A DNA stretch of 64,000 nucleotides from Subtercola boreus (GTDB lineage: Bacteria; Actinomycetota; Actinomycetes; Actinomycetales; Microbacteriaceae). Positions 1 through 64,000 of this stretch are shown here, piece after piece; position 1 is the first letter of the stretch, and the number at the start of each line of letters is the position of its first letter. Location: positions 434,001 to 498,000 of the forward strand of contig NZ_VFOO01000001.1 of NCBI RefSeq assembly GCF_006716115.1, written 5' to 3'. The notes under the pieces are model-generated. The model did no database searches and was not told the DNA's origin. It saw only the letters and a list, made by a program, of their open reading frames with translations. The translations under genes and the position numbers were made by a program.

Positions 1-627
1 ACCGGCTACACCTACGACACCCTCACCGAAGACCTCCACACCCTGCTCACCGAGCTCGACCTCACAGACGTCACGCTCGTCGGCTTCTCGATGGGTGGCG
101 GCGAGGTCGCCCGCTACTTCACGAAATACGGCGCGGAACGCCTGCACAGCGTCGTGTTCGCTTCGGCGGTGCCGCCGTTCCTGCTCAAGGGGCCGACGAA
201 CCCCGACGGCCCGCTCGACGCGGCGCAGGCGGCGAAGATGACGGCCGGCCTCACCGCTGACGAAGACGCCTTCTACGACGAGTTCACGACCCAGTTCTTC
301 TCGGTCGACGGCGTGCTGAAGGTCACCGAGGAGCAGCGCCAGCAGGCGCTCGCGCTGGCCAAGCAGTCCAGCAAGCTCGCTTCTCTCGCCTGCATGGCGG
401 CGTTCGCCTCCACCGACTTCCGGGAAGACCTCCCGAAGGTGTCTGTTCCGACCCTCGTGATCCACGGTGACGGCGACGGAACGGTTCCGTTCCAGGGTTC
501 CGGTGCGCGCACGCACGAGGCCATCGCGGGCAGCGAACTCGTCGTGATCACGGGTGCGCCGCACGGCGTCACGGTGAGCAACCCCGAGGAGTGGAACGAA
601 GCCGTTCTGGCCTTCCTCGCGAAGTAG
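1..627 (+). CDS. Alpha/beta hydrolase, 5' truncated by window edge
   Basis: This is the C-terminal 208 residues of an alpha/beta hydrolase of the non-heme chloroperoxidase/esterase type; the start lies outside the window. The nucleophile elbow GFSMGGGE has its Ser codon at 88-90. A late HGDGDGTVP segment supplies the probable acidic residue and GAPHG near the C-terminus the catalytic His, so the triad looks complete. The open frame is already in register at base 1. Its substrate cannot be read from sequence. It ends 107 bp before the next gene, which has its own ribosome binding site, so operon membership is unclear. Confidence 0.85.
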   Translation, partial: TGYTYDTLTEDLHTLLTELDLTDVTLVGFSMGGGEVARYFTKYGAERLHSVVFASAVPPFLLKGPTNPDGPLDAAQAAKMTAGLTADEDAFYDEFTTQFFSVDGVLKVTEEQRQQALALAKQSSKLASLACMAAFASTDFREDLPKVSVPTLVIHGDGDGTVPFQGSGARTHEAIAGSELVVITGAPHGVTVSNPEEWNEAVLAFLAK

Positions 628-734
628 CCCAGCGCTCGCACCGCACTCACCGGGAGGGCGCAGCCGGAAATCTGCGCGAAATACCGATCACGTACCGTAC
701 TTCCTGTAAGCACCATCAACATTCAGGAGTACTC

Positions 735-1790
735 GTGTTCAGTTGCCCGAAGGCCATGGAGTACGGCCCGTGCGGGGGCGTGCACGACGACGGCTCCTGC
801 GAGGTCTCCCCGGATCCGTGCGTCTTCCTGCAGGCTCCCGCGCGACTGTTCGACGGGGTGCACCGCAGGGATGCCCCGCCCCTCCGCCCCGAGCCGGCCC
901 CCCTCATCGAGGAGGGCCGGCTCATGGTCGCTCTGCTGGAGGATCGGCCCGTCATCATGAGCGACTTCCCGATCCGGGCTGCCGAACGAGCCGCGATGGC
1001 CGACGGAGCAGCGGTGCTCCGCCACGCAGTGGATGCGGTGCTCATCGGTGAGCCACCGAGCGTCTCGGTGCAGTTCGCACCCGCCTACCGGGTGCAGCTG
1101 CTGAAGAGCTTCGGTCTCGACGTCTGGACCAGTGTGAACTGCCGCGATCGCAACCGCGTCGCGCTCGAAGGCGAGCTGGCGGCGCTCGCCGACGCCGGCG
1201 TCTCGGGGGTGCACTGCATCACCGGTGACCACACCCTCCTGGGCCGGCGGCCCGAGGCGATGCCGGTCTTTGACCTCGACTCCACCCAGCTCGCCGCGCT
1301 CGCCCGGGCCCGCGGGCTCCTCGTGTCTGTGGCGGAGTCCCCGGATGCCCCTCCGCGCGGTACCCGCCCAGCCCGGTACGCCCAGAAGGTGCTCGCGGGG
1401 GCCCAGGTCTGTTTCATCAACATCTGTTCCGGCGCCGAGACGGTGCGGGAGTTCATCCGTGCCGCTCGGGCGGAGGGCGCGGGCGGGCACTTCATCCCCT
1501 GTGTGCCGTTCATCGTGGATGAGGGAAGCGCGGCCATCATGACCGGACTCAGCTCCCATGTGCTCCCGGCCGGGTACATCGAGCGGATCATGGGCTCGCT
1601 CGATCCCCGAGCGGAGGGCATCCGGGCGGCGGTCGAGCTCAGCCTCGAGTTCCTCGCCGTCGATGGGATCTCGGGCGTCTGCCTCTCCGGCGGTGGTACC
1701 CGCGGCGGTGAACTCGAGTACGCGGGCGCGATGGCGGAGGCGGCGGTGCTGCTGCGGAGCCGTCTGGCCGAGCGCTCCGGCATCGCCTGA
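735..1790 (+). CDS. MTHFR-like protein with N-terminal MTHFR_C Cys domain (copy 1)
   Basis: A 351-residue protein. Residues 1-30 carry CPKAMEYGPCGGV followed by two more Cys (C4, C13, C22, C29), the signature of the MTHFR_C/MetV-type metal-binding domain. The rest resembles the methylenetetrahydrofolate reductase TIM barrel: CRDRNRVALEGEL (136-148) matches the folate-site segment and ITGDHT the TGDPP segment. By eye alignment, the catalytic Glu of the first strand (SFEFFPP/EVDPP in MTHFRs) is Ser76 or Asp77 here. I chose GTG at 735 because AGGAG (725-729) lies just upstream; a start at 591 would run through the end of the previous gene. It precedes an NMT1-type importer and is a clear paralogue of the gene at 5526. 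It probably acts in C1-folate chemistry, but the reaction is unproven. Confidence 0.8.
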   Translation: MFSCPKAMEYGPCGGVHDDGSCEVSPDPCVFLQAPARLFDGVHRRDAPPLRPEPAPLIEEGRLMVALLEDRPVIMSDFPIRAAERAAMADGAAVLRHAVDAVLIGEPPSVSVQFAPAYRVQLLKSFGLDVWTSVNCRDRNRVALEGELAALADAGVSGVHCITGDHTLLGRRPEAMPVFDLDSTQLAALARARGLLVSVAESPDAPPRGTRPARYAQKVLAGAQVCFINICSGAETVREFIRAARAEGAGGHFIPCVPFIVDEGSAAIMTGLSSHVLPAGYIERIMGSLDPRAEGIRAAVELSLEFLAVDGISGVCLSGGGTRGGELEYAGAMAEAAVLLRSRLAERSGIA

Positions 1791-1825
1791 GTCGGCGGCC
1801 CCGATCGAAGCCCGAGAGTTCACCC

Positions 1826-1858
1826 GCTCGTTACACAGGCACGCCGTCTGTGACGAGC
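1826..1858 (+). promoter_or_regulatory. Bulged hairpin upstream of NMT1-type importer
   Basis: The left arm GCTCGT(TA)CACAG and right arm CTGTGACGAGC form an 11-bp stem with a 2-nt bulge and 9-nt loop, with no T-tract. It could be a weak terminator of the upstream gene or an operator. The left arm GCTCGTTACACAGG (1826-1839) recurs with one mismatch at 9381-9394, ahead of the FAD oxidoreductase gene. That recurrence favours a regulatory role. Confidence 0.4.
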
Positions 1859-1884
1859 CGGAAACACAAGCGGCCTATTCTCAA

Positions 1885-1912
1885 AATGTAAGTAGGAATA
1901 ACAGTTATGTAA
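1885..1912 (+). promoter_or_regulatory. AT-rich promoter/operator candidate of the importer
   Basis: This unusually AT-rich segment holds AATGTAAGTA (1885-1894), a perfect 11-bp palindrome ATAACAGTTAT (1898-1908), and two direct TGTAA copies (1887 and 1908) spaced 21 bp, two helical turns. The reverse complement of AATGTAAGTA occurs exactly at 9433-9442 upstream of the FAD oxidoreductase. This is probably a regulator binding site in the promoter of the gene starting at 1971. Confidence 0.45.
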
Positions 1913-1970
1913 CTGACTGCTAACAATCCCTGCCGCAGACCACCCCCCTGCCCTGACGAATGGAGTACCC

Positions 1971-2966
1971 ATGTTCCGCCGCGCCAGTCCCGTATTCGTA
2001 GCCTCCGCCCTCCTCGCCACCTCGGCGCTCGCCCTCACGGCCTGCTCCTCGGCCAGCACCACCCCCGCGGCCAGCGGTTCGGCGTCAGCCGCAACCAGCA
2101 CCACCCTCCGCATCAGCACGCTGGGTCTCTGCGACGAGTCGATCTCCTGGGGCATCTCCCAGGGCATCTTCGCCGATCACGGCATCGACGTGCAGCTGAC
2201 CACCGTGCAGAGCGGTGCCGCCGGCATCGCGGCGATCCAGTCCGGCGACATCGACGTGGCGTACGCCAACCCGCTCACCAGCCTGCAGGCCATCGGTGAG
2301 GGTGTTCCGCTGAAGATCGTCTCGGGCACCGGTCTCTCGACACCTGAATCGAACGAGGTCGTCGTGGCGACCGGCTCCACCTTCCAGAAGGCCGAAGACC
2401 TCCAGGGCCAGACGATCGCCCTGAACGCACTCGGCGGCCTCGCCCAGATCGTGACCGAGAACTGGATCGCCGATGCCGCCGGCACCGATTCGACCGCTGA
2501 GTTCGTGGCCATCCCGTTCGCCGACCAGGTGACGAGCGTCGTCGGTGGCAGTGTTCCCGCCGCAGAGGTCGCCGCTTCGCAGGCTGTCTCCGCCCACACC
2601 GACGGCACCGTGCGGAGTCTCGGCAACCCGTTCTATGACGGCATCGGCGAGATCCCCACGGCGTTCTATGTGGCGAGCAGCGACTTCGAGTCGAAGAACG
2701 CGGCGGCCCTGCAGTCGTTCGCCGAAGCGATGACCGAGGTCGCCGCCTCCGCGAACGACACGGCCAACGATGCCGCCCGCGACCAGGTGCGCGCCGATGC
2801 CTGCAAGTCGACGGTCGACGCCCTGAAGGATGCCGCAGAGCCGAAGTACGAGGGCCAGCTCAACATGACCGACTTCACCTCGCTGCTCGACGTGCTCACC
2901 GCGTCGGAGGCTGTGGCATCCATCGACGTCGACTCCGTCGTGCCGGGCTACGCCCGCGCGAGCTGA
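1971..2966 (+). CDS. NMT1/SsuA-type substrate-binding lipoprotein
   Basis: A 331-residue extracellular binding protein of an ABC importer. Residues 1-25 are a lipoprotein signal with lipobox LTAC (Cys25), followed by a Ser/Thr/Ala linker. The body has the NMT1/THI5/SsuA pattern: an early EGV-type turn, VQSGAAGIAAIQSGDIDVAYANP and a hinge, as in nitrate, sulfonate, taurine and pyrimidine importers. TGGAG (1961-1965) sits 5 nt before ATG. Two permeases and an ATPase follow. The ligand cannot be assigned; neighbours suggest an N- or C1-bearing organic compound. Confidence 0.88.
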   Translation: MFRRASPVFVASALLATSALALTACSSASTTPAASGSASAATSTTLRISTLGLCDESISWGISQGIFADHGIDVQLTTVQSGAAGIAAIQSGDIDVAYANPLTSLQAIGEGVPLKIVSGTGLSTPESNEVVVATGSTFQKAEDLQGQTIALNALGGLAQIVTENWIADAAGTDSTAEFVAIPFADQVTSVVGGSVPAAEVAASQAVSAHTDGTVRSLGNPFYDGIGEIPTAFYVASSDFESKNAAALQSFAEAMTEVAASANDTANDAARDQVRADACKSTVDALKDAAEPKYEGQLNMTDFTSLLDVLTASEAVASIDVDSVVPGYARAS

Positions 2967-2971
2967 GCATC

Positions 2972-3733
2972 ATGAGACGACGGATGACCGCGATCACGCT
3001 CGGCGTGCTCGGTACCCTCTCGGTGCTGGCCGTCTGGGCGGTGATCGTCGAGCTCGGGCTCGTCTCCGCGAAGTCGCTCCCGTCGCCGTTCGCCGTCGCG
3101 GGGAGCCTGCCCGCCCTGCTCGCCGACCCGAACTTCTCCGCCAGCCTCGCCGACACACTCGGTGCCTGGTTCGTGGCGATGGTGATCGCGAGCGTCTCGG
3201 CGATCGTGCTCGGGATGATCATCGGCACGGTGCACTTCCTGAGTGCGCCGGCGATGATCGTCGTGAATGCGCTGCGGTCGATCCCGTCGTCGGCGCTCAT
3301 CCCGATCGCGATCCTGCTATTCGGGCTGGGTTCGTCGATGAAGATCGCGGTCGCCGTCTACGCCATCTTCGCCCTGGTGCTGATCAACACGATCTACGGC
3401 GTCGCCGGTCGCGAGCCGATGCGCATCGACGCGGCGCGGAGCATGCGCTGGAACTGGTGGCAGCAGTACCTCCACCTCACCCTGCCGTCGGCGACGCCGT
3501 CGATCGTCACGGGCATCCGCCTGGCTGCCGGCATCTCGCTGGTCGTGGTGATCAGCACCGAGCTGCTGGGCGCCAAGTCGGGGATCGGCATCACGATCAT
3601 CCAGTACCAGCAGGCGCTCCGCATCGACATGGCCTACGCCTGCATCACCGCCGTCGGCATCGTCGGCGTGCTCCTCTACTCGATTCTGGCCGCTGCCGAG
3701 CGGGCGACGATCGATCGGATCCGTCTTGTCTGA
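2972..3733 (+). CDS. ABC importer permease, SsuC/TauC type (1)
   Basis: A 253-residue polytopic membrane protein of the binding-protein-dependent permease family (BPD_transp_1), about six membrane segments. The EAA-type cytoplasmic loop that docks the ATPase is visible as MRIDAARSMRWNWWQQYLHL. It begins 5 nt after the binding-protein stop and its last codons overlap the TTG start of the second permease. Two different permeases imply a heterodimeric channel, in contrast to the single SsuC or TauC. Confidence 0.87.
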   Translation: MRRRMTAITLGVLGTLSVLAVWAVIVELGLVSAKSLPSPFAVAGSLPALLADPNFSASLADTLGAWFVAMVIASVSAIVLGMIIGTVHFLSAPAMIVVNALRSIPSSALIPIAILLFGLGSSMKIAVAVYAIFALVLINTIYGVAGREPMRIDAARSMRWNWWQQYLHLTLPSATPSIVTGIRLAAGISLVVVISTELLGAKSGIGITIIQYQQALRIDMAYACITAVGIVGVLLYSILAAAERATIDRIRLV

Positions 3734-4625
3734 AATCAGTGTCACCTCCACCCAGCCGATCACCTCTGGCCAGAGCGCGGCGGCGGCCCTGGTGGCCCCG
3801 GGGCGCGCTGGTGCCCGGGTGGTGGCGTTCTTCCGGCGGCTCCCGCGGTCGCTGCTGCGGCTCTGGATGCTCGTGCTGCTGCTCGCCGTGTGGGAGCTGG
3901 TGGCGCGCACCTCGCCCACGGTGTTCTTCCCGCCGTTCACCGTCGTCGTCGGCCAGTTCGGCACGGACTGGTTCGGCGGCCCCGACGCGCACCTCTTCCT
4001 CAGCGAGAAGTTCTGGTCGGCCGTGCCGATCAGCCTCTCGCGCCTCGCCCGTGGCTGGGGCCTGGCGGTGGTGCTCGGCGTCGTGATCGGGTTCGCCCTC
4101 GGCCGGAGCCCGCTTGTCCGCATGATGTACAACCCGATCATCCGGTTCTGGATGTCGGTGCCGAACGCTGCGCTGCTGCCGATCGCGATCCAGTTCTTCG
4201 GCGTCTCCGAGGCAGTCAACATCTTCCTGATCTGCTTCGGCAGCATGTGGCTGATCGCGATCAACACGGCAGACGGGGTGTCGGGTGTCGACCCGGACTG
4301 GCTCCGCACCGCCCGGAGTCTCCGCATCCCGCGCGGCGCGCTCTGGACCCGCATCATCGTGCCGGCAGCGAGTCCGCACATCCTCGCCGGGCTCCGGATC
4401 AGCGTGGGCTTCGCGCTCATCCTGATGATCGTGGCAGAACTTTACGCCACCACGTCGGGCCTCGGCCACGATGTGGCGCTCTACCAGCAGACCTTCAAGT
4501 ACAGGCAGATGTGGTCGGCGTTCATCCTGATCGCCCTGCTCGGCATCGTCATCAACCTCGTTTTCGACGTCGTCGAGAAGCGGCTGCTGCGCTGGCAGCG
4601 GCGCGCCGGGCTCGCCAGCCTCTAG
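3726..4625 (+). CDS. ABC importer permease, SsuC/TauC type (2)
   Basis: A 299-residue permease, partner of the one at 2972. After about 35 polar residues come a first membrane helix (LWMLVLLLAVWELV) and five more. The EAA loop is in DWLRTARSLRIPRGALW. The TTG at 3726 overlaps the upstream stop by 8 nt, a translational-coupling arrangement. A GTG inside the polar N-terminus (about 3791) is an alternative start that would remove a non-conserved extension. Confidence 0.85.
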   Translation: MSEISVTSTQPITSGQSAAAALVAPGRAGARVVAFFRRLPRSLLRLWMLVLLLAVWELVARTSPTVFFPPFTVVVGQFGTDWFGGPDAHLFLSEKFWSAVPISLSRLARGWGLAVVLGVVIGFALGRSPLVRMMYNPIIRFWMSVPNAALLPIAIQFFGVSEAVNIFLICFGSMWLIAINTADGVSGVDPDWLRTARSLRIPRGALWTRIIVPAASPHILAGLRISVGFALILMIVAELYATTSGLGHDVALYQQTFKYRQMWSAFILIALLGIVINLVFDVVEKRLLRWQRRAGLASL

Positions 4626-4632
4626 CACCGAA

Positions 4633-4683
4633 CGACCGAACAACAGCCCAAACCGCACAACAGCCCGAACCGCACAACAGCAG
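4633..4683 (+). repeat. Three 17-bp tandem repeats before ATPase RBS
   Basis: Three head-to-tail copies of a 17-bp unit (consensus AAACCGCACAACAGCCC) lie at 4633-4649, 4650-4666 and 4667-4683, with a few substitutions in the first. The array occupies most of the 70-bp gap between permease and ATPase genes. The ATPase ribosome binding site AGGGAG (4682-4687) abuts the last copy, so copy-number change would alter the leader but not the coding frame. Confidence 0.8.
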
Positions 4684-4695
4684 GGAGAACCGACC

Positions 4696-5529
4696 ATGGA
4701 CATGGTGATCAGCGGAGTGACCAAGCGGTACGACTCCGCGAAGGGCAGCAAGCTCGCCCTCACCGAGACCTCCTTCACCATCCGGGAGAAGGAGTTCGTC
4801 ACGATCGTCGGCCCCTCGGGGTGCGGCAAGTCGACCCTGCTGATGATGATGGCGGGCCTGCTGCCGACGTCGAGCGGCACGATCCGGCTGGGGGAGAACC
4901 TCGTGACCGGTCCCGCCGACGGGCTCGCCGTCGTGTTCCAGGAGTACAGCCGGTCGCTGTTCCCGTGGATGACTGTGGAGAAGAACCTCGCGATGGCGAC
5001 GATCGCCGACCGGCTGCCGAAGGCCGTGGTGGCTGAACGGATCGCCCGCGCGCTGCATTCCGTGGGTCTTGAGGGCTCCGGGAAGCAGTACCCGTGGCAG
5101 CTGTCGGGAGGTATGCAGCAGCGGGTGGCGATCGCCCGTGCCGTGGTGGCCGAGCCGCGGGTGCTGCTGATGGACGAACCGTTCGCCGCGGTCGACGCCC
5201 AGACCCGTGCCGACCTCGAAGACCTGGTGCTGCGCATCCGCGACGAGTACGACGTGACCGTCGCGCTCGTGACACACGACATCGACGAGTCCGTCTACCT
5301 CGGCGACCGCGTGCTGGTGCTCGGGGCCAATCCGGGCCGGGTGATGGCCGACATCGCCGTGACACTGCCGTCGCCCCGCGAGCAGGTCGCCACGAAGCGG
5401 CTGCCCGCGTTCGCGGAACTCCGGAGCGACGTGTTCGAGCTGGTGATGCGGCCGAAACAGACGGCGAGCAGTGCGGCCACGGCCGCCGCCCCCGAGCTCG
5501 CCGAGGCCGCGCGCCCGGCCGTCGCATGA
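4696..5529 (+). CDS. ABC importer ATPase, SsuB/TauB type
   Basis: A 277-residue nucleotide-binding subunit that energises the permeases at 2972 and 3726. Walker A is GPSGCGKST (39-47), the signature LSGGMQQRV, Walker B VLLMDEP and the switch His is in VTHDIDE. The Q-loop segment VFQEYSRSLFPWMTV is typical of the nitrate/sulfonate/taurine class. AGGGAG lies 8 nt before ATG. The stop overlaps the start of the next gene (ATGA), so ATPase, second MTHFR-like protein and amidohydrolase are translationally linked. Confidence 0.92.
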   Translation: MDMVISGVTKRYDSAKGSKLALTETSFTIREKEFVTIVGPSGCGKSTLLMMMAGLLPTSSGTIRLGENLVTGPADGLAVVFQEYSRSLFPWMTVEKNLAMATIADRLPKAVVAERIARALHSVGLEGSGKQYPWQLSGGMQQRVAIARAVVAEPRVLLMDEPFAAVDAQTRADLEDLVLRIRDEYDVTVALVTHDIDESVYLGDRVLVLGANPGRVMADIAVTLPSPREQVATKRLPAFAELRSDVFELVMRPKQTASSAATAAAPELAEAARPAVA

Positions 5530-6650
5530 ACCTCCTCCTGGCGAGCCCGGCCGCCGCTCCCGGCTGCCCGAAGCTCATGCACTACGGCCCCTGTGGCGGC
5601 GTCTCCGCCGACGGGTCGTGCGAGATCGCGCCGACGCCGTGCGTCTTCCTCGACCGCCCGACCGTCGCGTGGCCGGATGCGGCCGAGGCCGCGTCGGCGA
5701 GACCCGACCCGCTGCTGAACGGTTCGCTGGGCGCCGCACCGGGTCCGGCGCTGTTGCCGTCGCTGTCGCCGGGGCGCCGCACGCCCGCCGGCGAGGAGGT
5801 GCTGGCGATCATCCGGTCCCGACCGCTCGTGATGACGGGACTGCCCGCTGTGCCGATGGACAGCGCCTCGATCGCGGCCTGTGCCGACATCATGCGGGAC
5901 TCCGTCGACGTGGTGCTCTCGGGTGACTCCGGGCGCGCGCGGGTGCAGTTCCCCCCGTCGTACCGTGCGGAGCTGATCCGGCGGAACGGTCTCCGCGCGT
6001 GGCTCGGGGTCAACTGCCGTGACCGCAACCGTGTAGCCCTCGAGGGCGAGCTGCTGGCGCTCGCCGACGCCGGGGTCGCCGGGGTGCACTGCGTGACAGG
6101 CGACCACACCGACCTCGGTGACCGGGCCGACGCGAAACCGGTGTTCGACCTCGAGGGAATCCAGCTGGTGCCGCGGGCGAGAGCTGCCGGGCTGCTCGTC
6201 TCCGTCGCGGAGTCGCCTGCCTCGCCGCCCGTCGACCGTCGCGCAGCGCGTCTCATCGAGAAGGCGCACGCCGGGGCCGAGTTCTGTCTGCCGCAGTACG
6301 CCGGGGAGACGTCCGATCTCGCTCGGTACATCGACGAAGTGCGTGCCGGTGGGGTCGACATCCCGTTCGTCGCGGGCGTGCCCGTCGTCATCGACCGCAT
6401 CGGGGCCGAACTCCTCGCCTCGTTCGCCGCGGCGATCCTGCCGGCCGGGTTCATCGAGGGCATCCTCGACGCCCGCGATCCGTTCGAAGCGGGCATCCGG
6501 GCATCCGTCGCCCTCGCCGAAGAGCTGCTGGAGCTCGACGGTGTGGTCGGCATCGCCGCCGCTGGGGGGGCGCAGGTGGGGCAGGAACTGCAGTTCGCTC
6601 GGGCGCTTGCGCGCATCGGCGCCGAGCTCGGCGGAGGGGCGTCGCTGTGA
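5526..6650 (+). CDS. MTHFR-like protein with N-terminal MTHFR_C Cys domain (copy 2)
   Basis: A 374-residue paralogue of the gene at 735. The Cys domain follows a 13-residue extension: CPKLMHYGPCGGV, then two further Cys (C14, C23, C32, C39). The barrel keeps CRDRNRVALEGEL and VTGDHT. In the first strand, where MTHFRs have the catalytic Glu, this protein has VMTGLP, with Thr104 and no acidic residue, by eye alignment. It starts in an ATGA overlap with the ATPase and ends in a GTGA overlap with the amidohydrolase, so it is part of the importer operon. The two paralogues differ mostly in the C-terminal third. A C1-folate enzyme or a repurposed barrel are both possible. Confidence 0.8.
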   Translation: MNLLLASPAAAPGCPKLMHYGPCGGVSADGSCEIAPTPCVFLDRPTVAWPDAAEAASARPDPLLNGSLGAAPGPALLPSLSPGRRTPAGEEVLAIIRSRPLVMTGLPAVPMDSASIAACADIMRDSVDVVLSGDSGRARVQFPPSYRAELIRRNGLRAWLGVNCRDRNRVALEGELLALADAGVAGVHCVTGDHTDLGDRADAKPVFDLEGIQLVPRARAAGLLVSVAESPASPPVDRRAARLIEKAHAGAEFCLPQYAGETSDLARYIDEVRAGGVDIPFVAGVPVVIDRIGAELLASFAAAILPAGFIEGILDARDPFEAGIRASVALAEELLELDGVVGIAAAGGAQVGQELQFARALARIGAELGGGASL

Positions 6651-8059
6651 GCGCCGCTGCCCGCACCGTTCTCACGGTCGTGAATGCCACGATCATCCCG
6701 GTCGCCGACGGTGTCGACTGGTTCACCGGGTGGATGACCGTGGGCGATGACGGCCGCATCACGGGCCTCGGCGAGGGAGACTGCCCCGAGCCCGCGGGTG
6801 AGATCGTCGACGCCGCCGGACTGTTCGTCGCCCCGGGCTTCGTCTCCGCGCACAGCCATCTGTACACCTCGGGGCTCCGCGGGATGGCGTCGGACCAGTC
6901 GCTCTACCCGTGGGTGCGGGCGAACGGCACTGTCGTGGCGGGTTCCGCCGACGAGGACCTCTACTGGTACACGCTGCACGGCTGCCTCGACTTCATCGGC
7001 AATGGCATCACCTCGGCCTACAACTTCACGCACTCGCGGGCGATCTGGCGGTACGACCCGCTCGCCGATGCGATCGAGAGCGTCGACCTCCGCCCGGTGG
7101 GGTTCCTCGAACGGCAGGTCGACGCTGCCGCCGATTCCGGGATCCGCATCCTGAACAGCATCCGGATCGACGGCGACGTGCAGCCGGAGGGCCAGGCGCT
7201 CGAGGTGTTCGCCGACACGCTCGACTACGTGGCAGAACGCACCCCCGCCGGCCAGGACCTCGGCGCCTCCGTCTTCGGCTCGGTGCAGTGGTCGAGCACG
7301 CCGCGCACCGCCGAGCTCGAAGCGCAGCTGATGCACGAGCACGGGATCGGCAACCAGGCGCACTTCGTCGAGACGGCCGAGCACATCGAGCAGCAGCGGG
7401 CGAAGTTCGACTGGTACGACGACGCGGGAGCGCTCGGACCCGGGTTCCTCTTCGGTCACTTCGTGCATCCGACCGACCACATGGTCACCCGGGCTGCCGA
7501 GACGGGCTGCGGCATGGTCTGGCAGCCCACCTCGAACGGGCGGTTGGGCTCGGGGATCGCCGACATCCCGCGCTTCACCGGGCTCGGGATGCCCGTGGGG
7601 GTCGGCCTCGACGACCAGTCCTGCACCGACAGTTCCGATCCGTTCCAGAACATGCGGATGGGCATGTACCTGCTCCGCGCCAGCCGGTCGGACGCCTCGG
7701 TGATCACCGCGCGCGAGATGCTGCGGCTGCACACGCTCGGCTCGGCGGAGGCGCTCGGGGTGGCGGAGCGCATCGGCAGCCTGGAGGTCGGCAAGTTCGC
7801 GGACTTCGTGATCGTCGACCCGCAGCGACCCGACACCGGACCGGTCTGGAACGTTCTCGCCACCTACGTGCTCGCCTGCGGGCTCCGCAACCTCCACGAG
7901 GTCTACATCGGCGGCCGGCTCGTCAGCCGCGACGGCGTCTCGACGACCCATGACTCGGGCGAGGTGCGGAGTGAGCTGCACGAACGGATCGCCCGCGCCG
8001 CCGGAGTGAGCGGCATGCCGCTGGCGCCCGTGATGGTGCGCGATGTCAGAAGCGTGTGA
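6647..8059 (+). CDS. AtzA/TrzN-like metal-dependent amidohydrolase
   Basis: A 470-residue cytosolic hydrolase of the amidohydrolase superfamily, group of chlorohydrolases and cytosine/guanine deaminases. Metal ligands are visible as H69-x-H71 (PGFVSAHSH), H239 (QAHFVE) and D322 (GLDDQS), with E242 and H274 in the places of the catalytic pair; the spacing resembles that of AtzA and TrzN. A C-terminal GSLEVGKFADFVIVD completes the small beta domain. GTG at 6647 overlaps the preceding stop. Probable activity is hydrolytic deamination, or loss of another leaving group, from an N-heterocycle that the upstream importer brings in. The substrate is unknown. Confidence 0.85.
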   Translation: MSAAARTVLTVVNATIIPVADGVDWFTGWMTVGDDGRITGLGEGDCPEPAGEIVDAAGLFVAPGFVSAHSHLYTSGLRGMASDQSLYPWVRANGTVVAGSADEDLYWYTLHGCLDFIGNGITSAYNFTHSRAIWRYDPLADAIESVDLRPVGFLERQVDAAADSGIRILNSIRIDGDVQPEGQALEVFADTLDYVAERTPAGQDLGASVFGSVQWSSTPRTAELEAQLMHEHGIGNQAHFVETAEHIEQQRAKFDWYDDAGALGPGFLFGHFVHPTDHMVTRAAETGCGMVWQPTSNGRLGSGIADIPRFTGLGMPVGVGLDDQSCTDSSDPFQNMRMGMYLLRASRSDASVITAREMLRLHTLGSAEALGVAERIGSLEVGKFADFVIVDPQRPDTGPVWNVLATYVLACGLRNLHEVYIGGRLVSRDGVSTTHDSGEVRSELHERIARAAGVSGMPLAPVMVRDVRSV

Positions 8060-8708
8060 CGTCGTGCTCGATCAGTGCGGCCGTCTGTTCGAGGCCCGGC
8101 AGGGCACGGCGGAGCTCTGCCACTCCGGCGAAGAGGCCAGCATTCTCCCGCCTCAGCAGGGCGGCGTCGACGGTGTGCGCGAGGGCCGAGGTCAGATCGA
8201 CGCCGAGGTTCACGATGCTGGCCCGGATGACCGTGCTGAGGGTGAGTGCGGCGACCGCCACATCGGTGCGGAGCGCCGGGGTGCCGAGCCGGGAGAGGTT
8301 GGCCAGCAGCGGGGCGAAGCCCACCGCGGTGCGGCCGAGGTCGAAGGCGGAGGCGGCAGCCGAGAGACTCGCCTGCACGATGGCGGACGAGCGCTCGGCG
8401 CCCTCCTCGATCCGGAATGCTGTGGCGAAACCCTTCGACGCGGCGGCGTCGGCGTCCGCCAGCGCCGGCGCACGTCGCTGGAGGGCGTGGGCTTCGGCGG
8501 CGATCCCGGCCACGCGGTCGGCGGCCTCCGCCGGCGTTCCCGGTTCGGCGGTGGCGCCGTATCCCGCGACCATCGAAGCGAGGCCGGCCGCGATGCCGAG
8601 GAGCACCGCGGACGCGGCCCCGCCACCCGGGTTCGGGATCGGCGCGGCGAGGGAGTCGAGCCAGGTGCTCACGGTCTGGCCGGCAGTGCTGGTAAATTCG
8701 GAGTCCAC
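8046..8708 (-). CDS. Cyclodeaminase/cyclohydrolase family protein (FTCD_C/FchA)
   Basis: A 220-residue helical protein of the formiminotransferase-cyclodeaminase C-terminal family. The family hallmark PIPNPGGGAASA is at 23-34, followed by Ala-rich helices. Members either release ammonia from formimino-THF or hydrolyse methenyl-THF (FchA); no formiminotransferase domain is present here. Both reactions use folate C1 units, which fits the MTHFR-like neighbours. It is convergent with the amidohydrolase (14-bp overlap) and divergent from the XRE regulator. The GTG start has no Shine-Dalgarno; a TATCCT hexamer lies 6 nt upstream, so the mRNA may be leaderless. Confidence 0.83.
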   Translation of the reverse strand: MDSEFTSTAGQTVSTWLDSLAAPIPNPGGGAASAVLLGIAAGLASMVAGYGATAEPGTPAEAADRVAGIAAEAHALQRRAPALADADAAASKGFATAFRIEEGAERSSAIVQASLSAAASAFDLGRTAVGFAPLLANLSRLGTPALRTDVAVAALTLSTVIRASIVNLGVDLTSALAHTVDAALLRRENAGLFAGVAELRRALPGLEQTAALIEHDVTRF

Positions 8709-8714
8709 GCTTCA

Positions 8715-8746
8715 AGGATAATTGTTGATGACACTGCAAAGTTGCA
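8715..8746 (-). promoter_or_regulatory. Divergent promoter with TGCAA-AG-TTGCA palindrome
   Basis: The perfect palindrome TGCAAAGTTGCA (8735-8746) lies in the 77-bp gap between the cyclodeaminase-family gene (minus) and the XRE-cupin gene (plus). On the minus strand TATCCT (plus 8715-8720) lies 6 nt from the GTG, a leaderless -10 arrangement. The palindrome is placed to control both genes and is a candidate operator for the adjacent XRE-cupin protein. Confidence 0.45.
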
Positions 8747-8785
8747 CGGGGCTGCTGACCGGCGGAACAGGGAAGGTGGGTCTCG

Positions 8786-9370
8786 ATGAGCATCGTCAAC
8801 GATCATGAACTGCGGCTCGGCCGCATCATCCACGACCGGCGGAAAGACCGGGGACTCCGACTCGTGCAGGTGGCGGAGGCGACCGGCCTCTCGCACTCGT
8901 TCCTCAGCCAGCTCGAGCGGGGCAAGACGCGCGCGAGCATGCGCTCCCTGTTCGCGATCGCGAACGCCCTCGACACGACGCAGGAGGAGCTCCTGGCAGC
9001 GAGCTCTCTGCCGGGCGACGATGACAGCCATGGCGCACCGAGTGCCCAGCTGGCCGCCGAGAGCCCGCAGCGGCGGGGTGCAGAACCGTCCGCGCGTCTC
9101 CTGATGCATGCCGGTTCGGCGATCGATGTGACCGAGTTCATCGACCTGCCCACCGAGCACGGGGCGTTCTTCCAGCATCCCCGCCCCGAGCTGATCTACG
9201 TGGTGCGCGGGCAGGTCGAGTTCCAGATGCGCCAGCAGGAGAACTCTCCCGTCACGTCGATGATGCTCCAGGAACGCAACTCCGTGCTGTGCCCCGGCAA
9301 CTTTCTGCACCGCTACCGTTCGGTCGGCACGGCCCAGACGGTGGCGCTGATGATCCACTACGACGGCTGA
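8786..9370 (+). CDS. XRE-family regulator with C-terminal cupin
   Basis: A 194-residue transcription regulator. Residues about 8-65 form an XRE/HTH_3 domain (LGRIIHDRRKDRGLRLVQVA, then the recognition region GLSHSFLSQLERGK). The C-terminal half is a small-molecule-binding cupin (HPRPELIYVVRGQVEF and CPGNFLHRY). Such proteins usually sense a metabolite of the pathway they control. GGAAGG (8771-8776) precedes ATG by 9 nt. It is divergent from the cyclodeaminase-family gene, and the palindrome between them is its likely site. Confidence 0.9.
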   Translation: MSIVNDHELRLGRIIHDRRKDRGLRLVQVAEATGLSHSFLSQLERGKTRASMRSLFAIANALDTTQEELLAASSLPGDDDSHGAPSAQLAAESPQRRGAEPSARLLMHAGSAIDVTEFIDLPTEHGAFFQHPRPELIYVVRGQVEFQMRQQENSPVTSMMLQERNSVLCPGNFLHRYRSVGTAQTVALMIHYDG

Positions 9371-9380
9371 GCGGAAACCT

Positions 9381-9442
9381 GCTCGTCACACAGGGGAAAT
9401 CTGACTGACAATCTGGGCGTTAGTGTAATCAATACTTACATT
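9381..9442 (+). promoter_or_regulatory. Promoter blocks shared with the NMT1 importer
   Basis: GCTCGTCACACAGG (9381-9394) matches 1826-1839 at 13 of 14 bases. TACTTACATT (9433-9442) is the exact reverse complement of AATGTAAGTA at 1885-1894. Inside the second block, TGTAA (9424-9428) and TTACA (9436-9440) form an inverted repeat with 7-bp spacer. Blocks are 52 bp apart here and 59 bp apart upstream of the importer. I infer that one regulator acts on both promoters. Confidence 0.5.
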
Positions 9443-9461
9443 ATTGATCGGAAAGACAGTC

Positions 9462-10760
9462 ATGCCCCTCGACGTTCTCCTGGCCGACCTCCGTGCGATC
9501 GTCGGTGAGAAGGGAATCCGCACCAGCCTGGCCGCCCGCCAGCGGGCCTCGGTCGACGAGGCGGCGATGTCGCCCCTCCTCGCGTCCCGGCTGCCCCTCG
9601 GGCTCGCCGATGTCGTGGTGCTCCCCGCCACAATCGGTGAAGCGCAGGCTGCGGTTGCGCTGGCCGTCGCGCACGGGGTTCCGCTCACCGCGCGGGGTAA
9701 GGGGACCGGCAACTACGGCCAGGCGATTCCGGCGTTCGGCGGGATCGTGCTCGACCTGACGAGGCTCCGCACCGTCCTCGACGTGGGGGAGGGGATGATC
9801 GTGGCGGAGGCGGGCGCCAGGATGATCGATCTCGAGCTCCGCGCCCGCGACCACGATCAGCAGCTGTGGATCTTCCCGTCGACCGTGCAGAGCACTCTCG
9901 GCGGGTTCCTCGCCGGAGGTTCCGCCGGCACCGGAACGATCCAGCACGGAAACACCCGCCAGGGCTTCGTGGTCTCGCTCGACGTGCTGCTTGCGACAGA
10001 GGGTGCACCGCTCGTGCACGTCGAGGGCGGGGCGTGCAACGACTATCTGCACAGCTTCGGCGTCACCGGCATCATCGTGCGGGCCACCGTGCGGCTCGAA
10101 CCGGTGGCCGACTGGACGGCGGTGTACGCGAGCTTCGCCGACCTCGGTGAGGCCACCCGTGCCCTCCGCGCGGCGGGAGCCGTGCGGCCGGCGCCCCGGC
10201 TCGTCTCCGTCGACGATGCCGGGATCGTCGCAGCGCTCCCGGCCGACGAAGCGCTGCCGACCGGCCGGGCGAGCCTCCGTGTGGTCGCCGAACGGAGCAC
10301 CGTCGCGGAGGTCGAAGCGATCATCCGCTCGGGCGGAGGCCGTGTCGAGGCGGTGCGCGACGGGTTCCGGAGCGCCCTCGAGCTCAGCCTGCTGTCGTAC
10401 AACCATCCGAGCTGGTGGCTCATCCGGTCGGCTCCCGGCCGGATCTTCCACCTTGAGATCTTCGGCGAGGAACTCGTCGACCGCCCGCACGAGATCCAGG
10501 CCGCGCTGCCCGGCGGACGGCTGCACGTCGAGGTCGGCCACTCGTTCACGTTCGGGGCCATCAATGCCGACTATGACGACGAGACCAGCATCACGTCTGC
10601 GCTCGAGGTGCTCACCGCGCTCGGAATCGCGACCCACAACAACCACGAGTGGTTCATCGACCAGCGGGTCGACGAATTGCGGTCGATCGCCCGGCGCACC
10701 GATCCGCAGGGCCTCCTCAATCCGGGGAAGTTCGCCGGGCCCTCACCCAGACAGCGGTAA
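9462..10760 (+). CDS. FAD-binding (VAO/PCMH-type) oxidoreductase
   Basis: A 432-residue flavoprotein of the FAD_binding_4 group (GlcD, vanillyl-alcohol oxidase relatives). The FAD domain spans about 35-215: VLPATIGEAQAAVALA, then the pyrophosphate loop ARGKGTGNYGQ, GGFLAGGSAGTG and FGVTGIIVRATVRLEP. The C-terminus ends with NPGKF, common in this family. No iron-sulfur Cys cluster is present, so it is not the GlcF-fused type. ATG at 9462 has GGAAAG 6 nt upstream, preferred over TTG at 9444. It probably oxidises an alpha-hydroxy acid, alcohol or amine intermediate; which one cannot be told. Confidence 0.85.
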   Translation: MPLDVLLADLRAIVGEKGIRTSLAARQRASVDEAAMSPLLASRLPLGLADVVVLPATIGEAQAAVALAVAHGVPLTARGKGTGNYGQAIPAFGGIVLDLTRLRTVLDVGEGMIVAEAGARMIDLELRARDHDQQLWIFPSTVQSTLGGFLAGGSAGTGTIQHGNTRQGFVVSLDVLLATEGAPLVHVEGGACNDYLHSFGVTGIIVRATVRLEPVADWTAVYASFADLGEATRALRAAGAVRPAPRLVSVDDAGIVAALPADEALPTGRASLRVVAERSTVAEVEAIIRSGGGRVEAVRDGFRSALELSLLSYNHPSWWLIRSAPGRIFHLEIFGEELVDRPHEIQAALPGGRLHVEVGHSFTFGAINADYDDETSITSALEVLTALGIATHNNHEWFIDQRVDELRSIARRTDPQGLLNPGKFAGPSPRQR

Positions 10761-10843
10761 CAGGCTGTTCACAGAGGGTGACCTCGCCCGCAAAATGCGT
10801 CGCCTAGGGTGTGAGCAACCCGAGTTCGGCTGGAGCCCATCAC

Positions 10844-11692
10844 ATGCCCCGAGACATGCCCCGAGACAGGAGAGACGACTCCGAACTGATCGAGGCCATC
10901 GGGCGCGCCCGCGCCGGCAGCGAGTCGCGCATCCGCGAACTGCTGCAGAGCTCACCGCGGCGGGCCCACACGCTGCTTCGGGCGAGCATCCGGCGTGGAC
11001 TCCTCGGCGACACCGACCAGGTCGAGGAGAACGAGCTCGTTCTCTCGATGATGATGAGCCGCAACAGCATCCGGAGCGCCCTGGCGATGCTCGGCAACGA
11101 GGGGCTGATCCGCCGGCGCCAGCGCATCGGCACGAACGTGGTGGGCTCGATCTTCGAGCTTCCGCTGTTGTCGCTGCTGCCGACCCAGGGATGGCAGGTC
11201 GCGTCGGAGACCCTCGAGCATCCGAGTTCCATCCGGATGGAGTCGAAGCTCGTCGAACAGTCCGTGGTCATCGCCCACGAGCACGTTCGCTCACGGCTCG
11301 GGATCGACACCGACCGGGTGATGATGCGCGAGGACATCGTGAGCATCGACGGCATGCCCGTCGGGGTGATCGTGGGGTACTACGCGATCGTGGAGCAGCT
11401 TGCGAGCGGCGAGATCAGCGACACCGCCGAGTACCTCGACCAGCTCCGTCGGCGGCCGACGACCCAGTACGAGGCGACGGTCGAGGCCGTGAACTCCGAC
11501 GAGCGCACGGCGAAACTGCTGGAGATCAAGGAGGGGGCGGCGATCCTGACCCGCGAGACCCTCATCCGTGATGCCGACGGCACCGCGCTGATGATCGCGT
11601 ACGGGCACTACCGCGGCGACCGGGTCGCTCTCTGGGCGGAAGACAAGCGCGTGATCGCCATGAAGCCCGCCGAGGACAGCGCCGCAGCCTGA
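10844..11692 (+). CDS. GntR-family regulator with UTRA domain
   Basis: A regulator of about 282 residues. The winged helix is centred on SRNSIRSALAMLGNEGLIRRRQ, and the C-terminal UTRA effector domain runs from about residue 110, with a late YGHYRGDRVALWAE. The HTH region begins unusually far in, with a 40-residue polar lead. Starts at GTG 10811, ATG 10844 and ATG 10856 are all open; GGAG at 10832-10834 favours 10844. It sits between the FAD oxidoreductase and the Dpp-type operon and probably controls one or both. Confidence 0.85.
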   Translation: MPRDMPRDRRDDSELIEAIGRARAGSESRIRELLQSSPRRAHTLLRASIRRGLLGDTDQVEENELVLSMMMSRNSIRSALAMLGNEGLIRRRQRIGTNVVGSIFELPLLSLLPTQGWQVASETLEHPSSIRMESKLVEQSVVIAHEHVRSRLGIDTDRVMMREDIVSIDGMPVGVIVGYYAIVEQLASGEISDTAEYLDQLRRRPTTQYEATVEAVNSDERTAKLLEIKEGAAILTRETLIRDADGTALMIAYGHYRGDRVALWAEDKRVIAMKPAEDSAAA

Positions 11693-11764
11693 TGCCAACC
11701 GGCGAATAGCGCGGTCGTCCTCGTAGAGGTGCCGATCAGAAGCGCTTTTGTCCATTTGTGAACG

Positions 11765-11791
11765 CCGCGCAATCTAAAGATAACCGCGCGG
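11765..11791 (+). promoter_or_regulatory. Nested inverted repeat upstream of Dpp-type operon
   Basis: CCGCGC (11765-11770) and GCGCGG (11786-11791) flank an inner palindrome ATCT-AA-AGAT (11772-11781). The site lies in the 190-bp gap between the GntR gene and the peptide-type importer, 92 bp before its GTG. It may be the GntR operator or part of the operon promoter. Nothing else in this gap stood out. Confidence 0.35.
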
Positions 11792-11882
11792 ATGCGGGAC
11801 CGAAATGTGACTTCGCTCTAATGGTTCATGGGCACCAGCAGGACGCCCGCTCCCATCCCCCCCAAACGACGAAGGGACAGAC

Positions 11883-12800
11883 GTGGCTCGATTCATCGGT
11901 CGCCGGCTCATCCAGGGCCTTGTGACGGTCTTCGGCGTCGTGACGGTCGCATTCTTCCTCGTGCGCCTCAGCGGCAATCCGGCGGCGCTCCTCCTCGGCC
12001 CCGAAGCGTCACCGGCCGACATCGAGAAGCTCAGCGCCACGCTCGGCTTCACCGCGCCCCTGCCGGTGCAGTACTTCAGCTTTCTGGCCGCGCTGGCGCA
12101 GGGTGATCTCGGGATGTCGCTCCGGCAGAACCTGCCGGCCCTCGACCTGGTGATGATGCGGTTGCCGGCGACGCTCGAGCTCGCGCTGAGCTCCTTCGTG
12201 CTCGGGATCGTGCTCGCGTTCGTCGTCGTGCTGGCGATGCAGCTGCTCGCCTCATCCCGGCTCCGGAGCGCCGTGCTGTGGCTCGCCAGCGCCCGTCAGG
12301 CCGTCCCCTCCTTCTGGCTCGGGATCATCCTGGTGATCGTGTTCGCCGTCGAGCTCGGCCTGCTGCCGGCCCTCGGCAACAACACGCCGCAGTCGATCAT
12401 CCTGCCGGCGATCACGATCGCGACCCTCGAACTGGCGCTCTACATCCGGCTGCTCGACACCGGGTTCGGGGAGCAGCACCGGCAGGACTACGTGCGGACG
12501 GCCTACGCGAAGGGACAGCGGCGGAGCGTCGTCATCCTGAAGCACATGCTGCCGAACGCACTGCTGCCCGTGATCACGGTCGCGGGGCTCAACCTCGGCG
12601 CACTGCTGGGGGGCACGGTCGTCGTCGAGCTGGTCTTCAACTGGCCCGGCATCGGACAGCTCCTGATCGCGTCGATCAGCCAGCGCGACTACGCGGTGGT
12701 GCAGGCGGCCATCCTCGTCATCGCCCTCTTCTTCGTCGTCGTGAACTTCGGTGTCGACCTTCTGTACGGTGTGCTCGACCCGAGAGTGAGGCTCCGCTGA
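11883..12800 (+). CDS. Dpp/Opp-type ABC permease (DppB-like)
   Basis: A 305-residue inner-membrane permease of the peptide/nickel importer class, about six helices. The N-terminal FIGRRLIQGLVTVFGVVTVAFFLVR is the typical DppB opening helix. The EAA loop is YVRTAYAKGQRRSVVILKHMLPN and the end LLYGVLDPRVRL is family-typical. GTG at 11883 follows GAAGGGA (11871-11877) by 5 nt. The stop overlaps the DppC-like start (ATGA). It pairs with the DppC-like protein to form the channel. Confidence 0.9.
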   Translation: MARFIGRRLIQGLVTVFGVVTVAFFLVRLSGNPAALLLGPEASPADIEKLSATLGFTAPLPVQYFSFLAALAQGDLGMSLRQNLPALDLVMMRLPATLELALSSFVLGIVLAFVVVLAMQLLASSRLRSAVLWLASARQAVPSFWLGIILVIVFAVELGLLPALGNNTPQSIILPAITIATLELALYIRLLDTGFGEQHRQDYVRTAYAKGQRRSVVILKHMLPNALLPVITVAGLNLGALLGGTVVVELVFNWPGIGQLLIASISQRDYAVVQAAILVIALFFVVVNFGVDLLYGVLDPRVRLR

Positions 12801-13725
12801 TGACCCAGACCGAAGACGCAACGAGCCTGGCCGGGCGGGTCGGCAATCCCTTCCCGCGGGGCCTCCGGCCCGGCACCACGCCCCGAACGAAACGCCGCGG
12901 GGCCGCCTGGCAGAAGTCGACACCATCGTTCTACGTCGCTGTCGGCATGGTCGCGATCGTGCTGCTCGTGATCGTGATCGTGCCCCTCCTGCCGATCTTC
13001 GATCCGACGTCGCAGGATCTGAAGCTGCGCTTCCTCGATCCGTTCACCGACCCCGCCCACCTGCTCGGAACCGACGCCCTCGGGCGTGACATGCTCTCCC
13101 GGCTCGCGCTGGCCGGGAGGGTGTCGCTCAGCATCGCGGTGCCGGCGGTCGTGCTCAATCTCATCATCGGAGTGACACTGGGGCTGCTCGCCGGGTATTT
13201 CGGCGGCAAGCTCGACAACGTGATCTCGGCCCTGGCCGACATCCAACTCGCCATTCCGATCATGCTGCTGCTGATCGCGGTCGTCTCCGCCCTCGGCCCG
13301 TCGGAGATCACCTTGATCGTCGTCATCGGTGTCGCGAACTGGGTGGGCTACGCCCGGGTCTCGCGGGCGACCGCCTGGTCCCTCCGTGAGCGGGAGTTCA
13401 TCTGGGCGCCGAAGACCCACGGGGCGTCCGAGGCCTGGATCCTCCGGAAGCATCTTGTGCCGAACGTGATCCCGGCCCTCGCTGTTCTCGTGCCGTTCGA
13501 CATCGGCATCATCGTGCTTCTTGAGGCCGCCCTCTCGTTCCTCGGCCTCGGCATCCAGGCGCCGACCCCGAGCTGGGGCGGCATGATCAAAGACGGCCAG
13601 GCGTACCTCCGTGACGATCCGATGATCACGATCTTCCCCGGCATCATGCTCTTCATGCTCGTTGCCGGCCTGCAGTTCATCAGCCAGCGCTTCACCGGCG
13701 ACCGGCAGCCCGATCGGAGTGGCTC

Positions 13726-13729
<4 letters not shown>
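12800..13729 (+). CDS. Dpp/Opp-type ABC permease (DppC-like)
   Basis: A 309-residue permease. A 45-residue cytosolic N-terminus precedes the first helix (FYVAVGMVAIVLLVIVIVPL). The family hallmark LLGTDALGRDMLSRL is present, as is the EAA-like loop with VLRKHLVPNVIP-type sequence (WILRKHLVPNVIPAL). ATG at 12800 overlaps the upstream TGA, and its own stop overlaps the ATPase start, so the three subunits are made in a coupled way. Confidence 0.9.
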
Positions 13730-15423
<1,694 letters not shown>

Positions 15424-15528
15424 CGGCAGCACCTCCTCTCTCCAGCGCAGCCGGGTCGCCGAGCGGCCCTCTTCGAGCGAACCCGCTCTGCGCTGTCTTC
15501 GTCAACCCCAGAAAGGATCCACCTCCCT

Positions 15529-17070
15529 ATGTTCACTCGAACAAAACGCTTCGCCGCCATCGCGGTGACGGCCGGTGTCATCATCGCCCTGACCGCCTGC
15601 AGCGCGGGCTCCTCGTCAGACTCTGCGACGAGCTTTCCCGAGCACGCAGACTCCATCACCGTCGCCCAGCCGGCAGATCTCAAGACCCCGGATCCGGTCA
15701 TCGACAACGGGCTGCTCAGCCTGAACATCTTCCACGCGGTCTTCGACCAGCTCACCGAGGTCGACGGATCGGGTGGACTGCAGCCCCGGCTCGCCACCTC
15801 GTGGGAGGCCAGCGCCGACGCCAAGACCTGGAGCTTCACCCTCAACAGCGCGGCGAAGTTCTCCGACGGCACGCCCGTGACCGCCGACGACGTCATCTTC
15901 AGCTTCCAGACCGTGATCGACACCTCGACGTCGCTGAACCACATCTACACGAACAACATCGAGAGCATGACGTCGACCGGCGCGGACAACGTCACATTCA
16001 CCCTCAAGTCGGCTGACGCCAACTTCACCCGGATCGTCTACTACATCTCGATCGTGCCGAAGGCCGTCTACACCGCACTCGGCGCCGAAGGGTTCGCCAA
16101 GGCCCCGATTGGCTCCGGCCCCTACACCTTCGTCAGCTGGACACCCGGTGTGTCGACCGTGCTGAAGAAGAACCCCGATGCCTGGGGCGCCCAGGGGACC
16201 ATCACCGACGTCACCATCGTGCCGGTCGCCGATTCCGAAGCGCGGGTCAACGGCCTGCTCTCCGGTTCGATCGACCTCACCGCCATCGCGCCGTCGCAGG
16301 TCGACACCGTGAAGAACGCCGGCTCCGGCTACTCCGAGGTCAGTGCGCAGAGCAACCAGCTCGTCTACCTCGGCATGAACACCCTCACCGGCCCGCTCGC
16401 GAACGCCGACCTCCGCGAGGCCATCAGCATGGGCATCGACCGCGCCACGCTCATCGACACCCTGCTCGGCGGCAACGGCACGGTCGCGACTGCGGCCTCC
16501 GTCACTCCCGACGTGAACGGGTACGACGACAGCCTCGCTCCGCTGCCGTTCGATGTCGACAAGGCCAAGGCGCTGGTCGCGTCATCCGGTTACGACGGCA
16601 GCCCGATCGTGTTCAACTACCAGACCGACGGCAACGTTCCGATGACGAACGAGATGGCGCAGTCGATCGCCGCCCAGCTCGCCGACATCGGCGTGAACGT
16701 CACGCTCACCGGTGGGGACATCGCGAGCTTCACCCTGCTCTGGACCTCGAAGCAGCTCCAGGGTCTCTACCTCTACCAGTTCTCCCCGTCGATGATGGAT
16801 GCGGCCACGACGCTGAACTATCTCTACGGCCCCACCGGGTACGCGCTCTTCTCCGACCCCGACCTGAACGCGCTGATCGTCGAAGCAGGCACCACGGTCG
16901 ATCCGGATGCCCGCAACGCCGTCATCGCGAAGATCTGGGCCATCAACGCCGAGAAGAACTACATCGCGAACGTCGACTACTCGGTGGGCACCTACGGGTT
17001 GTCGTCGCAGCTGGACTGGACGCCGCGGGCCGACGGCCAGGTCGACTTCCGCACCGCTTCCTGGAAATAA
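15529..17070 (+). CDS. Peptide/nickel-type (SBP_bac_5) binding lipoprotein
   Basis: A 513-residue extracellular binding protein of family 5. The signal ends in lipobox LTAC (Cys24). Family-5 features follow: LKTPDPVIDNGL, LATSWEASADAKTWSFTLN and FSDGTPVTADDVIFSFQ. GAAAGGA (15511-15517) precedes ATG. It is the last transport gene of the operon and is followed by a strong hairpin before the flavin reductase. The family also binds non-peptide ligands, and the catabolic genes downstream make a xenobiotic-like or sulfur/nitrogen compound plausible. Confidence 0.92.
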   Translation: MFTRTKRFAAIAVTAGVIIALTACSAGSSSDSATSFPEHADSITVAQPADLKTPDPVIDNGLLSLNIFHAVFDQLTEVDGSGGLQPRLATSWEASADAKTWSFTLNSAAKFSDGTPVTADDVIFSFQTVIDTSTSLNHIYTNNIESMTSTGADNVTFTLKSADANFTRIVYYISIVPKAVYTALGAEGFAKAPIGSGPYTFVSWTPGVSTVLKKNPDAWGAQGTITDVTIVPVADSEARVNGLLSGSIDLTAIAPSQVDTVKNAGSGYSEVSAQSNQLVYLGMNTLTGPLANADLREAISMGIDRATLIDTLLGGNGTVATAASVTPDVNGYDDSLAPLPFDVDKAKALVASSGYDGSPIVFNYQTDGNVPMTNEMAQSIAAQLADIGVNVTLTGGDIASFTLLWTSKQLQGLYLYQFSPSMMDAATTLNYLYGPTGYALFSDPDLNALIVEAGTTVDPDARNAVIAKIWAINAEKNYIANVDYSVGTYGLSSQLDWTPRADGQVDFRTASWK

Positions 17071-17078
17071 GTGATCAC

Positions 17079-17105
17079 GGCGGGCGCCCTGAACGGGCGT
17101 CCGCC
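17079..17105 (+). terminator. Intercistronic hairpin after binding-protein gene
   Basis: GGCGGGCGCCC (17079-17089) and GGGCGTCCGCC (17095-17105) pair over 11 bp with one G-U and a 5-nt loop, 9 nt after the binding-protein stop. There is no T-tract, so it is more likely a partial terminator or an mRNA 3'-end stabiliser than a full stop. It would separate high binding-protein expression from the flavin reductase-monooxygenase genes. Confidence 0.6.
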
Positions 17106-17126
17106 CCCAGTGAGGCACGCCTCCAA

Positions 17127-17810
17127 GTGAAGGAACTCGACTTGTACTTAGCAGACGACACCGGATCGAACTTCGATTTCATCTGGATGATCAAGAACTC
17201 CGTCGTGCCGCGCCCCATCGCCTGGGTGCAGACCCAGAATGCGGCGGGGCGCGGCAACCTCGCACCGTACAGCTACTTCAACCTCGTCTCGATGGACCCG
17301 CCGACCCTGATGATCTCGTTCGTCGGCCAGAAGGACAGCTACGACAACATCAAGGAGACCGGAGAGTTCGTCGTCAACATGGTGAGTGAGGGCCTCGCCG
17401 AGGTCGAGACGGCCAGCGCCGCCATCCTCCCCGCAGAAGTCGACGAGATCGCCCTGCTGGGCCTTGCGACGATCCCCTCGACCCGGGTCGCCCCGCCCCG
17501 GCTCGCCGTGGCGAAGGTGGCGCTCGAATGCGTCTTCCTCAGCGAGATCGAGGTGTACGACACCCGCGTCATCATCGGGCAGGTGCTCGGCATCCACGCC
17601 GACGACGACATCCTCGACGAGTCGGGGCGGGTCGACGTGCTGAAGTACCGGCCCGTCGGCCGTCTCGGCGGCTCGCTCTACACCACCGTCACCAACCAGT
17701 ACCGGCATGTCGTGCCGGGCGCCACCCCGGAGTGGATCGGCGCCCAGCCCGGAGGCGAAGCAGCCCTTGTGGCGCTCGGCGCCTCAGAACCTCAGAAGGA
17801 GAACCACTAA
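17127..17810 (+). CDS. Flavin reductase (DIM6/NTAB family)
   Basis: A protein of up to 227 residues of the FMN-binding split-barrel flavin reductase family. It shows PRPIAWVQTQ, LAPYSYFNLVS and the FVVNMV segment of this family. It should supply reduced FMN to the two LLM monooxygenases immediately downstream. The start is uncertain: GTG at 17127, or TTG at 17142, which has AAGGAA 6 nt upstream. Its stop overlaps the next start (TAATG). Confidence 0.88.
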   Translation: MKELDLYLADDTGSNFDFIWMIKNSVVPRPIAWVQTQNAAGRGNLAPYSYFNLVSMDPPTLMISFVGQKDSYDNIKETGEFVVNMVSEGLAEVETASAAILPAEVDEIALLGLATIPSTRVAPPRLAVAKVALECVFLSEIEVYDTRVIIGQVLGIHADDDILDESGRVDVLKYRPVGRLGGSLYTTVTNQYRHVVPGATPEWIGAQPGGEAALVALGASEPQKENH

Positions 17811-19123
17811 TGTCCGCAGATCCCTTCCACCTCGCGTGGTTCACCCCGTTCAAGGCCCCCGCGTGGAAGAGCCCCTGGGCCTCCGACACAGCCCTGACCT
17901 GGTTCAACGGCGACTACTACATCGACATGGCGAAGCAGCTCGAGCGCGCCGGGTTCGACTTCATGATGTTCGAGGACTCGACTCTCGTGTCGAACTCCTA
18001 CGGCGGTACCACCGAGAACGACCTGAAGCACGCCCTGCACGCGCCGAAGGCGGATCCGGTTCCCCTGCTGCCCCTGCTCGCAGCGGCCACCGACCACATG
18101 GGGTTCATCGCGACCATGTCGACCTCGTTCTACCCGCCGTTCATCGTGGCCCGCGTGATGGCCACGATGGACCACCTCACCCGGGGCCGCATCGGCTGGA
18201 ACGTCGTCACCTCCAGTGAAGACCTCGCCGGACAGAACTACGGCCTCGACCAGTTGCTGCAGCACGACGAGCGGTACGACATGGCGGAGGAGTTCGTCAC
18301 CGTCGTGAAGAACCTCTGGGACTCGTGGGAGCCGGGCGCGATCGTCGCCGACCGCGAGACCGGCTACTACGCCGACCACACGAAGGTGCACGAGATCAAC
18401 CACGTGGGCAAATACTTCAAGGTGCGCGGCCCGTTGAACCTCCCTGCGGGCCCGCAGGGGCATCCGGTGATCTGCCAGGCCGGTGGTTCGCCCAAGGGCC
18501 GCGACTTCGCGGCCAAACACGCCAACGTGCTGCTCGCCTCCACGGGGTCGGCCGAGGCGATGAAGGAGTACCGCGACGACATCCGCGCCCGAGCGGCGGC
18601 CCACGGCCGGAACCCCGACGAGGTGAAGGTGATGTTCATCATCCAGCCCGTGCTCGGAGAGACCCAGGCCGACGCCGAGGAGCTCTTCGACCGCACGTAC
18701 GAGATGAGCCAGGCGCAGATCGAGACGCTGCTCGGCATCATGTCGATCACCATGGAGATCGACTTCAAGCAGTTCGACCTCGACAAACCGCTGCCCGACG
18801 ACGTGCAGACGAACGGGCACCAGTCGGGCCTCGCCGGGTTCCGGAAGGCCGCCGGCGGCCGCACCATCCGCGAGGCGCTGAGCGCCCGCCCCGGGGGAGT
18901 GCGCCTCGTCGGCACCCCCGACTCCGTGGCGGAGCAGATGGACGAGGTGATGGAGTTCGTCGGCGGCGACGGGTTCCTGATCCGCGGGGAACCCGTGCGC
19001 ACCCACTCCCGTCGCTACATCGACGAGATCGCCTCGGGCCTCGCTCCTGCGCTCCGGCGTCGCGGGCTCATCCGCAGCGACTACGACAAGTCGACCTTCA
19101 AAGCCAACCTGGCCTCGTTCTAA
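17810..19123 (+). CDS. LLM monooxygenase, NtaA/SnaA/DszA type (1)
   Basis: A 437-residue FMNH2-dependent monooxygenase of the bacterial luciferase-like superfamily. NtaA-group features are visible: FEDSTLVSNSYGG near the N-terminus, GRIGWNVVTS, the HDERYDMAEEF helix, KYFKVRGPLN and VICQAGGSPKGRDFAAKHA. The family acts on chelators, sulfones and N- or S-heterocycles. AAGGAG in the preceding gene end precedes ATG at 17810. It is about the same length as the neighbouring paralogue at 19134, so the two may form a heteromer or act in sequence. Confidence 0.92.
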   Translation: MSADPFHLAWFTPFKAPAWKSPWASDTALTWFNGDYYIDMAKQLERAGFDFMMFEDSTLVSNSYGGTTENDLKHALHAPKADPVPLLPLLAAATDHMGFIATMSTSFYPPFIVARVMATMDHLTRGRIGWNVVTSSEDLAGQNYGLDQLLQHDERYDMAEEFVTVVKNLWDSWEPGAIVADRETGYYADHTKVHEINHVGKYFKVRGPLNLPAGPQGHPVICQAGGSPKGRDFAAKHANVLLASTGSAEAMKEYRDDIRARAAAHGRNPDEVKVMFIIQPVLGETQADAEELFDRTYEMSQAQIETLLGIMSITMEIDFKQFDLDKPLPDDVQTNGHQSGLAGFRKAAGGRTIREALSARPGGVRLVGTPDSVAEQMDEVMEFVGGDGFLIRGEPVRTHSRRYIDEIASGLAPALRRRGLIRSDYDKSTFKANLASF

Positions 19124-19133
19124 GGACTCCCGG

Positions 19134-20447
19134 ATGACCGTGAAACCCTTCCACCTCGGCTGGTTCCTGAACGGCACCAGCGTGCCGGCCTGGGGGCAGC
19201 CCTTCTCCGGCGCGATCGGTACGCAGTGGCAGTCGGCCGAGATCTTCGTCGACCTCGCCCGGGCGATGGAGCGAGCCTGCTTCGACTACGTGCTGATCGA
19301 GGACAACACCTTCGTCGGCGACCGCTACGGCGACTCGATGGAGGTGTACCTCAAGCACGCCTTCCAGGCGCCACGCCAGGACCCGATGATCGTGGCCACG
19401 CTGCTCGCGCAGGCCACCTCCAAGCTCGGCATCATCCCGACCGCCGGCTCGTTCGCCTACCACCCGTACATGCTGGCGCGGCTGGTCGGGTCGCTCGACC
19501 AGCTGTCGAAGGGCCGGATGGGCGTCAACCTCGTCACCGGCACCAGCGACCGTGCCCTGCAGAACTACGGCTACCCCGGCATGGGCGAGCACGACTCCCG
19601 CTACGACACGGCGGAGGACTTCATCAACGCCTCACTCGCTCTCTGGGACACCTGGGAACCGGATGCGGTCGTCGCCGACGTGCACACCGGCGTCTGGGCC
19701 GACCACACCAAGGTGCATCGTGCGGACTTCGAGAGCGCGACGTACTCCACCCGCGGGCCGCTCAACTCGGGTCCGCTGCCGCAGGGGCGGCCGATCATCT
19801 CGCAGGCCGGGGGGTCCCCCCGCGGCATCGCGTTCGCCGCGAAGTACGCCGACACGGTGATCGCGATCCAGGCCACGCCCGCGAAGATGAAGGAGTACCG
19901 CGACAAGGTGCGGGAGGCGGCCGTCTCGTTCGGCCGGAACCCCGACGACGTCAAGGTGCTGTTCGGCATCTGGCCGACGATCGGCTCCAGCCAGTCGGAG
20001 GCCGACGATCGGATCGCGGCCGCACGGGCCGGGGTGGCCGCGAACCTCGAGGTGGCGCTCGCCGCGATGGCGAAGAGCACGGACATCGACTTCGCGAACG
20101 TCCCGCTCGACGTGCCCCTCGGCGAGCTCGGACTCTCGACCAACGGCACCCAGCAGTTCGCCGAGTTCTCCGCCCGGAACGCCACGCTGACCCTCCGGGA
20201 GGCGACCATCGCGCGCAGCGGCGCCGCGGGACCCGCGCTGGCAGGAACACCCGACCACGTCGCCGGCCTGATGGAGGACATCATGGCGGAGGTCGGCGGC
20301 GACGGCTTCCTGATCGGCACGAACGGTGTCACCCGCCGTTTCATCGCCGAGATCACCGACGGTCTCGTGCCCGAACTGCAGCGCCGAGGGCTCACCCGAC
20401 GCGGCTACTCCTTCGACCAGCTGCGCGACAACCTGCTCGAGTTCTAG
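19134..20447 (+). CDS. LLM monooxygenase, NtaA/SnaA/DszA type (2)
   Basis: A 437-residue paralogue of the preceding gene. It has IEDNTFVGDRYGDS, GRMGVNLVTGTSDRALQNYG, the HDSRYDTAEDF helix, YSTRGPLNSGPLPQGRP and IISQAGGSPRGIAFAAKYA. The region after GRMG reads VNLVTG in place of the WNVVTS in the first copy, which suggests a different substrate pocket. AAGGA (19122-19126) lies 7 nt before ATG. It needs FMNH2, presumably from the reductase at 17127. Confidence 0.92.
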   Translation: MTVKPFHLGWFLNGTSVPAWGQPFSGAIGTQWQSAEIFVDLARAMERACFDYVLIEDNTFVGDRYGDSMEVYLKHAFQAPRQDPMIVATLLAQATSKLGIIPTAGSFAYHPYMLARLVGSLDQLSKGRMGVNLVTGTSDRALQNYGYPGMGEHDSRYDTAEDFINASLALWDTWEPDAVVADVHTGVWADHTKVHRADFESATYSTRGPLNSGPLPQGRPIISQAGGSPRGIAFAAKYADTVIAIQATPAKMKEYRDKVREAAVSFGRNPDDVKVLFGIWPTIGSSQSEADDRIAAARAGVAANLEVALAAMAKSTDIDFANVPLDVPLGELGLSTNGTQQFAEFSARNATLTLREATIARSGAAGPALAGTPDHVAGLMEDIMAEVGGDGFLIGTNGVTRRFIAEITDGLVPELQRRGLTRRGYSFDQLRDNLLEF

Positions 20448-20481
20448 AACATCCACATCCCTTCTGAAAGGCAACACTCAC

Positions 20482-21282
20482 ATGCGCGGATACGTCGACA
20501 CCGACTGGGGCCAGCTGCACTACCGAACGAGCGGGCCGGCCGTCGCTGACGGCGGACCCGTCGCCGTGCTCTTCCACGAATCGCCCCGGTCGTCGCTCGT
20601 CTACGAGCCGATCATGGCCGCTCTCGGGGAGTACCTCACCGCTTTCGCCTTCGACACCCCCGGCTTCGGGCTCTCCGACTCCGCACCCGAGGGGGCGACG
20701 ATCCCGGAGTACGCCCGCATCTTCCTGCAGGCGATCGACGCTCTCGGCATCGGCGGGTTCACAGCGGTCGGCATGAAGACCGGCAGCTCGCTCGCCACCT
20801 CGGTCGTGACCCTGGCCGGCAAGGATCGCGTCCCGAAGGCCGTGCTCTACGCGCTGAACCCACCGGATGCCGAGAAGAGCGAGTACTGGGCCGTGAACTG
20901 GGCACCCGACCTGCCGGTCACCGAAGACGGGTCGATCTTCGACTACCTGTGGAAGAAGAACGTCGGGCTCTACGGCACCGACAGCCCCCGGGATCTCTCG
21001 CTCTGCGTCGCGGAGACCGTCGTCAACCTCGAACGGTACAACTCGATCTACCCGGCGGTCTTCCGCTTCGGGCCGACCACTTTCGAACTGAACGAGAAGC
21101 TCGTGGCGGCGGGCGTGGCCATCACGGTCATCCAGCCCTCGGCCGAACAGATGACGCCGAACGACCCGCTGGAGTTCTTCCACCTGCCCGGCACCACCGA
21201 TGTGTTCATGCCCGTCACCGGACAGTTCGCCTCGCGCGCACCGAAGGAATTCCTCGAAGCCATTGTCGCTGTCGCCGGCTGA
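20482..21282 (+). CDS. Alpha/beta-hydrolase-fold protein lacking Ser nucleophile
   Basis: A 266-residue protein with the alpha/beta-hydrolase layout: an HGxP-like FHESPRSS after strand 3, DTPGFGLSD after strand 4, and a nucleophile-elbow position. The elbow reads VGMKTGSS, giving Lys where Ser, Cys or Asp should be. No GxGH-type catalytic His is seen near the C-terminus; the region reads LEFFHLPGTTDVFMP. It may be a lyase, a cofactor-free enzyme or non-catalytic. GAAAGG (20466-20471) precedes ATG. It follows the two monooxygenases and probably acts on their product. Confidence 0.82.
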   Translation: MRGYVDTDWGQLHYRTSGPAVADGGPVAVLFHESPRSSLVYEPIMAALGEYLTAFAFDTPGFGLSDSAPEGATIPEYARIFLQAIDALGIGGFTAVGMKTGSSLATSVVTLAGKDRVPKAVLYALNPPDAEKSEYWAVNWAPDLPVTEDGSIFDYLWKKNVGLYGTDSPRDLSLCVAETVVNLERYNSIYPAVFRFGPTTFELNEKLVAAGVAITVIQPSAEQMTPNDPLEFFHLPGTTDVFMPVTGQFASRAPKEFLEAIVAVAG

Positions 21283-22723
21283 CACCCGGGCGACGGCGGT
21301 GCCCCCGGGCCCGCCGTCGCTCGGGCCGGTGCTGCTGCCGCTCAGCGGGCTCCTCGTCGCGCAGTTCGTCTCCGGCCTCTCGGCGACGATCGTCGCGACC
21401 TCCATCCCGACGATCATGCACACGCTGTCGGGGCCGGCGAGCCACGCGACCTGGCTGGTCGCCGCCACGATCCTCGGCAACACGGCCAGCACGCCGATCT
21501 GGGGTCGGCTGGCCGACCTGTTCGCCCCCAAACGCATCGTACAGATCGCCATCGCCCTCTTCGTTCTGGGGTCGATCGGGGCAGGGCTGTCGGCCGACAC
21601 GACGCAGCTGCTCACGGCGCGGGCCGTCCAGGGCATCGGGCTCGGCGGCCTCGGGGCCTCTGCGGCGGTGGTCGTGGCGATGCTGGTGAGCCCCCGGGAA
21701 CGCGGACGCGTGAACAGCTGGCTCGTCAGCGTGCAGACCACCGCCACGATCCTCGGTCCGGTCGTGGGCGGGTTCATCGTGCAGTCCACCCTCGGCTGGC
21801 GGTGGTGCTTCTTCGTCGCGGTCCCGCTTGCGGTGGCCTCGATCGTGGTGCTGGCACTGACCCTGCGGCTCGCCGAACGGCCGGCCCGGGCATCCGGTCG
21901 CACCGACATCGCGGGTGCGTTCCTGATCGCCACCGGGGTCACCGCGGTGCTCATCGCGGTCACCACCCTGAGCGACGACGACTGGTCGTTCACGCCAGTC
22001 AGTGCGCTGGTCGGCGGCTACGGGGTGGTCGCCATCATCGCTCTCGTGATCGTGGAGCTGCGGGTCACGTCGCCGGTGATCCCGCTCCGGCTGCTCGCCC
22101 AGCGCACCGGCGCGCTCTGCGTGACCGCCGCGTTCACCATCGGCTTCACGCTGTTCGGCGGCTCGGTCTTCGTGACCCAGTACCTGCAACTCGGCCTCGG
22201 CATCCCACCCGCGACGGCCGGCCTCCTGCTGGCGCCCATGGCCATCGGCACGGTCGGCGCCTCGATTCTGGCGGGCCGGATGATCAGCCGCACCGGCCTC
22301 GTCAAAGCAGTACTGGTCGGCGGGGCATCCCTCTGCCTCGCGGGGAACATCGCCCTCGCACTGGCACCCCTCGCACCCCTACCGCTGGCCCTGGTCGGCA
22401 CGGTGCTGCTGAGCGCGGGGCTCGGGTCGACCACCCAGAACCTCGTGCTGGCCGGACAGACGGTGGCGGGCGCGAACCGTGTGGGGTCGGTGAGCGCGAC
22501 GGTGATGTTCTTCTTCACCCTCGGCGGCACGGTGGGGCTGGTGCTGCTCGGGGCCGTGCTCGCGCACTCGGTGTCGGGCCTCCGCGCGTCGGGGGCGAGC
22601 GAACAGCTGGCCTACAGCGCGGGGCTGCCCACGGTGTTCGCGCTGTCTGGCGTCTCCACGCTGGTAGCGCTCGTCGCGCTGGTGTTCCTCCGGAGCATCC
22701 GGCTGGCGTCGGCTCAGGGGTAG
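21263..22723 (+). CDS. MFS transporter, DHA2/EmrB-like 14-TM
   Basis: A major facilitator of about 486 residues with 14 predicted helices, drug:H+ antiporter-2 type. Motif A-like GRLADLFAPKR follows helix 2 and motif C-like GPVVGGFIVQSTLGWRWCF lies in helix 5. TTG at 21263 gives a 20-nt overlap with the preceding gene; GTG at 21299 is an alternative, and a start at 21200 seems too far in. At the end of the catabolic operon it may export a toxic intermediate. Its 3' end overlaps the convergent gene by 10 bp. Confidence 0.85.
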   Translation: MSLSPADTRATAVPPGPPSLGPVLLPLSGLLVAQFVSGLSATIVATSIPTIMHTLSGPASHATWLVAATILGNTASTPIWGRLADLFAPKRIVQIAIALFVLGSIGAGLSADTTQLLTARAVQGIGLGGLGASAAVVVAMLVSPRERGRVNSWLVSVQTTATILGPVVGGFIVQSTLGWRWCFFVAVPLAVASIVVLALTLRLAERPARASGRTDIAGAFLIATGVTAVLIAVTTLSDDDWSFTPVSALVGGYGVVAIIALVIVELRVTSPVIPLRLLAQRTGALCVTAAFTIGFTLFGGSVFVTQYLQLGLGIPPATAGLLLAPMAIGTVGASILAGRMISRTGLVKAVLVGGASLCLAGNIALALAPLAPLPLALVGTVLLSAGLGSTTQNLVLAGQTVAGANRVGSVSATVMFFFTLGGTVGLVLLGAVLAHSVSGLRASGASEQLAYSAGLPTVFALSGVSTLVALVALVFLRSIRLASAQG

Positions 22724-23475
22724 CGAAGGCCCGCCAGGGCGTAGTACTCGTCGCTGCTGGTGAGGCCCGAGCGGGTGGCGGCATCTCCGTTCGCCAGGTT
22801 GAAGTCGCCCCAGGCGACCACTCCGCTCGCGTCGGGGGCGCGGTGGAAGTAGGTGGAGTACATGACGCTGACGCGGTCGCGGGCAGCCTCCGTCGAGCCG
22901 TAGATCGACGTGACGAGCAAAGGCCGGTCGAGCCCGTAGGTCGGAAAGGTGCCGGGGCCGGGCGGGAAGGAGAGATGGGACGAGCGGGTCAACCACGTGC
23001 TGCTCTCCTCGAACGACGGCGTTCGACCGAGGATGTGCTGGTAGAGCGCTGCGATCACCGTCCAGTCGCTGTTCCCGCTGTTGATGTAGAACTCGTCGGA
23101 CTGGTAGAACGCCCGATCGACGTCGTCGGTGCCGAGTATTCCGCGGTGCATTCCGTCGAGCCAGCTGGCCCGCCCGCCCGCCTCGGGTTCGCGCCCGAGA
23201 ATCGTGCGGTAGGCGTTGTCGATGCGGATCAGCCGGTACTCATCGCTGTCGGCGAAGCCCGCCGCGACAGAGCTCCGGGGGCTGCCGGCGGCGAGTTTCG
23301 CCGACCAGAAGGTCACGTCGCTGTTGCTCGGGAGCCGGCCGAGGTAGTCCTGGTAGAGCGCCGTCACGTAGGCCGCGCGGGCGGGCGCGGGCGCCGCTGA
23401 GGCTGCTGGCGCCAGGGCCGTCGTGAGCCCGGCCACCATCAGAACGGCCGCCACGGCCGCCACCAGTCGTTTCAT
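22714..23475 (-). CDS. Secreted DUF4214 protein
   Basis: A 253-residue exported protein. The start MKRLVAAVAAVLMVAG opens a Sec signal peptide ending near PAASAAPA; an upstream frame to 23862 is an Arg-rich shadow. The mature part is built of DUF4214 modules: YQDYLGRLPSNSDVTFW, then YRTILGREPEAGGRASWL, YQHILGRTPSFEESSTWL and YSTYFHRAPDASGVVAW, so four repeats of about 50 residues. DUF4214 occurs in bacterial surface and S-layer-associated proteins. The role here is unknown. Confidence 0.85.
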   Translation of the reverse strand: MKRLVAAVAAVLMVAGLTTALAPAASAAPAPARAAYVTALYQDYLGRLPSNSDVTFWSAKLAAGSPRSSVAAGFADSDEYRLIRIDNAYRTILGREPEAGGRASWLDGMHRGILGTDDVDRAFYQSDEFYINSGNSDWTVIAALYQHILGRTPSFEESSTWLTRSSHLSFPPGPGTFPTYGLDRPLLVTSIYGSTEAARDRVSVMYSTYFHRAPDASGVVAWGDFNLANGDAATRSGLTSSDEYYALAGLRYP

Positions 23476-23582
23476 CTTCGTACCCCCGAAACTCCGTGCC
23501 CCGGCGGCGGTGCCCGCGTCGACGACACTGGCGCTCCGGATGCCGCACCAAAGTAGCACGGCACGGGCCCCCGGGCCGGGAG

Positions 23583-24860
23583 TCACCCGCCCACATTCGC
23601 GAGCACAGTCGCCGCGAAGCCCCGCAGCGTGTCGTCGGAGGTCGCCGTCGGCACCTTCAGCTCCACCCAGCCGCCGTCGATGAGGATGCTGAGGCGGGTG
23701 GTTCCCTCGCTGTCGGCGACGTAGGCCTCGCCCGGGTAGCCGGTCACCGCGGTCCACGACAGGGAGGGATCGGCATCCCGGAACTCGGCGAAGTACGAGG
23801 CCCCGCCGGGGAGCACGGAGGCGCTCACTCCGCTTGTGCTCCGGTCGAAGTCCCAGCTGCACCAGAATGCGCCGACGTTCGGGCCGGCGTGGAAGCCGGA
23901 GAAATCGTACTCGCCGCCGTCGGACTTGAAGATGTTCACCTCGTCGGCACCGAACCGGGAGAGCAGTTCGTCGTCGCTCGCCAGTTCCTCGCAGGTCGTC
24001 GCCCCGGTGAGGGTGGCTCCCTCCGGCTGCCAGAGCGGTGCCGGGGCGGGGAAGGCTCCGACCGTGGCGACGAGCGACGTGAACGACTGGCGGATCTGCT
24101 CCCGCTGGTCGGCCGTGAGGTCGCTGGTCGCCGGAACGCGTTCGTCGAACACCACGCCGTAGTCGCCGACGAGCGCGATGAAGGCGCAGAAATACCCGTT
24201 ACGGGTCACGCACTGCGACGCCGCCCCCGGTGCGATTCCGTCCTCGGGCGTCGAGCCGGTCCACCCTTCGCCCTGTACGACGCTGTCGTACTGTTCAGCC
24301 GTGACACCGGGCACGATCTTGAGGGAGAAGGAGGGCTGCGAATTGTCGAACGACGCGCCTTCGCCGCTGAACGAACAGTCGAGCGCTCCCAGCCGTCTGT
24401 CGGTGTAGAAAACGGGGTTGTCGAACGACTCGACAGCCACCGGTACGACCGGCAGTCCCAGGATCGCCTCCGCGTCGGTCAGCGACAGCAGTGCTTCACA
24501 GGTCGACGGCACCCGGATGACCGGGGCCACCGGATTCGGAGCGACCGTCGGTGTCGGCGGTGCGGTGGTCGGCAGAACGGTCGGAGCCGGCGAGGTGGGC
24601 GCCGCCGTGGTGGTGGCCGGTGCGGGCGGGGCCGCCCCGAACCACGCGCTGCCGTTCAGGGCGAGCGCGGCTGTGCCTGACCCGACGAGGGCGGTGAGCA
24701 CCGCGACGACCACGATGATGCCGGCCCGGCGACGGCTGTGGCCGGGAGTCGAAGAGGGCACGGATGCCGCGCCGGAACGCTGCTCTGCCGCGACCGTCTC
24801 CACGAGCATCCGCCGGATGGCGTCGCTCCGGGCGGGATCGAATTCGGGTTGCGGGTTCAT
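23583..24860 (-). CDS. Single-pass membrane protein coupled to ECF sigma factor
   Basis: A 425-residue protein. About 45 polar N-terminal residues precede one membrane helix (AGIIVVVAVLTALVGSGTAALAL), then a Pro/Thr/Ala linker and an extracellular domain with several Cys (TCEALL, LDCSFS, SQCVTRNGYFC, TTCEEL, FWCSWDF), probably disulfide-bonded. The start overlaps the sigma-factor stop (ATGA). Position and topology fit a regulator or anti-sigma partner, but I see no HxxxCxxC zinc anti-sigma motif in the cytoplasmic part. It could also be a DUF3558-like lipoprotein relative. Confidence 0.8.
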   Translation of the reverse strand: MNPQPEFDPARSDAIRRMLVETVAAEQRSGAASVPSSTPGHSRRRAGIIVVVAVLTALVGSGTAALALNGSAWFGAAPPAPATTTAAPTSPAPTVLPTTAPPTPTVAPNPVAPVIRVPSTCEALLSLTDAEAILGLPVVPVAVESFDNPVFYTDRRLGALDCSFSGEGASFDNSQPSFSLKIVPGVTAEQYDSVVQGEGWTGSTPEDGIAPGAASQCVTRNGYFCAFIALVGDYGVVFDERVPATSDLTADQREQIRQSFTSLVATVGAFPAPAPLWQPEGATLTGATTCEELASDDELLSRFGADEVNIFKSDGGEYDFSGFHAGPNVGAFWCSWDFDRSTSGVSASVLPGGASYFAEFRDADPSLSWTAVTGYPGEAYVADSEGTTRLSILIDGGWVELKVPTATSDDTLRGFAATVLANVGG

Positions 24861-25417
24861 CGTGCACCTCCTGACGTGTTCGCGAGCCGTCTCTTCGCGC
24901 GGGACAACCGCGACTTCACGGTGCCGGCGGGCACCCCGAGGGCTTCGGCGGCCTGCTCTGTGGTGAGTTCTTCGATCACGCAGAGCGTGATCACGTTCTG
25001 GTCGTTCGGGCTGAGCGCGGCGAAAGCGCTCTGCACGCGGGCGCGGCGCTCGCGGCCGTCGAGCCGGGCATCCACGTCATCCGACGGGTCGGCCTCGGCC
25101 GTGGGCGGCGGCAGGATGTCGATCACCGCGCGGTACCGGCGGGCCGAGCGCACGAGGTTCCGGCACACGAAGTTCGTCGTCACGAGCAACCAGCCGACGA
25201 TCGAGCCGTCGACGACGCGCACCGCGTCCCGCCTCCGCCACGCTTCGAGGAAGACCAGTGCGGTGGCGTCTTCGGCGTCGTGCGGCGAACGGAGCACCCG
25301 GAGGGCCTGGCCGAACACGCGGTCGCGGTGCGTGTCGAACATCACCCCGAAGGCTGTTGCGTTGCCGGCGGCGGCGCGGATCCACGTCGCCGCTTCGTCT
25401 GTTGTTCCTGTCCCCAT
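24857..25417 (-). CDS. ECF RNA polymerase sigma factor
   Basis: A 186-residue sigma-70 family ECF factor. Region 2 covers about 22-95 (HRDRVFGQALRVLRSPHDAEDATALVFLEAW), and region 4 about 125-180 (LSPNDQNVITLCVIEELTTEQAAEALGVPAGTVKSRLSRAKRRL). It directs RNA polymerase to specific promoters. The ATGA overlap with the membrane protein at 24860 suggests the latter senses the signal. No obvious self-promoter was identified. Confidence 0.93.
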   Translation of the reverse strand: MGTGTTDEAATWIRAAAGNATAFGVMFDTHRDRVFGQALRVLRSPHDAEDATALVFLEAWRRRDAVRVVDGSIVGWLLVTTNFVCRNLVRSARRYRAVIDILPPPTAEADPSDDVDARLDGRERRARVQSAFAALSPNDQNVITLCVIEELTTEQAAEALGVPAGTVKSRLSRAKRRLANTSGGAR

Positions 25418-25481
25418 ACCCTCTAGTGTCCGGCAGGGCGGGAATGGTTCCCTTTCTGCCGCGCCCGGGACGGGGCCGTGT

Positions 25482-26489
25482 TCAGGCGGGTTGGCTCGTC
25501 ACGCTGTTGACGAATGTGGTGACGCGTTGCCAGACCGTCTGCGACTCGGGGTACCGGTAGTTCTGCTGCCAGGTGTGGCGCGTGTTGGCGTTCGCACTGG
25601 GGTAGATGATGGTCTCGACCGGCACGAGGGCCGCGCGGAGGCGCTCGACGAAACGCAGGTTCGACTCGTAGAAGTAGTCGCTGGCGGAGGTCGTCACGAA
25701 GACGGCAGGATGCCCGGGCCCGATCCACTCGATGGGGGAGAGGTAGGCCGCCGCCCTCCGGAGGGTCCCGCGCCGGGCGGGTGCGGCGGCGGTTCCCCGC
25801 GGGTGCAGCAGCCGCACGAACCCGCGGCCGAGGATGGGCGCCCGGGCGAAGAACATCGAGAAGTCGACGGCGCTGCAGTGCAGCACGAGCCCCTGCACCG
25901 TCGGCGTGGCCTTTTCGGCAGTCATCCCGAAGTGTGCGCGCAGTTCCGGGCTGCCGGATGTCGCGGTGAACAGCGCTGCGATGTGGCCGCCCGCGGAGTC
26001 GCCGCCCAGCACCACCCGGGCGGGGTCGCCGCCGTGGGCGCGGATGTTCTCGTGCACCCAGCGCACGGCTGCGTCGGCGTCGGCGAGCTGGTGATCCATC
26101 TGGAAGCGTCCTGCTCGGCGGTAGTTGACGTTCACCACGACCATGCCGGTGGCGGCCTGGTGCGCGCAGTACTTCGTGACGGTGGCCTTGTCGCCGGAGG
26201 TCCAGCCGCCGCCGTGCAGGTAGATGTAGACGGGGAGGAGCGCGCGGGGCGCGAGGACAGGTGTCGGGGCGATCACGTCGAGCCGATGCGCCGGATGCCC
26301 GTCACCGACGTAGTCGATGTCGTCGGTGTGCACGACCCCCGCGATCGGGTGCTCGTTCATGCGTTTCGTCTCGGAGCGCTGGATGAGGAACATGCCGGCC
26401 CGGAACGCCCACACCGGCGTTCCGCGGAAGAGCGAGCGGGCCGCCAGATGCAGTCGCGGCACGGTCGCGGCGGCCTCGTGTTCGTGCAT
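25482..26489 (-). CDS. Alpha/beta hydrolase, HSL-type esterase
   Basis: A 335-residue esterase of the hormone-sensitive-lipase family. The oxyanion motif LHGGG and the nucleophile GGDSAGGH are clear; the Asp and His lie in the C-terminal third. An amphipathic N-terminal section (residues 1-45) precedes the core, and an internal Met at 44 offers a shorter start. The substrate is unknown. It stands alone, 64 bp from the sigma-factor gene. Confidence 0.88.
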   Translation of the reverse strand: MHEHEAAATVPRLHLAARSLFRGTPVWAFRAGMFLIQRSETKRMNEHPIAGVVHTDDIDYVGDGHPAHRLDVIAPTPVLAPRALLPVYIYLHGGGWTSGDKATVTKYCAHQAATGMVVVNVNYRRAGRFQMDHQLADADAAVRWVHENIRAHGGDPARVVLGGDSAGGHIAALFTATSGSPELRAHFGMTAEKATPTVQGLVLHCSAVDFSMFFARAPILGRGFVRLLHPRGTAAAPARRGTLRRAAAYLSPIEWIGPGHPAVFVTTSASDYFYESNLRFVERLRAALVPVETIIYPSANANTRHTWQQNYRYPESQTVWQRVTTFVNSVTSQPA

Positions 26490-26640
26490 TGCTCCACCGT
26501 ACGTCCCGCCCCGGGTAGGGACGCTGTGCGCGCACCCTGCGGGCGCTGGGAATCGTGCACGAGAGTGTTCAGGAGCGGCGGGTGCACCTGCTGGCGGGCC
26601 GGTCGGGCCGGTCGGGCGGTGACCTCGGCGAGAATGGAGT

Positions 26641-27447
26641 GTGTCCCGACGTCCCCGGCCCCTCGCTCCGCCCTACCTCTACCCGGGTGGCACGCGCCGG
26701 CTCGCGGACTTCGCCCTCGACATCGTGCCGGAGTACTTCGGCGCCTACCACGAACCCTTCCTCGGTGGCGGAGCCGTCGCGATCGGGCTGATGGAGCAGA
26801 ATCCCGACACCTCCTTCCGCCTGTCGAGCGACGATTCGGAGCTCGTTCTGACGTGGCAGGTGCTGCAAACCGACAGCGACCGGCTGGTGCGGATGATCGC
26901 ACAGCACCGCGATCGGCATGACCGGGCCCATCGGGCGGCCGTCGAGGCGCAGGCGGATCCGGAAGCCGGCGGAGGGAACAGCGGGAGCCTCGGGCCTCTC
27001 AGCTCACTCTCGCCGGTCGAGCGGGCAGCCCGTTTCGTCTACCTCCGCGGCAGCGCGGGACGGGACGCGGTCGCGTTCGACGAGGCGAACCTCCGCGGGG
27101 TGGGACGGCTGCTGCAGAACCGTGACGTCACCGTCACCGAGCAGCACTTCTTCAGCATCGTCGCCGAGGTCAGGGAGGAGGACCTGGTCTACTTCGATCC
27201 GCCCTTCGCCGGGGCCGGTCCCGAGTTCGTTCGCGAGACCCGCAGCCTCGTCAGCACGTTGACCGCGCGGGGCGCGTACCTGCTCGCGCCGCAACCGGTC
27301 GCTGCCGGCGGGGCCGACGCGCCGGCGATCTATGCCGGCTGGACGATGATGGCGGTGGCGGCCGACCGCGGCGACGGCGACGTGCTCTGGGCGAACGGCA
27401 CCCTCGACCGGGTGCGCCGCCGCGCCCTCAACCGGCTGGACGGGTAG
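26641..27447 (+). CDS. D12-type DNA adenine methylase-like protein
   Basis: A 268-residue protein resembling class D12 N6-adenine methyltransferases (Dam/DpnM). An AdoMet-motif-like HEPFLGGGAVAIG (about 38-50) and catalytic motif IV as YFDPPFAG are visible. Most relatives have DPPY; here the Tyr is Phe. The segment DDSELVLTWQVLQTD matches the usual ND-N-LI-Y helix poorly. No restriction endonuclease neighbours it, so it would be an orphan or inactive. The GTG start has no good Shine-Dalgarno at proper distance. Confidence 0.65.
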   Translation: MSRRPRPLAPPYLYPGGTRRLADFALDIVPEYFGAYHEPFLGGGAVAIGLMEQNPDTSFRLSSDDSELVLTWQVLQTDSDRLVRMIAQHRDRHDRAHRAAVEAQADPEAGGGNSGSLGPLSSLSPVERAARFVYLRGSAGRDAVAFDEANLRGVGRLLQNRDVTVTEQHFFSIVAEVREEDLVYFDPPFAGAGPEFVRETRSLVSTLTARGAYLLAPQPVAAGGADAPAIYAGWTMMAVAADRGDGDVLWANGTLDRVRRRALNRLDG

Positions 27448-27547
27448 CGCGCGCCGGCGCACTCCGCATTCCGCGCTCCGCGCCCCGATGGCCTCCGGAG
27501 TCGGATGCCTCGGGTGGTTACCGGCCCGGTCTTGTACAGTTTCGAGC

Positions 27548-27979
27548 ATGGATGCCTGCGCCGAACTCGCCGCGCTCGCGGGCCGCATCGGGGCTGACGA
27601 TCCGGCTCCCCGCGACTTCCTCCTCCGTCTCGGATCGGAGGCTGCGGGCATCCGCCGCGGCCCGCTCTGGATGATCGACGCTGCGCTCGCGGGCCGCAAC
27701 CGCCTGCCGGGCCGGCGTTTCGCCGCACCGTTCGACGACGGCACGAACGGGCAGGCCAGGCATTTCGCCGGCACAGCCGTCTCGGCGACGCGCCTGGGGG
27801 CAGCGGTGACCCGGTGGGTGTCGGTGCACGTGCGGCGCGATCCTCTCGACTCGGCCGACGGCCGCCTCGGCGAGCAGGCCATCACGTTCGCGGGGCTCGT
27901 GCTGGCCGGCGAGTTGCCGGTGTCGGGCACGCCTGGCTGGATCGCCGAGAACCTCTGCTCCGGGCATCCACCCGCCTGA
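27548..27979 (+). CDS. Hypothetical protein
   Basis: A 143-residue protein I do not recognise. It is soluble, with no signal or membrane segment, and rich in Arg, Ala and Gly. ATG at 27548 is chosen over an upstream ATG at 27488 because the extension reads like intergenic sequence. No clear ribosome binding site is seen. It lies between the methylase-like gene and a convergent regulator and could be a minor gene. Confidence 0.45.
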   Translation: MDACAELAALAGRIGADDPAPRDFLLRLGSEAAGIRRGPLWMIDAALAGRNRLPGRRFAAPFDDGTNGQARHFAGTAVSATRLGAAVTRWVSVHVRRDPLDSADGRLGEQAITFAGLVLAGELPVSGTPGWIAENLCSGHPPA

Positions 27980-28003
27980 GCGTACCCGCCCGCGCGGCCC
28001 GGT

Positions 28004-28843
28004 TCAGGCGCTGAACTGCTGCGTGCCGAGCACCGAGAGCAGCTGGAGCTTCTCGTACCCTTCCGTTCCGGGCGACGCGGTCAGCACGAGGAGCGTCTGG
28101 GCCTGGTTCTCGGTGAAGAGGGCCTGGCAGTCCACCTCGATCTCGCCGAGTTCCGGGTGGATGAGCGTCTTGTGGTCGTCGAACCGGGTGCGCACCTCGT
28201 GCCGCTCCCACACCTCGCGGAACTCCGGGCTCTCTGCTCGGAGCCGCGTTACGATCTCGGTGGCGCGTGACTCGCCGCCGCCGACGGAGATCGCCGCGCG
28301 GAGCCCGGCCGCCTGGATGGAGCTCTGCCGGGCGTGGTCCCGCTCGGGGTAGCGCGCCCGCTCGGCCGGGTCGGTGAACCAGCGGTAGAAGGCGCTCCGA
28401 TCGAGTCCCGTGAATGCGCTGTGGTCGCCGAGGAGCGCGACGGCGAGGCGGTTCTCGGCGAGGGTGTCGCCGAGGTCGGAGAGCACCATCGCCGGGCTGT
28501 CGTCCAGCCGGTCGAGCACACGGAGGAGGGCTGGGCTGACGTGCTCGGTACGCCGGCTGCGGCGGGGTGCGGTGTGGCCGGCGAGGCGGAAGAGGTGGTC
28601 CCGTTCATCCAGAGTCAACCTCAGGCCCCGGGCGATCGCGGCCAGCATCTGCTCGGAGGGCTGCGGCCCCCGCTGCTGCTCCATGCGGGCGTAGTAGTCG
28701 CTCGACATGCCCGAGAGGCTCGCGACCTCCTCCCGGCGGAGACCGCTCGTGCGGCGGCGCGCCCCGGGCGGCAGCCCGACATCGCTCGGCGCCAGCGCCT
28801 CACGGCGGCGGCGCAGGAAGTCTGCGAGCCCGGGTCTGTCCAT
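28004..28843 (-). CDS. XRE-family regulator with MmyB-like domain
   Basis: A 279-residue regulator. The N-terminal HTH is of the type LRREEVASLSGMSSDYYARMEQQRG (about 34-58), typical of the actinobacterial XRE-MmyB group. The C-terminal MmyB-like ligand domain includes RWFTDPAERARYPERD and the end LLVLTASPGTEGYEKLQLLSVLG. Members usually repress or activate a divergent oxidoreductase gene. Here the divergent partner is the SDR at 28946, with candidate inverted repeats in the 102-bp gap. Confidence 0.93.
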   Translation of the reverse strand: MDRPGLADFLRRRREALAPSDVGLPPGARRRTSGLRREEVASLSGMSSDYYARMEQQRGPQPSEQMLAAIARGLRLTLDERDHLFRLAGHTAPRRSRRTEHVSPALLRVLDRLDDSPAMVLSDLGDTLAENRLAVALLGDHSAFTGLDRSAFYRWFTDPAERARYPERDHARQSSIQAAGLRAAISVGGGESRATEIVTRLRAESPEFREVWERHEVRTRFDDHKTLIHPELGEIEVDCQALFTENQAQTLLVLTASPGTEGYEKLQLLSVLGTQQFSA

Positions 28844-28870
28844 GGCTCCATCATGCCTCGTGTGCGGGCG

Positions 28871-28903
28871 GTTCAGGCAGGGACTGCCGATCCGTGGCTG
28901 AAC
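28871..28903 (+). promoter_or_regulatory. Nested inverted repeats between XRE and SDR genes
   Basis: GTTCAG (28871-28876) and CTGAAC (28898-28903) form an outer inverted repeat, and GGCAG-GGA-CTGCC (28876-28888) an inner one. They lie in the divergent intergenic region. One or both are candidate operators for the MmyB-type regulator. Confidence 0.4.
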
Positions 28904-28945
28904 GCTCCTCTTTTGCTGCTGTTCGACAGGCCGCAGTCTGGGGAC

Positions 28946-29698
28946 ATGAACATTTCAGGGAACACCATCTTTCTTCCGGGCGGCACGTCAGGCATCGGCC
29001 TCGGGCTCGCCCAGCGGTTCGCGGCAGCGGGCAACACCGTCATCGTCGGCGGTCGGCGGCGCGAATTGCTCGATCAGATCACCCGCGACAACCCCGGCAT
29101 CGAGGGCGTCTACATCGACACGGCCGACGCCCAGTCGATCGTGGATGTCTCGGCCGAGGTACAGCGCCGCTGGCCGGCCACCAACGTGCTGATCGCCATG
29201 GCGGGCATCATGCGCCCCGAGAACCTGCACAGCGCCGACTTCCTGGCGGCGGCTGAGGCGACGGTGACCACCAACCTGCTCGGGCCGCTCCGCCTCATCG
29301 CAGCGTTCGGATCGTTCCTGGCCGGGCAGCAGGACGCCGCGATCATGACGGTCTCGTCGGGACTCGCCTTCACGCCGCTCGCGCACACCCCGACGTACAA
29401 CGCCACCAAGGCGGCGATCCACTCGTTCACGGAGATCCTCCGGCTGCAGCTCGCCGACACGTCGGTGCAGGTCATCGAGCTGGTGCCGCCGGCTGTGCAG
29501 ACCGAACTGCAGGGCTCTGCGTCGGCGACGAACCCGCACGCGATGCCGCTCGACGCGTTCCTCACCGAGGTGATGGGGTTGCTCGAGTCGCAGCCCGAGG
29601 CGCACGAGATCCTCGTCGAGAACGTCAAGCCGCTGCGTTTCGCCGCGGTGAACGGCACCTACGACCAGGTGGTCGGGATGCTCGCGGCCTCCCGCTAG
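28946..29698 (+). CDS. SDR oxidoreductase (DltE-like)
   Basis: A 250-residue short-chain dehydrogenase. The cofactor motif GGTSGIGLG is near residue 12, followed by GGRRR, which suggests NADPH. The catalytic Ser is in TVSSG, and YNATK supplies Tyr151 and Lys155. The C-terminal half (IELVPPAVQTEL) is of the DltE-like SDR type, often paired with an MmyB regulator as here. The substrate is unknown. Confidence 0.92.
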   Translation: MNISGNTIFLPGGTSGIGLGLAQRFAAAGNTVIVGGRRRELLDQITRDNPGIEGVYIDTADAQSIVDVSAEVQRRWPATNVLIAMAGIMRPENLHSADFLAAAEATVTTNLLGPLRLIAAFGSFLAGQQDAAIMTVSSGLAFTPLAHTPTYNATKAAIHSFTEILRLQLADTSVQVIELVPPAVQTELQGSASATNPHAMPLDAFLTEVMGLLESQPEAHEILVENVKPLRFAAVNGTYDQVVGMLAASR

Positions 29699-29718
29699 CT
29701 GTCTGCGCAGCGATTGGA

Positions 29719-29766
29719 GGGACGCAAAACGCTCCAACGCCGAAAAGCTGGAGCGTTATGCGTCCC
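29719..29766 (+). terminator. 18-bp near-perfect inverted repeat, bidirectional terminator
   Basis: The left arm GGGACGCAAAACGCTCCA (29719-29736) and right arm TGGAGCGTTATGCGTCCC (29749-29766) pair at 17 of 18 positions around a 12-nt loop; a few further pairs extend it outward. It lies between the convergent SDR and DszC-like genes, so it probably ends both transcripts. The arms are AT-mixed and much longer than a usual actinobacterial terminator, so a dispersed repeat is also possible. Confidence 0.75.
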
Positions 29767-29795
29767 TTCGGTGGGGCGACGCGAGGCGGGCGCGG

Positions 29796-31016
29796 TCAGG
29801 CCGAGGCGGCGGGGGTGGTGGGGCCGACGGCCCAGAGGCGCTCCCACATCGCGGTCGGGCCGACCCCGTTGAGCTCCCAGTCGCCGAGCTGCGCGTACTT
29901 GTAGATGGCGGGATTGTGCGACGCGACCGTGCGGGCGTTCCGCCAGTGGCGGTCGAGCGCGGCCGGGCGCGCCGTCGCAGACGCGCCACCGACCTCGAAC
30001 AGCAGGGTCGCGGCCCGCAGCGCGTCGTCGAGCACGCGCACCTGCGCCTGGTAGGTGGCGATCTCGGCGGCATCGAGCAGCGCAGTGCGGTCGGCGGGCG
30101 CGGCACCGGATGCCCGGGGCTCCGTCGCGCGGGCCAGGGCGTCGGCCGCGGCGCCCACCAGCGCACGGCCCGTGAAGGCGAGCGCCGACAGCTCGCCGAT
30201 CACCGCCCGCACCTGCGGATCGTCGCGCGGGGCTGCAGCGTTCGCCGAGATGTAGGTGCGCTTCCGCGGCTGCACGAACGCCACCGCGTCGGCCAGCACG
30301 GCGGCCGAGATCCCCGCCGCCACAGACACCAGCACGAGCTGGAAGAATGCCCCGAGGTGCGACGCGCCGCCCGCCGAGTAGTTCGCGACGGTCAGCGGAT
30401 CCACCTCGACGTTCTCGAAGACCGTCGTGCCGCTGGCGGTGAGGCGCTGGCCGAAGCCGTCCCAGTCGTCGAGCATCGTCACGCCGGGCGCGTCCGTCGG
30501 CACCACGCAGGTCACGCGTTCGGTGCCCCGCGCCGCGGCGACGTAGACGTGCGAGCTGTACAGGGTGCCGGTGGAGTAGTACTTCGTTCCGTTCAGCAGC
30601 AGCCGGTCATCCGTCGCCTGGAGCGTGGTCTGGATGTCGGCTAGCGAGTTACCCGTTGTCTCGCTGGCCGCGTTGCCGACGATGGCCCCGTTCGCGATGG
30701 CGCGGAGCCAGCCGCTGCGGTACTCCGACTCCGGTTTCAGCAGCAGGATCTCGACGAACGCGAAGTGCCCGCGCAGCAGGTGCGCGACGTTGGAGTCGGC
30801 GGTGGCGAGGTCGACCAGCAGGGCGAAGAACTCGGGCAGCGAGCATCCGGAGCCGCCGTGTTCGACCGGAACGCGGAGGGCCGTGAACCCGGACCGCTTC
30901 AGCGCCCCGACGGCGTCGTGGGCGAGCTCACGGTCGAGTTCGCGCTGCACGGCCCCGGCGGCGATGGCCGCGAAGACCTCCGCGAAACGGGCGGCATCGG
31001 CCGAACTCTCAGCCAT
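29796..31016 (-). CDS. DszC/SfnC-like acyl-CoA-dehydrogenase-fold monooxygenase (1)
   Basis: A 406-residue flavin-dependent monooxygenase with the acyl-CoA dehydrogenase fold. LRVPVEHGGSGCSLPEF, the middle domain LNGTKYYSTGTLY and the C-terminal DRHWRNARTVASHNPAIYK match the DszC/SfnC group, which oxygenates sulfides or sulfones with reduced FMN. It overlaps the DszA-like gene by 8 bp and is last in a three-gene operon. Distal genes in such operons scavenge sulfur, which fits the divergent methionine importer. Confidence 0.88.
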   Translation of the reverse strand: MAESSADAARFAEVFAAIAAGAVQRELDRELAHDAVGALKRSGFTALRVPVEHGGSGCSLPEFFALLVDLATADSNVAHLLRGHFAFVEILLLKPESEYRSGWLRAIANGAIVGNAASETTGNSLADIQTTLQATDDRLLLNGTKYYSTGTLYSSHVYVAAARGTERVTCVVPTDAPGVTMLDDWDGFGQRLTASGTTVFENVEVDPLTVANYSAGGASHLGAFFQLVLVSVAAGISAAVLADAVAFVQPRKRTYISANAAAPRDDPQVRAVIGELSALAFTGRALVGAAADALARATEPRASGAAPADRTALLDAAEIATYQAQVRVLDDALRAATLLFEVGGASATARPAALDRHWRNARTVASHNPAIYKYAQLGDWELNGVGPTAMWERLWAVGPTTPAASA

Positions 31017-32379
31017 GCTCGCCGAATGCTCCGCGGAACTGCCGCCCGTAGTGCGTCGGCAGCAACTGGTCGTGGCCGAACAGCTTCTGCCTCAGGGTGC
31101 CGACGACCGGCTCCTCCTTCGCAAGACCCCGGCGGCGGAGCGTCGGCATGACCTCGTCGATGAAGAGTTGGTACGAGTTCGGCAGCGTCCAGTTCATTAC
31201 GTTGATACCGTCGACGCCCGCCCGCTGGAACTCTTCGAGCCGGTCGGCGATCTGCTCGGGCGTGCCCACGAACCGGCCGCGCACCTTCGCGGTGATCTTC
31301 GCGAGGTCGCGCACGGTCGGCTCGCGGTCGGGGGATGCCTCGCGGAGCCACTTCGTGTGCGAGAACCCGCCCTCGTGCTTGATGTCCTTCAGGGGCATGT
31401 CGGGATCGAGCGGAACCCCGGTGGCCTGGTCGAGACCGAGATTGATGTGGGCCAGGAAGCCGTCGGTCGAGATGTATTCGTCGATCTCCGCCTCGTTGCG
31501 CTTCGCCTCCTCCTCGGTGCTGCCGATCACGAAGGTGAGGCCCTGGAAGAACTTGATGTCCGACGCCTGGCGGCCGTACTCGACGGCGAGCGCACGGGTC
31601 GCCGAGATGTCGCCGGCAGCGATCTCGGGTGTGGGGGAGAGGATGAACTGTGCCTCCGCATTGCGGGCGGCGAAAGCCCGGCCCGCGGGCGATGACCCGG
31701 CCTGGAAGATCACCGGCGTGCGCTGCGCTGAGGGAGACGGCAGGTGCGGTCCCTCCACCTGGTAGCGCTCGCCGACATGGTTGATCTTGTGGATCTTCGT
31801 GTAGTCGGCGTAGATGCCCCTCGCCTTGTCCTTCAGCAGTGCACCGTCGTCCCAGGAGCCCTCCCAGAGCTTGTAGACGACATCCATGTACTCCTGGGCC
31901 CAGCGGTAGCGCTCGTCGTGCTCGATGAGCCGGTCCATTCCGAAGTTGCGCGCGGCGTTCTCGAGCGAGCTGGTGACGACGTTCCACCCGATCCGACCGT
32001 TCGAAATGTGATCGAGGGTCGAGACCTTACGGGCGAAGTCGAAGGGGTGCGACTGCACGATCGAACTCGTGAACGCCAGCCCGAGGTGCTCCGTGCTGAC
32101 GGCGAGCGCCGAGAGCAGCACGGAAGGGTCGTTCGACGGGATCTGCAGACCTTCCCGCGCGTTGACCTCGTACGAGCCGTTGACCGGGCCGTAGAGGCCC
32201 ACCACGTCGGCGAAGAACATGGTGTCGAACCCGCCGGCCTCGAGGGTCTTCGCGAGCCCGATCCACAGGTTCACGTCATTGAAGTCGGCCTGCTGGGCCG
32301 TCGGGTGACGCCAGAGTCCGTGCTGGATGTGCGAGTTCGTGTTCATCACGAACGCCGAGAAGTGGAGGGGCTGGGGCAT
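31009..32379 (-). CDS. DszA/NtaA-type LLM monooxygenase
   Basis: A 456-residue FMNH2-dependent monooxygenase. N-terminal HIQHGLWRHPTAQQADFND and ADVVGLYGPVNGSYEVNARE, the segment RIGWNVVTSSLENAARNFG and VIFQAGSSPAGRAFAARNAE are typical of DszA (dibenzothiophene-sulfone monooxygenase) relatives. The flanking DszC-like genes make sulfone C-S cleavage likely. Actual substrates may be small alkyl sulfones and not dibenzothiophene. No flavin reductase is encoded beside it. Confidence 0.92.
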   Translation of the reverse strand: MPQPLHFSAFVMNTNSHIQHGLWRHPTAQQADFNDVNLWIGLAKTLEAGGFDTMFFADVVGLYGPVNGSYEVNAREGLQIPSNDPSVLLSALAVSTEHLGLAFTSSIVQSHPFDFARKVSTLDHISNGRIGWNVVTSSLENAARNFGMDRLIEHDERYRWAQEYMDVVYKLWEGSWDDGALLKDKARGIYADYTKIHKINHVGERYQVEGPHLPSPSAQRTPVIFQAGSSPAGRAFAARNAEAQFILSPTPEIAAGDISATRALAVEYGRQASDIKFFQGLTFVIGSTEEEAKRNEAEIDEYISTDGFLAHINLGLDQATGVPLDPDMPLKDIKHEGGFSHTKWLREASPDREPTVRDLAKITAKVRGRFVGTPEQIADRLEEFQRAGVDGINVMNWTLPNSYQLFIDEVMPTLRRRGLAKEEPVVGTLRQKLFGHDQLLPTHYGRQFRGAFGEHG

Positions 32380-32388
32380 GATGGCTTT

Positions 32389-33606
32389 CTAGCGGTAGAC
32401 CGACGGCACAGGAAGTACGCCCTTAAGAACATAGTCGCCGAGTTCGGTGAGCTTGTGGGCGAGAGGGTCGTGGAGGCTCACCGTGCGGAGGTTCCGCCAG
32501 AACCGGTCGAGGCCGTGACGGCGGGCGGATGACCGGGCCCCCGTCGCCTCGAAGATCGCCGACGTGGCATCGAGCCCGACTCGCTGCGAGACCACCTTCG
32601 CCGCAGCGATCAGTTCGGCGGCCTGGCCGCGCGTCTCGGGAGTGATCGGGATGTCGCCCCCGGCCAGCGCCTCAAGCACCTCGGCCGCGGAGCGCACCTG
32701 GGCGGCAGAGCCGGCGACCTTCGCGGCGTGCTCCCCGAACAGGGCGCGGATGTGCGGATCGTCCACCGCCCGCTCGACCCCGGAGTGCAGCCACGGCCGG
32801 CCGTGCTCCCGCACATAGTCGCGCGCTTCGAGCAGTGCACCTTCGGCGATCCCGACGTTCAGGTAGCCGAAGAGCAGCTGGAACGACGGGATCATCAGCG
32901 ACTGCAGGGGTGCGGGCGGCTCGCCGGAACCCGGGGCGGGAAAGATCGCGATCAGGTCGCTCGCGGCGATGTGCACCGAGTCGAGCACGATCGCGTTCGA
33001 CACCGAGAGCCGCTGGCCGAAGGCATCCCAGTCGTCGGCGACGCTCACGCCGGGCAGGGAGGTGTCGACGGCGGTCAGGTAGAAGCGGCCGTCATCGGTC
33101 GAGACGGTCTGGGTGAAGAACAGGTCGGCGAGGGGCGAGCCGGTGGCGAAGCCGCGATCCGCGTCGACGATGTACCCGCCGCCGGCTTCGGCCCGGATGC
33201 TCCCCGAACCGCCGAACGCGCTGCCGATGCTGGCCCAGAAGAGCTGCTCGCGGGCAGTGCGGCGGATGATCTCCCGACCGTTGGCCGAGTCGTAGAGCAC
33301 CACGAACCGCACCCACGTGTAGTGGTACCCGAGCGCGTGCGCGAGCCCGGCGTCGGTGCGGGCGAGGATGCGCGTCACCTCCGCCGCGGTCGACCAGCTC
33401 TGGCCCGCCCCACCCAGCTCGGCGGGGATCACCAGGTTCAGCAGGTCGTACGAGCGGAGAAGGTCGAGCGCATCCCGGGGCGGGGCGCCTTCCGCCTCCC
33501 GTTCGACGATGCTGGGGCGGAGTTCGTCCCCGACCCGCTCGGCCACATCGAACCAGGGCGAGCGCGCGGAATCCGTGAGCGGGTTCGCAAAGAGTTCACG
33601 CGTCAT
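32389..33606 (-). CDS. DszC/SfnC-like acyl-CoA-dehydrogenase-fold monooxygenase (2)
   Basis: A 405-residue paralogue of the gene at 29796. It shows LVIPAELGGAGQSW, a middle domain with GSGSIRAEAGGGYIVDADRG and the C-terminal DRFWRNLRTVSLHDPLAHK that marks the DszC/SfnC group. It is first in the operon, 209 bp from the divergent metQ gene, with which it probably shares regulation by sulfur supply. Whether the two paralogues act on different substrates or in successive steps cannot be told. Confidence 0.88.
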   Translation of the reverse strand: MTRELFANPLTDSARSPWFDVAERVGDELRPSIVEREAEGAPPRDALDLLRSYDLLNLVIPAELGGAGQSWSTAAEVTRILARTDAGLAHALGYHYTWVRFVVLYDSANGREIIRRTAREQLFWASIGSAFGGSGSIRAEAGGGYIVDADRGFATGSPLADLFFTQTVSTDDGRFYLTAVDTSLPGVSVADDWDAFGQRLSVSNAIVLDSVHIAASDLIAIFPAPGSGEPPAPLQSLMIPSFQLLFGYLNVGIAEGALLEARDYVREHGRPWLHSGVERAVDDPHIRALFGEHAAKVAGSAAQVRSAAEVLEALAGGDIPITPETRGQAAELIAAAKVVSQRVGLDATSAIFEATGARSSARRHGLDRFWRNLRTVSLHDPLAHKLTELGDYVLKGVLPVPSVYR

Positions 33607-33760
33607 GCCGCCAATTCTCCCGGGTGCAGCGCCGGGCCCTCACCGGTCTCCGTCACATTGCGTAGCATGACGGGCCTGCTTTTGGCGTGCTCCCCGGCGG
33701 CTTCTAGGCTGGCTGAAGACGTGCACAGCAGCTGCGTCACCGTGCGATCGCGCACACTCA

Positions 33761-33770
33761 CCCCCCCCCC
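33761..33770 (+). repeat. C10 homopolymer in metQ leader
   Basis: Ten consecutive C lie 45 bp before the metQ ATG in the 209-bp divergent region between the sulfur operon and metQNI. Such tracts are prone to slippage and could vary promoter spacing or mRNA leader structure. I looked for a SAM riboswitch in this region and saw none. Confidence 0.7.
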
Positions 33771-33815
33771 ATTCCTGCCCACCACCCGCGTGCCCATCAC
33801 CGAGGAGAACCTTTC

Positions 33816-34661
33816 ATGCGTTCCAAGAAGTACCTGATCGCCGCAGCGATCCTGTCGACCGTCATCGTCGGTGCCACCGGATGCTCGTCGTCCTCCACCT
33901 CCTCAGACGCAGCCGTCGGCGCTACGGATGGCGGCGTCACCACCATCAAGGTCGGCGCGACCTTCCCGGGCGACGACATCCTGAACTACGTCGAGCAGTC
34001 GCAGGCCGCGGCCGCCGGCCTCGACATCCAGGTCACCTCGTTCACCGACTACACCACGCCGAACACGGCGCTCGAAGACGGGTCGCTCGACGCGAACCTC
34101 TACCAGCACCTGCCGTTCCTGAACAACTTCAACACGAACAACGGCACGCACATCGCCCCGGTCGGCAAGGTCTACTTCCCCGCCCTCGCGCTGTACTCGA
34201 AGCAGGTGAAGAGCGTCGACGACATCAAGGACGGCGACACCATCAGCATCCCGAACGACCCGACCAACGAGCTCCGTTCGCTGAACCTGCTTGCCAAGGC
34301 CGGCCTCATCACGCTGAACGAGGGTGCGACCGGAGTCGTCGGCGACATCGCCACGAACCCGAAGAACCTCGTCTTCCAGGAACTGGATGCTGCGACCCTG
34401 CCCCGCGCGCTCGACGAGAACGTCGCGGGCATCGCCAACCTCAGCTTCGCCCTGCCCGCCGGCCTCACCGGTGACCAGCAGATCCTCAAGGAGGATGTGG
34501 ACGGTACGCTCTACACCAACCTCCTCGCCGCGAAGGAGGGCCACGAGAACGACCCCGCCGTGCAGAAGCTCTACGAGCTGCTGACCTCGAAGGAGACCCA
34601 GGACTGGATCACCGCCCAGTACAAGGGCCTGGTCATCCCGGCGAGCGGACCCGCTTCCTGA
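33816..34661 (+). CDS. metQ: Methionine-type ABC binding lipoprotein MetQ
   Basis: A 281-residue NlpA/MetQ family lipoprotein with lipobox ATGC (Cys23). The order TTIKVGATFPGDDILNYV, FTDYTTPNTALEDGSLDANLYQH and ISIPNDPTNELRSLNLLAKAG is the family hallmark (Phe-Tyr-Asn binding region near NLYQH). AGGAG in CGAGGAGAAC precedes ATG. It delivers methionine, or a related sulfur compound, to MetI. The next genes are metN and metI. Confidence 0.93.
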   Translation: MRSKKYLIAAAILSTVIVGATGCSSSSTSSDAAVGATDGGVTTIKVGATFPGDDILNYVEQSQAAAAGLDIQVTSFTDYTTPNTALEDGSLDANLYQHLPFLNNFNTNNGTHIAPVGKVYFPALALYSKQVKSVDDIKDGDTISIPNDPTNELRSLNLLAKAGLITLNEGATGVVGDIATNPKNLVFQELDAATLPRALDENVAGIANLSFALPAGLTGDQQILKEDVDGTLYTNLLAAKEGHENDPAVQKLYELLTSKETQDWITAQYKGLVIPASGPAS

Positions 34662-34678
34662 GAACCGAACGACCACAC

Positions 34679-34708
34679 GGTGCGGCCGTCCTCCGGGGCG
34701 GCCGCACC
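34679..34708 (+). terminator. Hairpin between metQ and metN
   Basis: GGTGCGGCCG (34679-34688) pairs perfectly with CGGCCGCACC (34699-34708); with inner pairs the stem is 13 bp with a TCCG loop. It lies 17 bp after the metQ stop and 21 bp before metN. It is probably a partial terminator or RNase barrier that keeps MetQ above MetNI. Confidence 0.65.
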
Positions 34709-34729
34709 TGAAGTCTGGAGAAGAACCCC

Positions 34730-35731
34730 GTGATCACGATCACCGACCTGCACAAGTCGTATCCGCCCCGGAATGCCAAGGGCGAGACGGTCGAAGCTCT
34801 CAAAGGCATCGACCTGACGGTCGCCGACGGTGAGATCTTCGGGGTCGTGGGGCAGAGCGGTGCCGGCAAGTCGACCCTGCTGCGCTGCGTCAATCTGCTC
34901 GAACGGCCGACCAGCGGAACCATCACCGTCGCGGGCCAGGACCTGACGACGCTCGGCGAGGCCGAGCTCCGGGTGGCCCGGCACGGCATCGGGATGGTGT
35001 TCCAGCACTTCAACCTGCTGTCCTCGCGCACGGTCGCCGAGAACGTGGAGTTCGGCCTCGAGATCACGGGCGTCGCCAAGGCTGCGCGCCGGGCACGGTC
35101 CGCTGAGGTTCTCGACCTCGTCGGGCTCTCCGACCGGGCATCCGCGTACCCCTCGCAGCTCTCGGGCGGGCAGAAGCAGCGAGTCGGCATCGCCCGGGCG
35201 CTCGCCGGGAACCCGAAAGTGCTGCTCAGCGATGAGGCCACGTCGTCGCTCGACCCGGAGACGACGGACTCGATCCTGCAGCTGCTGAAGGAACTGAACC
35301 GCAAGCTCGGCGTCACGATCATGCTGATCACGCACGAGATGGAGGTCGTGAAGCGCATCTGCACCTCGGCCGCGCTGATCGAGGGCGGACGCATCGTCGA
35401 ATCGGGCAACGTCATCGACCTGCTGAACACGCCGAAGTCGAAGATCGCGCACGCCCTCTTCCCGCTCGGGGAGAGCCGCGGGGAGCCCGGCAACACGGTC
35501 ATCGAGATCATGTACGCCGGTCATCTGGCCGACGAACCGATCGTCGGGCGGATGTCGCGGGAGTTCGGCATCGACGTGAACATCCTCGGCGCCGCCGTCG
35601 AGATCGTGAGCGACCACCGGGTCGGGCGGATGCGGCTCGAACTGCCCGGGAGTGTGGCGACGAACGCTGTCCCGATCGCCCGCCTGAAGGACAGCGGGCT
35701 CTACGTCGAGGTTCTGGAGGGGCAGCTGTGA
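34730..35731 (+). CDS. metN: Methionine ABC importer ATPase MetN
   Basis: A 333-residue ATPase. Walker A GQSGAGKST, signature LSGGQKQRV, and LLSDEATSSLDP are present; the Glu-Ala-Thr form is usual in MetN. The C-terminal about 80 residues form the NIL domain that binds methionine and inhibits transport (VIEIMYAGHLADEPIVGRMSREF onward). GTG at 34730 has GGAGAAG upstream. The stop overlaps the metI start (GTGA). Confidence 0.95.
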   Translation: MITITDLHKSYPPRNAKGETVEALKGIDLTVADGEIFGVVGQSGAGKSTLLRCVNLLERPTSGTITVAGQDLTTLGEAELRVARHGIGMVFQHFNLLSSRTVAENVEFGLEITGVAKAARRARSAEVLDLVGLSDRASAYPSQLSGGQKQRVGIARALAGNPKVLLSDEATSSLDPETTDSILQLLKELNRKLGVTIMLITHEMEVVKRICTSAALIEGGRIVESGNVIDLLNTPKSKIAHALFPLGESRGEPGNTVIEIMYAGHLADEPIVGRMSREFGIDVNILGAAVEIVSDHRVGRMRLELPGSVATNAVPIARLKDSGLYVEVLEGQL

Positions 35732-36414
35732 ACTTCAACTGGGCCACAATGGTGCCGATCCTGACCAAGGCGCTCGGCGAGACCTTCCAGATGATCGGAA
35801 TCGCGCTGGCGTTCACGATCGTCTTCGGGCTTCTGGTCGGGGTGCTGCTGGTGTCGACCGACGAGGGAGGCGTCTACGAGGCGCCCCTCGGCTCGAGGCG
35901 GCTCGGCGTGGTCATCCATGCCGTTCTCGGTTTCATCGTCAACATCGGGCGGTCTCTGCCGTTCATCATCCTGATGGTGGTGCTGATCCCGTTCACGCGG
36001 CTCATCATCGGCACCTTCATCGGACCGACCGCTGCGGCGGTGCCGCTGACGATCGCGGCCATCCCGTTCTTCGCGCGGTTGGTGGAGATCGCCCTCCGCG
36101 AGGTCGACACCGGGCTCGTCGAGGCGGCCCGCTCGATGGGTGCGCGGCGCGGAACCATCATCTGGAAGGTGCTGCTCGCCGAGGCGCGACCGAGCATCGT
36201 GCTCGCGCTCTCGACCTCGGTCATCTCACTGCTGAACTACTCGGCCATCGCGGGCACGATCGGGGCCGGCGGCATCGGCGACATCGCCATCCGGTACGGC
36301 TACCAGCGCTACGACAACGCGTACCTGTTCACCACGATCGTGATCCTGATCGTGATCGTGCAGGTGGTGCAGCTGATCGCTAGCGCGGTGGCGCGGAAAC
36401 TCTCGCGGCGCTGA
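35728..36414 (+). CDS. metI: Methionine ABC importer permease MetI
   Basis: A 228-residue permease with five membrane segments. The MetI hallmarks LGFIVNIGRSLPFIILM and the EAA loop EVDTGLVEAARSMGARRGTIIWKVLLAEA are present, as is the late AGTIGAGGIGDIAIRYGYQRY. GTG at 35728 overlaps the metN stop. It converges on the glycosylase gene with a 45-bp GC-rich gap containing short inverted repeats. Confidence 0.95.
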   Translation: MNFNWATMVPILTKALGETFQMIGIALAFTIVFGLLVGVLLVSTDEGGVYEAPLGSRRLGVVIHAVLGFIVNIGRSLPFIILMVVLIPFTRLIIGTFIGPTAAAVPLTIAAIPFFARLVEIALREVDTGLVEAARSMGARRGTIIWKVLLAEARPSIVLALSTSVISLLNYSAIAGTIGAGGIGDIAIRYGYQRYDNAYLFTTIVILIVIVQVVQLIASAVARKLSRR

Positions 36415-36459
36415 GGCGCTGCGGCGCGCTGGCGTCGAGGCGGCGCGGCGCCGCACCCG

Positions 36460-37326
36460 CTACCTCAGCAGCCGGGAGAGCACCCGGTCGGCCAGGACCT
36501 TGCCTCCCGTCTGGCAGGTCGGGCAGTACTGCAGGGTCGAGTCGGCGAAGATCACCTGGCGCACCGTGTCGCCGCAGACCGGGCACGCTTCGCCGGTGCG
36601 GCCGTGCACCTGCATGCCGAGCTTCTTCTCCTTCTTCAACTCCGAGGCGGCGAGCCCGTCGGCCCGCTCCAGCGCGCCGCGGAGCGTCACCTGGAGCGCC
36701 CGGTAGAGCTCGCCAACCTCGTCGGGGCCCATCGCCGCAGGCTTGAACGGCGACATCCGTGCCGTGTGCAGGATCTCGTCGGAATACGCATTCCCGATAC
36801 CCGCGATGTTCGACTGGTTGCGGAGCACTCCCTTGATCTGGGCTCGCCCTGCCGTGCCCAGGATGCCCGCGAAGACGTCTTCGGTGAAGGCGGGGTCGAG
36901 CGGATCTGGCCCGAGGCGCGCAATGCCGGGCACCTCGTTCACGTCGTTCACCAGGTAGATCGCGAGGCTCTTCTTCGTTCCCGCCTCAGTGATGTCGAGG
37001 CCCGAGGAATCGGGCTCCATCACGAGTCGGGCGGCCAGGGCGCTCTTCCCGGGCCTGCCGCTCGCGGGCGGCGGTGGCCCCTCGCGCCAGCGGATCCAAC
37101 CCGCCCGCGCAAGGTGCATCACGAGGTGCACCTCACCAATCCCGAGGTCGAGGAACTTTCCGTGCCGTGCCACGCCGTGCACCATCTCGCCCTCGAGCGC
37201 GGAGACCGGCGGCGCGAACGTCTTCAGCGCGGCGAAGGACAGCACGTCGAACCGGGCGACCGTACGGCCCGTGAGTTTCGCACCCAGGTCAGCGACGAGT
37301 GCGTGGACTTCGGGTAGCTCGGGCAT
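36460..37326 (-). CDS. Fpg/Nei-family DNA glycosylase
   Basis: A 288-residue DNA repair glycosylase/AP lyase. The start MPELPEV provides the catalytic Pro and Glu, the later VARHGKFLDL supplies the conserved Lys, and a C-terminal zinc finger (CPVCG then YCPTCQTGG) binds DNA. The H2TH region is RNQSNIAGIGNAYSDEIL. Whether it is Fpg (8-oxoG) or Nei2-like (oxidised pyrimidines) is not settled by eye. It stands as a single gene. Confidence 0.93.
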   Translation of the reverse strand: MPELPEVHALVADLGAKLTGRTVARFDVLSFAALKTFAPPVSALEGEMVHGVARHGKFLDLGIGEVHLVMHLARAGWIRWREGPPPPASGRPGKSALAARLVMEPDSSGLDITEAGTKKSLAIYLVNDVNEVPGIARLGPDPLDPAFTEDVFAGILGTAGRAQIKGVLRNQSNIAGIGNAYSDEILHTARMSPFKPAAMGPDEVGELYRALQVTLRGALERADGLAASELKKEKKLGMQVHGRTGEACPVCGDTVRQVIFADSTLQYCPTCQTGGKVLADRVLSRLLR

Positions 37327-37385
37327 GGCCCCATTCTGCGCCCCGCCGCCGAGACCGTCCAGAGCGGGGCCGCCCGGCGATCCCG

Positions 37386-38144
37386 TCAGTCGTTGTCGAC
37401 CGCGTATTCGGTGAGCGCGTAGCCCGCCTCGACCGGGATCGTGATCAGGTGCACACCCTCAGGCGTGGTGCGGTGTTCGGGGTTCACCTCGAAGTGCGGC
37501 CGGCGATCGGCTTCGTCCAGAGCATCCAGAACCGTTGTCGTCTCCGCGAGGCGCGCGAGGTTCATCAGCGTCGGGAAGATGATGTGCTCCCGGGCGGTGA
37601 CCGCGGTGGCCTGGGCGTGGGCGGGATCCACCCACCGCGTCGCCACCGTCTCGGAACCATCTGCGTGCGCGGTCTGGTCGGTGGGTGCCCGGGCGACGTA
37701 GAAGTGGGTGTCCCAGCGTTTCGGGTTATGGGCCGGGGTGACCCAGTGGCCGAACGGATGCACGTCGGCCAGTGCGAGCCGGCCTGCGGTCGCCTCGAGC
37801 GCCTCGAGAACGGGTGCGCCCCGGAGTGCGGTCCCGGGGGAGACGAACTCGCCCGTCGCCGTGCGAGCCAGCAGGAGGCCGGTCTCCTCCCACGTCTCAC
37901 GGATTGCCGCGATCCGGCGCGCCCGCTCCTCCGGCTCGAGACGTCGGGCGGCCGCGTCGAGGAACGGCGCCCACCCGTCGCTGCTGTCGCCCGGCTCCAC
38001 CACCCCGCCCGGGAAGACGAGGGCGGAGGCGAACGAAGCGCGCTCGCTCCGGCGCACCATCAGCACTTCGTACGGATCGTCGCGGACAAGGAGCAGCGTG
38101 GCCGCGACGCGTGGTGCGGTCGCCGGATGCGCGTCGTCGGTCAC
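37386..38144 (-). CDS. NUDIX hydrolase
   Basis: A 252-residue NUDIX protein. The Nudix box is split by an insertion: VFPGGVVEPGDSSDGW, then about 22 residues, then IAAIRETWEETGLLL with the RExxEE core. That layout resembles NUDT19-type or acyl-CoA diphosphatases more than MutT. GTG at 38144 is the start. Gap to the glycosylase gene is 59 bp; both are on the minus strand and could be co-transcribed. Confidence 0.9.
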   Translation of the reverse strand: MTDDAHPATAPRVAATLLLVRDDPYEVLMVRRSERASFASALVFPGGVVEPGDSSDGWAPFLDAAARRLEPEERARRIAAIRETWEETGLLLARTATGEFVSPGTALRGAPVLEALEATAGRLALADVHPFGHWVTPAHNPKRWDTHFYVARAPTDQTAHADGSETVATRWVDPAHAQATAVTAREHIIFPTLMNLARLAETTTVLDALDEADRRPHFEVNPEHRTTPEGVHLITIPVEAGYALTEYAVDND

Positions 38145-38186
38145 GCGCCCACGCTACACCGCGGCGCCTGCCTCGTTGTCAGCAGC

Positions 38187-38480
38187 TCAGGCCCGCCCAT
38201 ACTTCCGGTGGGCGGCCTGCCGTGATGTTCCGAGAACCAGTCCGATCGCTTCCCAGGAGTCGCCGGCGGCTCGCGCCTGGGTGACAGCCAGCCGGACGGC
38301 GGCTTCCGCGTCGTCCAGCGCAGAGAGTGCGTTCCCGATGGTTCGGAGGTGCCGGCCGTCTTTCAACGGAGTGCTCGCAGGATCGAGCTGGTCGAGCCAT
38401 GCTTCGCCAGCTGTTCGTACTGTCGTCTCAGTCATGTCGTCGTCGATGCCGTGTTTGCGGGCGCTGTTCGCTATCTCCAT
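38187..38480 (-). CDS. Small helix-turn-helix protein
   Basis: A 97-residue protein ending with GDSWEAIGLVLGTSRQAAHRK, which reads as a helix-turn-helix (Trp-Glu-Ala-Ile-Gly ... Ser-Arg-Gln-Ala-Ala). Similar short proteins occur in actinobacteria without known function. ATG at 38480 lies 6 nt from a TATGAT hexamer and 3 nt from a perfect 19-bp palindrome, which suggests a leaderless, autoregulated transcript. An internal ATG at residue 16 is an alternative. Confidence 0.65.
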   Translation of the reverse strand: MEIANSARKHGIDDDMTETTVRTAGEAWLDQLDPASTPLKDGRHLRTIGNALSALDDAEAAVRLAVTQARAAGDSWEAIGLVLGTSRQAAHRKYGRA

Positions 38481-38482
38481 TC

Positions 38483-38501
38483 TGTCATCATAATGATGAC
38501 A
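38483..38501 (-). promoter_or_regulatory. Perfect 19-bp palindrome at leaderless promoter
   Basis: TGTCATCATAATGATGACA has two 9-bp perfect arms around one base. On the minus strand it contains TATGAT (plus 38487-38492), 6 nt before the ATG at 38480, so a bound protein would sit on the -10 element. It is the cleanest palindrome in the window. The small HTH protein it precedes is the first candidate to bind it. Confidence 0.6.
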
Positions 38502-38553
38502 ATGGCAACATGCTCGTGATCAATGAAAATTCATCACTTCGAGGGCGAGTGGA

Positions 38554-39552
38554 TCAGACCGAGGCGAGCTGCATTGCGCCGGCCGTCAGTTCGACGGAGT
38601 GCAGGCGGTCGGCGATGTTCTGGGACTGGTGCGCCACGATCAGCTCGTCAGCGTGAGCAGATGCGGCGAAGTCGTCGAGGTAGCTCCGCACCTCATCAGG
38701 AGTACTGGCGACCGAGTAGCGCATCATGTTCGCGATGCCGCGTCCGCTGGGCGTGGTGAGGAACGCGTCGACCTGCTCGTCGGAGTACTCGGTTCCTGCG
38801 GGGCCGCGGGAGAGCATGCCGCGCACGCGGGCACGCCTCGTGATCGCGAGCTGCTGGCGGGCATCCGTCTCATCGTCCGCGGCGATCACGTTGACGCCGG
38901 CGAGCACGTACGGCTCGTCGAGCTGCGCGGAAGGCTTGAAGTCGCGGCGGTAGATCGCCACGGCTTCGTGCAGGGCGTCGGGGGAGAAGTGCGAGGCGAA
39001 CGCGTAGGGCAGGCCGAACAGGGCGGCGAGCTGCGCGCCGAACAGGGACGACCCGAGGATGTAGAGGGGCACGTTGGTGCCGGCGCCGGGAACGGCCTGC
39101 ACGCCCGGGATGCGGGACTCGCCGGCGAGGAACGCCTGCAACTCGAGCACGTCTTCCGGGAACCGATCGGACGAAGCGTTGTCGCGCCGCATCGCACGCA
39201 TCGTCTCCTGGTCGCTGCCGGGGGCGCGGCCGAGACCCAGGTCGATGCGGTCCGGGTAGAGGCTGGCGAGCGTGCCGAACTGTTCGGCGATCGTGAGAGG
39301 GGCATGGTTCGGCAGCATGATGCCGCCCGAACCCAGCCGGATGGTCGAGGTCTGGGCCGCGACGTGGCCGATCAGGATGCTCGTGGCACTCGACGCGATG
39401 GTGGGCATGTTGTGGTGCTCGGCGTACCAGACGCGGCGGTATCCGGCCCGCTCGGCGGTCTGCGCGAGGGCCACGCTGTTCGCGATGCTGTCGCGCACGG
39501 TCTCCCCGGGAGCGATCGGGGCGAGGTCAAGGATGGAGAGCGGAGTCGACAT
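38554..39552 (-). CDS. LLM flavin oxidoreductase (MsnO8-like)
   Basis: A 332-residue luciferase-like protein of the LLM class. [14 protein letters not shown] opens strand 1; [59 protein letters not shown] and the C-terminal [10 protein letters not shown] are typical of the MsnO8/YhbW group. Its substrate is unknown. Start ATG at 39552; the frame upstream to 39681 is open but unlike protein. It is separate from the other LLM clusters in the window. Confidence 0.92.
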
Positions 39553-39755
39553 GTTCGGTACAACGTCCCGGGGGCCGGATTCGTTCCCGTCTTCTCGTCC
39601 CCAGGCCCAGTTTCGAGGGACTTCTCCACAATCTCCGGATGCCCGGACTCTGCCTGAGGGCAAATCGATAGCTTCGTCCAATGATCGCGATAGCCCGGGT
39701 TCCTACTCTCGCTGTGTGGCGCAGCCCGCGCACGGTCAAGGTGGCTACGGAGAGT

Positions 39756-41108
39756 ATGAAGCTGAAGAATTACGTCTCGCAGATGCGACGGCGCACCCTC
39801 ATCATCACGGGAGCCCTGATCCTGGTGGTCGCTGCCGGGTCGGTCTATTGGTTCGGCTTCGCCATGCCGGCTTCCTCCTCGCAGGCGGCCCAGGCCCCGG
39901 TCACCCGCACGGTGCAGGCGAGCCTCGAGACGCTGGAGAAGAGCGTCTCGACCACCGGCACCCTCGCACCGACCGTGCAGGAGTCGGCCGCCTTCACGGT
40001 GTCGGGCACTGTCACGGCAGTGAATGTCGCCGCCGGACAGACGGTCACTGCCGGGCAGGTGCTCGCGACCGTCGACACGATGACCGTCGACGCGGCACTG
40101 CTGCAGGCGAAGGCCACGCTGGCCACCGCCCAGGCCAAGCTCGCCGATGCCACGTCGGCCAGTGACGGCAGCGACGCCGATGCGGCGCAGATCGCCGCCG
40201 ACCAGTCCTCTGTCGACCTGGCTGCTTCCGCCGTCACGGATGCCGAGACCGACGTCAGCGACGCAACGCTCACAGCGCCCGTCGCCGGTCTCGTGACGAG
40301 CGTCGGGGCGGCAGTGGGCGACAAGGTCTCTGCGGGGTCGTCCGCGTCGTCGTCGTCTTCCTCGGGCTCCGGCACGAGTGCGGCCGGCACCAGCGGCACC
40401 ACTGGCACCACCGGCGGGACCGGAACATCGGGAACGACATCCGGAACCACCTCGACCACCAGCTCCTCGGGCTTCACGATCGTGAGCACCGACTCGTGGC
40501 AGGTGAGCGTGGCGGTCTCGGAGTCCGACATCGCCAACGTGGCGAAAGACGACCAGGTCGAGCTCTCGCTCACCGACGGAACGGCCTTCTTCGGCACGGT
40601 CGCCTCGGTCGGGCTTCTGCCGTCGACGACCTCGGGCGCGGTCACCTATCCGGTGGTCGTCTCGGTCACGGGCTCGCCCACCGGCCTCTACGACGGTGTC
40701 TCTGTCACCGCGGCCATCGTGTACGAACGCCGCACGAATGTGCTGACCGTGCCGAGTGAGGCCGTCACAACGGCGAACGGCACCAGCACGGTGACGACCC
40801 TCGATGCTGAGGGCGCCGATGTGCAGACGACGGTCGTCGTGGGCGAGACGGTGGGCACGCTCACCGAGATCACCAGCGGGCTCGCCGAAGGCGACAGCGT
40901 CGTGATCACGGTCTTCACACCGGGCGGCACGGGCACGGGCGGCGGCACCGGCGGAACGGGTACGGGTGGCCAGACCGGCGAGTTCCCGGGCGGCGGCGCA
41001 GGTTTCGGTGGCGGCACGGGAACGTTCCCGGGCGGCGGCACGGGCACCGGCGGCACCACCACCGGCACGACGCGCAGCACGACGAGGAACGGTGCGACCA
41101 ATGGTTGA
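39756..41108 (+). CDS. MacA/HlyD-like periplasmic-adaptor protein (1)
   Basis: A 450-residue adaptor. One N-terminal membrane helix (RTLIITGALILVVAAGSVYWFG) precedes an extracellular part with a lipoyl-type half-motif (GTVTAVNVAAGQTVTAGQVLATVD), a short helical hairpin, a Ser/Gly/Thr-rich insert (about 205-260) and beta-barrel domains. The C-terminus is Gly-rich. ATG at 39756 has AAGGTGG upstream; an earlier ATG at 39681 is unlikely. It overlaps the MacB-like ATPase by 8 nt. Such trios in Gram-positives secrete or sense peptides and lipids without TolC. Confidence 0.88.
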   Translation: MKLKNYVSQMRRRTLIITGALILVVAAGSVYWFGFAMPASSSQAAQAPVTRTVQASLETLEKSVSTTGTLAPTVQESAAFTVSGTVTAVNVAAGQTVTAGQVLATVDTMTVDAALLQAKATLATAQAKLADATSASDGSDADAAQIAADQSSVDLAASAVTDAETDVSDATLTAPVAGLVTSVGAAVGDKVSAGSSASSSSSSGSGTSAAGTSGTTGTTGGTGTSGTTSGTTSTTSSSGFTIVSTDSWQVSVAVSESDIANVAKDDQVELSLTDGTAFFGTVASVGLLPSTTSGAVTYPVVVSVTGSPTGLYDGVSVTAAIVYERRTNVLTVPSEAVTTANGTSTVTTLDAEGADVQTTVVVGETVGTLTEITSGLAEGDSVVITVFTPGGTGTGGGTGGTGTGGQTGEFPGGGAGFGGGTGTFPGGGTGTGGTTTGTTRSTTRNGATNG

Positions 41109-41841
41109 GCCGGTCATCCAGAGCCGTGTCGGCGTGCCTGCTGCGGGGAGTGCCCGGCCGGTCATCGCCCTCGCGTCGGCCCGCAAGGTGTACCGATCGG
41201 GAACGATCGAGTTCGAGGCGCTGCGGGGGATCGACCTCGAGATCTTCGAAGGGGAGTATGTCGCGATCATGGGGCCCTCGGGTTCGGGCAAGTCGACCAT
41301 CATGAACATCCTCGGGTGCCTCGACACGCTCACCAGCGGCAGCTACCGGCTGGGCGGCGACGACGTCGACGATCTCGACGAGATCGACCTCGCTGAGGTG
41401 CGCAACCAGCGCATCGGCTTCGTCTTCCAGCAGTTCAATCTGCTTCCGTCGCTGCCAGCGTGGAAGAACGTCGAACTTCCGATGATCTACGGCAGGGTGC
41501 CCCGGGAGGAGCGCAAGGAGCGCGCCCAGCGGGCCCTCGAGCGAGTCGGCCTCGGCGACAGATTCGCGAACCGGCCGGGTGAGCTCTCGGGAGGGCAGCA
41601 GCAGCGTGTCGCCGTGGCACGGGCACTGGTCGGCGAACCGACCATGATCCTGGCCGACGAACCGACGGGCAACCTCGACTCGGTCTCCACACGCGATGTG
41701 CTCGGCCTGTTCGACGAGCTGCACGACCTCGGCCGCACGATCGTTCTCATCACGCACGAGATCGAGGTGGCCGAACGCGCTCGCCGCATCGTCTGGGTGC
41801 GCGACGGCCAGATCGTGAAAGACGAGGTGAACGCCGCATGA
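41101..41841 (+). CDS. MacB-type ABC ATPase
   Basis: A 246-residue ATPase of the LolD/MacB class. GPSGSGKST, LSGGQQQRV and MILADEPTGNLDS are present; the ending with VWVRDGQIVKDE is typical. It partners the MacB permease at 41838, whose start overlaps its stop (ATGA). Confidence 0.94.
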   Translation: MVEPVIQSRVGVPAAGSARPVIALASARKVYRSGTIEFEALRGIDLEIFEGEYVAIMGPSGSGKSTIMNILGCLDTLTSGSYRLGGDDVDDLDEIDLAEVRNQRIGFVFQQFNLLPSLPAWKNVELPMIYGRVPREERKERAQRALERVGLGDRFANRPGELSGGQQQRVAVARALVGEPTMILADEPTGNLDSVSTRDVLGLFDELHDLGRTIVLITHEIEVAERARRIVWVRDGQIVKDEVNAA

Positions 41842-43070
41842 GCTGGATGGAGACGTTCCGCACCAGCTGGTCTGCGGTGCACTCGCATGCGCTTCGCTCG
41901 CTGCTCACGGTGCTCGGCATCCTGATCGGCATCGCCGCGGTCATCCTGACCGTGGGCCTCGGCCTCGGCACCCAGAAAGACGTGAGTTCGCAGATCAGTT
42001 CGCTCGGCAGCAACCTGCTCATCGTCACGCCGGGCAGCACCACCGACACCACCGGGGTGCGTGGCGGGTTCGGCACCAGCTCGACGCTCACGATCTCGGA
42101 TGCCACGGACCTGGCCTCGACGGTGAACTCGCCCGACATCTCCGGTGTCGCCGCCGAGAAGTCGACCTCGCTCTCGCTGGTGAACGGTGACACGAACTGG
42201 ACGACCACGGTCACCGGAACGACCCCGTCGTGGCTGGACGTGCGTTCCCGCACCATCGCGTACGGGGCGTTCATCACCGACGAGGAGAACACGGCTTCGT
42301 GGTCGGTGATCGTGCTCGGCTCGGAGACGGCCGACGAACTCTTCGGCACGCAGAACGTGGTGAACCGCACCGTCACGATCTCCGACCGGACCTTCACGGT
42401 GGTCGGTGTGCTGGCCTCGGCCGGGTCGAGCTCATCGGACAACCTCGACGACATCGCGATCGTCCCGTTCTCGACGGCTGCGACCAGGCTGATCGGGGGA
42501 ACCGCCAGCAACAGCGTGTCGACGATCTATGTGCAGGCGGCCTCCGCCGGGCAGCTCTCGGGTGCCTACCAAGAGACCCAGACCCTGCTGGCGAACCTGC
42601 ATTCCATCTCGGATGTCGCCGACGCCGACTTCACCATCGCGAGCCAGGATGCGCTGGTCGGCACCGCTACGGCGATCTACCAGACGCTCACCGTCCTGCT
42701 CACCGGGGTGGCGGCGCTCTCGCTCCTGGTCGGCGGCATCGGGGTGATGAACATCATGCTCGTCTCCGTCTCCGAGCGCACCCGCGAGATCGGGCTCCGG
42801 AAGGCCCTTGGAGCACCCCCCTGGGCTATCCGGCGGCAGTTCCTCATCGAGGCCGCCATCCTCGGGCTCTCCGGAGGTCTGCTCGGAGCGGTGCTCGGCA
42901 TCATCGCCGCCCTGACCCTGCCGGCGGCACTCGGCAGTTCGATCGTCGTCTCGGTGCCGGCCGTGGTGCTCTCCATCGGAGTCGCCGTCGCCATCGGTCT
43001 CGTCTTCGGGGTCTACCCGGCGACGCGGGCGGCCCGGCTCGCGCCCATCGACGCCCTGCGGAGCGAATAG
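41838..43070 (+). CDS. MacB/FtsX-like ABC permease
   Basis: A 410-residue permease. One N-terminal helix (ALRSLLTVLGILIGIAAVILT), a large extracellular MacB_PCD domain (about 45-270) and three C-terminal FtsX helices are present, with SERTREIGLRKALGA before helix 3 and the end TRAARLAPIDALRSE, both diagnostic. This is the mechanotransmission type that does not move substrate through the membrane. Confidence 0.94.
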   Translation: MSWMETFRTSWSAVHSHALRSLLTVLGILIGIAAVILTVGLGLGTQKDVSSQISSLGSNLLIVTPGSTTDTTGVRGGFGTSSTLTISDATDLASTVNSPDISGVAAEKSTSLSLVNGDTNWTTTVTGTTPSWLDVRSRTIAYGAFITDEENTASWSVIVLGSETADELFGTQNVVNRTVTISDRTFTVVGVLASAGSSSSDNLDDIAIVPFSTAATRLIGGTASNSVSTIYVQAASAGQLSGAYQETQTLLANLHSISDVADADFTIASQDALVGTATAIYQTLTVLLTGVAALSLLVGGIGVMNIMLVSVSERTREIGLRKALGAPPWAIRRQFLIEAAILGLSGGLLGAVLGIIAALTLPAALGSSIVVSVPAVVLSIGVAVAIGLVFGVYPATRAARLAPIDALRSE

Positions 43071-43139
43071 CGCAGCGGCCCTCGTCTCAGCTCCCCACGT
43101 TCACCCTCTGCTCTCCTCACGCTCTACAGAAAGTCCGTC

Positions 43140-44222
43140 ATGAACATCACCACACTTCGCACGTACCGGATGCCCGTGGGCGCCATTCTCGCCCTCGGCG
43201 GCCTGCTCGCCCTGAGCGCGTGCTCGTCGAGCACCGCCTCCTCCGACACGTCTGCCGCTTCCTCGGCGGAAGGCTCCGGCCAGGGCGGTGCCGCCGGAGG
43301 CTCGGGCTCGTTCGGCGGCGGCGGTGTCTCCGGGCTGATCGCGGCTGCATCGGGTTCGACTCTGCAGGTGCAGGACACTTCGACGCAGACCGCCGTCAGT
43401 TACACCGCGAGCACGACCGTCACGTCGACTGTCGCGGCGGCCCTCACCGACATCGCGGTGGGCAGCTGTGTGAGCGTGACGAGCGCCACGGCAGCGTCGG
43501 GCGCCTCGACGGGCACTTCGACGGGCACCTCGACGTCGGCCGCGACCGATACCTCAGCACCGATCACGGCCGGAACGATCGCGATCAGCGAGGCGGTCGA
43601 CGGAACGTGCACGGCAGGCTTCGGCGGTGGTGCGGGCGGATTCGGAGGTGGCTCGGGCGGCACCGGCGGTGCTGCGCCGGGGGGTGTTGCTCCCACCGGA
43701 GCACCCGGCGGTGCGTCGGGCGGCGGCGGAGCATCCGGAACCATGCCGACAGGCGCGCCGAGCGACGGAACCGGCACCGGGGGCACGGGGACCGGCGGCT
43801 TCGGCGGCGGGTTCACTATCGGCCAGGTGACAGCGGTGTCGGGTTCGACCCTCACGGTGACGTCCACTCTGCCGTCTGCGGCCATGGGCGGCACGGCCAC
43901 CGGGGCCGCGACCGATCCGGCCGGTGCGGCAGCAACCCCCGTCACGGTCACCGTCGACGCTGCGACCACCTACACGAAGACCGTCGCCGCGGACAGCACG
44001 GCGCTGGCTGTCGGCAGCTGCGTTGCGGCTGAGGGCACCTCCAACACGTCCGGCGGATTCGACGCGACCTCGCTCACCGTCTCGGCGGCAGTCGATGGTG
44101 CGTGCACCTCGCGTGTCGGCCGTGGCGGCGGTATGGGTGGCGGGAACGCGGCTTCGACGACGTCCGGTTCGACGACGTCCGGTTCGACGACGTCCGGTTC
44201 GACCACGGCGAGCGGTTCATGA
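43140..44222 (+). CDS. Gly-rich lipoprotein with duplicated DUF5666-like domains
   Basis: A 360-residue lipoprotein with lipobox LSAC (Cys28). Two similar domains of about 75 residues start at GLIAAASGSTLQVQD and QVTAVSGSTLTVTST and each contains VGSCV and a late AVDGTC; both look like DUF5666 beta-barrel units. They are joined by a Gly-rich stretch (about 160-220). The C-terminus encodes STTSG repeats. It lies between a MacAB trio and a second adaptor, overlapping the latter by 4 nt, so it probably belongs to the same envelope complex. Confidence 0.78.
   Translation: MNITTLRTYRMPVGAILALGGLLALSACSSSTASSDTSAASSAEGSGQGGAAGGSGSFGGGGVSGLIAAASGSTLQVQDTSTQTAVSYTASTTVTSTVAAALTDIAVGSCVSVTSATAASGASTGTSTGTSTSAATDTSAPITAGTIAISEAVDGTCTAGFGGGAGGFGGGSGGTGGAAPGGVAPTGAPGGASGGGGASGTMPTGAPSDGTGTGGTGTGGFGGGFTIGQVTAVSGSTLTVTSTLPSAAMGGTATGAATDPAGAAATPVTVTVDAATTYTKTVAADSTALAVGSCVAAEGTSNTSGGFDATSLTVSAAVDGACTSRVGRGGGMGGGNAASTTSGSTTSGSTTSGSTTASGS
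44153..44197 (+). repeat. Three exact 15-bp tandem repeats
   Basis: TTCGACGACGTCCGG repeats exactly three times (44153, 44168, 44183) with a partial fourth. It keeps the reading frame and encodes Ser-Thr-Thr-Ser-Gly units at the lipoprotein C-terminus, just before the overlapping start of the next gene. Exact copies suggest recent expansion. Confidence 0.9.
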
Positions 44223-46528
44223 GCCAGGGGTCGCCGTTCGACTTCGGCGAAGACGAGGCGGGCGCCGGCGCAGCGCCGCCTCCCGTGACGCCCCGACAGC
44301 GCGCGGCGAAACGTCGTCGCAACCGCATCATCGCCGGAGTCGCCGTCACCGCGGTGCTCTGCGCCTCGGGCGGGGGCGTCGTCTACGCTCTCGCCCAGCC
44401 CGCCGGCACGAACTACCGCACCGTCGCGGCATCGCTGGCGTCGGTGAGTGAGACGCTGGCCGTTTCCGGCACTGTCGCCTCGGCCACCCGCCGAGATGAA
44501 GCGTTCTCCGTCGCGGGGACCGTGAACGCGGTGTCCGTCGCCGTCGGTGACACTGTCACGGCAGGGCAGCAGCTCGCCACGATCGACACGACCGACCTCC
44601 AGACGGCGATCGACAACGCGCAGACGGCCGTGTCCAAGGCGGAGCAGACCCTCGACGACGACCTCGCCTCTCAGACGGCCGACTCGTCGACCGCGAGCAC
44701 GTCGGCCGCGAGCACTTCGACCGCGTCCATGGGGTCGGGAACCGGAAGCGCGTCGAATGGAAGTGCCGCGACGGGGAGCACTGCAGCCGGAAGCACTGTG
44801 GCGGGGAGCACTGCGACGGGCAGTGCCGCGGCAGCCACGGGGGCCGGTGCTGCCGCCGGCACGTCAACGGGTTCGACGGGCGCCGCATCCACCGGGCCCA
44901 CCTCGACGAACACTTCCATATCCACGGATCCCACCGTCGTCGCGGCTGCCGCTGCGGTGAAGGATGCCCAACAGAAGCTTCTCGCCGAGTACGCCGAGGC
45001 GCAGACCGCCCTCACGACCACGCAGACCACCATCGATGCGTCGACGGCGACCTGCAAGCCGTTCCTCGAGGCCACGCTCGACGGCTCGACGCCCACCCCG
45101 ACCCCCACCCCGACGGCAACGCCCTCACCGACTGCGACGCCAACGGCTACGCCCACACCGACTGCGACGCCCACCCCGACCCCAACGGCGACGCCGACTG
45201 CGACGCCCACGCCGACCGCAACCGCGACACCGACGGCTACGCCGACCCCCGCTCCCACGGCGTCAACTTCAGCACTCGACACCACCGCCGGCGCGGCGGG
45301 CGGTGGAGCGTCATCCGGTACCGCTGATTCCGGCAGCTCTGGCAGCTCTGGCAGCGACACCAATCCCGACGCGCTGCAGAACGCGCAGGACCTTCTCGCC
45401 GCATGCCAGGCCGCCATTTCGACTGTGCAGGCACAGCAGGCGACGAGCCAGACGGCCCAGTCCGACGTCCTGGCTCTGGTCGACGCCCTGGACTCGGCCG
45501 TCGCAGCGCTTCAGTCCGCGATCACGGCAGCGGGTTCGACCTCGGGCAGCGCCGGCGGCACAGCGGGCTCCGGCACCTCCGGCACAGGCTCCGGCACCTC
45601 CGGCAGCGGCTCAGGAACCTCCGATACAGGCTCCGGCGCAATCGCCTCCGGCGCGTCGACGGATTCAGCCACAGCCGCGGCGACCGCCACCGCGACGCCA
45701 GACACCTCCACAGCCGCGGCCGGCACCGCTGCGAGTGCGAGCGGAACCGGAACGGGATCCACCACCAGTGTGGCCTCCGCGGCGGACATCGTCGCCGACC
45801 GGGCGGCGCTCGACGTGCAGAACGCGGCGCTCACTGCCGCGCAGAAGAACCTCACCTTCGCGACCCTCACCTCGTCGATCAGTGGAACGGTCGCGGCCGT
45901 CTCGCTCGCCTCGGGAACTGCCGTGGACGCAGATTCGACCACCTCCGTCGTCACCGTGATCGGCACCGACGGCTACGTCGTCGACTCGACGGTCTCGCTG
46001 GCGAACATCGCCAAAGTCGCGGTCGGCCAGGTCGCTGTCGCCACTCTGGCCAGCACCGGCAAGACTCTCACGGGAACCGTCAGCCGGATCGGCGTGCTGA
46101 ACGTGTCGACGTCGTCGACACCGTCCTACGCGGTCACTCTCTCGTTCGACGGGTCTGTTCCCGTGCTGAACGGGGCATCCGCGCAGATCGAGATTCAGGT
46201 CTCGAGCGGTGACTCCGTGCTCACGGTTCCGACGTCTGCCGTGCACCGCTCGGGGAGCACCTACACCGCGGATGTGCTGCGCAACGGTTCATCCGTCAGC
46301 ACAGTCATCACGGTCGGCACGATGGGAACCGAGCGCACCCAGGTCCTCTCCGGTCTGACCGACGGCGACGAGGTGATTCTGGCGGATCTCGACACCGACG
46401 TGACGAGCGCCGACACCTCGACGACGACGACCGGTCTCTCCGGCCTCGGTGGATCGACGACCCAGACGGGCGGAGGCCCGCAGGACTTCGGAGGGGGTGC
46501 GCCGCCCGCCGGTTTCACCGCGCCGTGA
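44219..46528 (+). CDS. HlyD-like adaptor with long low-complexity inserts (2)
   Basis: A 769-residue adaptor, much longer than the 350-450 usual. A helix at about 37-60 (IIAGVAVTAVLCASGGGVVYAL) anchors it. The first lipoyl half is GTVNAVSVAVGDTVTAGQQLATID, the second GTVAAVSLASGTAVDADS; between them lie about 440 residues of Ala/Ser/Thr/Gly sequence, a 57-codon Pro-Thr repeat (45089-45259) and short coiled-coil pieces. The C-terminal barrel domain (SVLTVPTSAVHRSGSTYTADV) is normal. The insert may bridge cell wall or be glycosylated. It overlaps the lipoprotein gene (ATGA). Confidence 0.85.
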   Translation: MSQGSPFDFGEDEAGAGAAPPPVTPRQRAAKRRRNRIIAGVAVTAVLCASGGGVVYALAQPAGTNYRTVAASLASVSETLAVSGTVASATRRDEAFSVAGTVNAVSVAVGDTVTAGQQLATIDTTDLQTAIDNAQTAVSKAEQTLDDDLASQTADSSTASTSAASTSTASMGSGTGSASNGSAATGSTAAGSTVAGSTATGSAAAATGAGAAAGTSTGSTGAASTGPTSTNTSISTDPTVVAAAAAVKDAQQKLLAEYAEAQTALTTTQTTIDASTATCKPFLEATLDGSTPTPTPTPTATPSPTATPTATPTPTATPTPTPTATPTATPTPTATATPTATPTPAPTASTSALDTTAGAAGGGASSGTADSGSSGSSGSDTNPDALQNAQDLLAACQAAISTVQAQQATSQTAQSDVLALVDALDSAVAALQSAITAAGSTSGSAGGTAGSGTSGTGSGTSGSGSGTSDTGSGAIASGASTDSATAAATATATPDTSTAAAGTAASASGTGTGSTTSVASAADIVADRAALDVQNAALTAAQKNLTFATLTSSISGTVAAVSLASGTAVDADSTTSVVTVIGTDGYVVDSTVSLANIAKVAVGQVAVATLASTGKTLTGTVSRIGVLNVSTSSTPSYAVTLSFDGSVPVLNGASAQIEIQVSSGDSVLTVPTSAVHRSGSTYTADVLRNGSSVSTVITVGTMGTERTQVLSGLTDGDEVILADLDTDVTSADTSTTTTGLSGLGGSTTQTGGGPQDFGGGAPPAGFTAP
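45089..45259 (+). repeat. 57-codon Thr-Pro repeat region
   Basis: An irregular tandem of ACN-CCN-ACN-GCG-type units encodes Thr-Pro-Thr-Ala-Thr-Pro arrays inside the second adaptor. It is a likely extended, possibly O-mannosylated spacer on the outer side of the membrane. Confidence 0.85.
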
Positions 46529-46651
46529 CGCGACAAACGGTGCCGTTGCCGGTGCCGGAGCGCACCGCAGAGTCGCGCGCACCGCGCGCCCGCAACCTGC
46601 ACCGCGCACCCCCGCACCGCGCGCCAGCGCCGCGCCGCCGCGCGCCGCCGC

Positions 46652-47017
46652 TCAGCCTCCGGGTGACGTCGGTGCGGCATCCTGATCGCCACCGGCCTCA
46701 TGCTGCACCCTCTCGACGAGATCGCGCCACCCACCCGTGAGGGCGCTCTCGGGCAGGGTCTGATCGTGCCGCACTTCGGAGCGCACGGCGATCACGATCC
46801 GGTAGACGAACCGGTCGGCGCTGTGCGGATCCTGCTGCGGGGGCTTCCCCCAGGGAAGCGCATCGACATAGCCCAGCCAGACGTCGACAGTCGACGGATC
46901 GTCGGCGGTCGCCTCCCAGGTTCGCTTCAGTCCGGCGAAACCTCCGGTGCGCACAACGGTGACCGCGACCTGCGGGGACTGGCCCCGCGGGCCGGACGTG
47001 TCAGCCGGCTGCTCCAT
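46652..47017 (-). CDS. Emfourin-type protealysin inhibitor
   Basis: A 121-residue protein with VVRTGGFAGLKRTWEA at about 20-35, the conserved opening of emfourin-family inhibitors, and a later SADRFVYRIVI strand. Emfourins bind M4 protealysin-like proteases. It overlaps the 3' end of the protealysin gene, the arrangement known for this pair. No signal peptide is seen, in line with a cytoplasmic inhibitor. The divergent 123-bp gap to the adaptor gene contains nothing notable. Confidence 0.85.
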   Translation of the reverse strand: MEQPADTSGPRGQSPQVAVTVVRTGGFAGLKRTWEATADDPSTVDVWLGYVDALPWGKPPQQDPHSADRFVYRIVIAVRSEVRHDQTLPESALTGGWRDLVERVQHEAGGDQDAAPTSPGG

Positions 47018-48149
47018 CCTCCAAGACTCCCACTTTCACCCAACCGGCGCGAATGGCTTTCGTCTCGGACGAGTCGGAACCGAACCGTGTTGTCGATGCA
47101 GCCACCGTGGCGAGGGCGAATGCGGCGAAGTCAGCATCCACCGCCAGCCGACCGGTGATGGTGTCGTACCAGACCTGGCCTGCCGTCTCCCAGGCGAAGC
47201 CGCCGATCTCGATCGCTGCGAGAGCGAACGCTCTGTTCGGGATGCCCGAGTTCAGGTGCACACCCCCGTTGTCGTCTGTCGTCTCCACGTAGTGCGCCAT
47301 GTCGGCGGGTTGAGGATCCTTGCCGAGCATGTCGTCGTCGTACGCGGATCCGGGGCTCACCATCGAACGGAGAGCCCGGCCCTTGACAGCCGCCGTGAAC
47401 AGTCCTTCCCCGATGAGCCAGGTCGCCTCGCCCGCGGTCTGCTTCTTCTGGTGCTGCTCCACCAGTGCGCCCATCACGTCGGAGAAGGATTCGTTCAGCG
47501 CCCCGGACTGGCCCTGGTACTCCAGCCCGGCCGTGAACTGGGTGACGCCGTGCGACAACTCGTGCCCGATCACCGAGACCGAAGCGGTGAACCGGCCGAA
47601 GATCTCGCCGTCGCCGTCCCCGAAGACCATCCGCTGCCCGTCCCAGTAGGCGTTGTCGTAGTCGTTGCCGTAGTGCACGGTCGCGAGCAGCGGAAGGCCG
47701 CGGCCATCGATCGAGTCGCGCCCGAAGGCCTCCTCGTAGAGGGCGAAGGTCGCGCCCAGACCGTCGTAGGCCTCGTTGACGGTCAGGTCGGACGAGGGAG
47801 CCGACCCTTCCGCGCGAACCTGGTTGCCCGGGAGCTGTTCCGTATTGTGAGCGTCGAAGATTGTGCGCGACGGCGACGGCGCCGCGGCTTCCTGACCGCC
47901 AGCGCCTGCCGCCGAAGAACCCTGTCGACGCTCGTCGAGCGTCGCCGACGAGCCGCGCACGCCCTGGCCGCGGGGGGTGTCGGAGCCCGCCCCGCTGGCG
48001 GAATCTGCGCTGGCGGCGGTTCGTGCATCCAGAACCGAATCCCGCGCCAGCAGCGCGCGACGGGCCGATGCGGCGGCCCGCACCATGCGATCGTCGTCGG
48101 TCTGGGCGATCTTCTCGAGCAGGTACGGGGGAACGATCGAATGAATCAT
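47001..48149 (-). CDS. M4 metallopeptidase, protealysin-like
   Basis: A 382-residue thermolysin-family zinc protease. The active site HELSHG (H196, E197, H200), third ligand E220 in NESFSD, and the HLNSGIPN segment are intact. The N-terminus is short, starting MIHSIVPPYLLEKIA: the PPYLL protealysin propeptide motif and no signal peptide. A Ser/Ala/Gly-rich linker (about 28-95) follows. GTG at 48155, two codons upstream, is an alternative start. The 3' end overlaps the emfourin gene by 17 bp, so enzyme and inhibitor are co-expressed. Confidence 0.92.
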   Translation of the reverse strand: MIHSIVPPYLLEKIAQTDDDRMVRAAASARRALLARDSVLDARTAASADSASGAGSDTPRGQGVRGSSATLDERRQGSSAAGAGGQEAAAPSPSRTIFDAHNTEQLPGNQVRAEGSAPSSDLTVNEAYDGLGATFALYEEAFGRDSIDGRGLPLLATVHYGNDYDNAYWDGQRMVFGDGDGEIFGRFTASVSVIGHELSHGVTQFTAGLEYQGQSGALNESFSDVMGALVEQHQKKQTAGEATWLIGEGLFTAAVKGRALRSMVSPGSAYDDDMLGKDPQPADMAHYVETTDDNGGVHLNSGIPNRAFALAAIEIGGFAWETAGQVWYDTITGRLAVDADFAAFALATVAASTTRFGSDSSETKAIRAGWVKVGVLEDGAAG

Positions 48150-48254
48150 GGGCACACTCTACGCGCGGCCTCCGACACCGGAACTTCTTATAACCGCTTG
48201 GCCCACGGTCTGCAACAGGTTGTGCCTGCACGCTCCAGCGCGGAGTCTTGAACC

Positions 48255-48617
48255 ATGAAGAAGATCTCTTACGCCGGGGAGTCCTTCGTCACCTCTGATG
48301 GAGTCGCAGACGCACTGCTGCGTTATGTCGCTGCCCTCGGGGCCAATCACACATCGGCTTCCATCGAGATCCCGACCTACTCAGCGTTGGATGAACTCGA
48401 GCTCGTACAACTCGTCGTCGGCCCGTCGAGCGAGATCTTGAGTCGGCCCGATCCGTCGACCGCACGTGGGGAGACTGCGTCTCCGGACGATCCCGAGCGC
48501 AATGCCGTCGCGCGACTGGACGCTCGTACGATGGCACTCACAGTCACGCGGAATGTGGTGTACGCCCAGCCGCAGGGCTCCGGCGGGTACGACTTCGAAG
48601 AGCTCGAATCGCTGTAA
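48255..48617 (+). CDS. Hypothetical protein
   Basis: A 120-residue soluble, acidic protein not recognised. It starts MKKISYAGESFVTSDGVADALLRYVAALG and lacks signal or membrane segments. Good codon usage and a clear ATG support it as a gene. It stands alone, divergent from the protealysin gene; a short CATTG-N6-CAATG inverted repeat follows at 48643-48658. Confidence 0.65.
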   Translation: MKKISYAGESFVTSDGVADALLRYVAALGANHTSASIEIPTYSALDELELVQLVVGPSSEILSRPDPSTARGETASPDDPERNAVARLDARTMALTVTRNVVYAQPQGSGGYDFEELESL

Positions 48618-48684
48618 TCCCGATACTTGGGTCGCTCGTAGGCATTGTTGAGGCAATGTCAGTGGTTGGTGTTTGACTGTAGAT

Positions 48685-50586
48685 ATGAACCAGCCAGCTG
48701 CTCCCGCACCCGACTTTGCGTCGGTGGTGTCGTGGGTTCTGGATGCCCGGCACGGCTTTGACGCCGTGTTGGCCGGTGCCGGTGGGGCTGCCGCGCCCTG
48801 CGGGCTTGCCGACGACGCCTTGGTGGCGGCGACTGTGCAGGTGGAGTCGTTGGGCCGGATCATCGATGGCCTGCGGGTGCGGGTGGCTGGGGAGGTGGCG
48901 GCGAGGTCTGCTGCGGAGTTCGGGGCGGAGGGTCTTGCCCGGTCGCACAATGTCCGGTCGGTTCCGAAGTTCCTGGCGGCGATCACCGGTGCTCGTGACG
49001 AGACGATCAAGGCCAGGATGAAGCTCGCCTCCCAGGTGCACACGAGCATGTCATTGGTGGGGTTGCCGAACCTGCCGAGGTTCCCGCAGGTTGCGGAGGC
49101 TCTTGCCCGTGGCGATCTCGGGGTGGATGCGGCAACCGCAATTACGCGGCGTCTCTCGGAGGCCGCGGCGAAGATCGGGTTCACGGAGGAGGTCTCGGAG
49201 GCGGAGGGTAGTCTCGTGGCGTTGGCGCAGCAGACGTCGGGTAGTTTCGGGTATTCCGCGAATCAGGTGGATGATCTGGCGATTAGGTGCCGTGAGCACC
49301 TCGACCCCGACGGCGCAGAACCTCGCGAGGCTGACTTGCACGAGAAGCGGTACCTGGAGTTGAAGGCGCACCGTTCGGGGATGACGTCGATCCGGGGTCT
49401 GTTGTCGCCGTCGATGGCGGCGATCGTCGCGTCCGCGTTGGAGCCGTGCACGTCCCCGCGTATCGTCGCGTTCGCCCCCGATCCGGCCGAATCGGCTGAC
49501 CACACGGCACCCAACGTTGCAGCTAACGATGCCGGGGTCACCGCCTCCTCCTCTGACCCCGCTGCCGCCGCCTCCACTTCAGCCACAGACCACACGAGCG
49601 GTGCGGGCGACGCGGCAACTGACCCTGGCGCGCCGGTCGACGGTCTGACTGCGGATACCCGCACGGTGGGTCAGAAACGCGCTGATGCGCTCGTGAACCT
49701 GTTGCAAGTCGCCGCGGGACGGCCGGAGATGCCGCGCCTGAACGGTGCCGCACCAACCGTGAACCTGCACGCCACCCTCGACGACGTCGTCACCGGCCGC
49801 GGGATCGGCTGGATCGACGGCCTCACCGCCCCCGTGCCGTACTCGACGGTCGAGGCGCTGTTGTGTCACGGGGATGTGATCACGACCCTGTTCGGGGAAC
49901 ACGGGCAGGTGCTCCAGCACGGGAAGACGCGCCGCCTGTTCACCCCCGCCCAGAACCGTGCGTTGGCGGCGCGGGATGGCGGGTGTGTGTGGCCGGGCTG
50001 CGACGCACCCCCGTCGTGGTGCGAGTCGCACCATGTCGACGGGTGGCTCTCCGACACCCACCCCGGCGGCCTGACCGACATCGACAACGGGGCGCTGCTC
50101 TGCCACTTCCACCATTCGAACGTGCACAAAACGCACTGGAAACTCACCATCCGAAACGGCACCCCGCACCTGATCCCACCCGAATGGCTCGACTGGACCC
50201 AAACCCCCCGCCCGTGCCAACAAAACCGGGCCAGACAGAGAACCGGCCACCACCCACCCGGTCCGCACAACCCTGCCCGGCACCGCCCACCCCCGACCCC
50301 ACCACCCACCCGACAACCAAGCAACCCTCCAGCAAGCGACCCTCCCCACAGCGACCCCCGACCCGGCCACCCTCAAACCGGCGACCCCCGACCCGGCCAG
50401 CCTCAGCCTGGCGACCCTCGCCCCGGCGAGCTCCGAAACGGCCATCCTCAAACCGGCGAGCCCCGAAACGGCCACCCTCGGCCCGGCGACCCTCGACCCG
50501 GCCTCCCTCGATCCGACGACCTTCGATCGAGCGGCCGGCCACCGACCGAATGGTGGCTCGAACACCGCCAAAGCGACACCGGGTAG
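48685..50586 (+). CDS. DUF222/HNH endonuclease (13E12 type) with repeat tail
   Basis: A 633-residue protein. The N-terminal DUF222 region (about 10-400) contains RVAGEVAARSAAEFG. It is followed by an HNH nuclease domain (ARDGGCVWPGCDAPPSWCES, HHVDGWL, then NGALLCHFHHSNVHK) with the zinc Cys pairs and HNH residues in place. Such genes are multi-copy in many actinobacteria, and their function is uncertain. The last 120 residues are Pro-rich and end in 11 pentapeptide units. TTG at 48673 is an alternative start; neither has a clear ribosome binding site. Confidence 0.88.
   Translation: MNQPAAPAPDFASVVSWVLDARHGFDAVLAGAGGAAAPCGLADDALVAATVQVESLGRIIDGLRVRVAGEVAARSAAEFGAEGLARSHNVRSVPKFLAAITGARDETIKARMKLASQVHTSMSLVGLPNLPRFPQVAEALARGDLGVDAATAITRRLSEAAAKIGFTEEVSEAEGSLVALAQQTSGSFGYSANQVDDLAIRCREHLDPDGAEPREADLHEKRYLELKAHRSGMTSIRGLLSPSMAAIVASALEPCTSPRIVAFAPDPAESADHTAPNVAANDAGVTASSSDPAAAASTSATDHTSGAGDAATDPGAPVDGLTADTRTVGQKRADALVNLLQVAAGRPEMPRLNGAAPTVNLHATLDDVVTGRGIGWIDGLTAPVPYSTVEALLCHGDVITTLFGEHGQVLQHGKTRRLFTPAQNRALAARDGGCVWPGCDAPPSWCESHHVDGWLSDTHPGGLTDIDNGALLCHFHHSNVHKTHWKLTIRNGTPHLIPPEWLDWTQTPRPCQQNRARQRTGHHPPGPHNPARHRPPPTPPPTRQPSNPPASDPPHSDPRPGHPQTGDPRPGQPQPGDPRPGELRNGHPQTGEPRNGHPRPGDPRPGLPRSDDLRSSGRPPTEWWLEHRQSDTG
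50353..50517 (+). repeat. Eleven 15-bp units encoding X-P-R/Q-x-G
   Basis: A 15-bp period array in the C-terminal tail of the HNH gene. Units read DPRPG, HPQTG, DPRPG, QPQPG, DPRPG, ELRNG, HPQTG and so on; the frame is kept throughout. The tail is likely disordered and basic, and its length is likely to vary between strains. Confidence 0.9.
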
Positions 50587-50705
50587 AACGACGTCGGTAC
50601 ACGAAGGCCCTGATCCCAGCCACCCCAGCCAACCATCCACGGATCGTGCGCCGCCTGCCGGCCGCACCACCGATCCAGCCACGCGCATCCAGAACCACAC
50701 AACCC

Positions 50706-50729
50706 GGGGGGGGGGGGGGGGGGGGGGGG
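50706..50729 (+). repeat. G24 homopolymer
   Basis: Twenty-four consecutive G lie 120 bp after the HNH stop and 152 bp before the methyltransferase start. No similar run occurs elsewhere in the window. It could be a real slippage-prone or G-quadruplex-forming tract, or a sequencing/assembly error. Confidence 0.9.
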
Positions 50730-50746
50730 CAAGCCCGCAGGGCGCG

Positions 50747-50801
50747 GCAGGCACGACGCTGCAGGCACAGCGCTGCAGGCACAGCGCGGCAGCACAGCGC
50801 G
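50747..50801 (+). repeat. 14-bp tandem repeats beside G24
   Basis: About four copies of GCAGGCACAGCGCT (50747, 50761, 50775, 50789; the last is 13 bp and more diverged). Together with G24 they fill the 294-bp gap between the HNH and methyltransferase genes, in which I see no gene. Confidence 0.75.
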
Positions 50802-50880
50802 GCGCTCGAGCGCAGCCCCGCACAGCCCCGCGCAGCCCTGCGCGTCAACCGCGCGGCGGCCGGTGCGCTTGAATGGGGGC

Positions 50881-52437
50881 ATGGGCTCCACTCTCACCGC
50901 CGACCTCCGCCGCGATCTCATCACCTCGTCGTTCAGCGTCGAAACGGTCAGCCGGCTGTGGGGCGAGGAGGCTGCAGCGGCCCTGTTCCGCGGGCACCGG
51001 CTGCCAGCCCTCCGCGCGCTCCGGAAACGACGTGAAGACGGCGAACCGCTCACCCGCGCCGAAGCTCTGGCCGCCCTGTTCGTGCTCAACGAGCCCCTCG
51101 AACGTGCCGAGGTAGACCGTGCCCTGCCGCAACTGGGAAGCCAGGGGGCCGAAACGCTCGGACTCGTCGGGCCGACGGAGTCCGGCGACCTTCTGCGGGC
51201 CAGGCTCGACCTGCGCCCCTACAGTTTCGTCGACACCTTCGGCGCCGGCAGCTGGTGGATCCTCTCCGATCTCGGCGAACTGGCCCTCGGCCACCCGCTG
51301 GGCGAAGACCACGTGCTCGGCATCGGGGGAGCATCCACCACCCTCAGCGGCCTCATGATCAGCAAGCCCATCGAATCGGCGCTCGACCTCGGCACCGGGT
51401 GCGGCATCCAGGCCCTGCACGCGTCGCGGCACGCGCGCCGGGTGGTTGCCACCGACATCTCCGAACGTGCCCTGTGGCTGGCGGAGCTGAATGCCGAACT
51501 GAACGCTGTCGACAACATCGAGTTCCGGCTGGGCAGTCTCTTCGAGCCGGTTCTGGATGAACGTTTCGACCAGATCGTCTCCAACCCGCCGTTCGTCATC
51601 ACTCCGCGGCGGGACGGCGTGCCGCTGTACGAGTACCGGGACGGCGGGCTCGTCGGTGACGCGCTCGTGCAGACGGTCATCCAGGAGGCCGGTGACCACC
51701 TCACGCCCGGCGGTGTCGCGCAGCTCCTCGGCAACTGGGAGTACCACTCCGGTGCAGGGCCGACCGTCTCGGGTCTCGACCATGTGCGCAGCTGGGTTGC
51801 GCCGACGGGGCTCGACGCCTGGGTCATCGAACGTGAGTTGCAGGATGCCGCGCTGTATGCCGAGACGTGGATCCGTGACGGCGGCACCCGGCCCGGAACG
51901 CCACAGTTCGACGAACTGTATGCCGCTTGGCTTGATGACTTCGACGCACGGGGTGTCACGCGCGTCGGTTTCGGTTACGTGCTGCTCCGCGCGCCGCACA
52001 CCGGGCAGACCGGCGCGGAACCCCTTGCGCGCTACGAGACCCTGCACGGCGGGCGCGGCGACAACCCGGCGGGGCTCGGGGAGTACTTCCAGACCGCGCT
52101 CGAGGGTCACGACTGGCAGGCCTCACTCTCGGATGCGAGCCTGCTCACGTCGGTGGTGACGTACGCGCCCGACGTCACCGAGGAACGGCACTACTGGCCC
52201 GGGCAGGAGAACCCGACCGTGATGACCCTCCGCCAGGGCAGCGGATTCGCTCGCTCGGTCCCGCTCGACACCACCCTCGCCGCGCTGGTCGGTGCGTGCG
52301 ACGGTGATCTCACGCTCGGGCAGCTCTGCGGGGCGATCGCGCACCTGCTCGAGGTCGATGAAGCCCTGCTGGTCGCCGATGTGCTGCCGCGCATCCGAAG
52401 CCTTGTCGATGACGGGTTCCTCCTGCCGCTCCGGTGA
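50881..52437 (+). CDS. Class I SAM-dependent methyltransferase (PrmC/RsmC-like)
   Basis: A 518-residue protein. An N-terminal winged-helix-like region of about 150 residues precedes an AdoMet domain with motif I ALDLGTGCGIQALHASRH, VVATDIS, and the catalytic VSNPPFVITPR of the PrmC/RsmC/HemK group. The C-terminal 150 residues have no recognisable motif. NPPF suggests an N-methyltransferase on RNA base or protein Gln. ATG at 50881 is preferred to GTG at 50863; a G-run precedes it. Confidence 0.87.
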   Translation: MGSTLTADLRRDLITSSFSVETVSRLWGEEAAAALFRGHRLPALRALRKRREDGEPLTRAEALAALFVLNEPLERAEVDRALPQLGSQGAETLGLVGPTESGDLLRARLDLRPYSFVDTFGAGSWWILSDLGELALGHPLGEDHVLGIGGASTTLSGLMISKPIESALDLGTGCGIQALHASRHARRVVATDISERALWLAELNAELNAVDNIEFRLGSLFEPVLDERFDQIVSNPPFVITPRRDGVPLYEYRDGGLVGDALVQTVIQEAGDHLTPGGVAQLLGNWEYHSGAGPTVSGLDHVRSWVAPTGLDAWVIERELQDAALYAETWIRDGGTRPGTPQFDELYAAWLDDFDARGVTRVGFGYVLLRAPHTGQTGAEPLARYETLHGGRGDNPAGLGEYFQTALEGHDWQASLSDASLLTSVVTYAPDVTEERHYWPGQENPTVMTLRQGSGFARSVPLDTTLAALVGACDGDLTLGQLCGAIAHLLEVDEALLVADVLPRIRSLVDDGFLLPLR

Positions 52438-52477
52438 CAGAGAGTCAGCGCCTGCCTCAGAGAAACAGCCCCTGCGC

Positions 52478-53971
52478 TCAGGATCCCTGACGGGCAGCCC
52501 TCCGGGCCCGCCTGGCCCGGTCGAAGTCGCGGGTGAGCCCCGTGCCGACGAGGATGCCGAGCGCGATCGAGAAGAGTGACAGCGCCGTGTTCACGACGGT
52601 GGTCGCGCTGCCGGCGCTCTGGGTGGCCGTCTCGCTGAGGCCGATGAACCCGAGCGCCCCCGGAACCAGCAACCAGAATGACGCCAGAGTCATGACGGTC
52701 GCTGGCGGAGCGGTGCGGAACCGCGCAAAGAGTCGGCTGACCGGCACGATCACGAGCGCGCCGACGAAGCCGCCGAGCTGCGGTCCGATGGCGAGGGCGC
52801 CGAGCGACTGGGCACCGTACGCCACGAAGAGGGCCAGCAGGATCCAGAGGAACGACCGTTTCGGTGCCGACAGGAACAGTACGTAGCCCGCGGCGACGAG
52901 GGTGACGCCGAGAACCGACGTCCACCAGCCGAGTTGCACGCCGACGCCAATCATCCCCGCGCTGGCCGTCACGGTGAAACCGGCGATCACGCCGAACGTC
53001 AGCAGCAGCAGTTGTGCGACCCCGTAGACGATGCGGCTGGCTCCGGCGATGATCTGGTTGCTGGTCAGCTCGATCGACGCCACCGTCAGCGTGAGCCCGG
53101 GCAGGAAGCTCACCAGCGCGGGCGTGATCAGCCGCAACGGATCGCCGCCGGCCGGCCCCGCGAGGAACAGGACGGTCACGATCGTCACGATGAAGGCCGC
53201 GAACACCGGCATGGCGCTGGCGAGAGTCGGCAGTCTGCGGCCGAGCAGCAGCATCAACCCGACGATTGCGCCGAGCAGCAGGTAGGCGGGAACGGCCGAG
53301 AGCGTCGGGTTCAGGGTGAGTCCGAATCCGAGGCAGAGCACGGTGTGGCCGATGACGACCATCCAGGCGGGGAACCGCGCGCGGGACGAACGGATGACCG
53401 CGAACCTCGTCGCCGCATCGTCGGGATTCAGCAGCCCGAGCCGCGCTTCGTTGACGAGTTCGTCGATCGCGCCGGCCTGGTCGAGCCGAACGGAGAGGGA
53501 CGACACCGTGTCGAGGTCGGTGCGCCCGGCACGCACCGGCTCGCCCGCCGCACCGGCCCCGGCCATCCCGGAGGAGGCCGAGCCGTGCACGATCGCGCCG
53601 CGCACGGCTCCCCGGCCGTTCGCTCCGCGCACGTCGTCGACGAGGCCGGCCGCGATGCGGGCTGTGCTGATGGTGCCGGTGTCGACGGCGACAGACGGGA
53701 TGCTGTCGAGTTGCAGCACCACCAGCGTCGGCAGCACGGCGATGCGGATGCCCGTCAGATGGTAGGTCTCCGCGATCTCGTAGAGCGTCGACTCCACATC
53801 GTTGGTCGCCTGGCTGGAGGCCAGCATGGCGATCCCGAGGGTGCGGAGCATGGTGAGGATCGACGTGTCGACGGCCACATCCTCCGGCGGCTGCACGCTC
53901 TGGGCCGGCGGTTTGAGCGACCAGCCGAACAGTCGCCGCACGAGGTCGAGTGCGCTCATCCGTTCTGCCAC
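52478..53971 (-). CDS. thrE: ThrE-family threonine/serine exporter
   Basis: A 497-residue membrane protein. An N-terminal cytosolic hydrolase-like part (about 25-200; LRTLGIAMLASSQATNDVESTL) includes the conserved segment before helix 1, followed by about ten helices in two halves (DUF1212 and the second ThrE domain). It exports threonine and serine in Corynebacterium relatives. GTG at 53971 or ATG at 53959 could be the start. Confidence 0.87.
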   Translation of the reverse strand: MAERMSALDLVRRLFGWSLKPPAQSVQPPEDVAVDTSILTMLRTLGIAMLASSQATNDVESTLYEIAETYHLTGIRIAVLPTLVVLQLDSIPSVAVDTGTISTARIAAGLVDDVRGANGRGAVRGAIVHGSASSGMAGAGAAGEPVRAGRTDLDTVSSLSVRLDQAGAIDELVNEARLGLLNPDDAATRFAVIRSSRARFPAWMVVIGHTVLCLGFGLTLNPTLSAVPAYLLLGAIVGLMLLLGRRLPTLASAMPVFAAFIVTIVTVLFLAGPAGGDPLRLITPALVSFLPGLTLTVASIELTSNQIIAGASRIVYGVAQLLLLTFGVIAGFTVTASAGMIGVGVQLGWWTSVLGVTLVAAGYVLFLSAPKRSFLWILLALFVAYGAQSLGALAIGPQLGGFVGALVIVPVSRLFARFRTAPPATVMTLASFWLLVPGALGFIGLSETATQSAGSATTVVNTALSLFSIALGILVGTGLTRDFDRARRARRAARQGS

Positions 53972-53972
53972 C

Positions 53973-54014
53973 GTCTCAGCCCCACTGTCTCAGCCCCACT
54001 GTCTCAGCCCCATC
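53973..54014 (+). repeat. Three 14-bp tandem repeats upstream of thrE
   Basis: GTCTCAGCCCCACT repeats at 53973, 53987 and 54001 (last copy ends ATC). The array covers most of the 61-bp gap between the exporter start and the upstream hydrolase gene, immediately before the GTG. It replaces any normal ribosome binding region for that start. Confidence 0.85.
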
Positions 54015-54032
54015 GTTACAGCTCATCGCTCG

Positions 54033-54797
54033 TCAGCGGGCCGTGTGGAGGTTCTCGGCGAGAAAAGCGAGACTCTTCTTCCATGCGTCCTTTGCCGCAT
54101 CCTTGCGGTACGCGTGGGTGTTGCTCTCGTTGAAGAAGGCGTGGCCGGCGTTCCGGTAGGCGATCGCGGTGAAATCGACGTGAGCCGCTTTCATCTGCTC
54201 CGTCAACGCGGGCAGCGCCGCGAAGAGGGCGGGGTCGTCCTCCCCGACGAAGTAGAGGATCGGGCAGGCGATCTCGGCGAGCAGTTCCCCGGGGAGGTTC
54301 GCGTACGCGTAGAACGGAAGGGATGCCCGCACCCGAGGGTCGGCGACGGCGAGGCTGAAGGCGTAGCTGCCGCCGAAGCTGAAGCCCGTGACGGCGATGC
54401 GGCCGGCCACGGCCGTCTGGCGATGCAGGTGGTCGATGGTCGCGATCAGTCGGTGGATGGCGCGGGTCGCGAACGCCGGCGCGGTGATCGGCGCCATCAG
54501 CTCACGGAGGCGCACCTGGGCCGCTGCGAGCTCGTCGTGATCGGTGCTGACCAGACGCACCTGCAGGTCGTCGGCTTCGTCGGCGGAGACCCCCAGTTCG
54601 CCCATCAGGTCCGGAGCGATGGCGAGGTAGCCTTCCGCCGCGTACCGGTCCGCGACGTTCCGGATCTCGTCTACCAGTCCCCACACCTCGTGGATGACGA
54701 TGATGGCGCCCCGGTACTCCTCCGGGGCACCCTTCGGCGTCGCGACGTACGCCGTGAAGTCGGTTCCGGCAGCGCTGAGGGTCACGAGTTGGCTCAC
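54033..54797 (-). CDS. Dienelactone-hydrolase family protein
   Basis: A 254-residue hydrolase of the DLH family. HEVWGL carries the family Glu, GFSFGGSYAF the nucleophile, GEDDP the Asp and AGHAFFN the His. Classical dienelactone hydrolases use Cys at the nucleophile; here it is Ser, as in several paralogues, so a different ester substrate is likely. GTG start at 54797. It reads toward the thrE gene on the same strand. Confidence 0.9.
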   Translation of the reverse strand: MSQLVTLSAAGTDFTAYVATPKGAPEEYRGAIIVIHEVWGLVDEIRNVADRYAAEGYLAIAPDLMGELGVSADEADDLQVRLVSTDHDELAAAQVRLRELMAPITAPAFATRAIHRLIATIDHLHRQTAVAGRIAVTGFSFGGSYAFSLAVADPRVRASLPFYAYANLPGELLAEIACPILYFVGEDDPALFAALPALTEQMKAAHVDFTAIAYRNAGHAFFNESNTHAYRKDAAKDAWKKSLAFLAENLHTAR

Positions 54798-54861
54798 GAG
54801 GGACAGTTTACGGGGCGCGCCCGATCCGATACGGGCCGCAGAGGGTCACGCTTTGCACCCC

Positions 54862-56649
54862 TCACGCGCTACCCGCCGTGCGCGCCTCCTCGGCACGGAG
54901 CTCCCGCAGGGCCTCCCGGCGTTTCGCCTGCTCGATCGGATCCGGTACCGGCAGGGAGGCCAGCAGCCGCTGGGTGTAGGGATGCTTCGGTGCCCCGAGC
55001 ACCTCGGAACCCGTTCCCTCCTCGACGAGCTTGCCCTTGTAGAGCACGGCGATGCGGTCGGCCAGCAGATCGACGACGGCGAGGTCGTGACTGATGAAGA
55101 GTGCGGCGAAGCCGAACTCCCGCTGGAGCTCCGCGAACAGTTCCAGCACCCTGGCCTGCACCGAGACGTCGAGCGCCGAGGTCGGCTCGTCGGCGATCAG
55201 CAGCTTCGGTTCGAGCGCGATCGCCCGGGCGAGGCTGGCGCGCTGCCGCTGCCCACCCGAGAGTTCGTGGGGGTAGCGGTCGCCGTAGCTCTTCGGCAGT
55301 TGCACGGCTTCGAGGAGCTCGTCGACCCGTGGCCTGGCCTCGCGCGGGTTCTCTGCCCGGCCATGGATGACCAGCGGTTCCGCCACGCAGTCGGCGATGG
55401 TGAGCAGGGGGTTGAAGCTCGAGGCGGGATCCTGGAACACGAACCCGATGTCGCTCCGCACCTTCTTGAAGACCCTCTCGCGAATGCCGTTCATCTCGTG
55501 GTCGAGCACCGTCAGCGAACCGCCCGTGACCCGGGTGAGACCGCCGATGGCCCGGCCGATCGTGGTCTTGCCAGATCCGCTCTCGCCGACCAGGCCGAGC
55601 ACCTCGCCCGCGCGGATCTCGAAGTCGACGCCGTCGACCGCGACGAAACCGCCCCGCCCGAAGCGCCCCGGGTACTCGATGCGGAGGCCCGACGCGACGA
55701 CGACCGGAGCGTTCTGCTGCCAATTCTCCGCACGACCGGATGCTCGTTCGGCGGTCTGCAGGGCACCCTGGCCGATGTGCGGGACGGAGGCCAGCAGCTT
55801 CTTCGTGTAGTCGTTCTGCGGGTCGGAGAACAGGGTGACGGCGTCAGCCTCCTCGACGACTCGGCCCTGGTACATCACGGCGACCCGGTCGGCGAGATCG
55901 GCGACGACACCCATGTTGTGGGTGATCAGCACGATCGCGGTGCCGAACTCGTCGCGGCAGCGACGGAGCAGGTCGAGGATCTCGGCCTGCACCGTGACGT
56001 CGAGGGCGGTCGTCGGTTCGTCGGCCACGATCAGCCCGGGATCGAGCACCAGGGCCTGAGCGATGACGACGCGCTGTTTCTGCCCGCCCGAGAACTGGTG
56101 CGGGTAGTAGTTCACCCGCGTCTCGGGGTCGGGGATACCGACCCGGCCGAGGATGTCGATCGCCTTGGCCTTCGCCTCGGCACGAGTGTACGTGCCGTGC
56201 GCCCGAAGCCCTTCCGCGATCTGCCAGCCGACGGTGTAGACCGGGTTCAGCGCGGTCGACGGCTCCTGGAAGACCATCGACACATCGGAACCGCGGACGT
56301 CGCGGAGCTTCTTCTTCGACAGGCGCACAACGTTGTTGACGTGCGCGCCGGTGCCGGAACCGTCGGCGGTGGCCCGGCTGGAGAGCAGGATCGCTCCGCG
56401 TGCGGTGGCCGTCTCCGGCAGCAGCCCGAGGATGGACTTGGCGGTGACGGTCTTGCCCGAGCCGCTCTCGCCGACGATGGCCAGCACTTCGCCCGCGGCC
56501 ACGGAGAGGCTCACCCGGTCGACGGCCTTGATCGCTCCCGCGTCGGTGGCGAACGAGACCTCGAGGTTCTCGATCGAGACGATGGTGCGGGCCGCGTCGC
56601 CCTGAGCGTGGGTGGCGGAGGGACGAGCGGCGGGGGGCAGTTCGGTCAT
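54862..56649 (-). CDS. Fused double ABC ATPase of peptide importer
   Basis: A 595-residue DppD-DppF-like fusion. Domain 1 has GESGSGKT, FSGGQKQRV and LIVADEP; domain 2 GESGSGKTT, LSGGQRQRA and LLIADEP, joined by a 50-residue linker. PYTQRLLASLPVPDP ends the second half. It is the last gene of a minus-strand operon and overlaps the permease stop (ATGA). Confidence 0.93.
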   Translation of the reverse strand: MTELPPAARPSATHAQGDAARTIVSIENLEVSFATDAGAIKAVDRVSLSVAAGEVLAIVGESGSGKTVTAKSILGLLPETATARGAILLSSRATADGSGTGAHVNNVVRLSKKKLRDVRGSDVSMVFQEPSTALNPVYTVGWQIAEGLRAHGTYTRAEAKAKAIDILGRVGIPDPETRVNYYPHQFSGGQKQRVVIAQALVLDPGLIVADEPTTALDVTVQAEILDLLRRCRDEFGTAIVLITHNMGVVADLADRVAVMYQGRVVEEADAVTLFSDPQNDYTKKLLASVPHIGQGALQTAERASGRAENWQQNAPVVVASGLRIEYPGRFGRGGFVAVDGVDFEIRAGEVLGLVGESGSGKTTIGRAIGGLTRVTGGSLTVLDHEMNGIRERVFKKVRSDIGFVFQDPASSFNPLLTIADCVAEPLVIHGRAENPREARPRVDELLEAVQLPKSYGDRYPHELSGGQRQRASLARAIALEPKLLIADEPTSALDVSVQARVLELFAELQREFGFAALFISHDLAVVDLLADRIAVLYKGKLVEEGTGSEVLGAPKHPYTQRLLASLPVPDPIEQAKRREALRELRAEEARTAGSA

Positions 56650-57743
56650 GACGGGTTCCTGTCGGTGTGGACGGTGATTCCGCTGTCGTCGAAGTCGCCG
56701 CCGCCCTCGAGCCCGGCGAGACCTCCGGGGCCCGCGTCGAGCGTGCCACCCGGAACCACGGATGTCGCTGCGACGTCTCCTGCCGCTGCTGCGACAGCCC
56801 GGCGGCCCCGGAGGCGCGGGTCGGCCAGGTCGTTGAGGCTCTCACCGACGAGGGTGACGCCGAGAACCGAGAGCACGATGGCAAGACCGGGGAAGACCGC
56901 GGTCCACCAGATGCCGCTCGTCACGTCGGAGAGCGACTTGTTCAGGTCGAAACCCCACTCGGCGGCTGCCGTCGGTTCGATGCCGAAGCCGAGGAATCCG
57001 AGGCCGGCGAGCGTCAGCACCGCCTCCGAGGCGTTCAGGGTGAAGATCAGGGGGAGGGTCCGCGTGGAGTTCCGCAGCACGTGCCGCACCATGATGCGGG
57101 CATTCGAGGCCCCGATGACCTTCGCCGACTCGACGAACGCTTCGCCCTTGATGCGGACGGTCTCCGACCGGATGACACGGAAGTACTGCGGGATGTAGAC
57201 CACGGTGATCGAGATCGCAGCCGCGAGGATGCCGCCGTACAGGTTCGACTGGCCACCGGAAATGACGATCGACATCACGATGGCGAGCAGCAGCGAGGGG
57301 AAGGCGTAGATGGCGTCGGCCAGCACCACGAGGATGCGGTCGAGCCAGCCTCCGAAGTATCCGGAGACGAGCCCGAGGAAGACGCCGAGGAAGATCGACA
57401 GCACGATCGCGACGACCATGACCTCGAGAGCCGTCTGGGCGCCCCAGATGACCCGCGAGAACACGTCGTACCCGCCGACGGTCGTTCCCCAGATATGCCC
57501 GGGGCTCGGTGGGAGCTGGGCGCCGAACTGGCCGTCGGCGTCGCGCAACTGGGCGAAACCGTACGGAGCGATGAACTGCGCGAACACCGCGCAGATGATG
57601 AAGACGCCGGTGATGATGAGCCCGGCGACGAGCATGCCGCGCTGGAGGCCCACACTCTGGCGGAGCTGGTGCACGACGGGCAGGCGGGAGAACAGCGAAC
57701 GCTTGGCGCGGAGCGGGCGCTGGACGGGGAGGGTGCGGGTCAC
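56646..57743 (-). CDS. Peptide ABC permease (DppC-like)
   Basis: A 365-residue permease. Helix 1 is at about 36-56 (GMLVAGLIITGVFIICAVFA). The extracellular segment reads IWGTTVGGYDVFSRVIWGAQ; the usual LGTDxxGRD is changed to GTTVGGYD, a modest family variant. The EAA loop is FVESAKVIGASNARIMVRHVL. The C-terminus has a 45-residue Gly/Ala tail beyond the family end (DPRLRGR). GTG at 57743 starts 2 nt after the DppB-like stop; the open frame further upstream is a shadow of that gene. Confidence 0.9.
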   Translation of the reverse strand: MTRTLPVQRPLRAKRSLFSRLPVVHQLRQSVGLQRGMLVAGLIITGVFIICAVFAQFIAPYGFAQLRDADGQFGAQLPPSPGHIWGTTVGGYDVFSRVIWGAQTALEVMVVAIVLSIFLGVFLGLVSGYFGGWLDRILVVLADAIYAFPSLLLAIVMSIVISGGQSNLYGGILAAAISITVVYIPQYFRVIRSETVRIKGEAFVESAKVIGASNARIMVRHVLRNSTRTLPLIFTLNASEAVLTLAGLGFLGFGIEPTAAAEWGFDLNKSLSDVTSGIWWTAVFPGLAIVLSVLGVTLVGESLNDLADPRLRGRRAVAAAAGDVAATSVVPGGTLDAGPGGLAGLEGGGDFDDSGITVHTDRNPS

Positions 57744-57745
57744 GG

Positions 57746-58846
57746 TCAGTACCTCACTCGCGGGTCGATGAGCGCGGCGATGATGTCCACGATGAAGTTC
57801 GTGACGGCGACGATCACGGCCAGCAGGGCGACGATGCCCTGCACGGCCACGAAGTCGCGCGCCGCGAGGTACTGGGCCAGCTGGAAGCCGAGGCCCTTCC
57901 ACTCGAAGGTCGACTCGGTCAGAACGGCCCCACCGAGCAGCAGGGCGATCTGCAGGCCGATGACGGTGATGATGGGGATCAGGGCGGGCTTGTAGGCGTG
58001 CTTGCGTACGAGACGGTATTCGCTGACGCCGCGGGAGCGTGCGGCGTCGACGTAGTCCGTCGAGAGCGTGCCGATCACGTTCGTGCGCACGAGCCGCAGG
58101 AAGACGCCGGCTGTCAGGAGGCCCAGGGCGATCGCCGGCAGGATGGCGTGCGTGAGCACATCGCCGATGACGGCCGGGTCGCCGGTCTGGAAGGCGTCGA
58201 TCAGGTAGATGCCCGTCTTGTTCGGGAGGAACTGCATCTCGAGCTCCGACGAGGTGGATGCCCGCCCCGCCACCGGCAGCACGTTGAGCCACACGGAGAA
58301 GACGAGTTTCAGCAGGATGCCCGCGAAGAACACCGGGGTCGCGTAACAGAGGATGGCGAAGACGCGGAGCGCCGCATCCTGGCCCTTGTCGCGGAAGTAG
58401 GCGGCGAGCATCCCGAGCGGGATGCCGACGATGAACGCGACGATGAGCGCGTAGAACGCGAGCTCGAGGGTGGCGACGCCGTAGGTGACGAGGATGGTGG
58501 TGATCGGGCGGTTGTCGCTGATGCTCGTGCCGAAGTCACCGGTGACGATGTGGCCGAGGTACTCGAAGTACTGCACCAGGATCGGCCGGTCGTAGCCGGC
58601 GGCGTGGATGCGCTCCTGCAGTTGTGCGCCGCTGAGTCGCCCGCCGAGCGCTGCCGTGATCGGGTCGCCCGTGGCCCGCATGAGGAAGAACACGAGGGTG
58701 ACGAGGATGAAGATGGTCGGGATGATCAGCAGGAACCGCACGACGATGTAGCGGCCGAGCCCCCCGCCGGGAATGCGTCGCCGGGCAGTGGGCCTGGAGG
58801 CCGGGCTGGGGGCGGGTGCGCCAACAGCTGGAACGGTCGCTGTCAT
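57746..58846 (-). CDS. Peptide ABC permease (DppB-like)
   Basis: A 366-residue permease. After a polar N-terminus comes GRYIVVRFLLIIPTIFILVTLVFFLMR, the typical DppB opening. The EAA loop is DYVDAARSRGVSEYRLVRKHAYKPA and the end is DIIAALIDPRVRY. ATG at 58846 is preferred over TTG at 58855; the ribosome binding site is poor. It follows the binding-protein gene across a strong hairpin. Confidence 0.9.
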   Translation of the reverse strand: MTATVPAVGAPAPSPASRPTARRRIPGGGLGRYIVVRFLLIIPTIFILVTLVFFLMRATGDPITAALGGRLSGAQLQERIHAAGYDRPILVQYFEYLGHIVTGDFGTSISDNRPITTILVTYGVATLELAFYALIVAFIVGIPLGMLAAYFRDKGQDAALRVFAILCYATPVFFAGILLKLVFSVWLNVLPVAGRASTSSELEMQFLPNKTGIYLIDAFQTGDPAVIGDVLTHAILPAIALGLLTAGVFLRLVRTNVIGTLSTDYVDAARSRGVSEYRLVRKHAYKPALIPIITVIGLQIALLLGGAVLTESTFEWKGLGFQLAQYLAARDFVAVQGIVALLAVIVAVTNFIVDIIAALIDPRVRY

Positions 58847-58878
58847 GGGTGCCAATCGTCGTGTGCGTGCGAAAGAAG

Positions 58879-58913
58879 CGGGGGGCGATCCGTCGATTCC
58901 GGATCGCCCCCCG
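58879..58913 (-). terminator. Hairpin between binding-protein and permease genes
   Basis: CGGGGGGCGATCC (58879-58891) pairs with GGATCGCCCCCCG (58901-58913), a perfect 13-bp stem with 9-nt loop; on the minus strand it is followed by CTTCTTT. It lies downstream of the SBP stop and 33 bp before the permease start, so it should act as a partial terminator. Confidence 0.8.
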
Positions 58914-58928
58914 TGTGGTGCAGTGTAC

Positions 58929-60569
58929 CTAGCTCTTCGAGAGCGCTCCGTAGCGGAACTTGAACGAGGCGTCGAGCGTGTCGGCCGTGCCGTTCACGTT
59001 CGAGCCGACGACGGCGACCTGCGAGCCCTGCAGGTACGGGACCGTCGGCAGGTCGGCCGCGACCTTGGACTGGATGTCCTCGATCAGCTTCTGGCGGGCC
59101 GCGGCGTCGGTCTCGCTGAGCTGCTTGGTGATCTCGTCCTGCGCGGTGGCGTTGTCGTAGTGGTTCGCGAGGAAGCTGTCAGCCGAGAAGAACGGCGTCA
59201 GGTAGTTGTCGGCGTCGGAGTAGTCGGGGAACCAGCCGAGCTGGTACTCCGGGTAGACGTCTGCCGTGCGGTCCTTCGAGTACTGCACGTAGTCGGTGGT
59301 CTGCAGGTTCACGGTGAACAGGCCGCTCGACTCGAGCTGGTCCTTGATCAGGGCGTACTCGTCGCCTGACGACGGACCGTAGTGCTCGGAGACATACTGC
59401 AGGTTCAGAGTGACCGGACCGGTGACGCCGGCGGCCGCGAGGGTCGACTTCGCCTTGTCGGCGCTCGGCTTCCCGGAGCCGTCTCCGTAGAGGTCCTTCA
59501 TGACGGTGGTGGCGCCGGTGAGCCCTGCGGGAACGAAGGAGTAGAGCGGCGTGTAGGTGTCCTTGTAGACCTGCGAAGCGATGGCGTCACGGTCGATCAG
59601 GTCGGCGACGGCCTGGCGCACGGCGAGCGACTTGGCGGGGTCGGCCTCGGGTGTCGTGGCTCCGAACGGCATCGTGTTGAAGTTGAAGACGATGTAGCGG
59701 ATCTCGCCGCCGGGGCCGTCGACGACCTTCACCTTGCTGTTCGTCGACAGGTCTGCGATGTCGGTGGCGGAGAGGCTGCGGTAGGCCACGTCGATGTTGT
59801 TCTGCTGGATGTCGAGCTTGAGGTTCGCGGCCTCGGCGTAGTACTTGACGTTGACCGTGCCGGTCTTCGCCGCACCGAGCAGGCCCTGGTAGTTCGGGTT
59901 CGCCTTGTACTGGATGGTGTTGTTGAAGTCGTAGCTCGAGATGTCGTACTGCCCGGCGAACGGGTGACCCTTGACGATGTCGTTGTCGGGGGTGAGTGCG
60001 GTGGCCGAGAAGACCTGCTCGTCGACGATGGGACCTGCGGGGCTCGAGAGCACCTGCGCGAAGGTCTGGTCGTTTGCGTTCTTCAGCGTGAAGACCACGG
60101 TGGTGGGGTCGGGGGCTGCGACGCTGTCGAGGTTGCCGAGGAGTGACGACGGACCGTTCTCGTCGGCGATGGCCACGACGCGGTCGAAGCTGAACTTCAC
60201 ATCGGAGGAGGTCAGGTCGTTGCCGTTGGCGAACTTCAGCCCGGACTTCAGCTTCACGGTGTACTCCGTGGGGGAGGTGAAGTCGGCCGAGACGGCGATG
60301 TCGGGCTTCACATCGGGGCTGCCGAGCGGGGAGTTCACCAGGAAGGGGTAGATCTGGTTCTCGACCGCGAACGAGCCGTTGTCGTAGGAGCCGGCGGGGT
60401 CGATCGTCGTGACCTTGTCGGTCGTGCCGATCGTGATCGAACCGGAGGCCGCGCCGCCGCTGGCGGAACCGCCTGAGTTGGAGCCGGAGCAGCCGGTGAG
60501 GGCGAGGGCCGAGACGGCGAGTGCTGCGGAGACCGCGAGCACGCGCTTTCGATGGAATGCGGAGGACAT
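58929..60569 (-). CDS. Peptide-type (SBP_bac_5) binding lipoprotein
   Basis: A 546-residue family-5 binding protein with lipobox LTGC (Cys27) and a Ser/Gly linker. VTTIDPAGSYDNGSFAVENQIYPFL and LKSGLKFANGNDLTSSDVKFSFDRVV are family features. GAGGTAAG in the leader precedes ATG. It is first in the operon SBP-B-C-DF. Ligand may be oligopeptide; nothing nearby narrows this. Gap upstream (229 bp) holds the promoter and a terminator of the next gene. Confidence 0.93.
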   Translation of the reverse strand: MSSAFHRKRVLAVSAALAVSALALTGCSGSNSGGSASGGAASGSITIGTTDKVTTIDPAGSYDNGSFAVENQIYPFLVNSPLGSPDVKPDIAVSADFTSPTEYTVKLKSGLKFANGNDLTSSDVKFSFDRVVAIADENGPSSLLGNLDSVAAPDPTTVVFTLKNANDQTFAQVLSSPAGPIVDEQVFSATALTPDNDIVKGHPFAGQYDISSYDFNNTIQYKANPNYQGLLGAAKTGTVNVKYYAEAANLKLDIQQNNIDVAYRSLSATDIADLSTNSKVKVVDGPGGEIRYIVFNFNTMPFGATTPEADPAKSLAVRQAVADLIDRDAIASQVYKDTYTPLYSFVPAGLTGATTVMKDLYGDGSGKPSADKAKSTLAAAGVTGPVTLNLQYVSEHYGPSSGDEYALIKDQLESSGLFTVNLQTTDYVQYSKDRTADVYPEYQLGWFPDYSDADNYLTPFFSADSFLANHYDNATAQDEITKQLSETDAAARQKLIEDIQSKVAADLPTVPYLQGSQVAVVGSNVNGTADTLDASFKFRYGALSKS

Positions 60570-60737
60570 GGACTTACCTCTTTCGGATTGCTGTTTGCTG
60601 TGTATCCAGTCTTAACACACGCAGACTTCGCATCCGGTCAATTCGGCCGAATGTTTACAGCAACGCAACGAACCGACCCTGTGGACGAGAAGTGCATCAG
60701 AAACTGCTTCGGGAGGACTCGCCACCAAACAACAGAG

Positions 60738-60768
60738 AAAGGCCCCGGCGGAGTGCGCCGGGGCCTTT
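60738..60768 (-). terminator. Perfect 13-bp stem terminator
   Basis: AAAGGCCCCGGCG (60738-60750), loop GAGTG, CGCCGGGGCCTTT (60756-60768). Pairing is perfect and each end has a T-run, so it can act in both directions. It lies 31 bp after the stop of the lipoprotein gene at 60799, whose transcript it should end. Confidence 0.88.
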
Positions 60769-60798
60769 CGGATGCTGTGTTAAGCGGTGTAGCGGGTG

Positions 60799-61473
60799 TT
60801 ACTTGGTGTTGACCGTGATCTTGGCAACGCCGACCAGCAGACCTTCCTTGACGGCGGTGGTGCCGTAGGTCTTGTTCAGCAGCGCAGCAGCGTCAGCCGA
60901 CACGTGCACGGTCGTGCCCTCGAGGATCGCGGTGTCACCCGAGGTCTGGAGGGGCTTCAGGGTCGAGCCGTCGAGGTCGAAGAGGAAGGCCTGCTTGGCG
61001 ACCTCTGCACCGTTGGCGGCAACGTCACCGTAGAGCTTCGAGGTGCCGGGGTCGATCGTGAAGTTGGTCAGGTCGACCTCGATGCCGCCACCGGTCAGGC
61101 TGAGGCCCGATCCTTCGTGCTCGATGGAGCCCTGGACGTAGGGACGGTAGGACTCGTTCGGGTCGTAGTACTTGACGTTGCCACCCGTGATCGGGAAGTC
61201 GAGCACGCCGGCGGTGGAGAGCGTCGCGGTGCCGAGCACGCCGGGGGTGAGGCCGAGGCTGGTCAGCGCGGCGAGGAAGCCGGCGTCGACCGTGACGGCC
61301 GTGTCCTTACCGGAGAGCGTGGGGATCGTCGCGATCGGCGTTCCGTTGGTCGAAGCCGACGCCGAAGCGGAGGGCGAGGACGAAGTCGTGGAGGACGTGG
61401 AGCAGGCGGCGAGCGAGAAAGCGAGCAGACCCGATGCGGCGATGGCGATCGAGACCTTCTTGAAGTTGCGCAT
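60799..61473 (-). CDS. Secreted lipoprotein of unknown function
   Basis: A 224-residue lipoprotein: signal with lipobox LAAC (Cys24), Ser-rich linker to about 45, then one beta-rich domain (FPITGGNVKYYDPNESY, GSIEHEGSGLSLTGGGIEV, NFTIDPGTSKLYGDV). The GGNV...GLSL...NFTIDP order resembles HtaA-like or surface beta domains, but I cannot assign a family. AAAGGA precedes ATG. It is monocistronic, with its own terminator. Confidence 0.75.
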   Translation of the reverse strand: MRNFKKVSIAIAASGLLAFSLAACSTSSTTSSSPSASASASTNGTPIATIPTLSGKDTAVTVDAGFLAALTSLGLTPGVLGTATLSTAGVLDFPITGGNVKYYDPNESYRPYVQGSIEHEGSGLSLTGGGIEVDLTNFTIDPGTSKLYGDVAANGAEVAKQAFLFDLDGSTLKPLQTSGDTAILEGTTVHVSADAAALLNKTYGTTAVKEGLLVGVAKITVNTK

Positions 61474-61664
61474 GATGGAAATCCTTTTCTGTGGGTGGGT
61501 TCCGGGTACGCCAAAGGAGTTGAGGCAGAGGCAGAATCGTGGCGTTGAACCATGCTTCTGTCGGTGCGAGAACTGACGGAGTCGAAACCCGTTTGTGTCG
61601 GTGATTGCCTGACGCTATGAGTTCGCCACCCCCCGCCAATCGGATGGGTATGGGTTTTTCGCTC

Positions 61665-63092
61665 TCAGGTGGCGCTCAGGTTCGAGGCTGTCGACCGACC
61701 GTTCAGCTGGCCGTTCCCGCGCCGTCTCAGTACCAGTACGACGAGGATGCCCGCGATGGCGATCGCGAACGACACCCGTGCCACCGCCAGCGTGGGCACC
61801 AGTAGTTGCACCGTCAGGGCGAGGGGAACGAGCATCCACTCCCAGCGGCGCGACAGAGCGATGAACGGAACCAGGAGCAGGGCGTACCAGGAGTAGCTCG
61901 GTGTGACGACGAGCATGGTGACGCCGATCATCACCACCTGGCCGAACCAGGGGGCATCGGGATCGGTGAAGCGGAACACCAGCAGCGCCGTGACGAGCAA
62001 CAGGATCGCCGCCAGCACGAGCGCTCCGAGGCCCGGGGCGACGATCGACAGCAGTGCGAACCGGCTGCCGTCGTCGTACCCCTCTTCGCTGAGGTAGCCG
62101 GGCAGGTAGCCGACGACCGCGATGCCGGTCGACAGGATGTACGGCACGTAGAGTGCCGCGAACGTCAGCAGGGCCGAGATCGTCACGCTGAACGGATGCC
62201 GCCGGAGGATCGCCGGCACACCGATGACCGGGACGAGCTTCACGGCGATGGCGGCTCCGAGGCTGATGCCGCCGAGCACGCTCCGCCTGACCTCGCGGAA
62301 GGCCCGGCCGGGACCGGCGCGGGAGAGGAGGAGCGTGGCGACCAGGAGCAGAAGCGCGGCCAGGGCATCCACATGCGAGTTCGTCACCGCCTCCGTAGCG
62401 ACGAACGGGCTCCACCCCCAGAGCGCGGCCCAGCGCGGATCGATGCCCCGTCGGCGCATCGCGAGCACCAGGGCGACGGTGACACCGATGAGCAGGAGCG
62501 CACCCGCGATCTGGAAGGGGGCGTACTCAACGCTTGCGGGCACGGTCAGGCGCACCCCGGCGAAGTACAACTCTGCAGCCGGTGGATAGATCGTGTTGAC
62601 CTGCGGGCGGTTGATGGTCGTGCAGATGACGTCGAAGGAGGGCACGCTGAGGGTGCGCCCCACGCGCGGGCCCTCGCACTGCGGGCGCCCGTCGGCGTCG
62701 GTCACCGGGGAAGGGAACAGCCAGTCGGTGCGGAACTCGGCCAACGCGTCGTCGGCAGGGGTGTAGGAGTAGGGGGACGTGCCGCCGATCTGCACGATGC
62801 CGTCCCACGCGTAGCGGGCCGAGTCGGTACTCGTGTTGGGTGGGCCCGCGAGGGCGCTCCCTCCGAGCACGGCCGATCCGGCGACGACGAGCACGACGAC
62901 GGCGCGCGCCGGCACCTTCTGGAGCGACCAGAGCGCGAGACCGTAGAGCGCCCAGAGTCCGATAGTGCACCAGAGGATGCCACCGGCATCCGACGGATCG
63001 AAGAACCCGACGGCGGTGACCGAGAAGGCGGTGAGGGCGGCCATCGCAGCGAGAATGACAGCCGTCAGCAGAATACGCACAAGGCCTATCAT
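61665..63092 (-). CDS. GT-C polyprenol-dependent mannosyltransferase-like protein
   Basis: A 475-residue polytopic protein with about 11-12 helices. The first extracellular loop, TSTDSARYAWDGIVQIGGTSPY, matches the Asp-rich catalytic loop of GT-C (GT87/DUF2029) glycosyltransferases, which take sugar from polyprenyl phosphate. A later NTIYPPAAELYFAG and SHVDALAALLLLVATLLLSR are typical. It probably acts on cell-envelope glycans. Divergent from the oxidoreductase at 63137 with a 44-bp gap. Confidence 0.82.
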   Translation of the reverse strand: MIGLVRILLTAVILAAMAALTAFSVTAVGFFDPSDAGGILWCTIGLWALYGLALWSLQKVPARAVVVLVVAGSAVLGGSALAGPPNTSTDSARYAWDGIVQIGGTSPYSYTPADDALAEFRTDWLFPSPVTDADGRPQCEGPRVGRTLSVPSFDVICTTINRPQVNTIYPPAAELYFAGVRLTVPASVEYAPFQIAGALLLIGVTVALVLAMRRRGIDPRWAALWGWSPFVATEAVTNSHVDALAALLLLVATLLLSRAGPGRAFREVRRSVLGGISLGAAIAVKLVPVIGVPAILRRHPFSVTISALLTFAALYVPYILSTGIAVVGYLPGYLSEEGYDDGSRFALLSIVAPGLGALVLAAILLLVTALLVFRFTDPDAPWFGQVVMIGVTMLVVTPSYSWYALLLVPFIALSRRWEWMLVPLALTVQLLVPTLAVARVSFAIAIAGILVVLVLRRRGNGQLNGRSTASNLSAT

Positions 63093-63136
63093 GGGCCCAG
63101 AGCCACCACTTCGGTGTCCCGCTCCGAAGAAGGATC

Positions 63137-64000
63137 ATGCGACGCCTGCTACTGACCCTCCAGCACGCCGTCGCCGCGCCCACCCGGAATCCCCGGCTCG
63201 CTGTGGTGATCGGTCGACTGCTCGGCATCGCCTTCCTGGTCTGCTTCGGCACCGGGCTCTACAGTCACTTCCTGCAGGAGCCGTTGCCGTGGATGCACTT
63301 CCCGACGTTCCCGGGCAACCTGTACCAGTTCACGCAGGGCATCCACATCACAGCCGGCATAGCCTGTTTCCCGCTCATCCTTGCAAAGCTCTACACGGTC
63401 TTCCCGAACCTGTTCGAGACCCCGCCGATCACCGGAATCGGGAGCCTGCTCGCCCGCGCATCCATCGCTGTGTTCGTCGGAGCGTCGCTGGTCGAGATCA
63501 CGATCGGCCTGCTGAACACCTACCAGTTCTACCCGTGGCCGTTCGGGTTCCGTGAGGTGCATTTCGCGCTGTCGTTCGTGATCATCGGGTCCCTGGCGAT
63601 CCACATCGGGGTGAAACTGCCGATCATTGCGAAGTACTGGCGGAAGCGCGACGGCTACGGCCCCGAGCTCGCCTTCGATGAGGAGGAGCGCGCGGAGATC
63701 AACGCGCCGCTGGTGGACGTACTGCCCGAGCCTCTGCAGAAGGTTCCGGGTGTGCGCCAGGCGTCGGGGCTGACCGGTCGGCTGTTCCGCTGGATCGACG
63801 CGGCGCCGGCGGACCCTATCGAGCAGCCCCGCACAGGGGCATCCACCAGCCGGCGGGGCTTCCTCGTGACGGTGGGTGTGGGCGTGGCGGCCGTCGTCGT
63901 GCTCACGGCCGGGCAGTCGTTCGCGCTCCTGCGACCGTTCAACCTGTTCGCGCCGCGGGTGAAGGGGATCGGGCCGCAGTCGGTGCCGATCAACCGCACC
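63137..64000 (+). CDS. Membrane-bound molybdopterin oxidoreductase, 3' truncated
   Basis: A gene that runs off the right edge; 288 codons are present. It starts MRRLLLTLQHAVAAPTRNPR with AAGAAGGA upstream. Four helices (about 18-38, 65-85, 100-125, 140-160) form a small cytochrome-b-like membrane part with HFPTFPGNLYQFTQGIH and EVHFALSFVIIGSLAIHIGVKL (several His, possible haem ligands). After a hydrophilic stretch, a further helix (GFLVTVGVGVAAVVVLTAG) leads to FAPRVKGIGPQSVPINR, which looks like the start of an oxidoreductase molybdopterin (sulfite-oxidase-type) domain. Confidence 0.82.
   Translation, partial: MRRLLLTLQHAVAAPTRNPRLAVVIGRLLGIAFLVCFGTGLYSHFLQEPLPWMHFPTFPGNLYQFTQGIHITAGIACFPLILAKLYTVFPNLFETPPITGIGSLLARASIAVFVGASLVEITIGLLNTYQFYPWPFGFREVHFALSFVIIGSLAIHIGVKLPIIAKYWRKRDGYGPELAFDEEERAEINAPLVDVLPEPLQKVPGVRQASGLTGRLFRWIDAAPADPIEQPRTGASTSRRGFLVTVGVGVAAVVVLTAGQSFALLRPFNLFAPRVKGIGPQSVPINRT

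Follow-up and report, generated by a model that had tools for sequence, protein, structure and literature searches.

A branch of MTHFR-like proteins with a short N-terminal cysteine module, flanking an ABC importer in Subtercola boreus and often seemingly tied to nitrogen-heterocycle catabolism

The closest described relatives of the proteins considered here are methylenetetrahydrofolate reductases (MTHFRs) of the MetF type, among them the E. coli and Thermus enzymes and the human catalytic domain. These have a glutamate (Glu28 in E. coli) where the two copies described below have aspartate or glycine; the copies also differ from them by an added cysteine module and by their gene context. The MTHFR of Sphingobium SYK-6 (7xg9/7xlf), which we take to serve aromatic O-demethylation, belongs to a system from which the present locus differs in that no GcvT-like gene was found in the cluster in the window. 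Cthe_2304 (3ijd), a match at 10% identity with two bound 5-methyl-THF, is named an uncharacterised protein in its entry. According to PMC11094777, three reductases, each with its own cofactor, share the catalytic glutamate, and the E. coli variant tested at this residue is Glu28Gln, not Glu28Asp. The same source describes flavin-free mycobacterial Mfr (MSMEG_6649 and M. hassiacum Mfr), which keeps the residue as Glu9, whereas the present copies have Asp or Gly at this position. C. ljungdahlii MetV is a separate subunit with two predicted [4Fe4S] clusters (PMC8515935). The CPK...GPCGG...CE...C module of acetogenic MetVF is likewise present in our copies; here, however, it is short, fused to the N-terminus of the barrel, and has only four grouped N-terminal cysteines, rather than forming a separate subunit with sets of [4Fe4S] cysteines. 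The CRDRN and TGDH segments of the copies are as in Glu-bearing barrels of the phylum.

The window, that is, the whole stretch of 64,000 nucleotides that was analysed, contains two paralogous genes on either side of an NMT1-type ABC importer, with further genes downstream:

735 to 1790, plus strand: copy 1 (type 1), 351 aa, GTG start with AGGAG upstream; N-terminal four-Cys module and MTHFR-like barrel
744 to 821, plus strand: four-Cys MTHFR_C/DUF5981-like module of copy 1 (C4, C13, C22, C29)
1971 to 2966, plus strand: NMT1/SsuA-type substrate-binding protein (PF09084, E 2.9e-15)
2972 to 3733, plus strand: putative ABC permease A, so called from its place in the gene order and from tblastn kinship between loci
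3726 to 4625, plus strand: putative ABC permease B, named in the same way
4696 to 5529, plus strand: ABC ATPase, nitrate/taurine type (ABC_tran, E 1.2e-31)
5526 to 6650, plus strand: copy 2 (type 2), 374 aa, ATG overlapping the ATPase stop; four-Cys module and MTHFR-like barrel
5565 to 5642, plus strand: four-Cys module of copy 2 (C14, C23, C32, C39)
6647 to 8059, plus strand: amidohydrolase, its start overlapping the copy 2 stop
8046 to 8708, minus strand: FTCD_C cyclodeaminase/cyclohydrolase-like protein; in locus L141, copy 2 is followed by a relative of this gene
8786 to 9370, plus strand: XRE-cupin regulator; relatives accompany the module elsewhere
9444 to 10760, plus strand: FAD_binding_4 oxidase; relatives accompany the module elsewhere, and it is 46% identical to a gene at the host's third-copy locus

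Copies 1 and 2 are members of an uncharacterised branch of the MTHFR superfamily, in which a short MetV-like cysteine module precedes a pterin-site barrel. A Pfam scan and predicted models confirmed the claim of a preliminary description that two paralogues, each with an N-terminal four-Cys module and a barrel, flank an NMT1 importer, whose binding protein and ATPase are both present between the copies. The CRDRN and TGDH segments, which it had reported as kept in both copies, were found in both by a listing of cysteines and motifs. In the scan, for which the sequences began at 591 (copy 1) and 5547 (copy 2), slightly off the assigned starts, the DUF5981/MTHFR_C family (PF12225; cut-off 23 bits) scored 30.5 bits in copy 1 and 23.1 bits in copy 2, through partial matches covering positions 28–76 and 41–69 of 95, respectively. 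The MTHFR barrel family (PF02219; cut-off 24 bits) was above the cut-off in copy 2 (38.7 bits) and below it in copy 1 (17.3 bits). Among the NCBIfam models, PRK08645 scored 50.8 bits for copy 1 and 69 bits for copy 2, under its cut-off of 453, and fadh2 scored 27.7 bits for copy 2, under its cut-off of 293.7. Neither copy in L141 has the cysteine module, nor do the Gly-type rows L142, L164 and L172, which rules it out as an essential part. Row L146 was also counted as lacking the cysteines; on visual inspection, a portion of its module seems to lie in a different frame of the draft.

Structure prediction, which the preliminary description had called for, gave an MTHFR-type (beta/alpha)8 barrel for both copies, with mean pLDDT values of 91.3 (copy 1) and 87.8 (copy 2). 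The best matches of both models were solved MTHFRs (top rows of VIA-align, a re-ranking of Foldseek matches), and the ten top-ranked structure alignments of copy 1 show 13–18% identity to MTHFR structures. A PDB search with the close-family profile A1 by itself gave no match at E 0.01 or better; PDB matches by profile appeared only after Glu-bearing relatives had been added to it. Given the conserved family, the same arrangement in genomes G497 (L141) and G960 (L172), and the confident models, chance can be excluded.

Comparison of the pterin site placed D77 of copy 1, at the end of strand 1, and G105 of copy 2 at position A (Glu28 in E. coli). Position B (Phe223 in E. coli) keeps a large hydrophobic residue (M269 and L297), position C (Gln183) a carboxamide (N229 and Q257), and position D (Asp120), within TGDH, its aspartate (D165 and D193). 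The catalytic glutamate at the end of strand 1 is absent from both copies, as the preliminary description had held. Its residue call was right for Asp77 in copy 1 and wrong for Thr104 in copy 2, where alignments and structure comparison put G105 instead. What it implied, a lost catalytic acid, applies to copy 2; plain loss is limited to that copy, since copy 1 carries Asp at the strand-1 end, like 55 of the 102 aligned rows.

These rows (at least 90 bits against the A1 profile, open frames of at least 150 residues, identical ends merged) come nearly all from one phylum and are not independent. At position A they comprise 55 Asp, 35 Glu, 9 Gly and 3 not placed, so that an acid stands there in 90; L076 and L084 were left unplaced, as their Arg in the large alignment looks misplaced and a smaller alignment gives Asp. 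Positions A and C covary, as Glu/Gln, Asp/Asn or Gly/Gln, and B and D keep their character. Position B is hydrophobic in 101 of the 102 rows (one gap), and most rows hold a carboxamide at C and a carboxylate at D while A drifts. In the 21 rows with the cysteine module, position A is Asp in 20 and Gly in one, and 23 class-level rows, read by eye without alignment, all have Asp. Family searches matched 179 of 396 genomes (E 1e-10), 47 of 398 (1e-40), 20 of 396 (1e-40) and 32 of 394 (1e-45), in samples that overlap and include the host, the aligned loci from the first search being mostly Glu-bearing barrels. With copy 2 as query, genome contigs yielded 11 loci, all distant.

Gene neighbourhoods were read mainly from tblastn matches, because the GC-frame gene caller makes false calls in high-GC DNA. 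In 35 of 54 loci, family members have an NMT1-type binding protein nearby, in most cases together with an amidohydrolase and an FAD oxidase. The 54 loci were hand-picked from search matches; several belong to one genus, some share a genome with another locus, and some are truncated by contig ends. Urate genes, meaning a tblastn match to uricase or allantoinase, also occurred in 19 of the 35 importer-linked loci and were not found in the other 16, some of which are short stretches. No importer binding protein was found in the remaining 19 of the 54 loci, of which L055 and L060, the latter cut by a contig end, carry urate genes. Matches over NCBIfam cut-offs at the host's third-copy locus or in relatives' loci comprised urate oxidase, hydroxyisourate hydrolase, OHCU decarboxylase, allantoate amidohydrolase and allantoinase, with a xanthine dehydrogenase match below cut-off. 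The amidohydrolase in the window is kin to 8-oxoguanine deaminase and to ATZ/TRZ hydrolases, under curated cut-offs. In many cases the branch of copies 1 and 2 seems linked to a module for the import and degradation of a nitrogen heterocycle.

Matches to FTCD_C were confined to the window and L141 (tblastn, 6.3e-8), in searches run for most loci at E 1e-10 or 1e-8, at which matches like that in L141 would escape. In two genomes (L105 and L106), a more distant relative has a GcvT-like gene next to it, which lends no more than indirect help to the demethylation suggested in the preliminary description; against it, the host genome yielded one strong GcvT-domain match, one weak one and no others. 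That description did not foresee a link to nitrogen-heterocycle catabolism. In a literature search mostly outside subscription papers, we found no mention of DUF5981, no description of this family, and no paper in which methylenetetrahydrofolate reductase, allantoinase and creatininase occur together. PMC9513972 concerns folate degradation by Variovorax; its main text uses neither the term gene cluster nor the term ABC transporter.

We tentatively favour a reading, with a probability of about 0.4, in which copies 1 and 2 are a diverged MTHFR-like pair serving heterocycle catabolism through folate or pterin one-carbon chemistry. Its folate one-carbon part is weak, given the two GcvT-domain matches of the host and the restriction of FTCD_C to two loci under these search cut-offs. 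The importer would bring in a ring compound, which the amidohydrolase would deaminate and the FAD oxidase oxidise. Copy 1 would bind a reduced folate or pterin in the manner of MTHFR, via D165, N229 and M269, with D77 as a putative shortened general acid in a redox or one-carbon transfer step; the likeliest such step would be oxidation of a folate-bound one-carbon unit set free by the pathway. Copy 2 would bind the same kind of ligand without the acid, and would be an altered-function or partner protein rather than a product of decay. The cysteine module would bind a metal or support assembly, and appears dispensable, as some orthologues lack it.

It is possible, though unlikely, that the barrel no longer handles folate one-carbon units and that its target is instead the ring of a purine- or pteridine-like compound taken up by the importer, Asp165/Asp193 and Asn229/Gln257 holding the amino-pyrimidine edge. 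Such a role would be consistent with the urate genes in 19 of the 35 importer-linked loci, with the urate-pathway NCBIfam matches, and with positions C and D being held where A drifts, as well as with the lack of a strong match in the host to a canonical methionine synthase using methyl-THF. The acid kept at position A in 90 of 102 rows argues against it, as do the 16 importer-linked loci in which urate genes were not found. Action on a free purine or pterin ring is not known to us for any enzyme of the MTHFR fold.

A division of labour in which copy 1 carries out the catalysis and copy 2, itself inactive, has a regulatory or structural role as its partner seems rather improbable. Such a hetero-pair, raised in the preliminary description, is favoured by the flanking pair with importer in three genomes (G000, that of the window, G497 with L141, and G960 with L172), by an adjacent pair in G878, and by the Gly/Gln group of copy 2 and seven companions, all without the acid. 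The pair is not obligatory, however: in G516 (L142), G895 and G882 the Gly type was found with no type-1 partner, and in G843 it stands by itself, importer and copy 1 having apparently been deleted. In G878, moreover, the first member of the pair (L163) has Gly at position A too. Copies 1 and 2 fell into separate supported groups, and the Gly/Gln group was nested, with weak support, among Asp/Asn rows, in a tree of 66 of the 102 rows built by a quick method, with near-copies and most Glu rows dropped and a long-branch warning.

Some bacteria degrade pterins via tetrahydroxypteridine and xanthine-8-carboxylate, and to our knowledge the cycloisomerase of this route is still without an assigned gene. 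As a speculative extension, which we consider a long shot, the importer, deaminase-type amidohydrolase, FAD oxidase and barrel might form an unrecognised breakdown of pteridines or folate fragments into the xanthine–urate–allantoin route, the barrel being a pterin-ring enzyme recruited from MTHFR.

An ordinary MTHFR supplying 5-methyl-THF for methionine synthesis is very unlikely. At E 0.001 or better, PF02219 matches nothing in the host but copy 2, so the pair could be the host's MTHFR. Against this, near full-length MetF and strong MetE occur together in three of 12 genomes of the genus (G001, G002 and G007); both are missing from the other nine, among them the host, and what these nine show is limited to weaker Meth_synt_2 matches (E 1e-33 to 1e-37; host, 1.6e-35) and at most partial PF02219. 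The MetH domain PF02965 was found in none of the 12 and in 7 of 14 control genomes. It is this lack of a full-length MetF, strong MetE or MetH match in the host that makes a methionine role unlikely; in addition, MetF and a member of the copy 1/copy 2 family share a genome in G001 and G007, and family members sit in catabolic clusters.

Decay of copy 2, to which its lost acid and the loss of the cysteine module from orthologues in some genomes might point, is scarcely credible, as its frame is open, its start and stop overlap the ATPase and amidohydrolase genes, it is 51–64% identical to the Gly-type proteins with which it was compared in other genomes, and the Gly/Gln signature recurs in eight rows.

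With an Asp branch and a Gly sub-branch, in which one further pterin contact covaries and two are held, the family offers a natural experiment on the catalytic glutamate of MTHFR. The cluster points to an undescribed step in the use of nitrogen heterocycles by actinomycetes.

Copy 1 and copy 2, the two MTHFR-like paralogues, share an N-terminal four-cysteine module (CPK...GPCGG...CE...C) followed by an MTHFR-like barrel, and are separated by genes for an NMT1-type binding protein, two permease-like frames and an ATPase.

735-1790, + strand: copy 1, MTHFR-like; GTG start with AGGAG upstream
5526-6650, + strand: copy 2, MTHFR-like; its ATG start overlaps the importer ATPase stop and its own stop overlaps the amidohydrolase start
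8046-8708, - strand: FTCD_C cyclodeaminase-like gene, oriented towards the amidohydrolase; in L141, the paired locus of genome G497, a relative of it comes after copy 2

The amidohydrolase 3′ of copy 2 is kin to 8-oxoguanine deaminase and the ATZ/TRZ hydrolases, and an XRE-cupin regulator and a FAD_binding_4 oxidase also lie downstream. Elsewhere in the window lies a separate flavin-monooxygenase cluster (17127-22723), in which a flavin reductase is followed by two luciferase-like monooxygenases and these in turn by genes for an alpha/beta hydrolase and MFS transporter. An acyl-CoA-dehydrogenase-like protein adjoins a luciferase-like monooxygenase at 29796-32379, a pair that we take to be reminiscent of sulfur-scavenging oxygenase sets, and a DUF222 protein is encoded at 48673-50586.

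When the copies were aligned to canonical MetF and to barrels that carry the Glu, copy 1 had Asp and copy 2 Gly in the Glu28 column, where the 21 Cys-module rows carried 20 Asp and one Gly. Profile comparison matched this column to E. coli MTHFR residue 28. In the predicted structures, strand 1 spans residues 73-77 in copy 1 and 101-105 in copy 2, ending on D77 and G105, respectively. Structure alignments to the E. coli enzyme mostly began at 71=22 (copy 1) and 99=22 (copy 2), and the rest one residue earlier in both. The strand ends agree with the sequence alignment, and with these alignment starts residue 28 would correspond to D77 and G105, provided that strand 1 is ungapped. The preliminary description had proposed Ser76/Asp77 for copy 1 and Thr104 for copy 2. 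By both alignment and model, Asp77 is retained and Ser76 falls away, while Thr104 is off by one residue from the fitting G105.

PMC11094777 names four pterin-site positions, here A (Glu28), B (Phe223), C (Gln183) and D (Asp120) in E. coli numbering; A and D are acidic, C is a carboxamide, and B is occupied by large hydrophobic residues. Residues at these positions were compared across 102 distinct rows (at least 90 bits against the close-family profile, open frames of at least 150 residues, identical ends merged). The A/C pairs were Asp/Asn in 52 rows, Glu/Gln in 34, Gly/Gln in 8, Asp/Asp in 3, and Glu/Asn and Gly/Asp in one each, with 3 unplaced. At position B, 101 rows carried one of Leu, Met, Ile, Val and Phe, and the remaining row was gapped; position D was Asp in 100 and Asn in two. 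A further 23 class-level sequences, inspected by eye, all had Asp at position A. The two Asn rows, L177 and L181, are Cys-module MTHFR-like proteins with Glu/Gln at A/C but Asn at the Asp120 position; their neighbours include an importer, an amidohydrolase and a frame that by eye resembles a phosphotriesterase-type hydrolase.

A tree was built from 66 of the 102 rows, with columns A and C left out. The eight Gly/Gln rows formed one group (SH-aLRT 99) that sat among Asp/Asn rows, a nesting that was weakly supported; copy 1 grouped with L161 and L141 (support 100). From the counts and the tree, therefore, replacement of Glu by Asp accompanies that of Gln by Asn, and replacement of Asp by Gly accompanies a return to Gln. 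The events are few, and this pattern of coupled change at A and C is only suggestive.

A conventional role in methionine synthesis was weighed against gene content across the genus (12 genomes). Three of these (G001, G002 and G007) combine a near full-length MetF with a strong MetE match. In the remaining nine, including the host, Meth_synt_2 gave only weaker matches and PF02219 partial ones at most. No MetH domain was found in any of the 12, while the same search was positive in 7 of 14 control genomes. Joint loss of the methyl-THF route to methionine is thus apparent in the host genus, and this distribution makes it unlikely that the copies would serve as methionine-pathway MTHFRs. For the GcvT domain, the host gave one strong match and one weak one. 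In two other genomes of the genus (contigs G005:C44 and G010:C26), a short PF02219 match and a second GcvT-domain gene lie no more than about 2 kb apart; they may be a THF-dependent demethylase pair with no relation to the copy 1/copy 2 family.

The complete order, from copy 1 through binding protein, two permeases and ATPase to copy 2, recurs in G497 (57% and 59% identity, FTCD_C next) and G960 (L172; 63% and 55%, XRE-cupin next). G843 (L174) has a G960-like neighbourhood with copy 2 alone retained, and G878 (L173, with L163 in the same genome) has two adjacent members after a binding protein, both with Gly at A. Lone Gly-type members occur in G516 (L142), G895 and G882, G516 also having an Asp-type member elsewhere. 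The Cys module is absent from both L141 copies and from Gly-type rows L142, L164 and L172.

Gene context was surveyed at 54 loci that we selected from the search matches. An NMT1-type binding protein lay near the family member in 35, accompanied by an amidohydrolase (33), FAD oxidase (31), creatininase-type hydrolase (28), PNPOx-like flavoprotein (25), XRE-cupin regulator (21) and uricase or allantoinase (19). Among the other 19 loci, uricase or allantoinase occurred in two and a GcvT-like gene in two. Since neither uricase nor allantoinase was found in the stretch examined at 16 of the 35 importer-linked loci, the family member seems to accompany not so much the urate genes as the importer, amidohydrolase and oxidase. 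A third host paralogue, about 1.59 Mb from the window pair, lies in a xanthine-urate-allantoin cluster (L051, L066; ~2.00-2.04 Mb); this cluster has an NMT1-type importer of its own, together with a creatininase-type hydrolase, a FAD oxidase and a PNPOx-like protein. Hydroxyisourate hydrolase and allantoinase exceeded NCBIfam cut-offs there, as did urate oxidase, OHCU decarboxylase and allantoate amidohydrolase at relatives' loci; the host xanthine dehydrogenase match fell below its cut-off. A GcvT-like gene adjoins two more distant relatives, L105 and L106; the GcvT-like gene at L105 gave a sub-cut-off match to the DMSP demethylase model, and the one at L106 is 57% identical to that of L105.

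The family is a real, conserved and diverged branch of the MTHFR superfamily, often linked to an importer-bearing catabolic module. Its usual substitute for Glu28 is Asp, with Gly in a sub-branch that includes copy 2. The copies should not be named MTHFR because the catalytic Glu was checked and is absent, while superfamily membership stands. Both window copies retain the character of the hydrophobic (M269, L297), carboxamide (N229, Q257) and Asp120-type (D165, D193) positions. Because these pterin contacts are kept, a ligand of pterin or folate type is favoured. Copy 1 would be an enzyme whose target is either a C1 unit carried on folate or a pterin-like ring, and copy 2 may be an altered partner.
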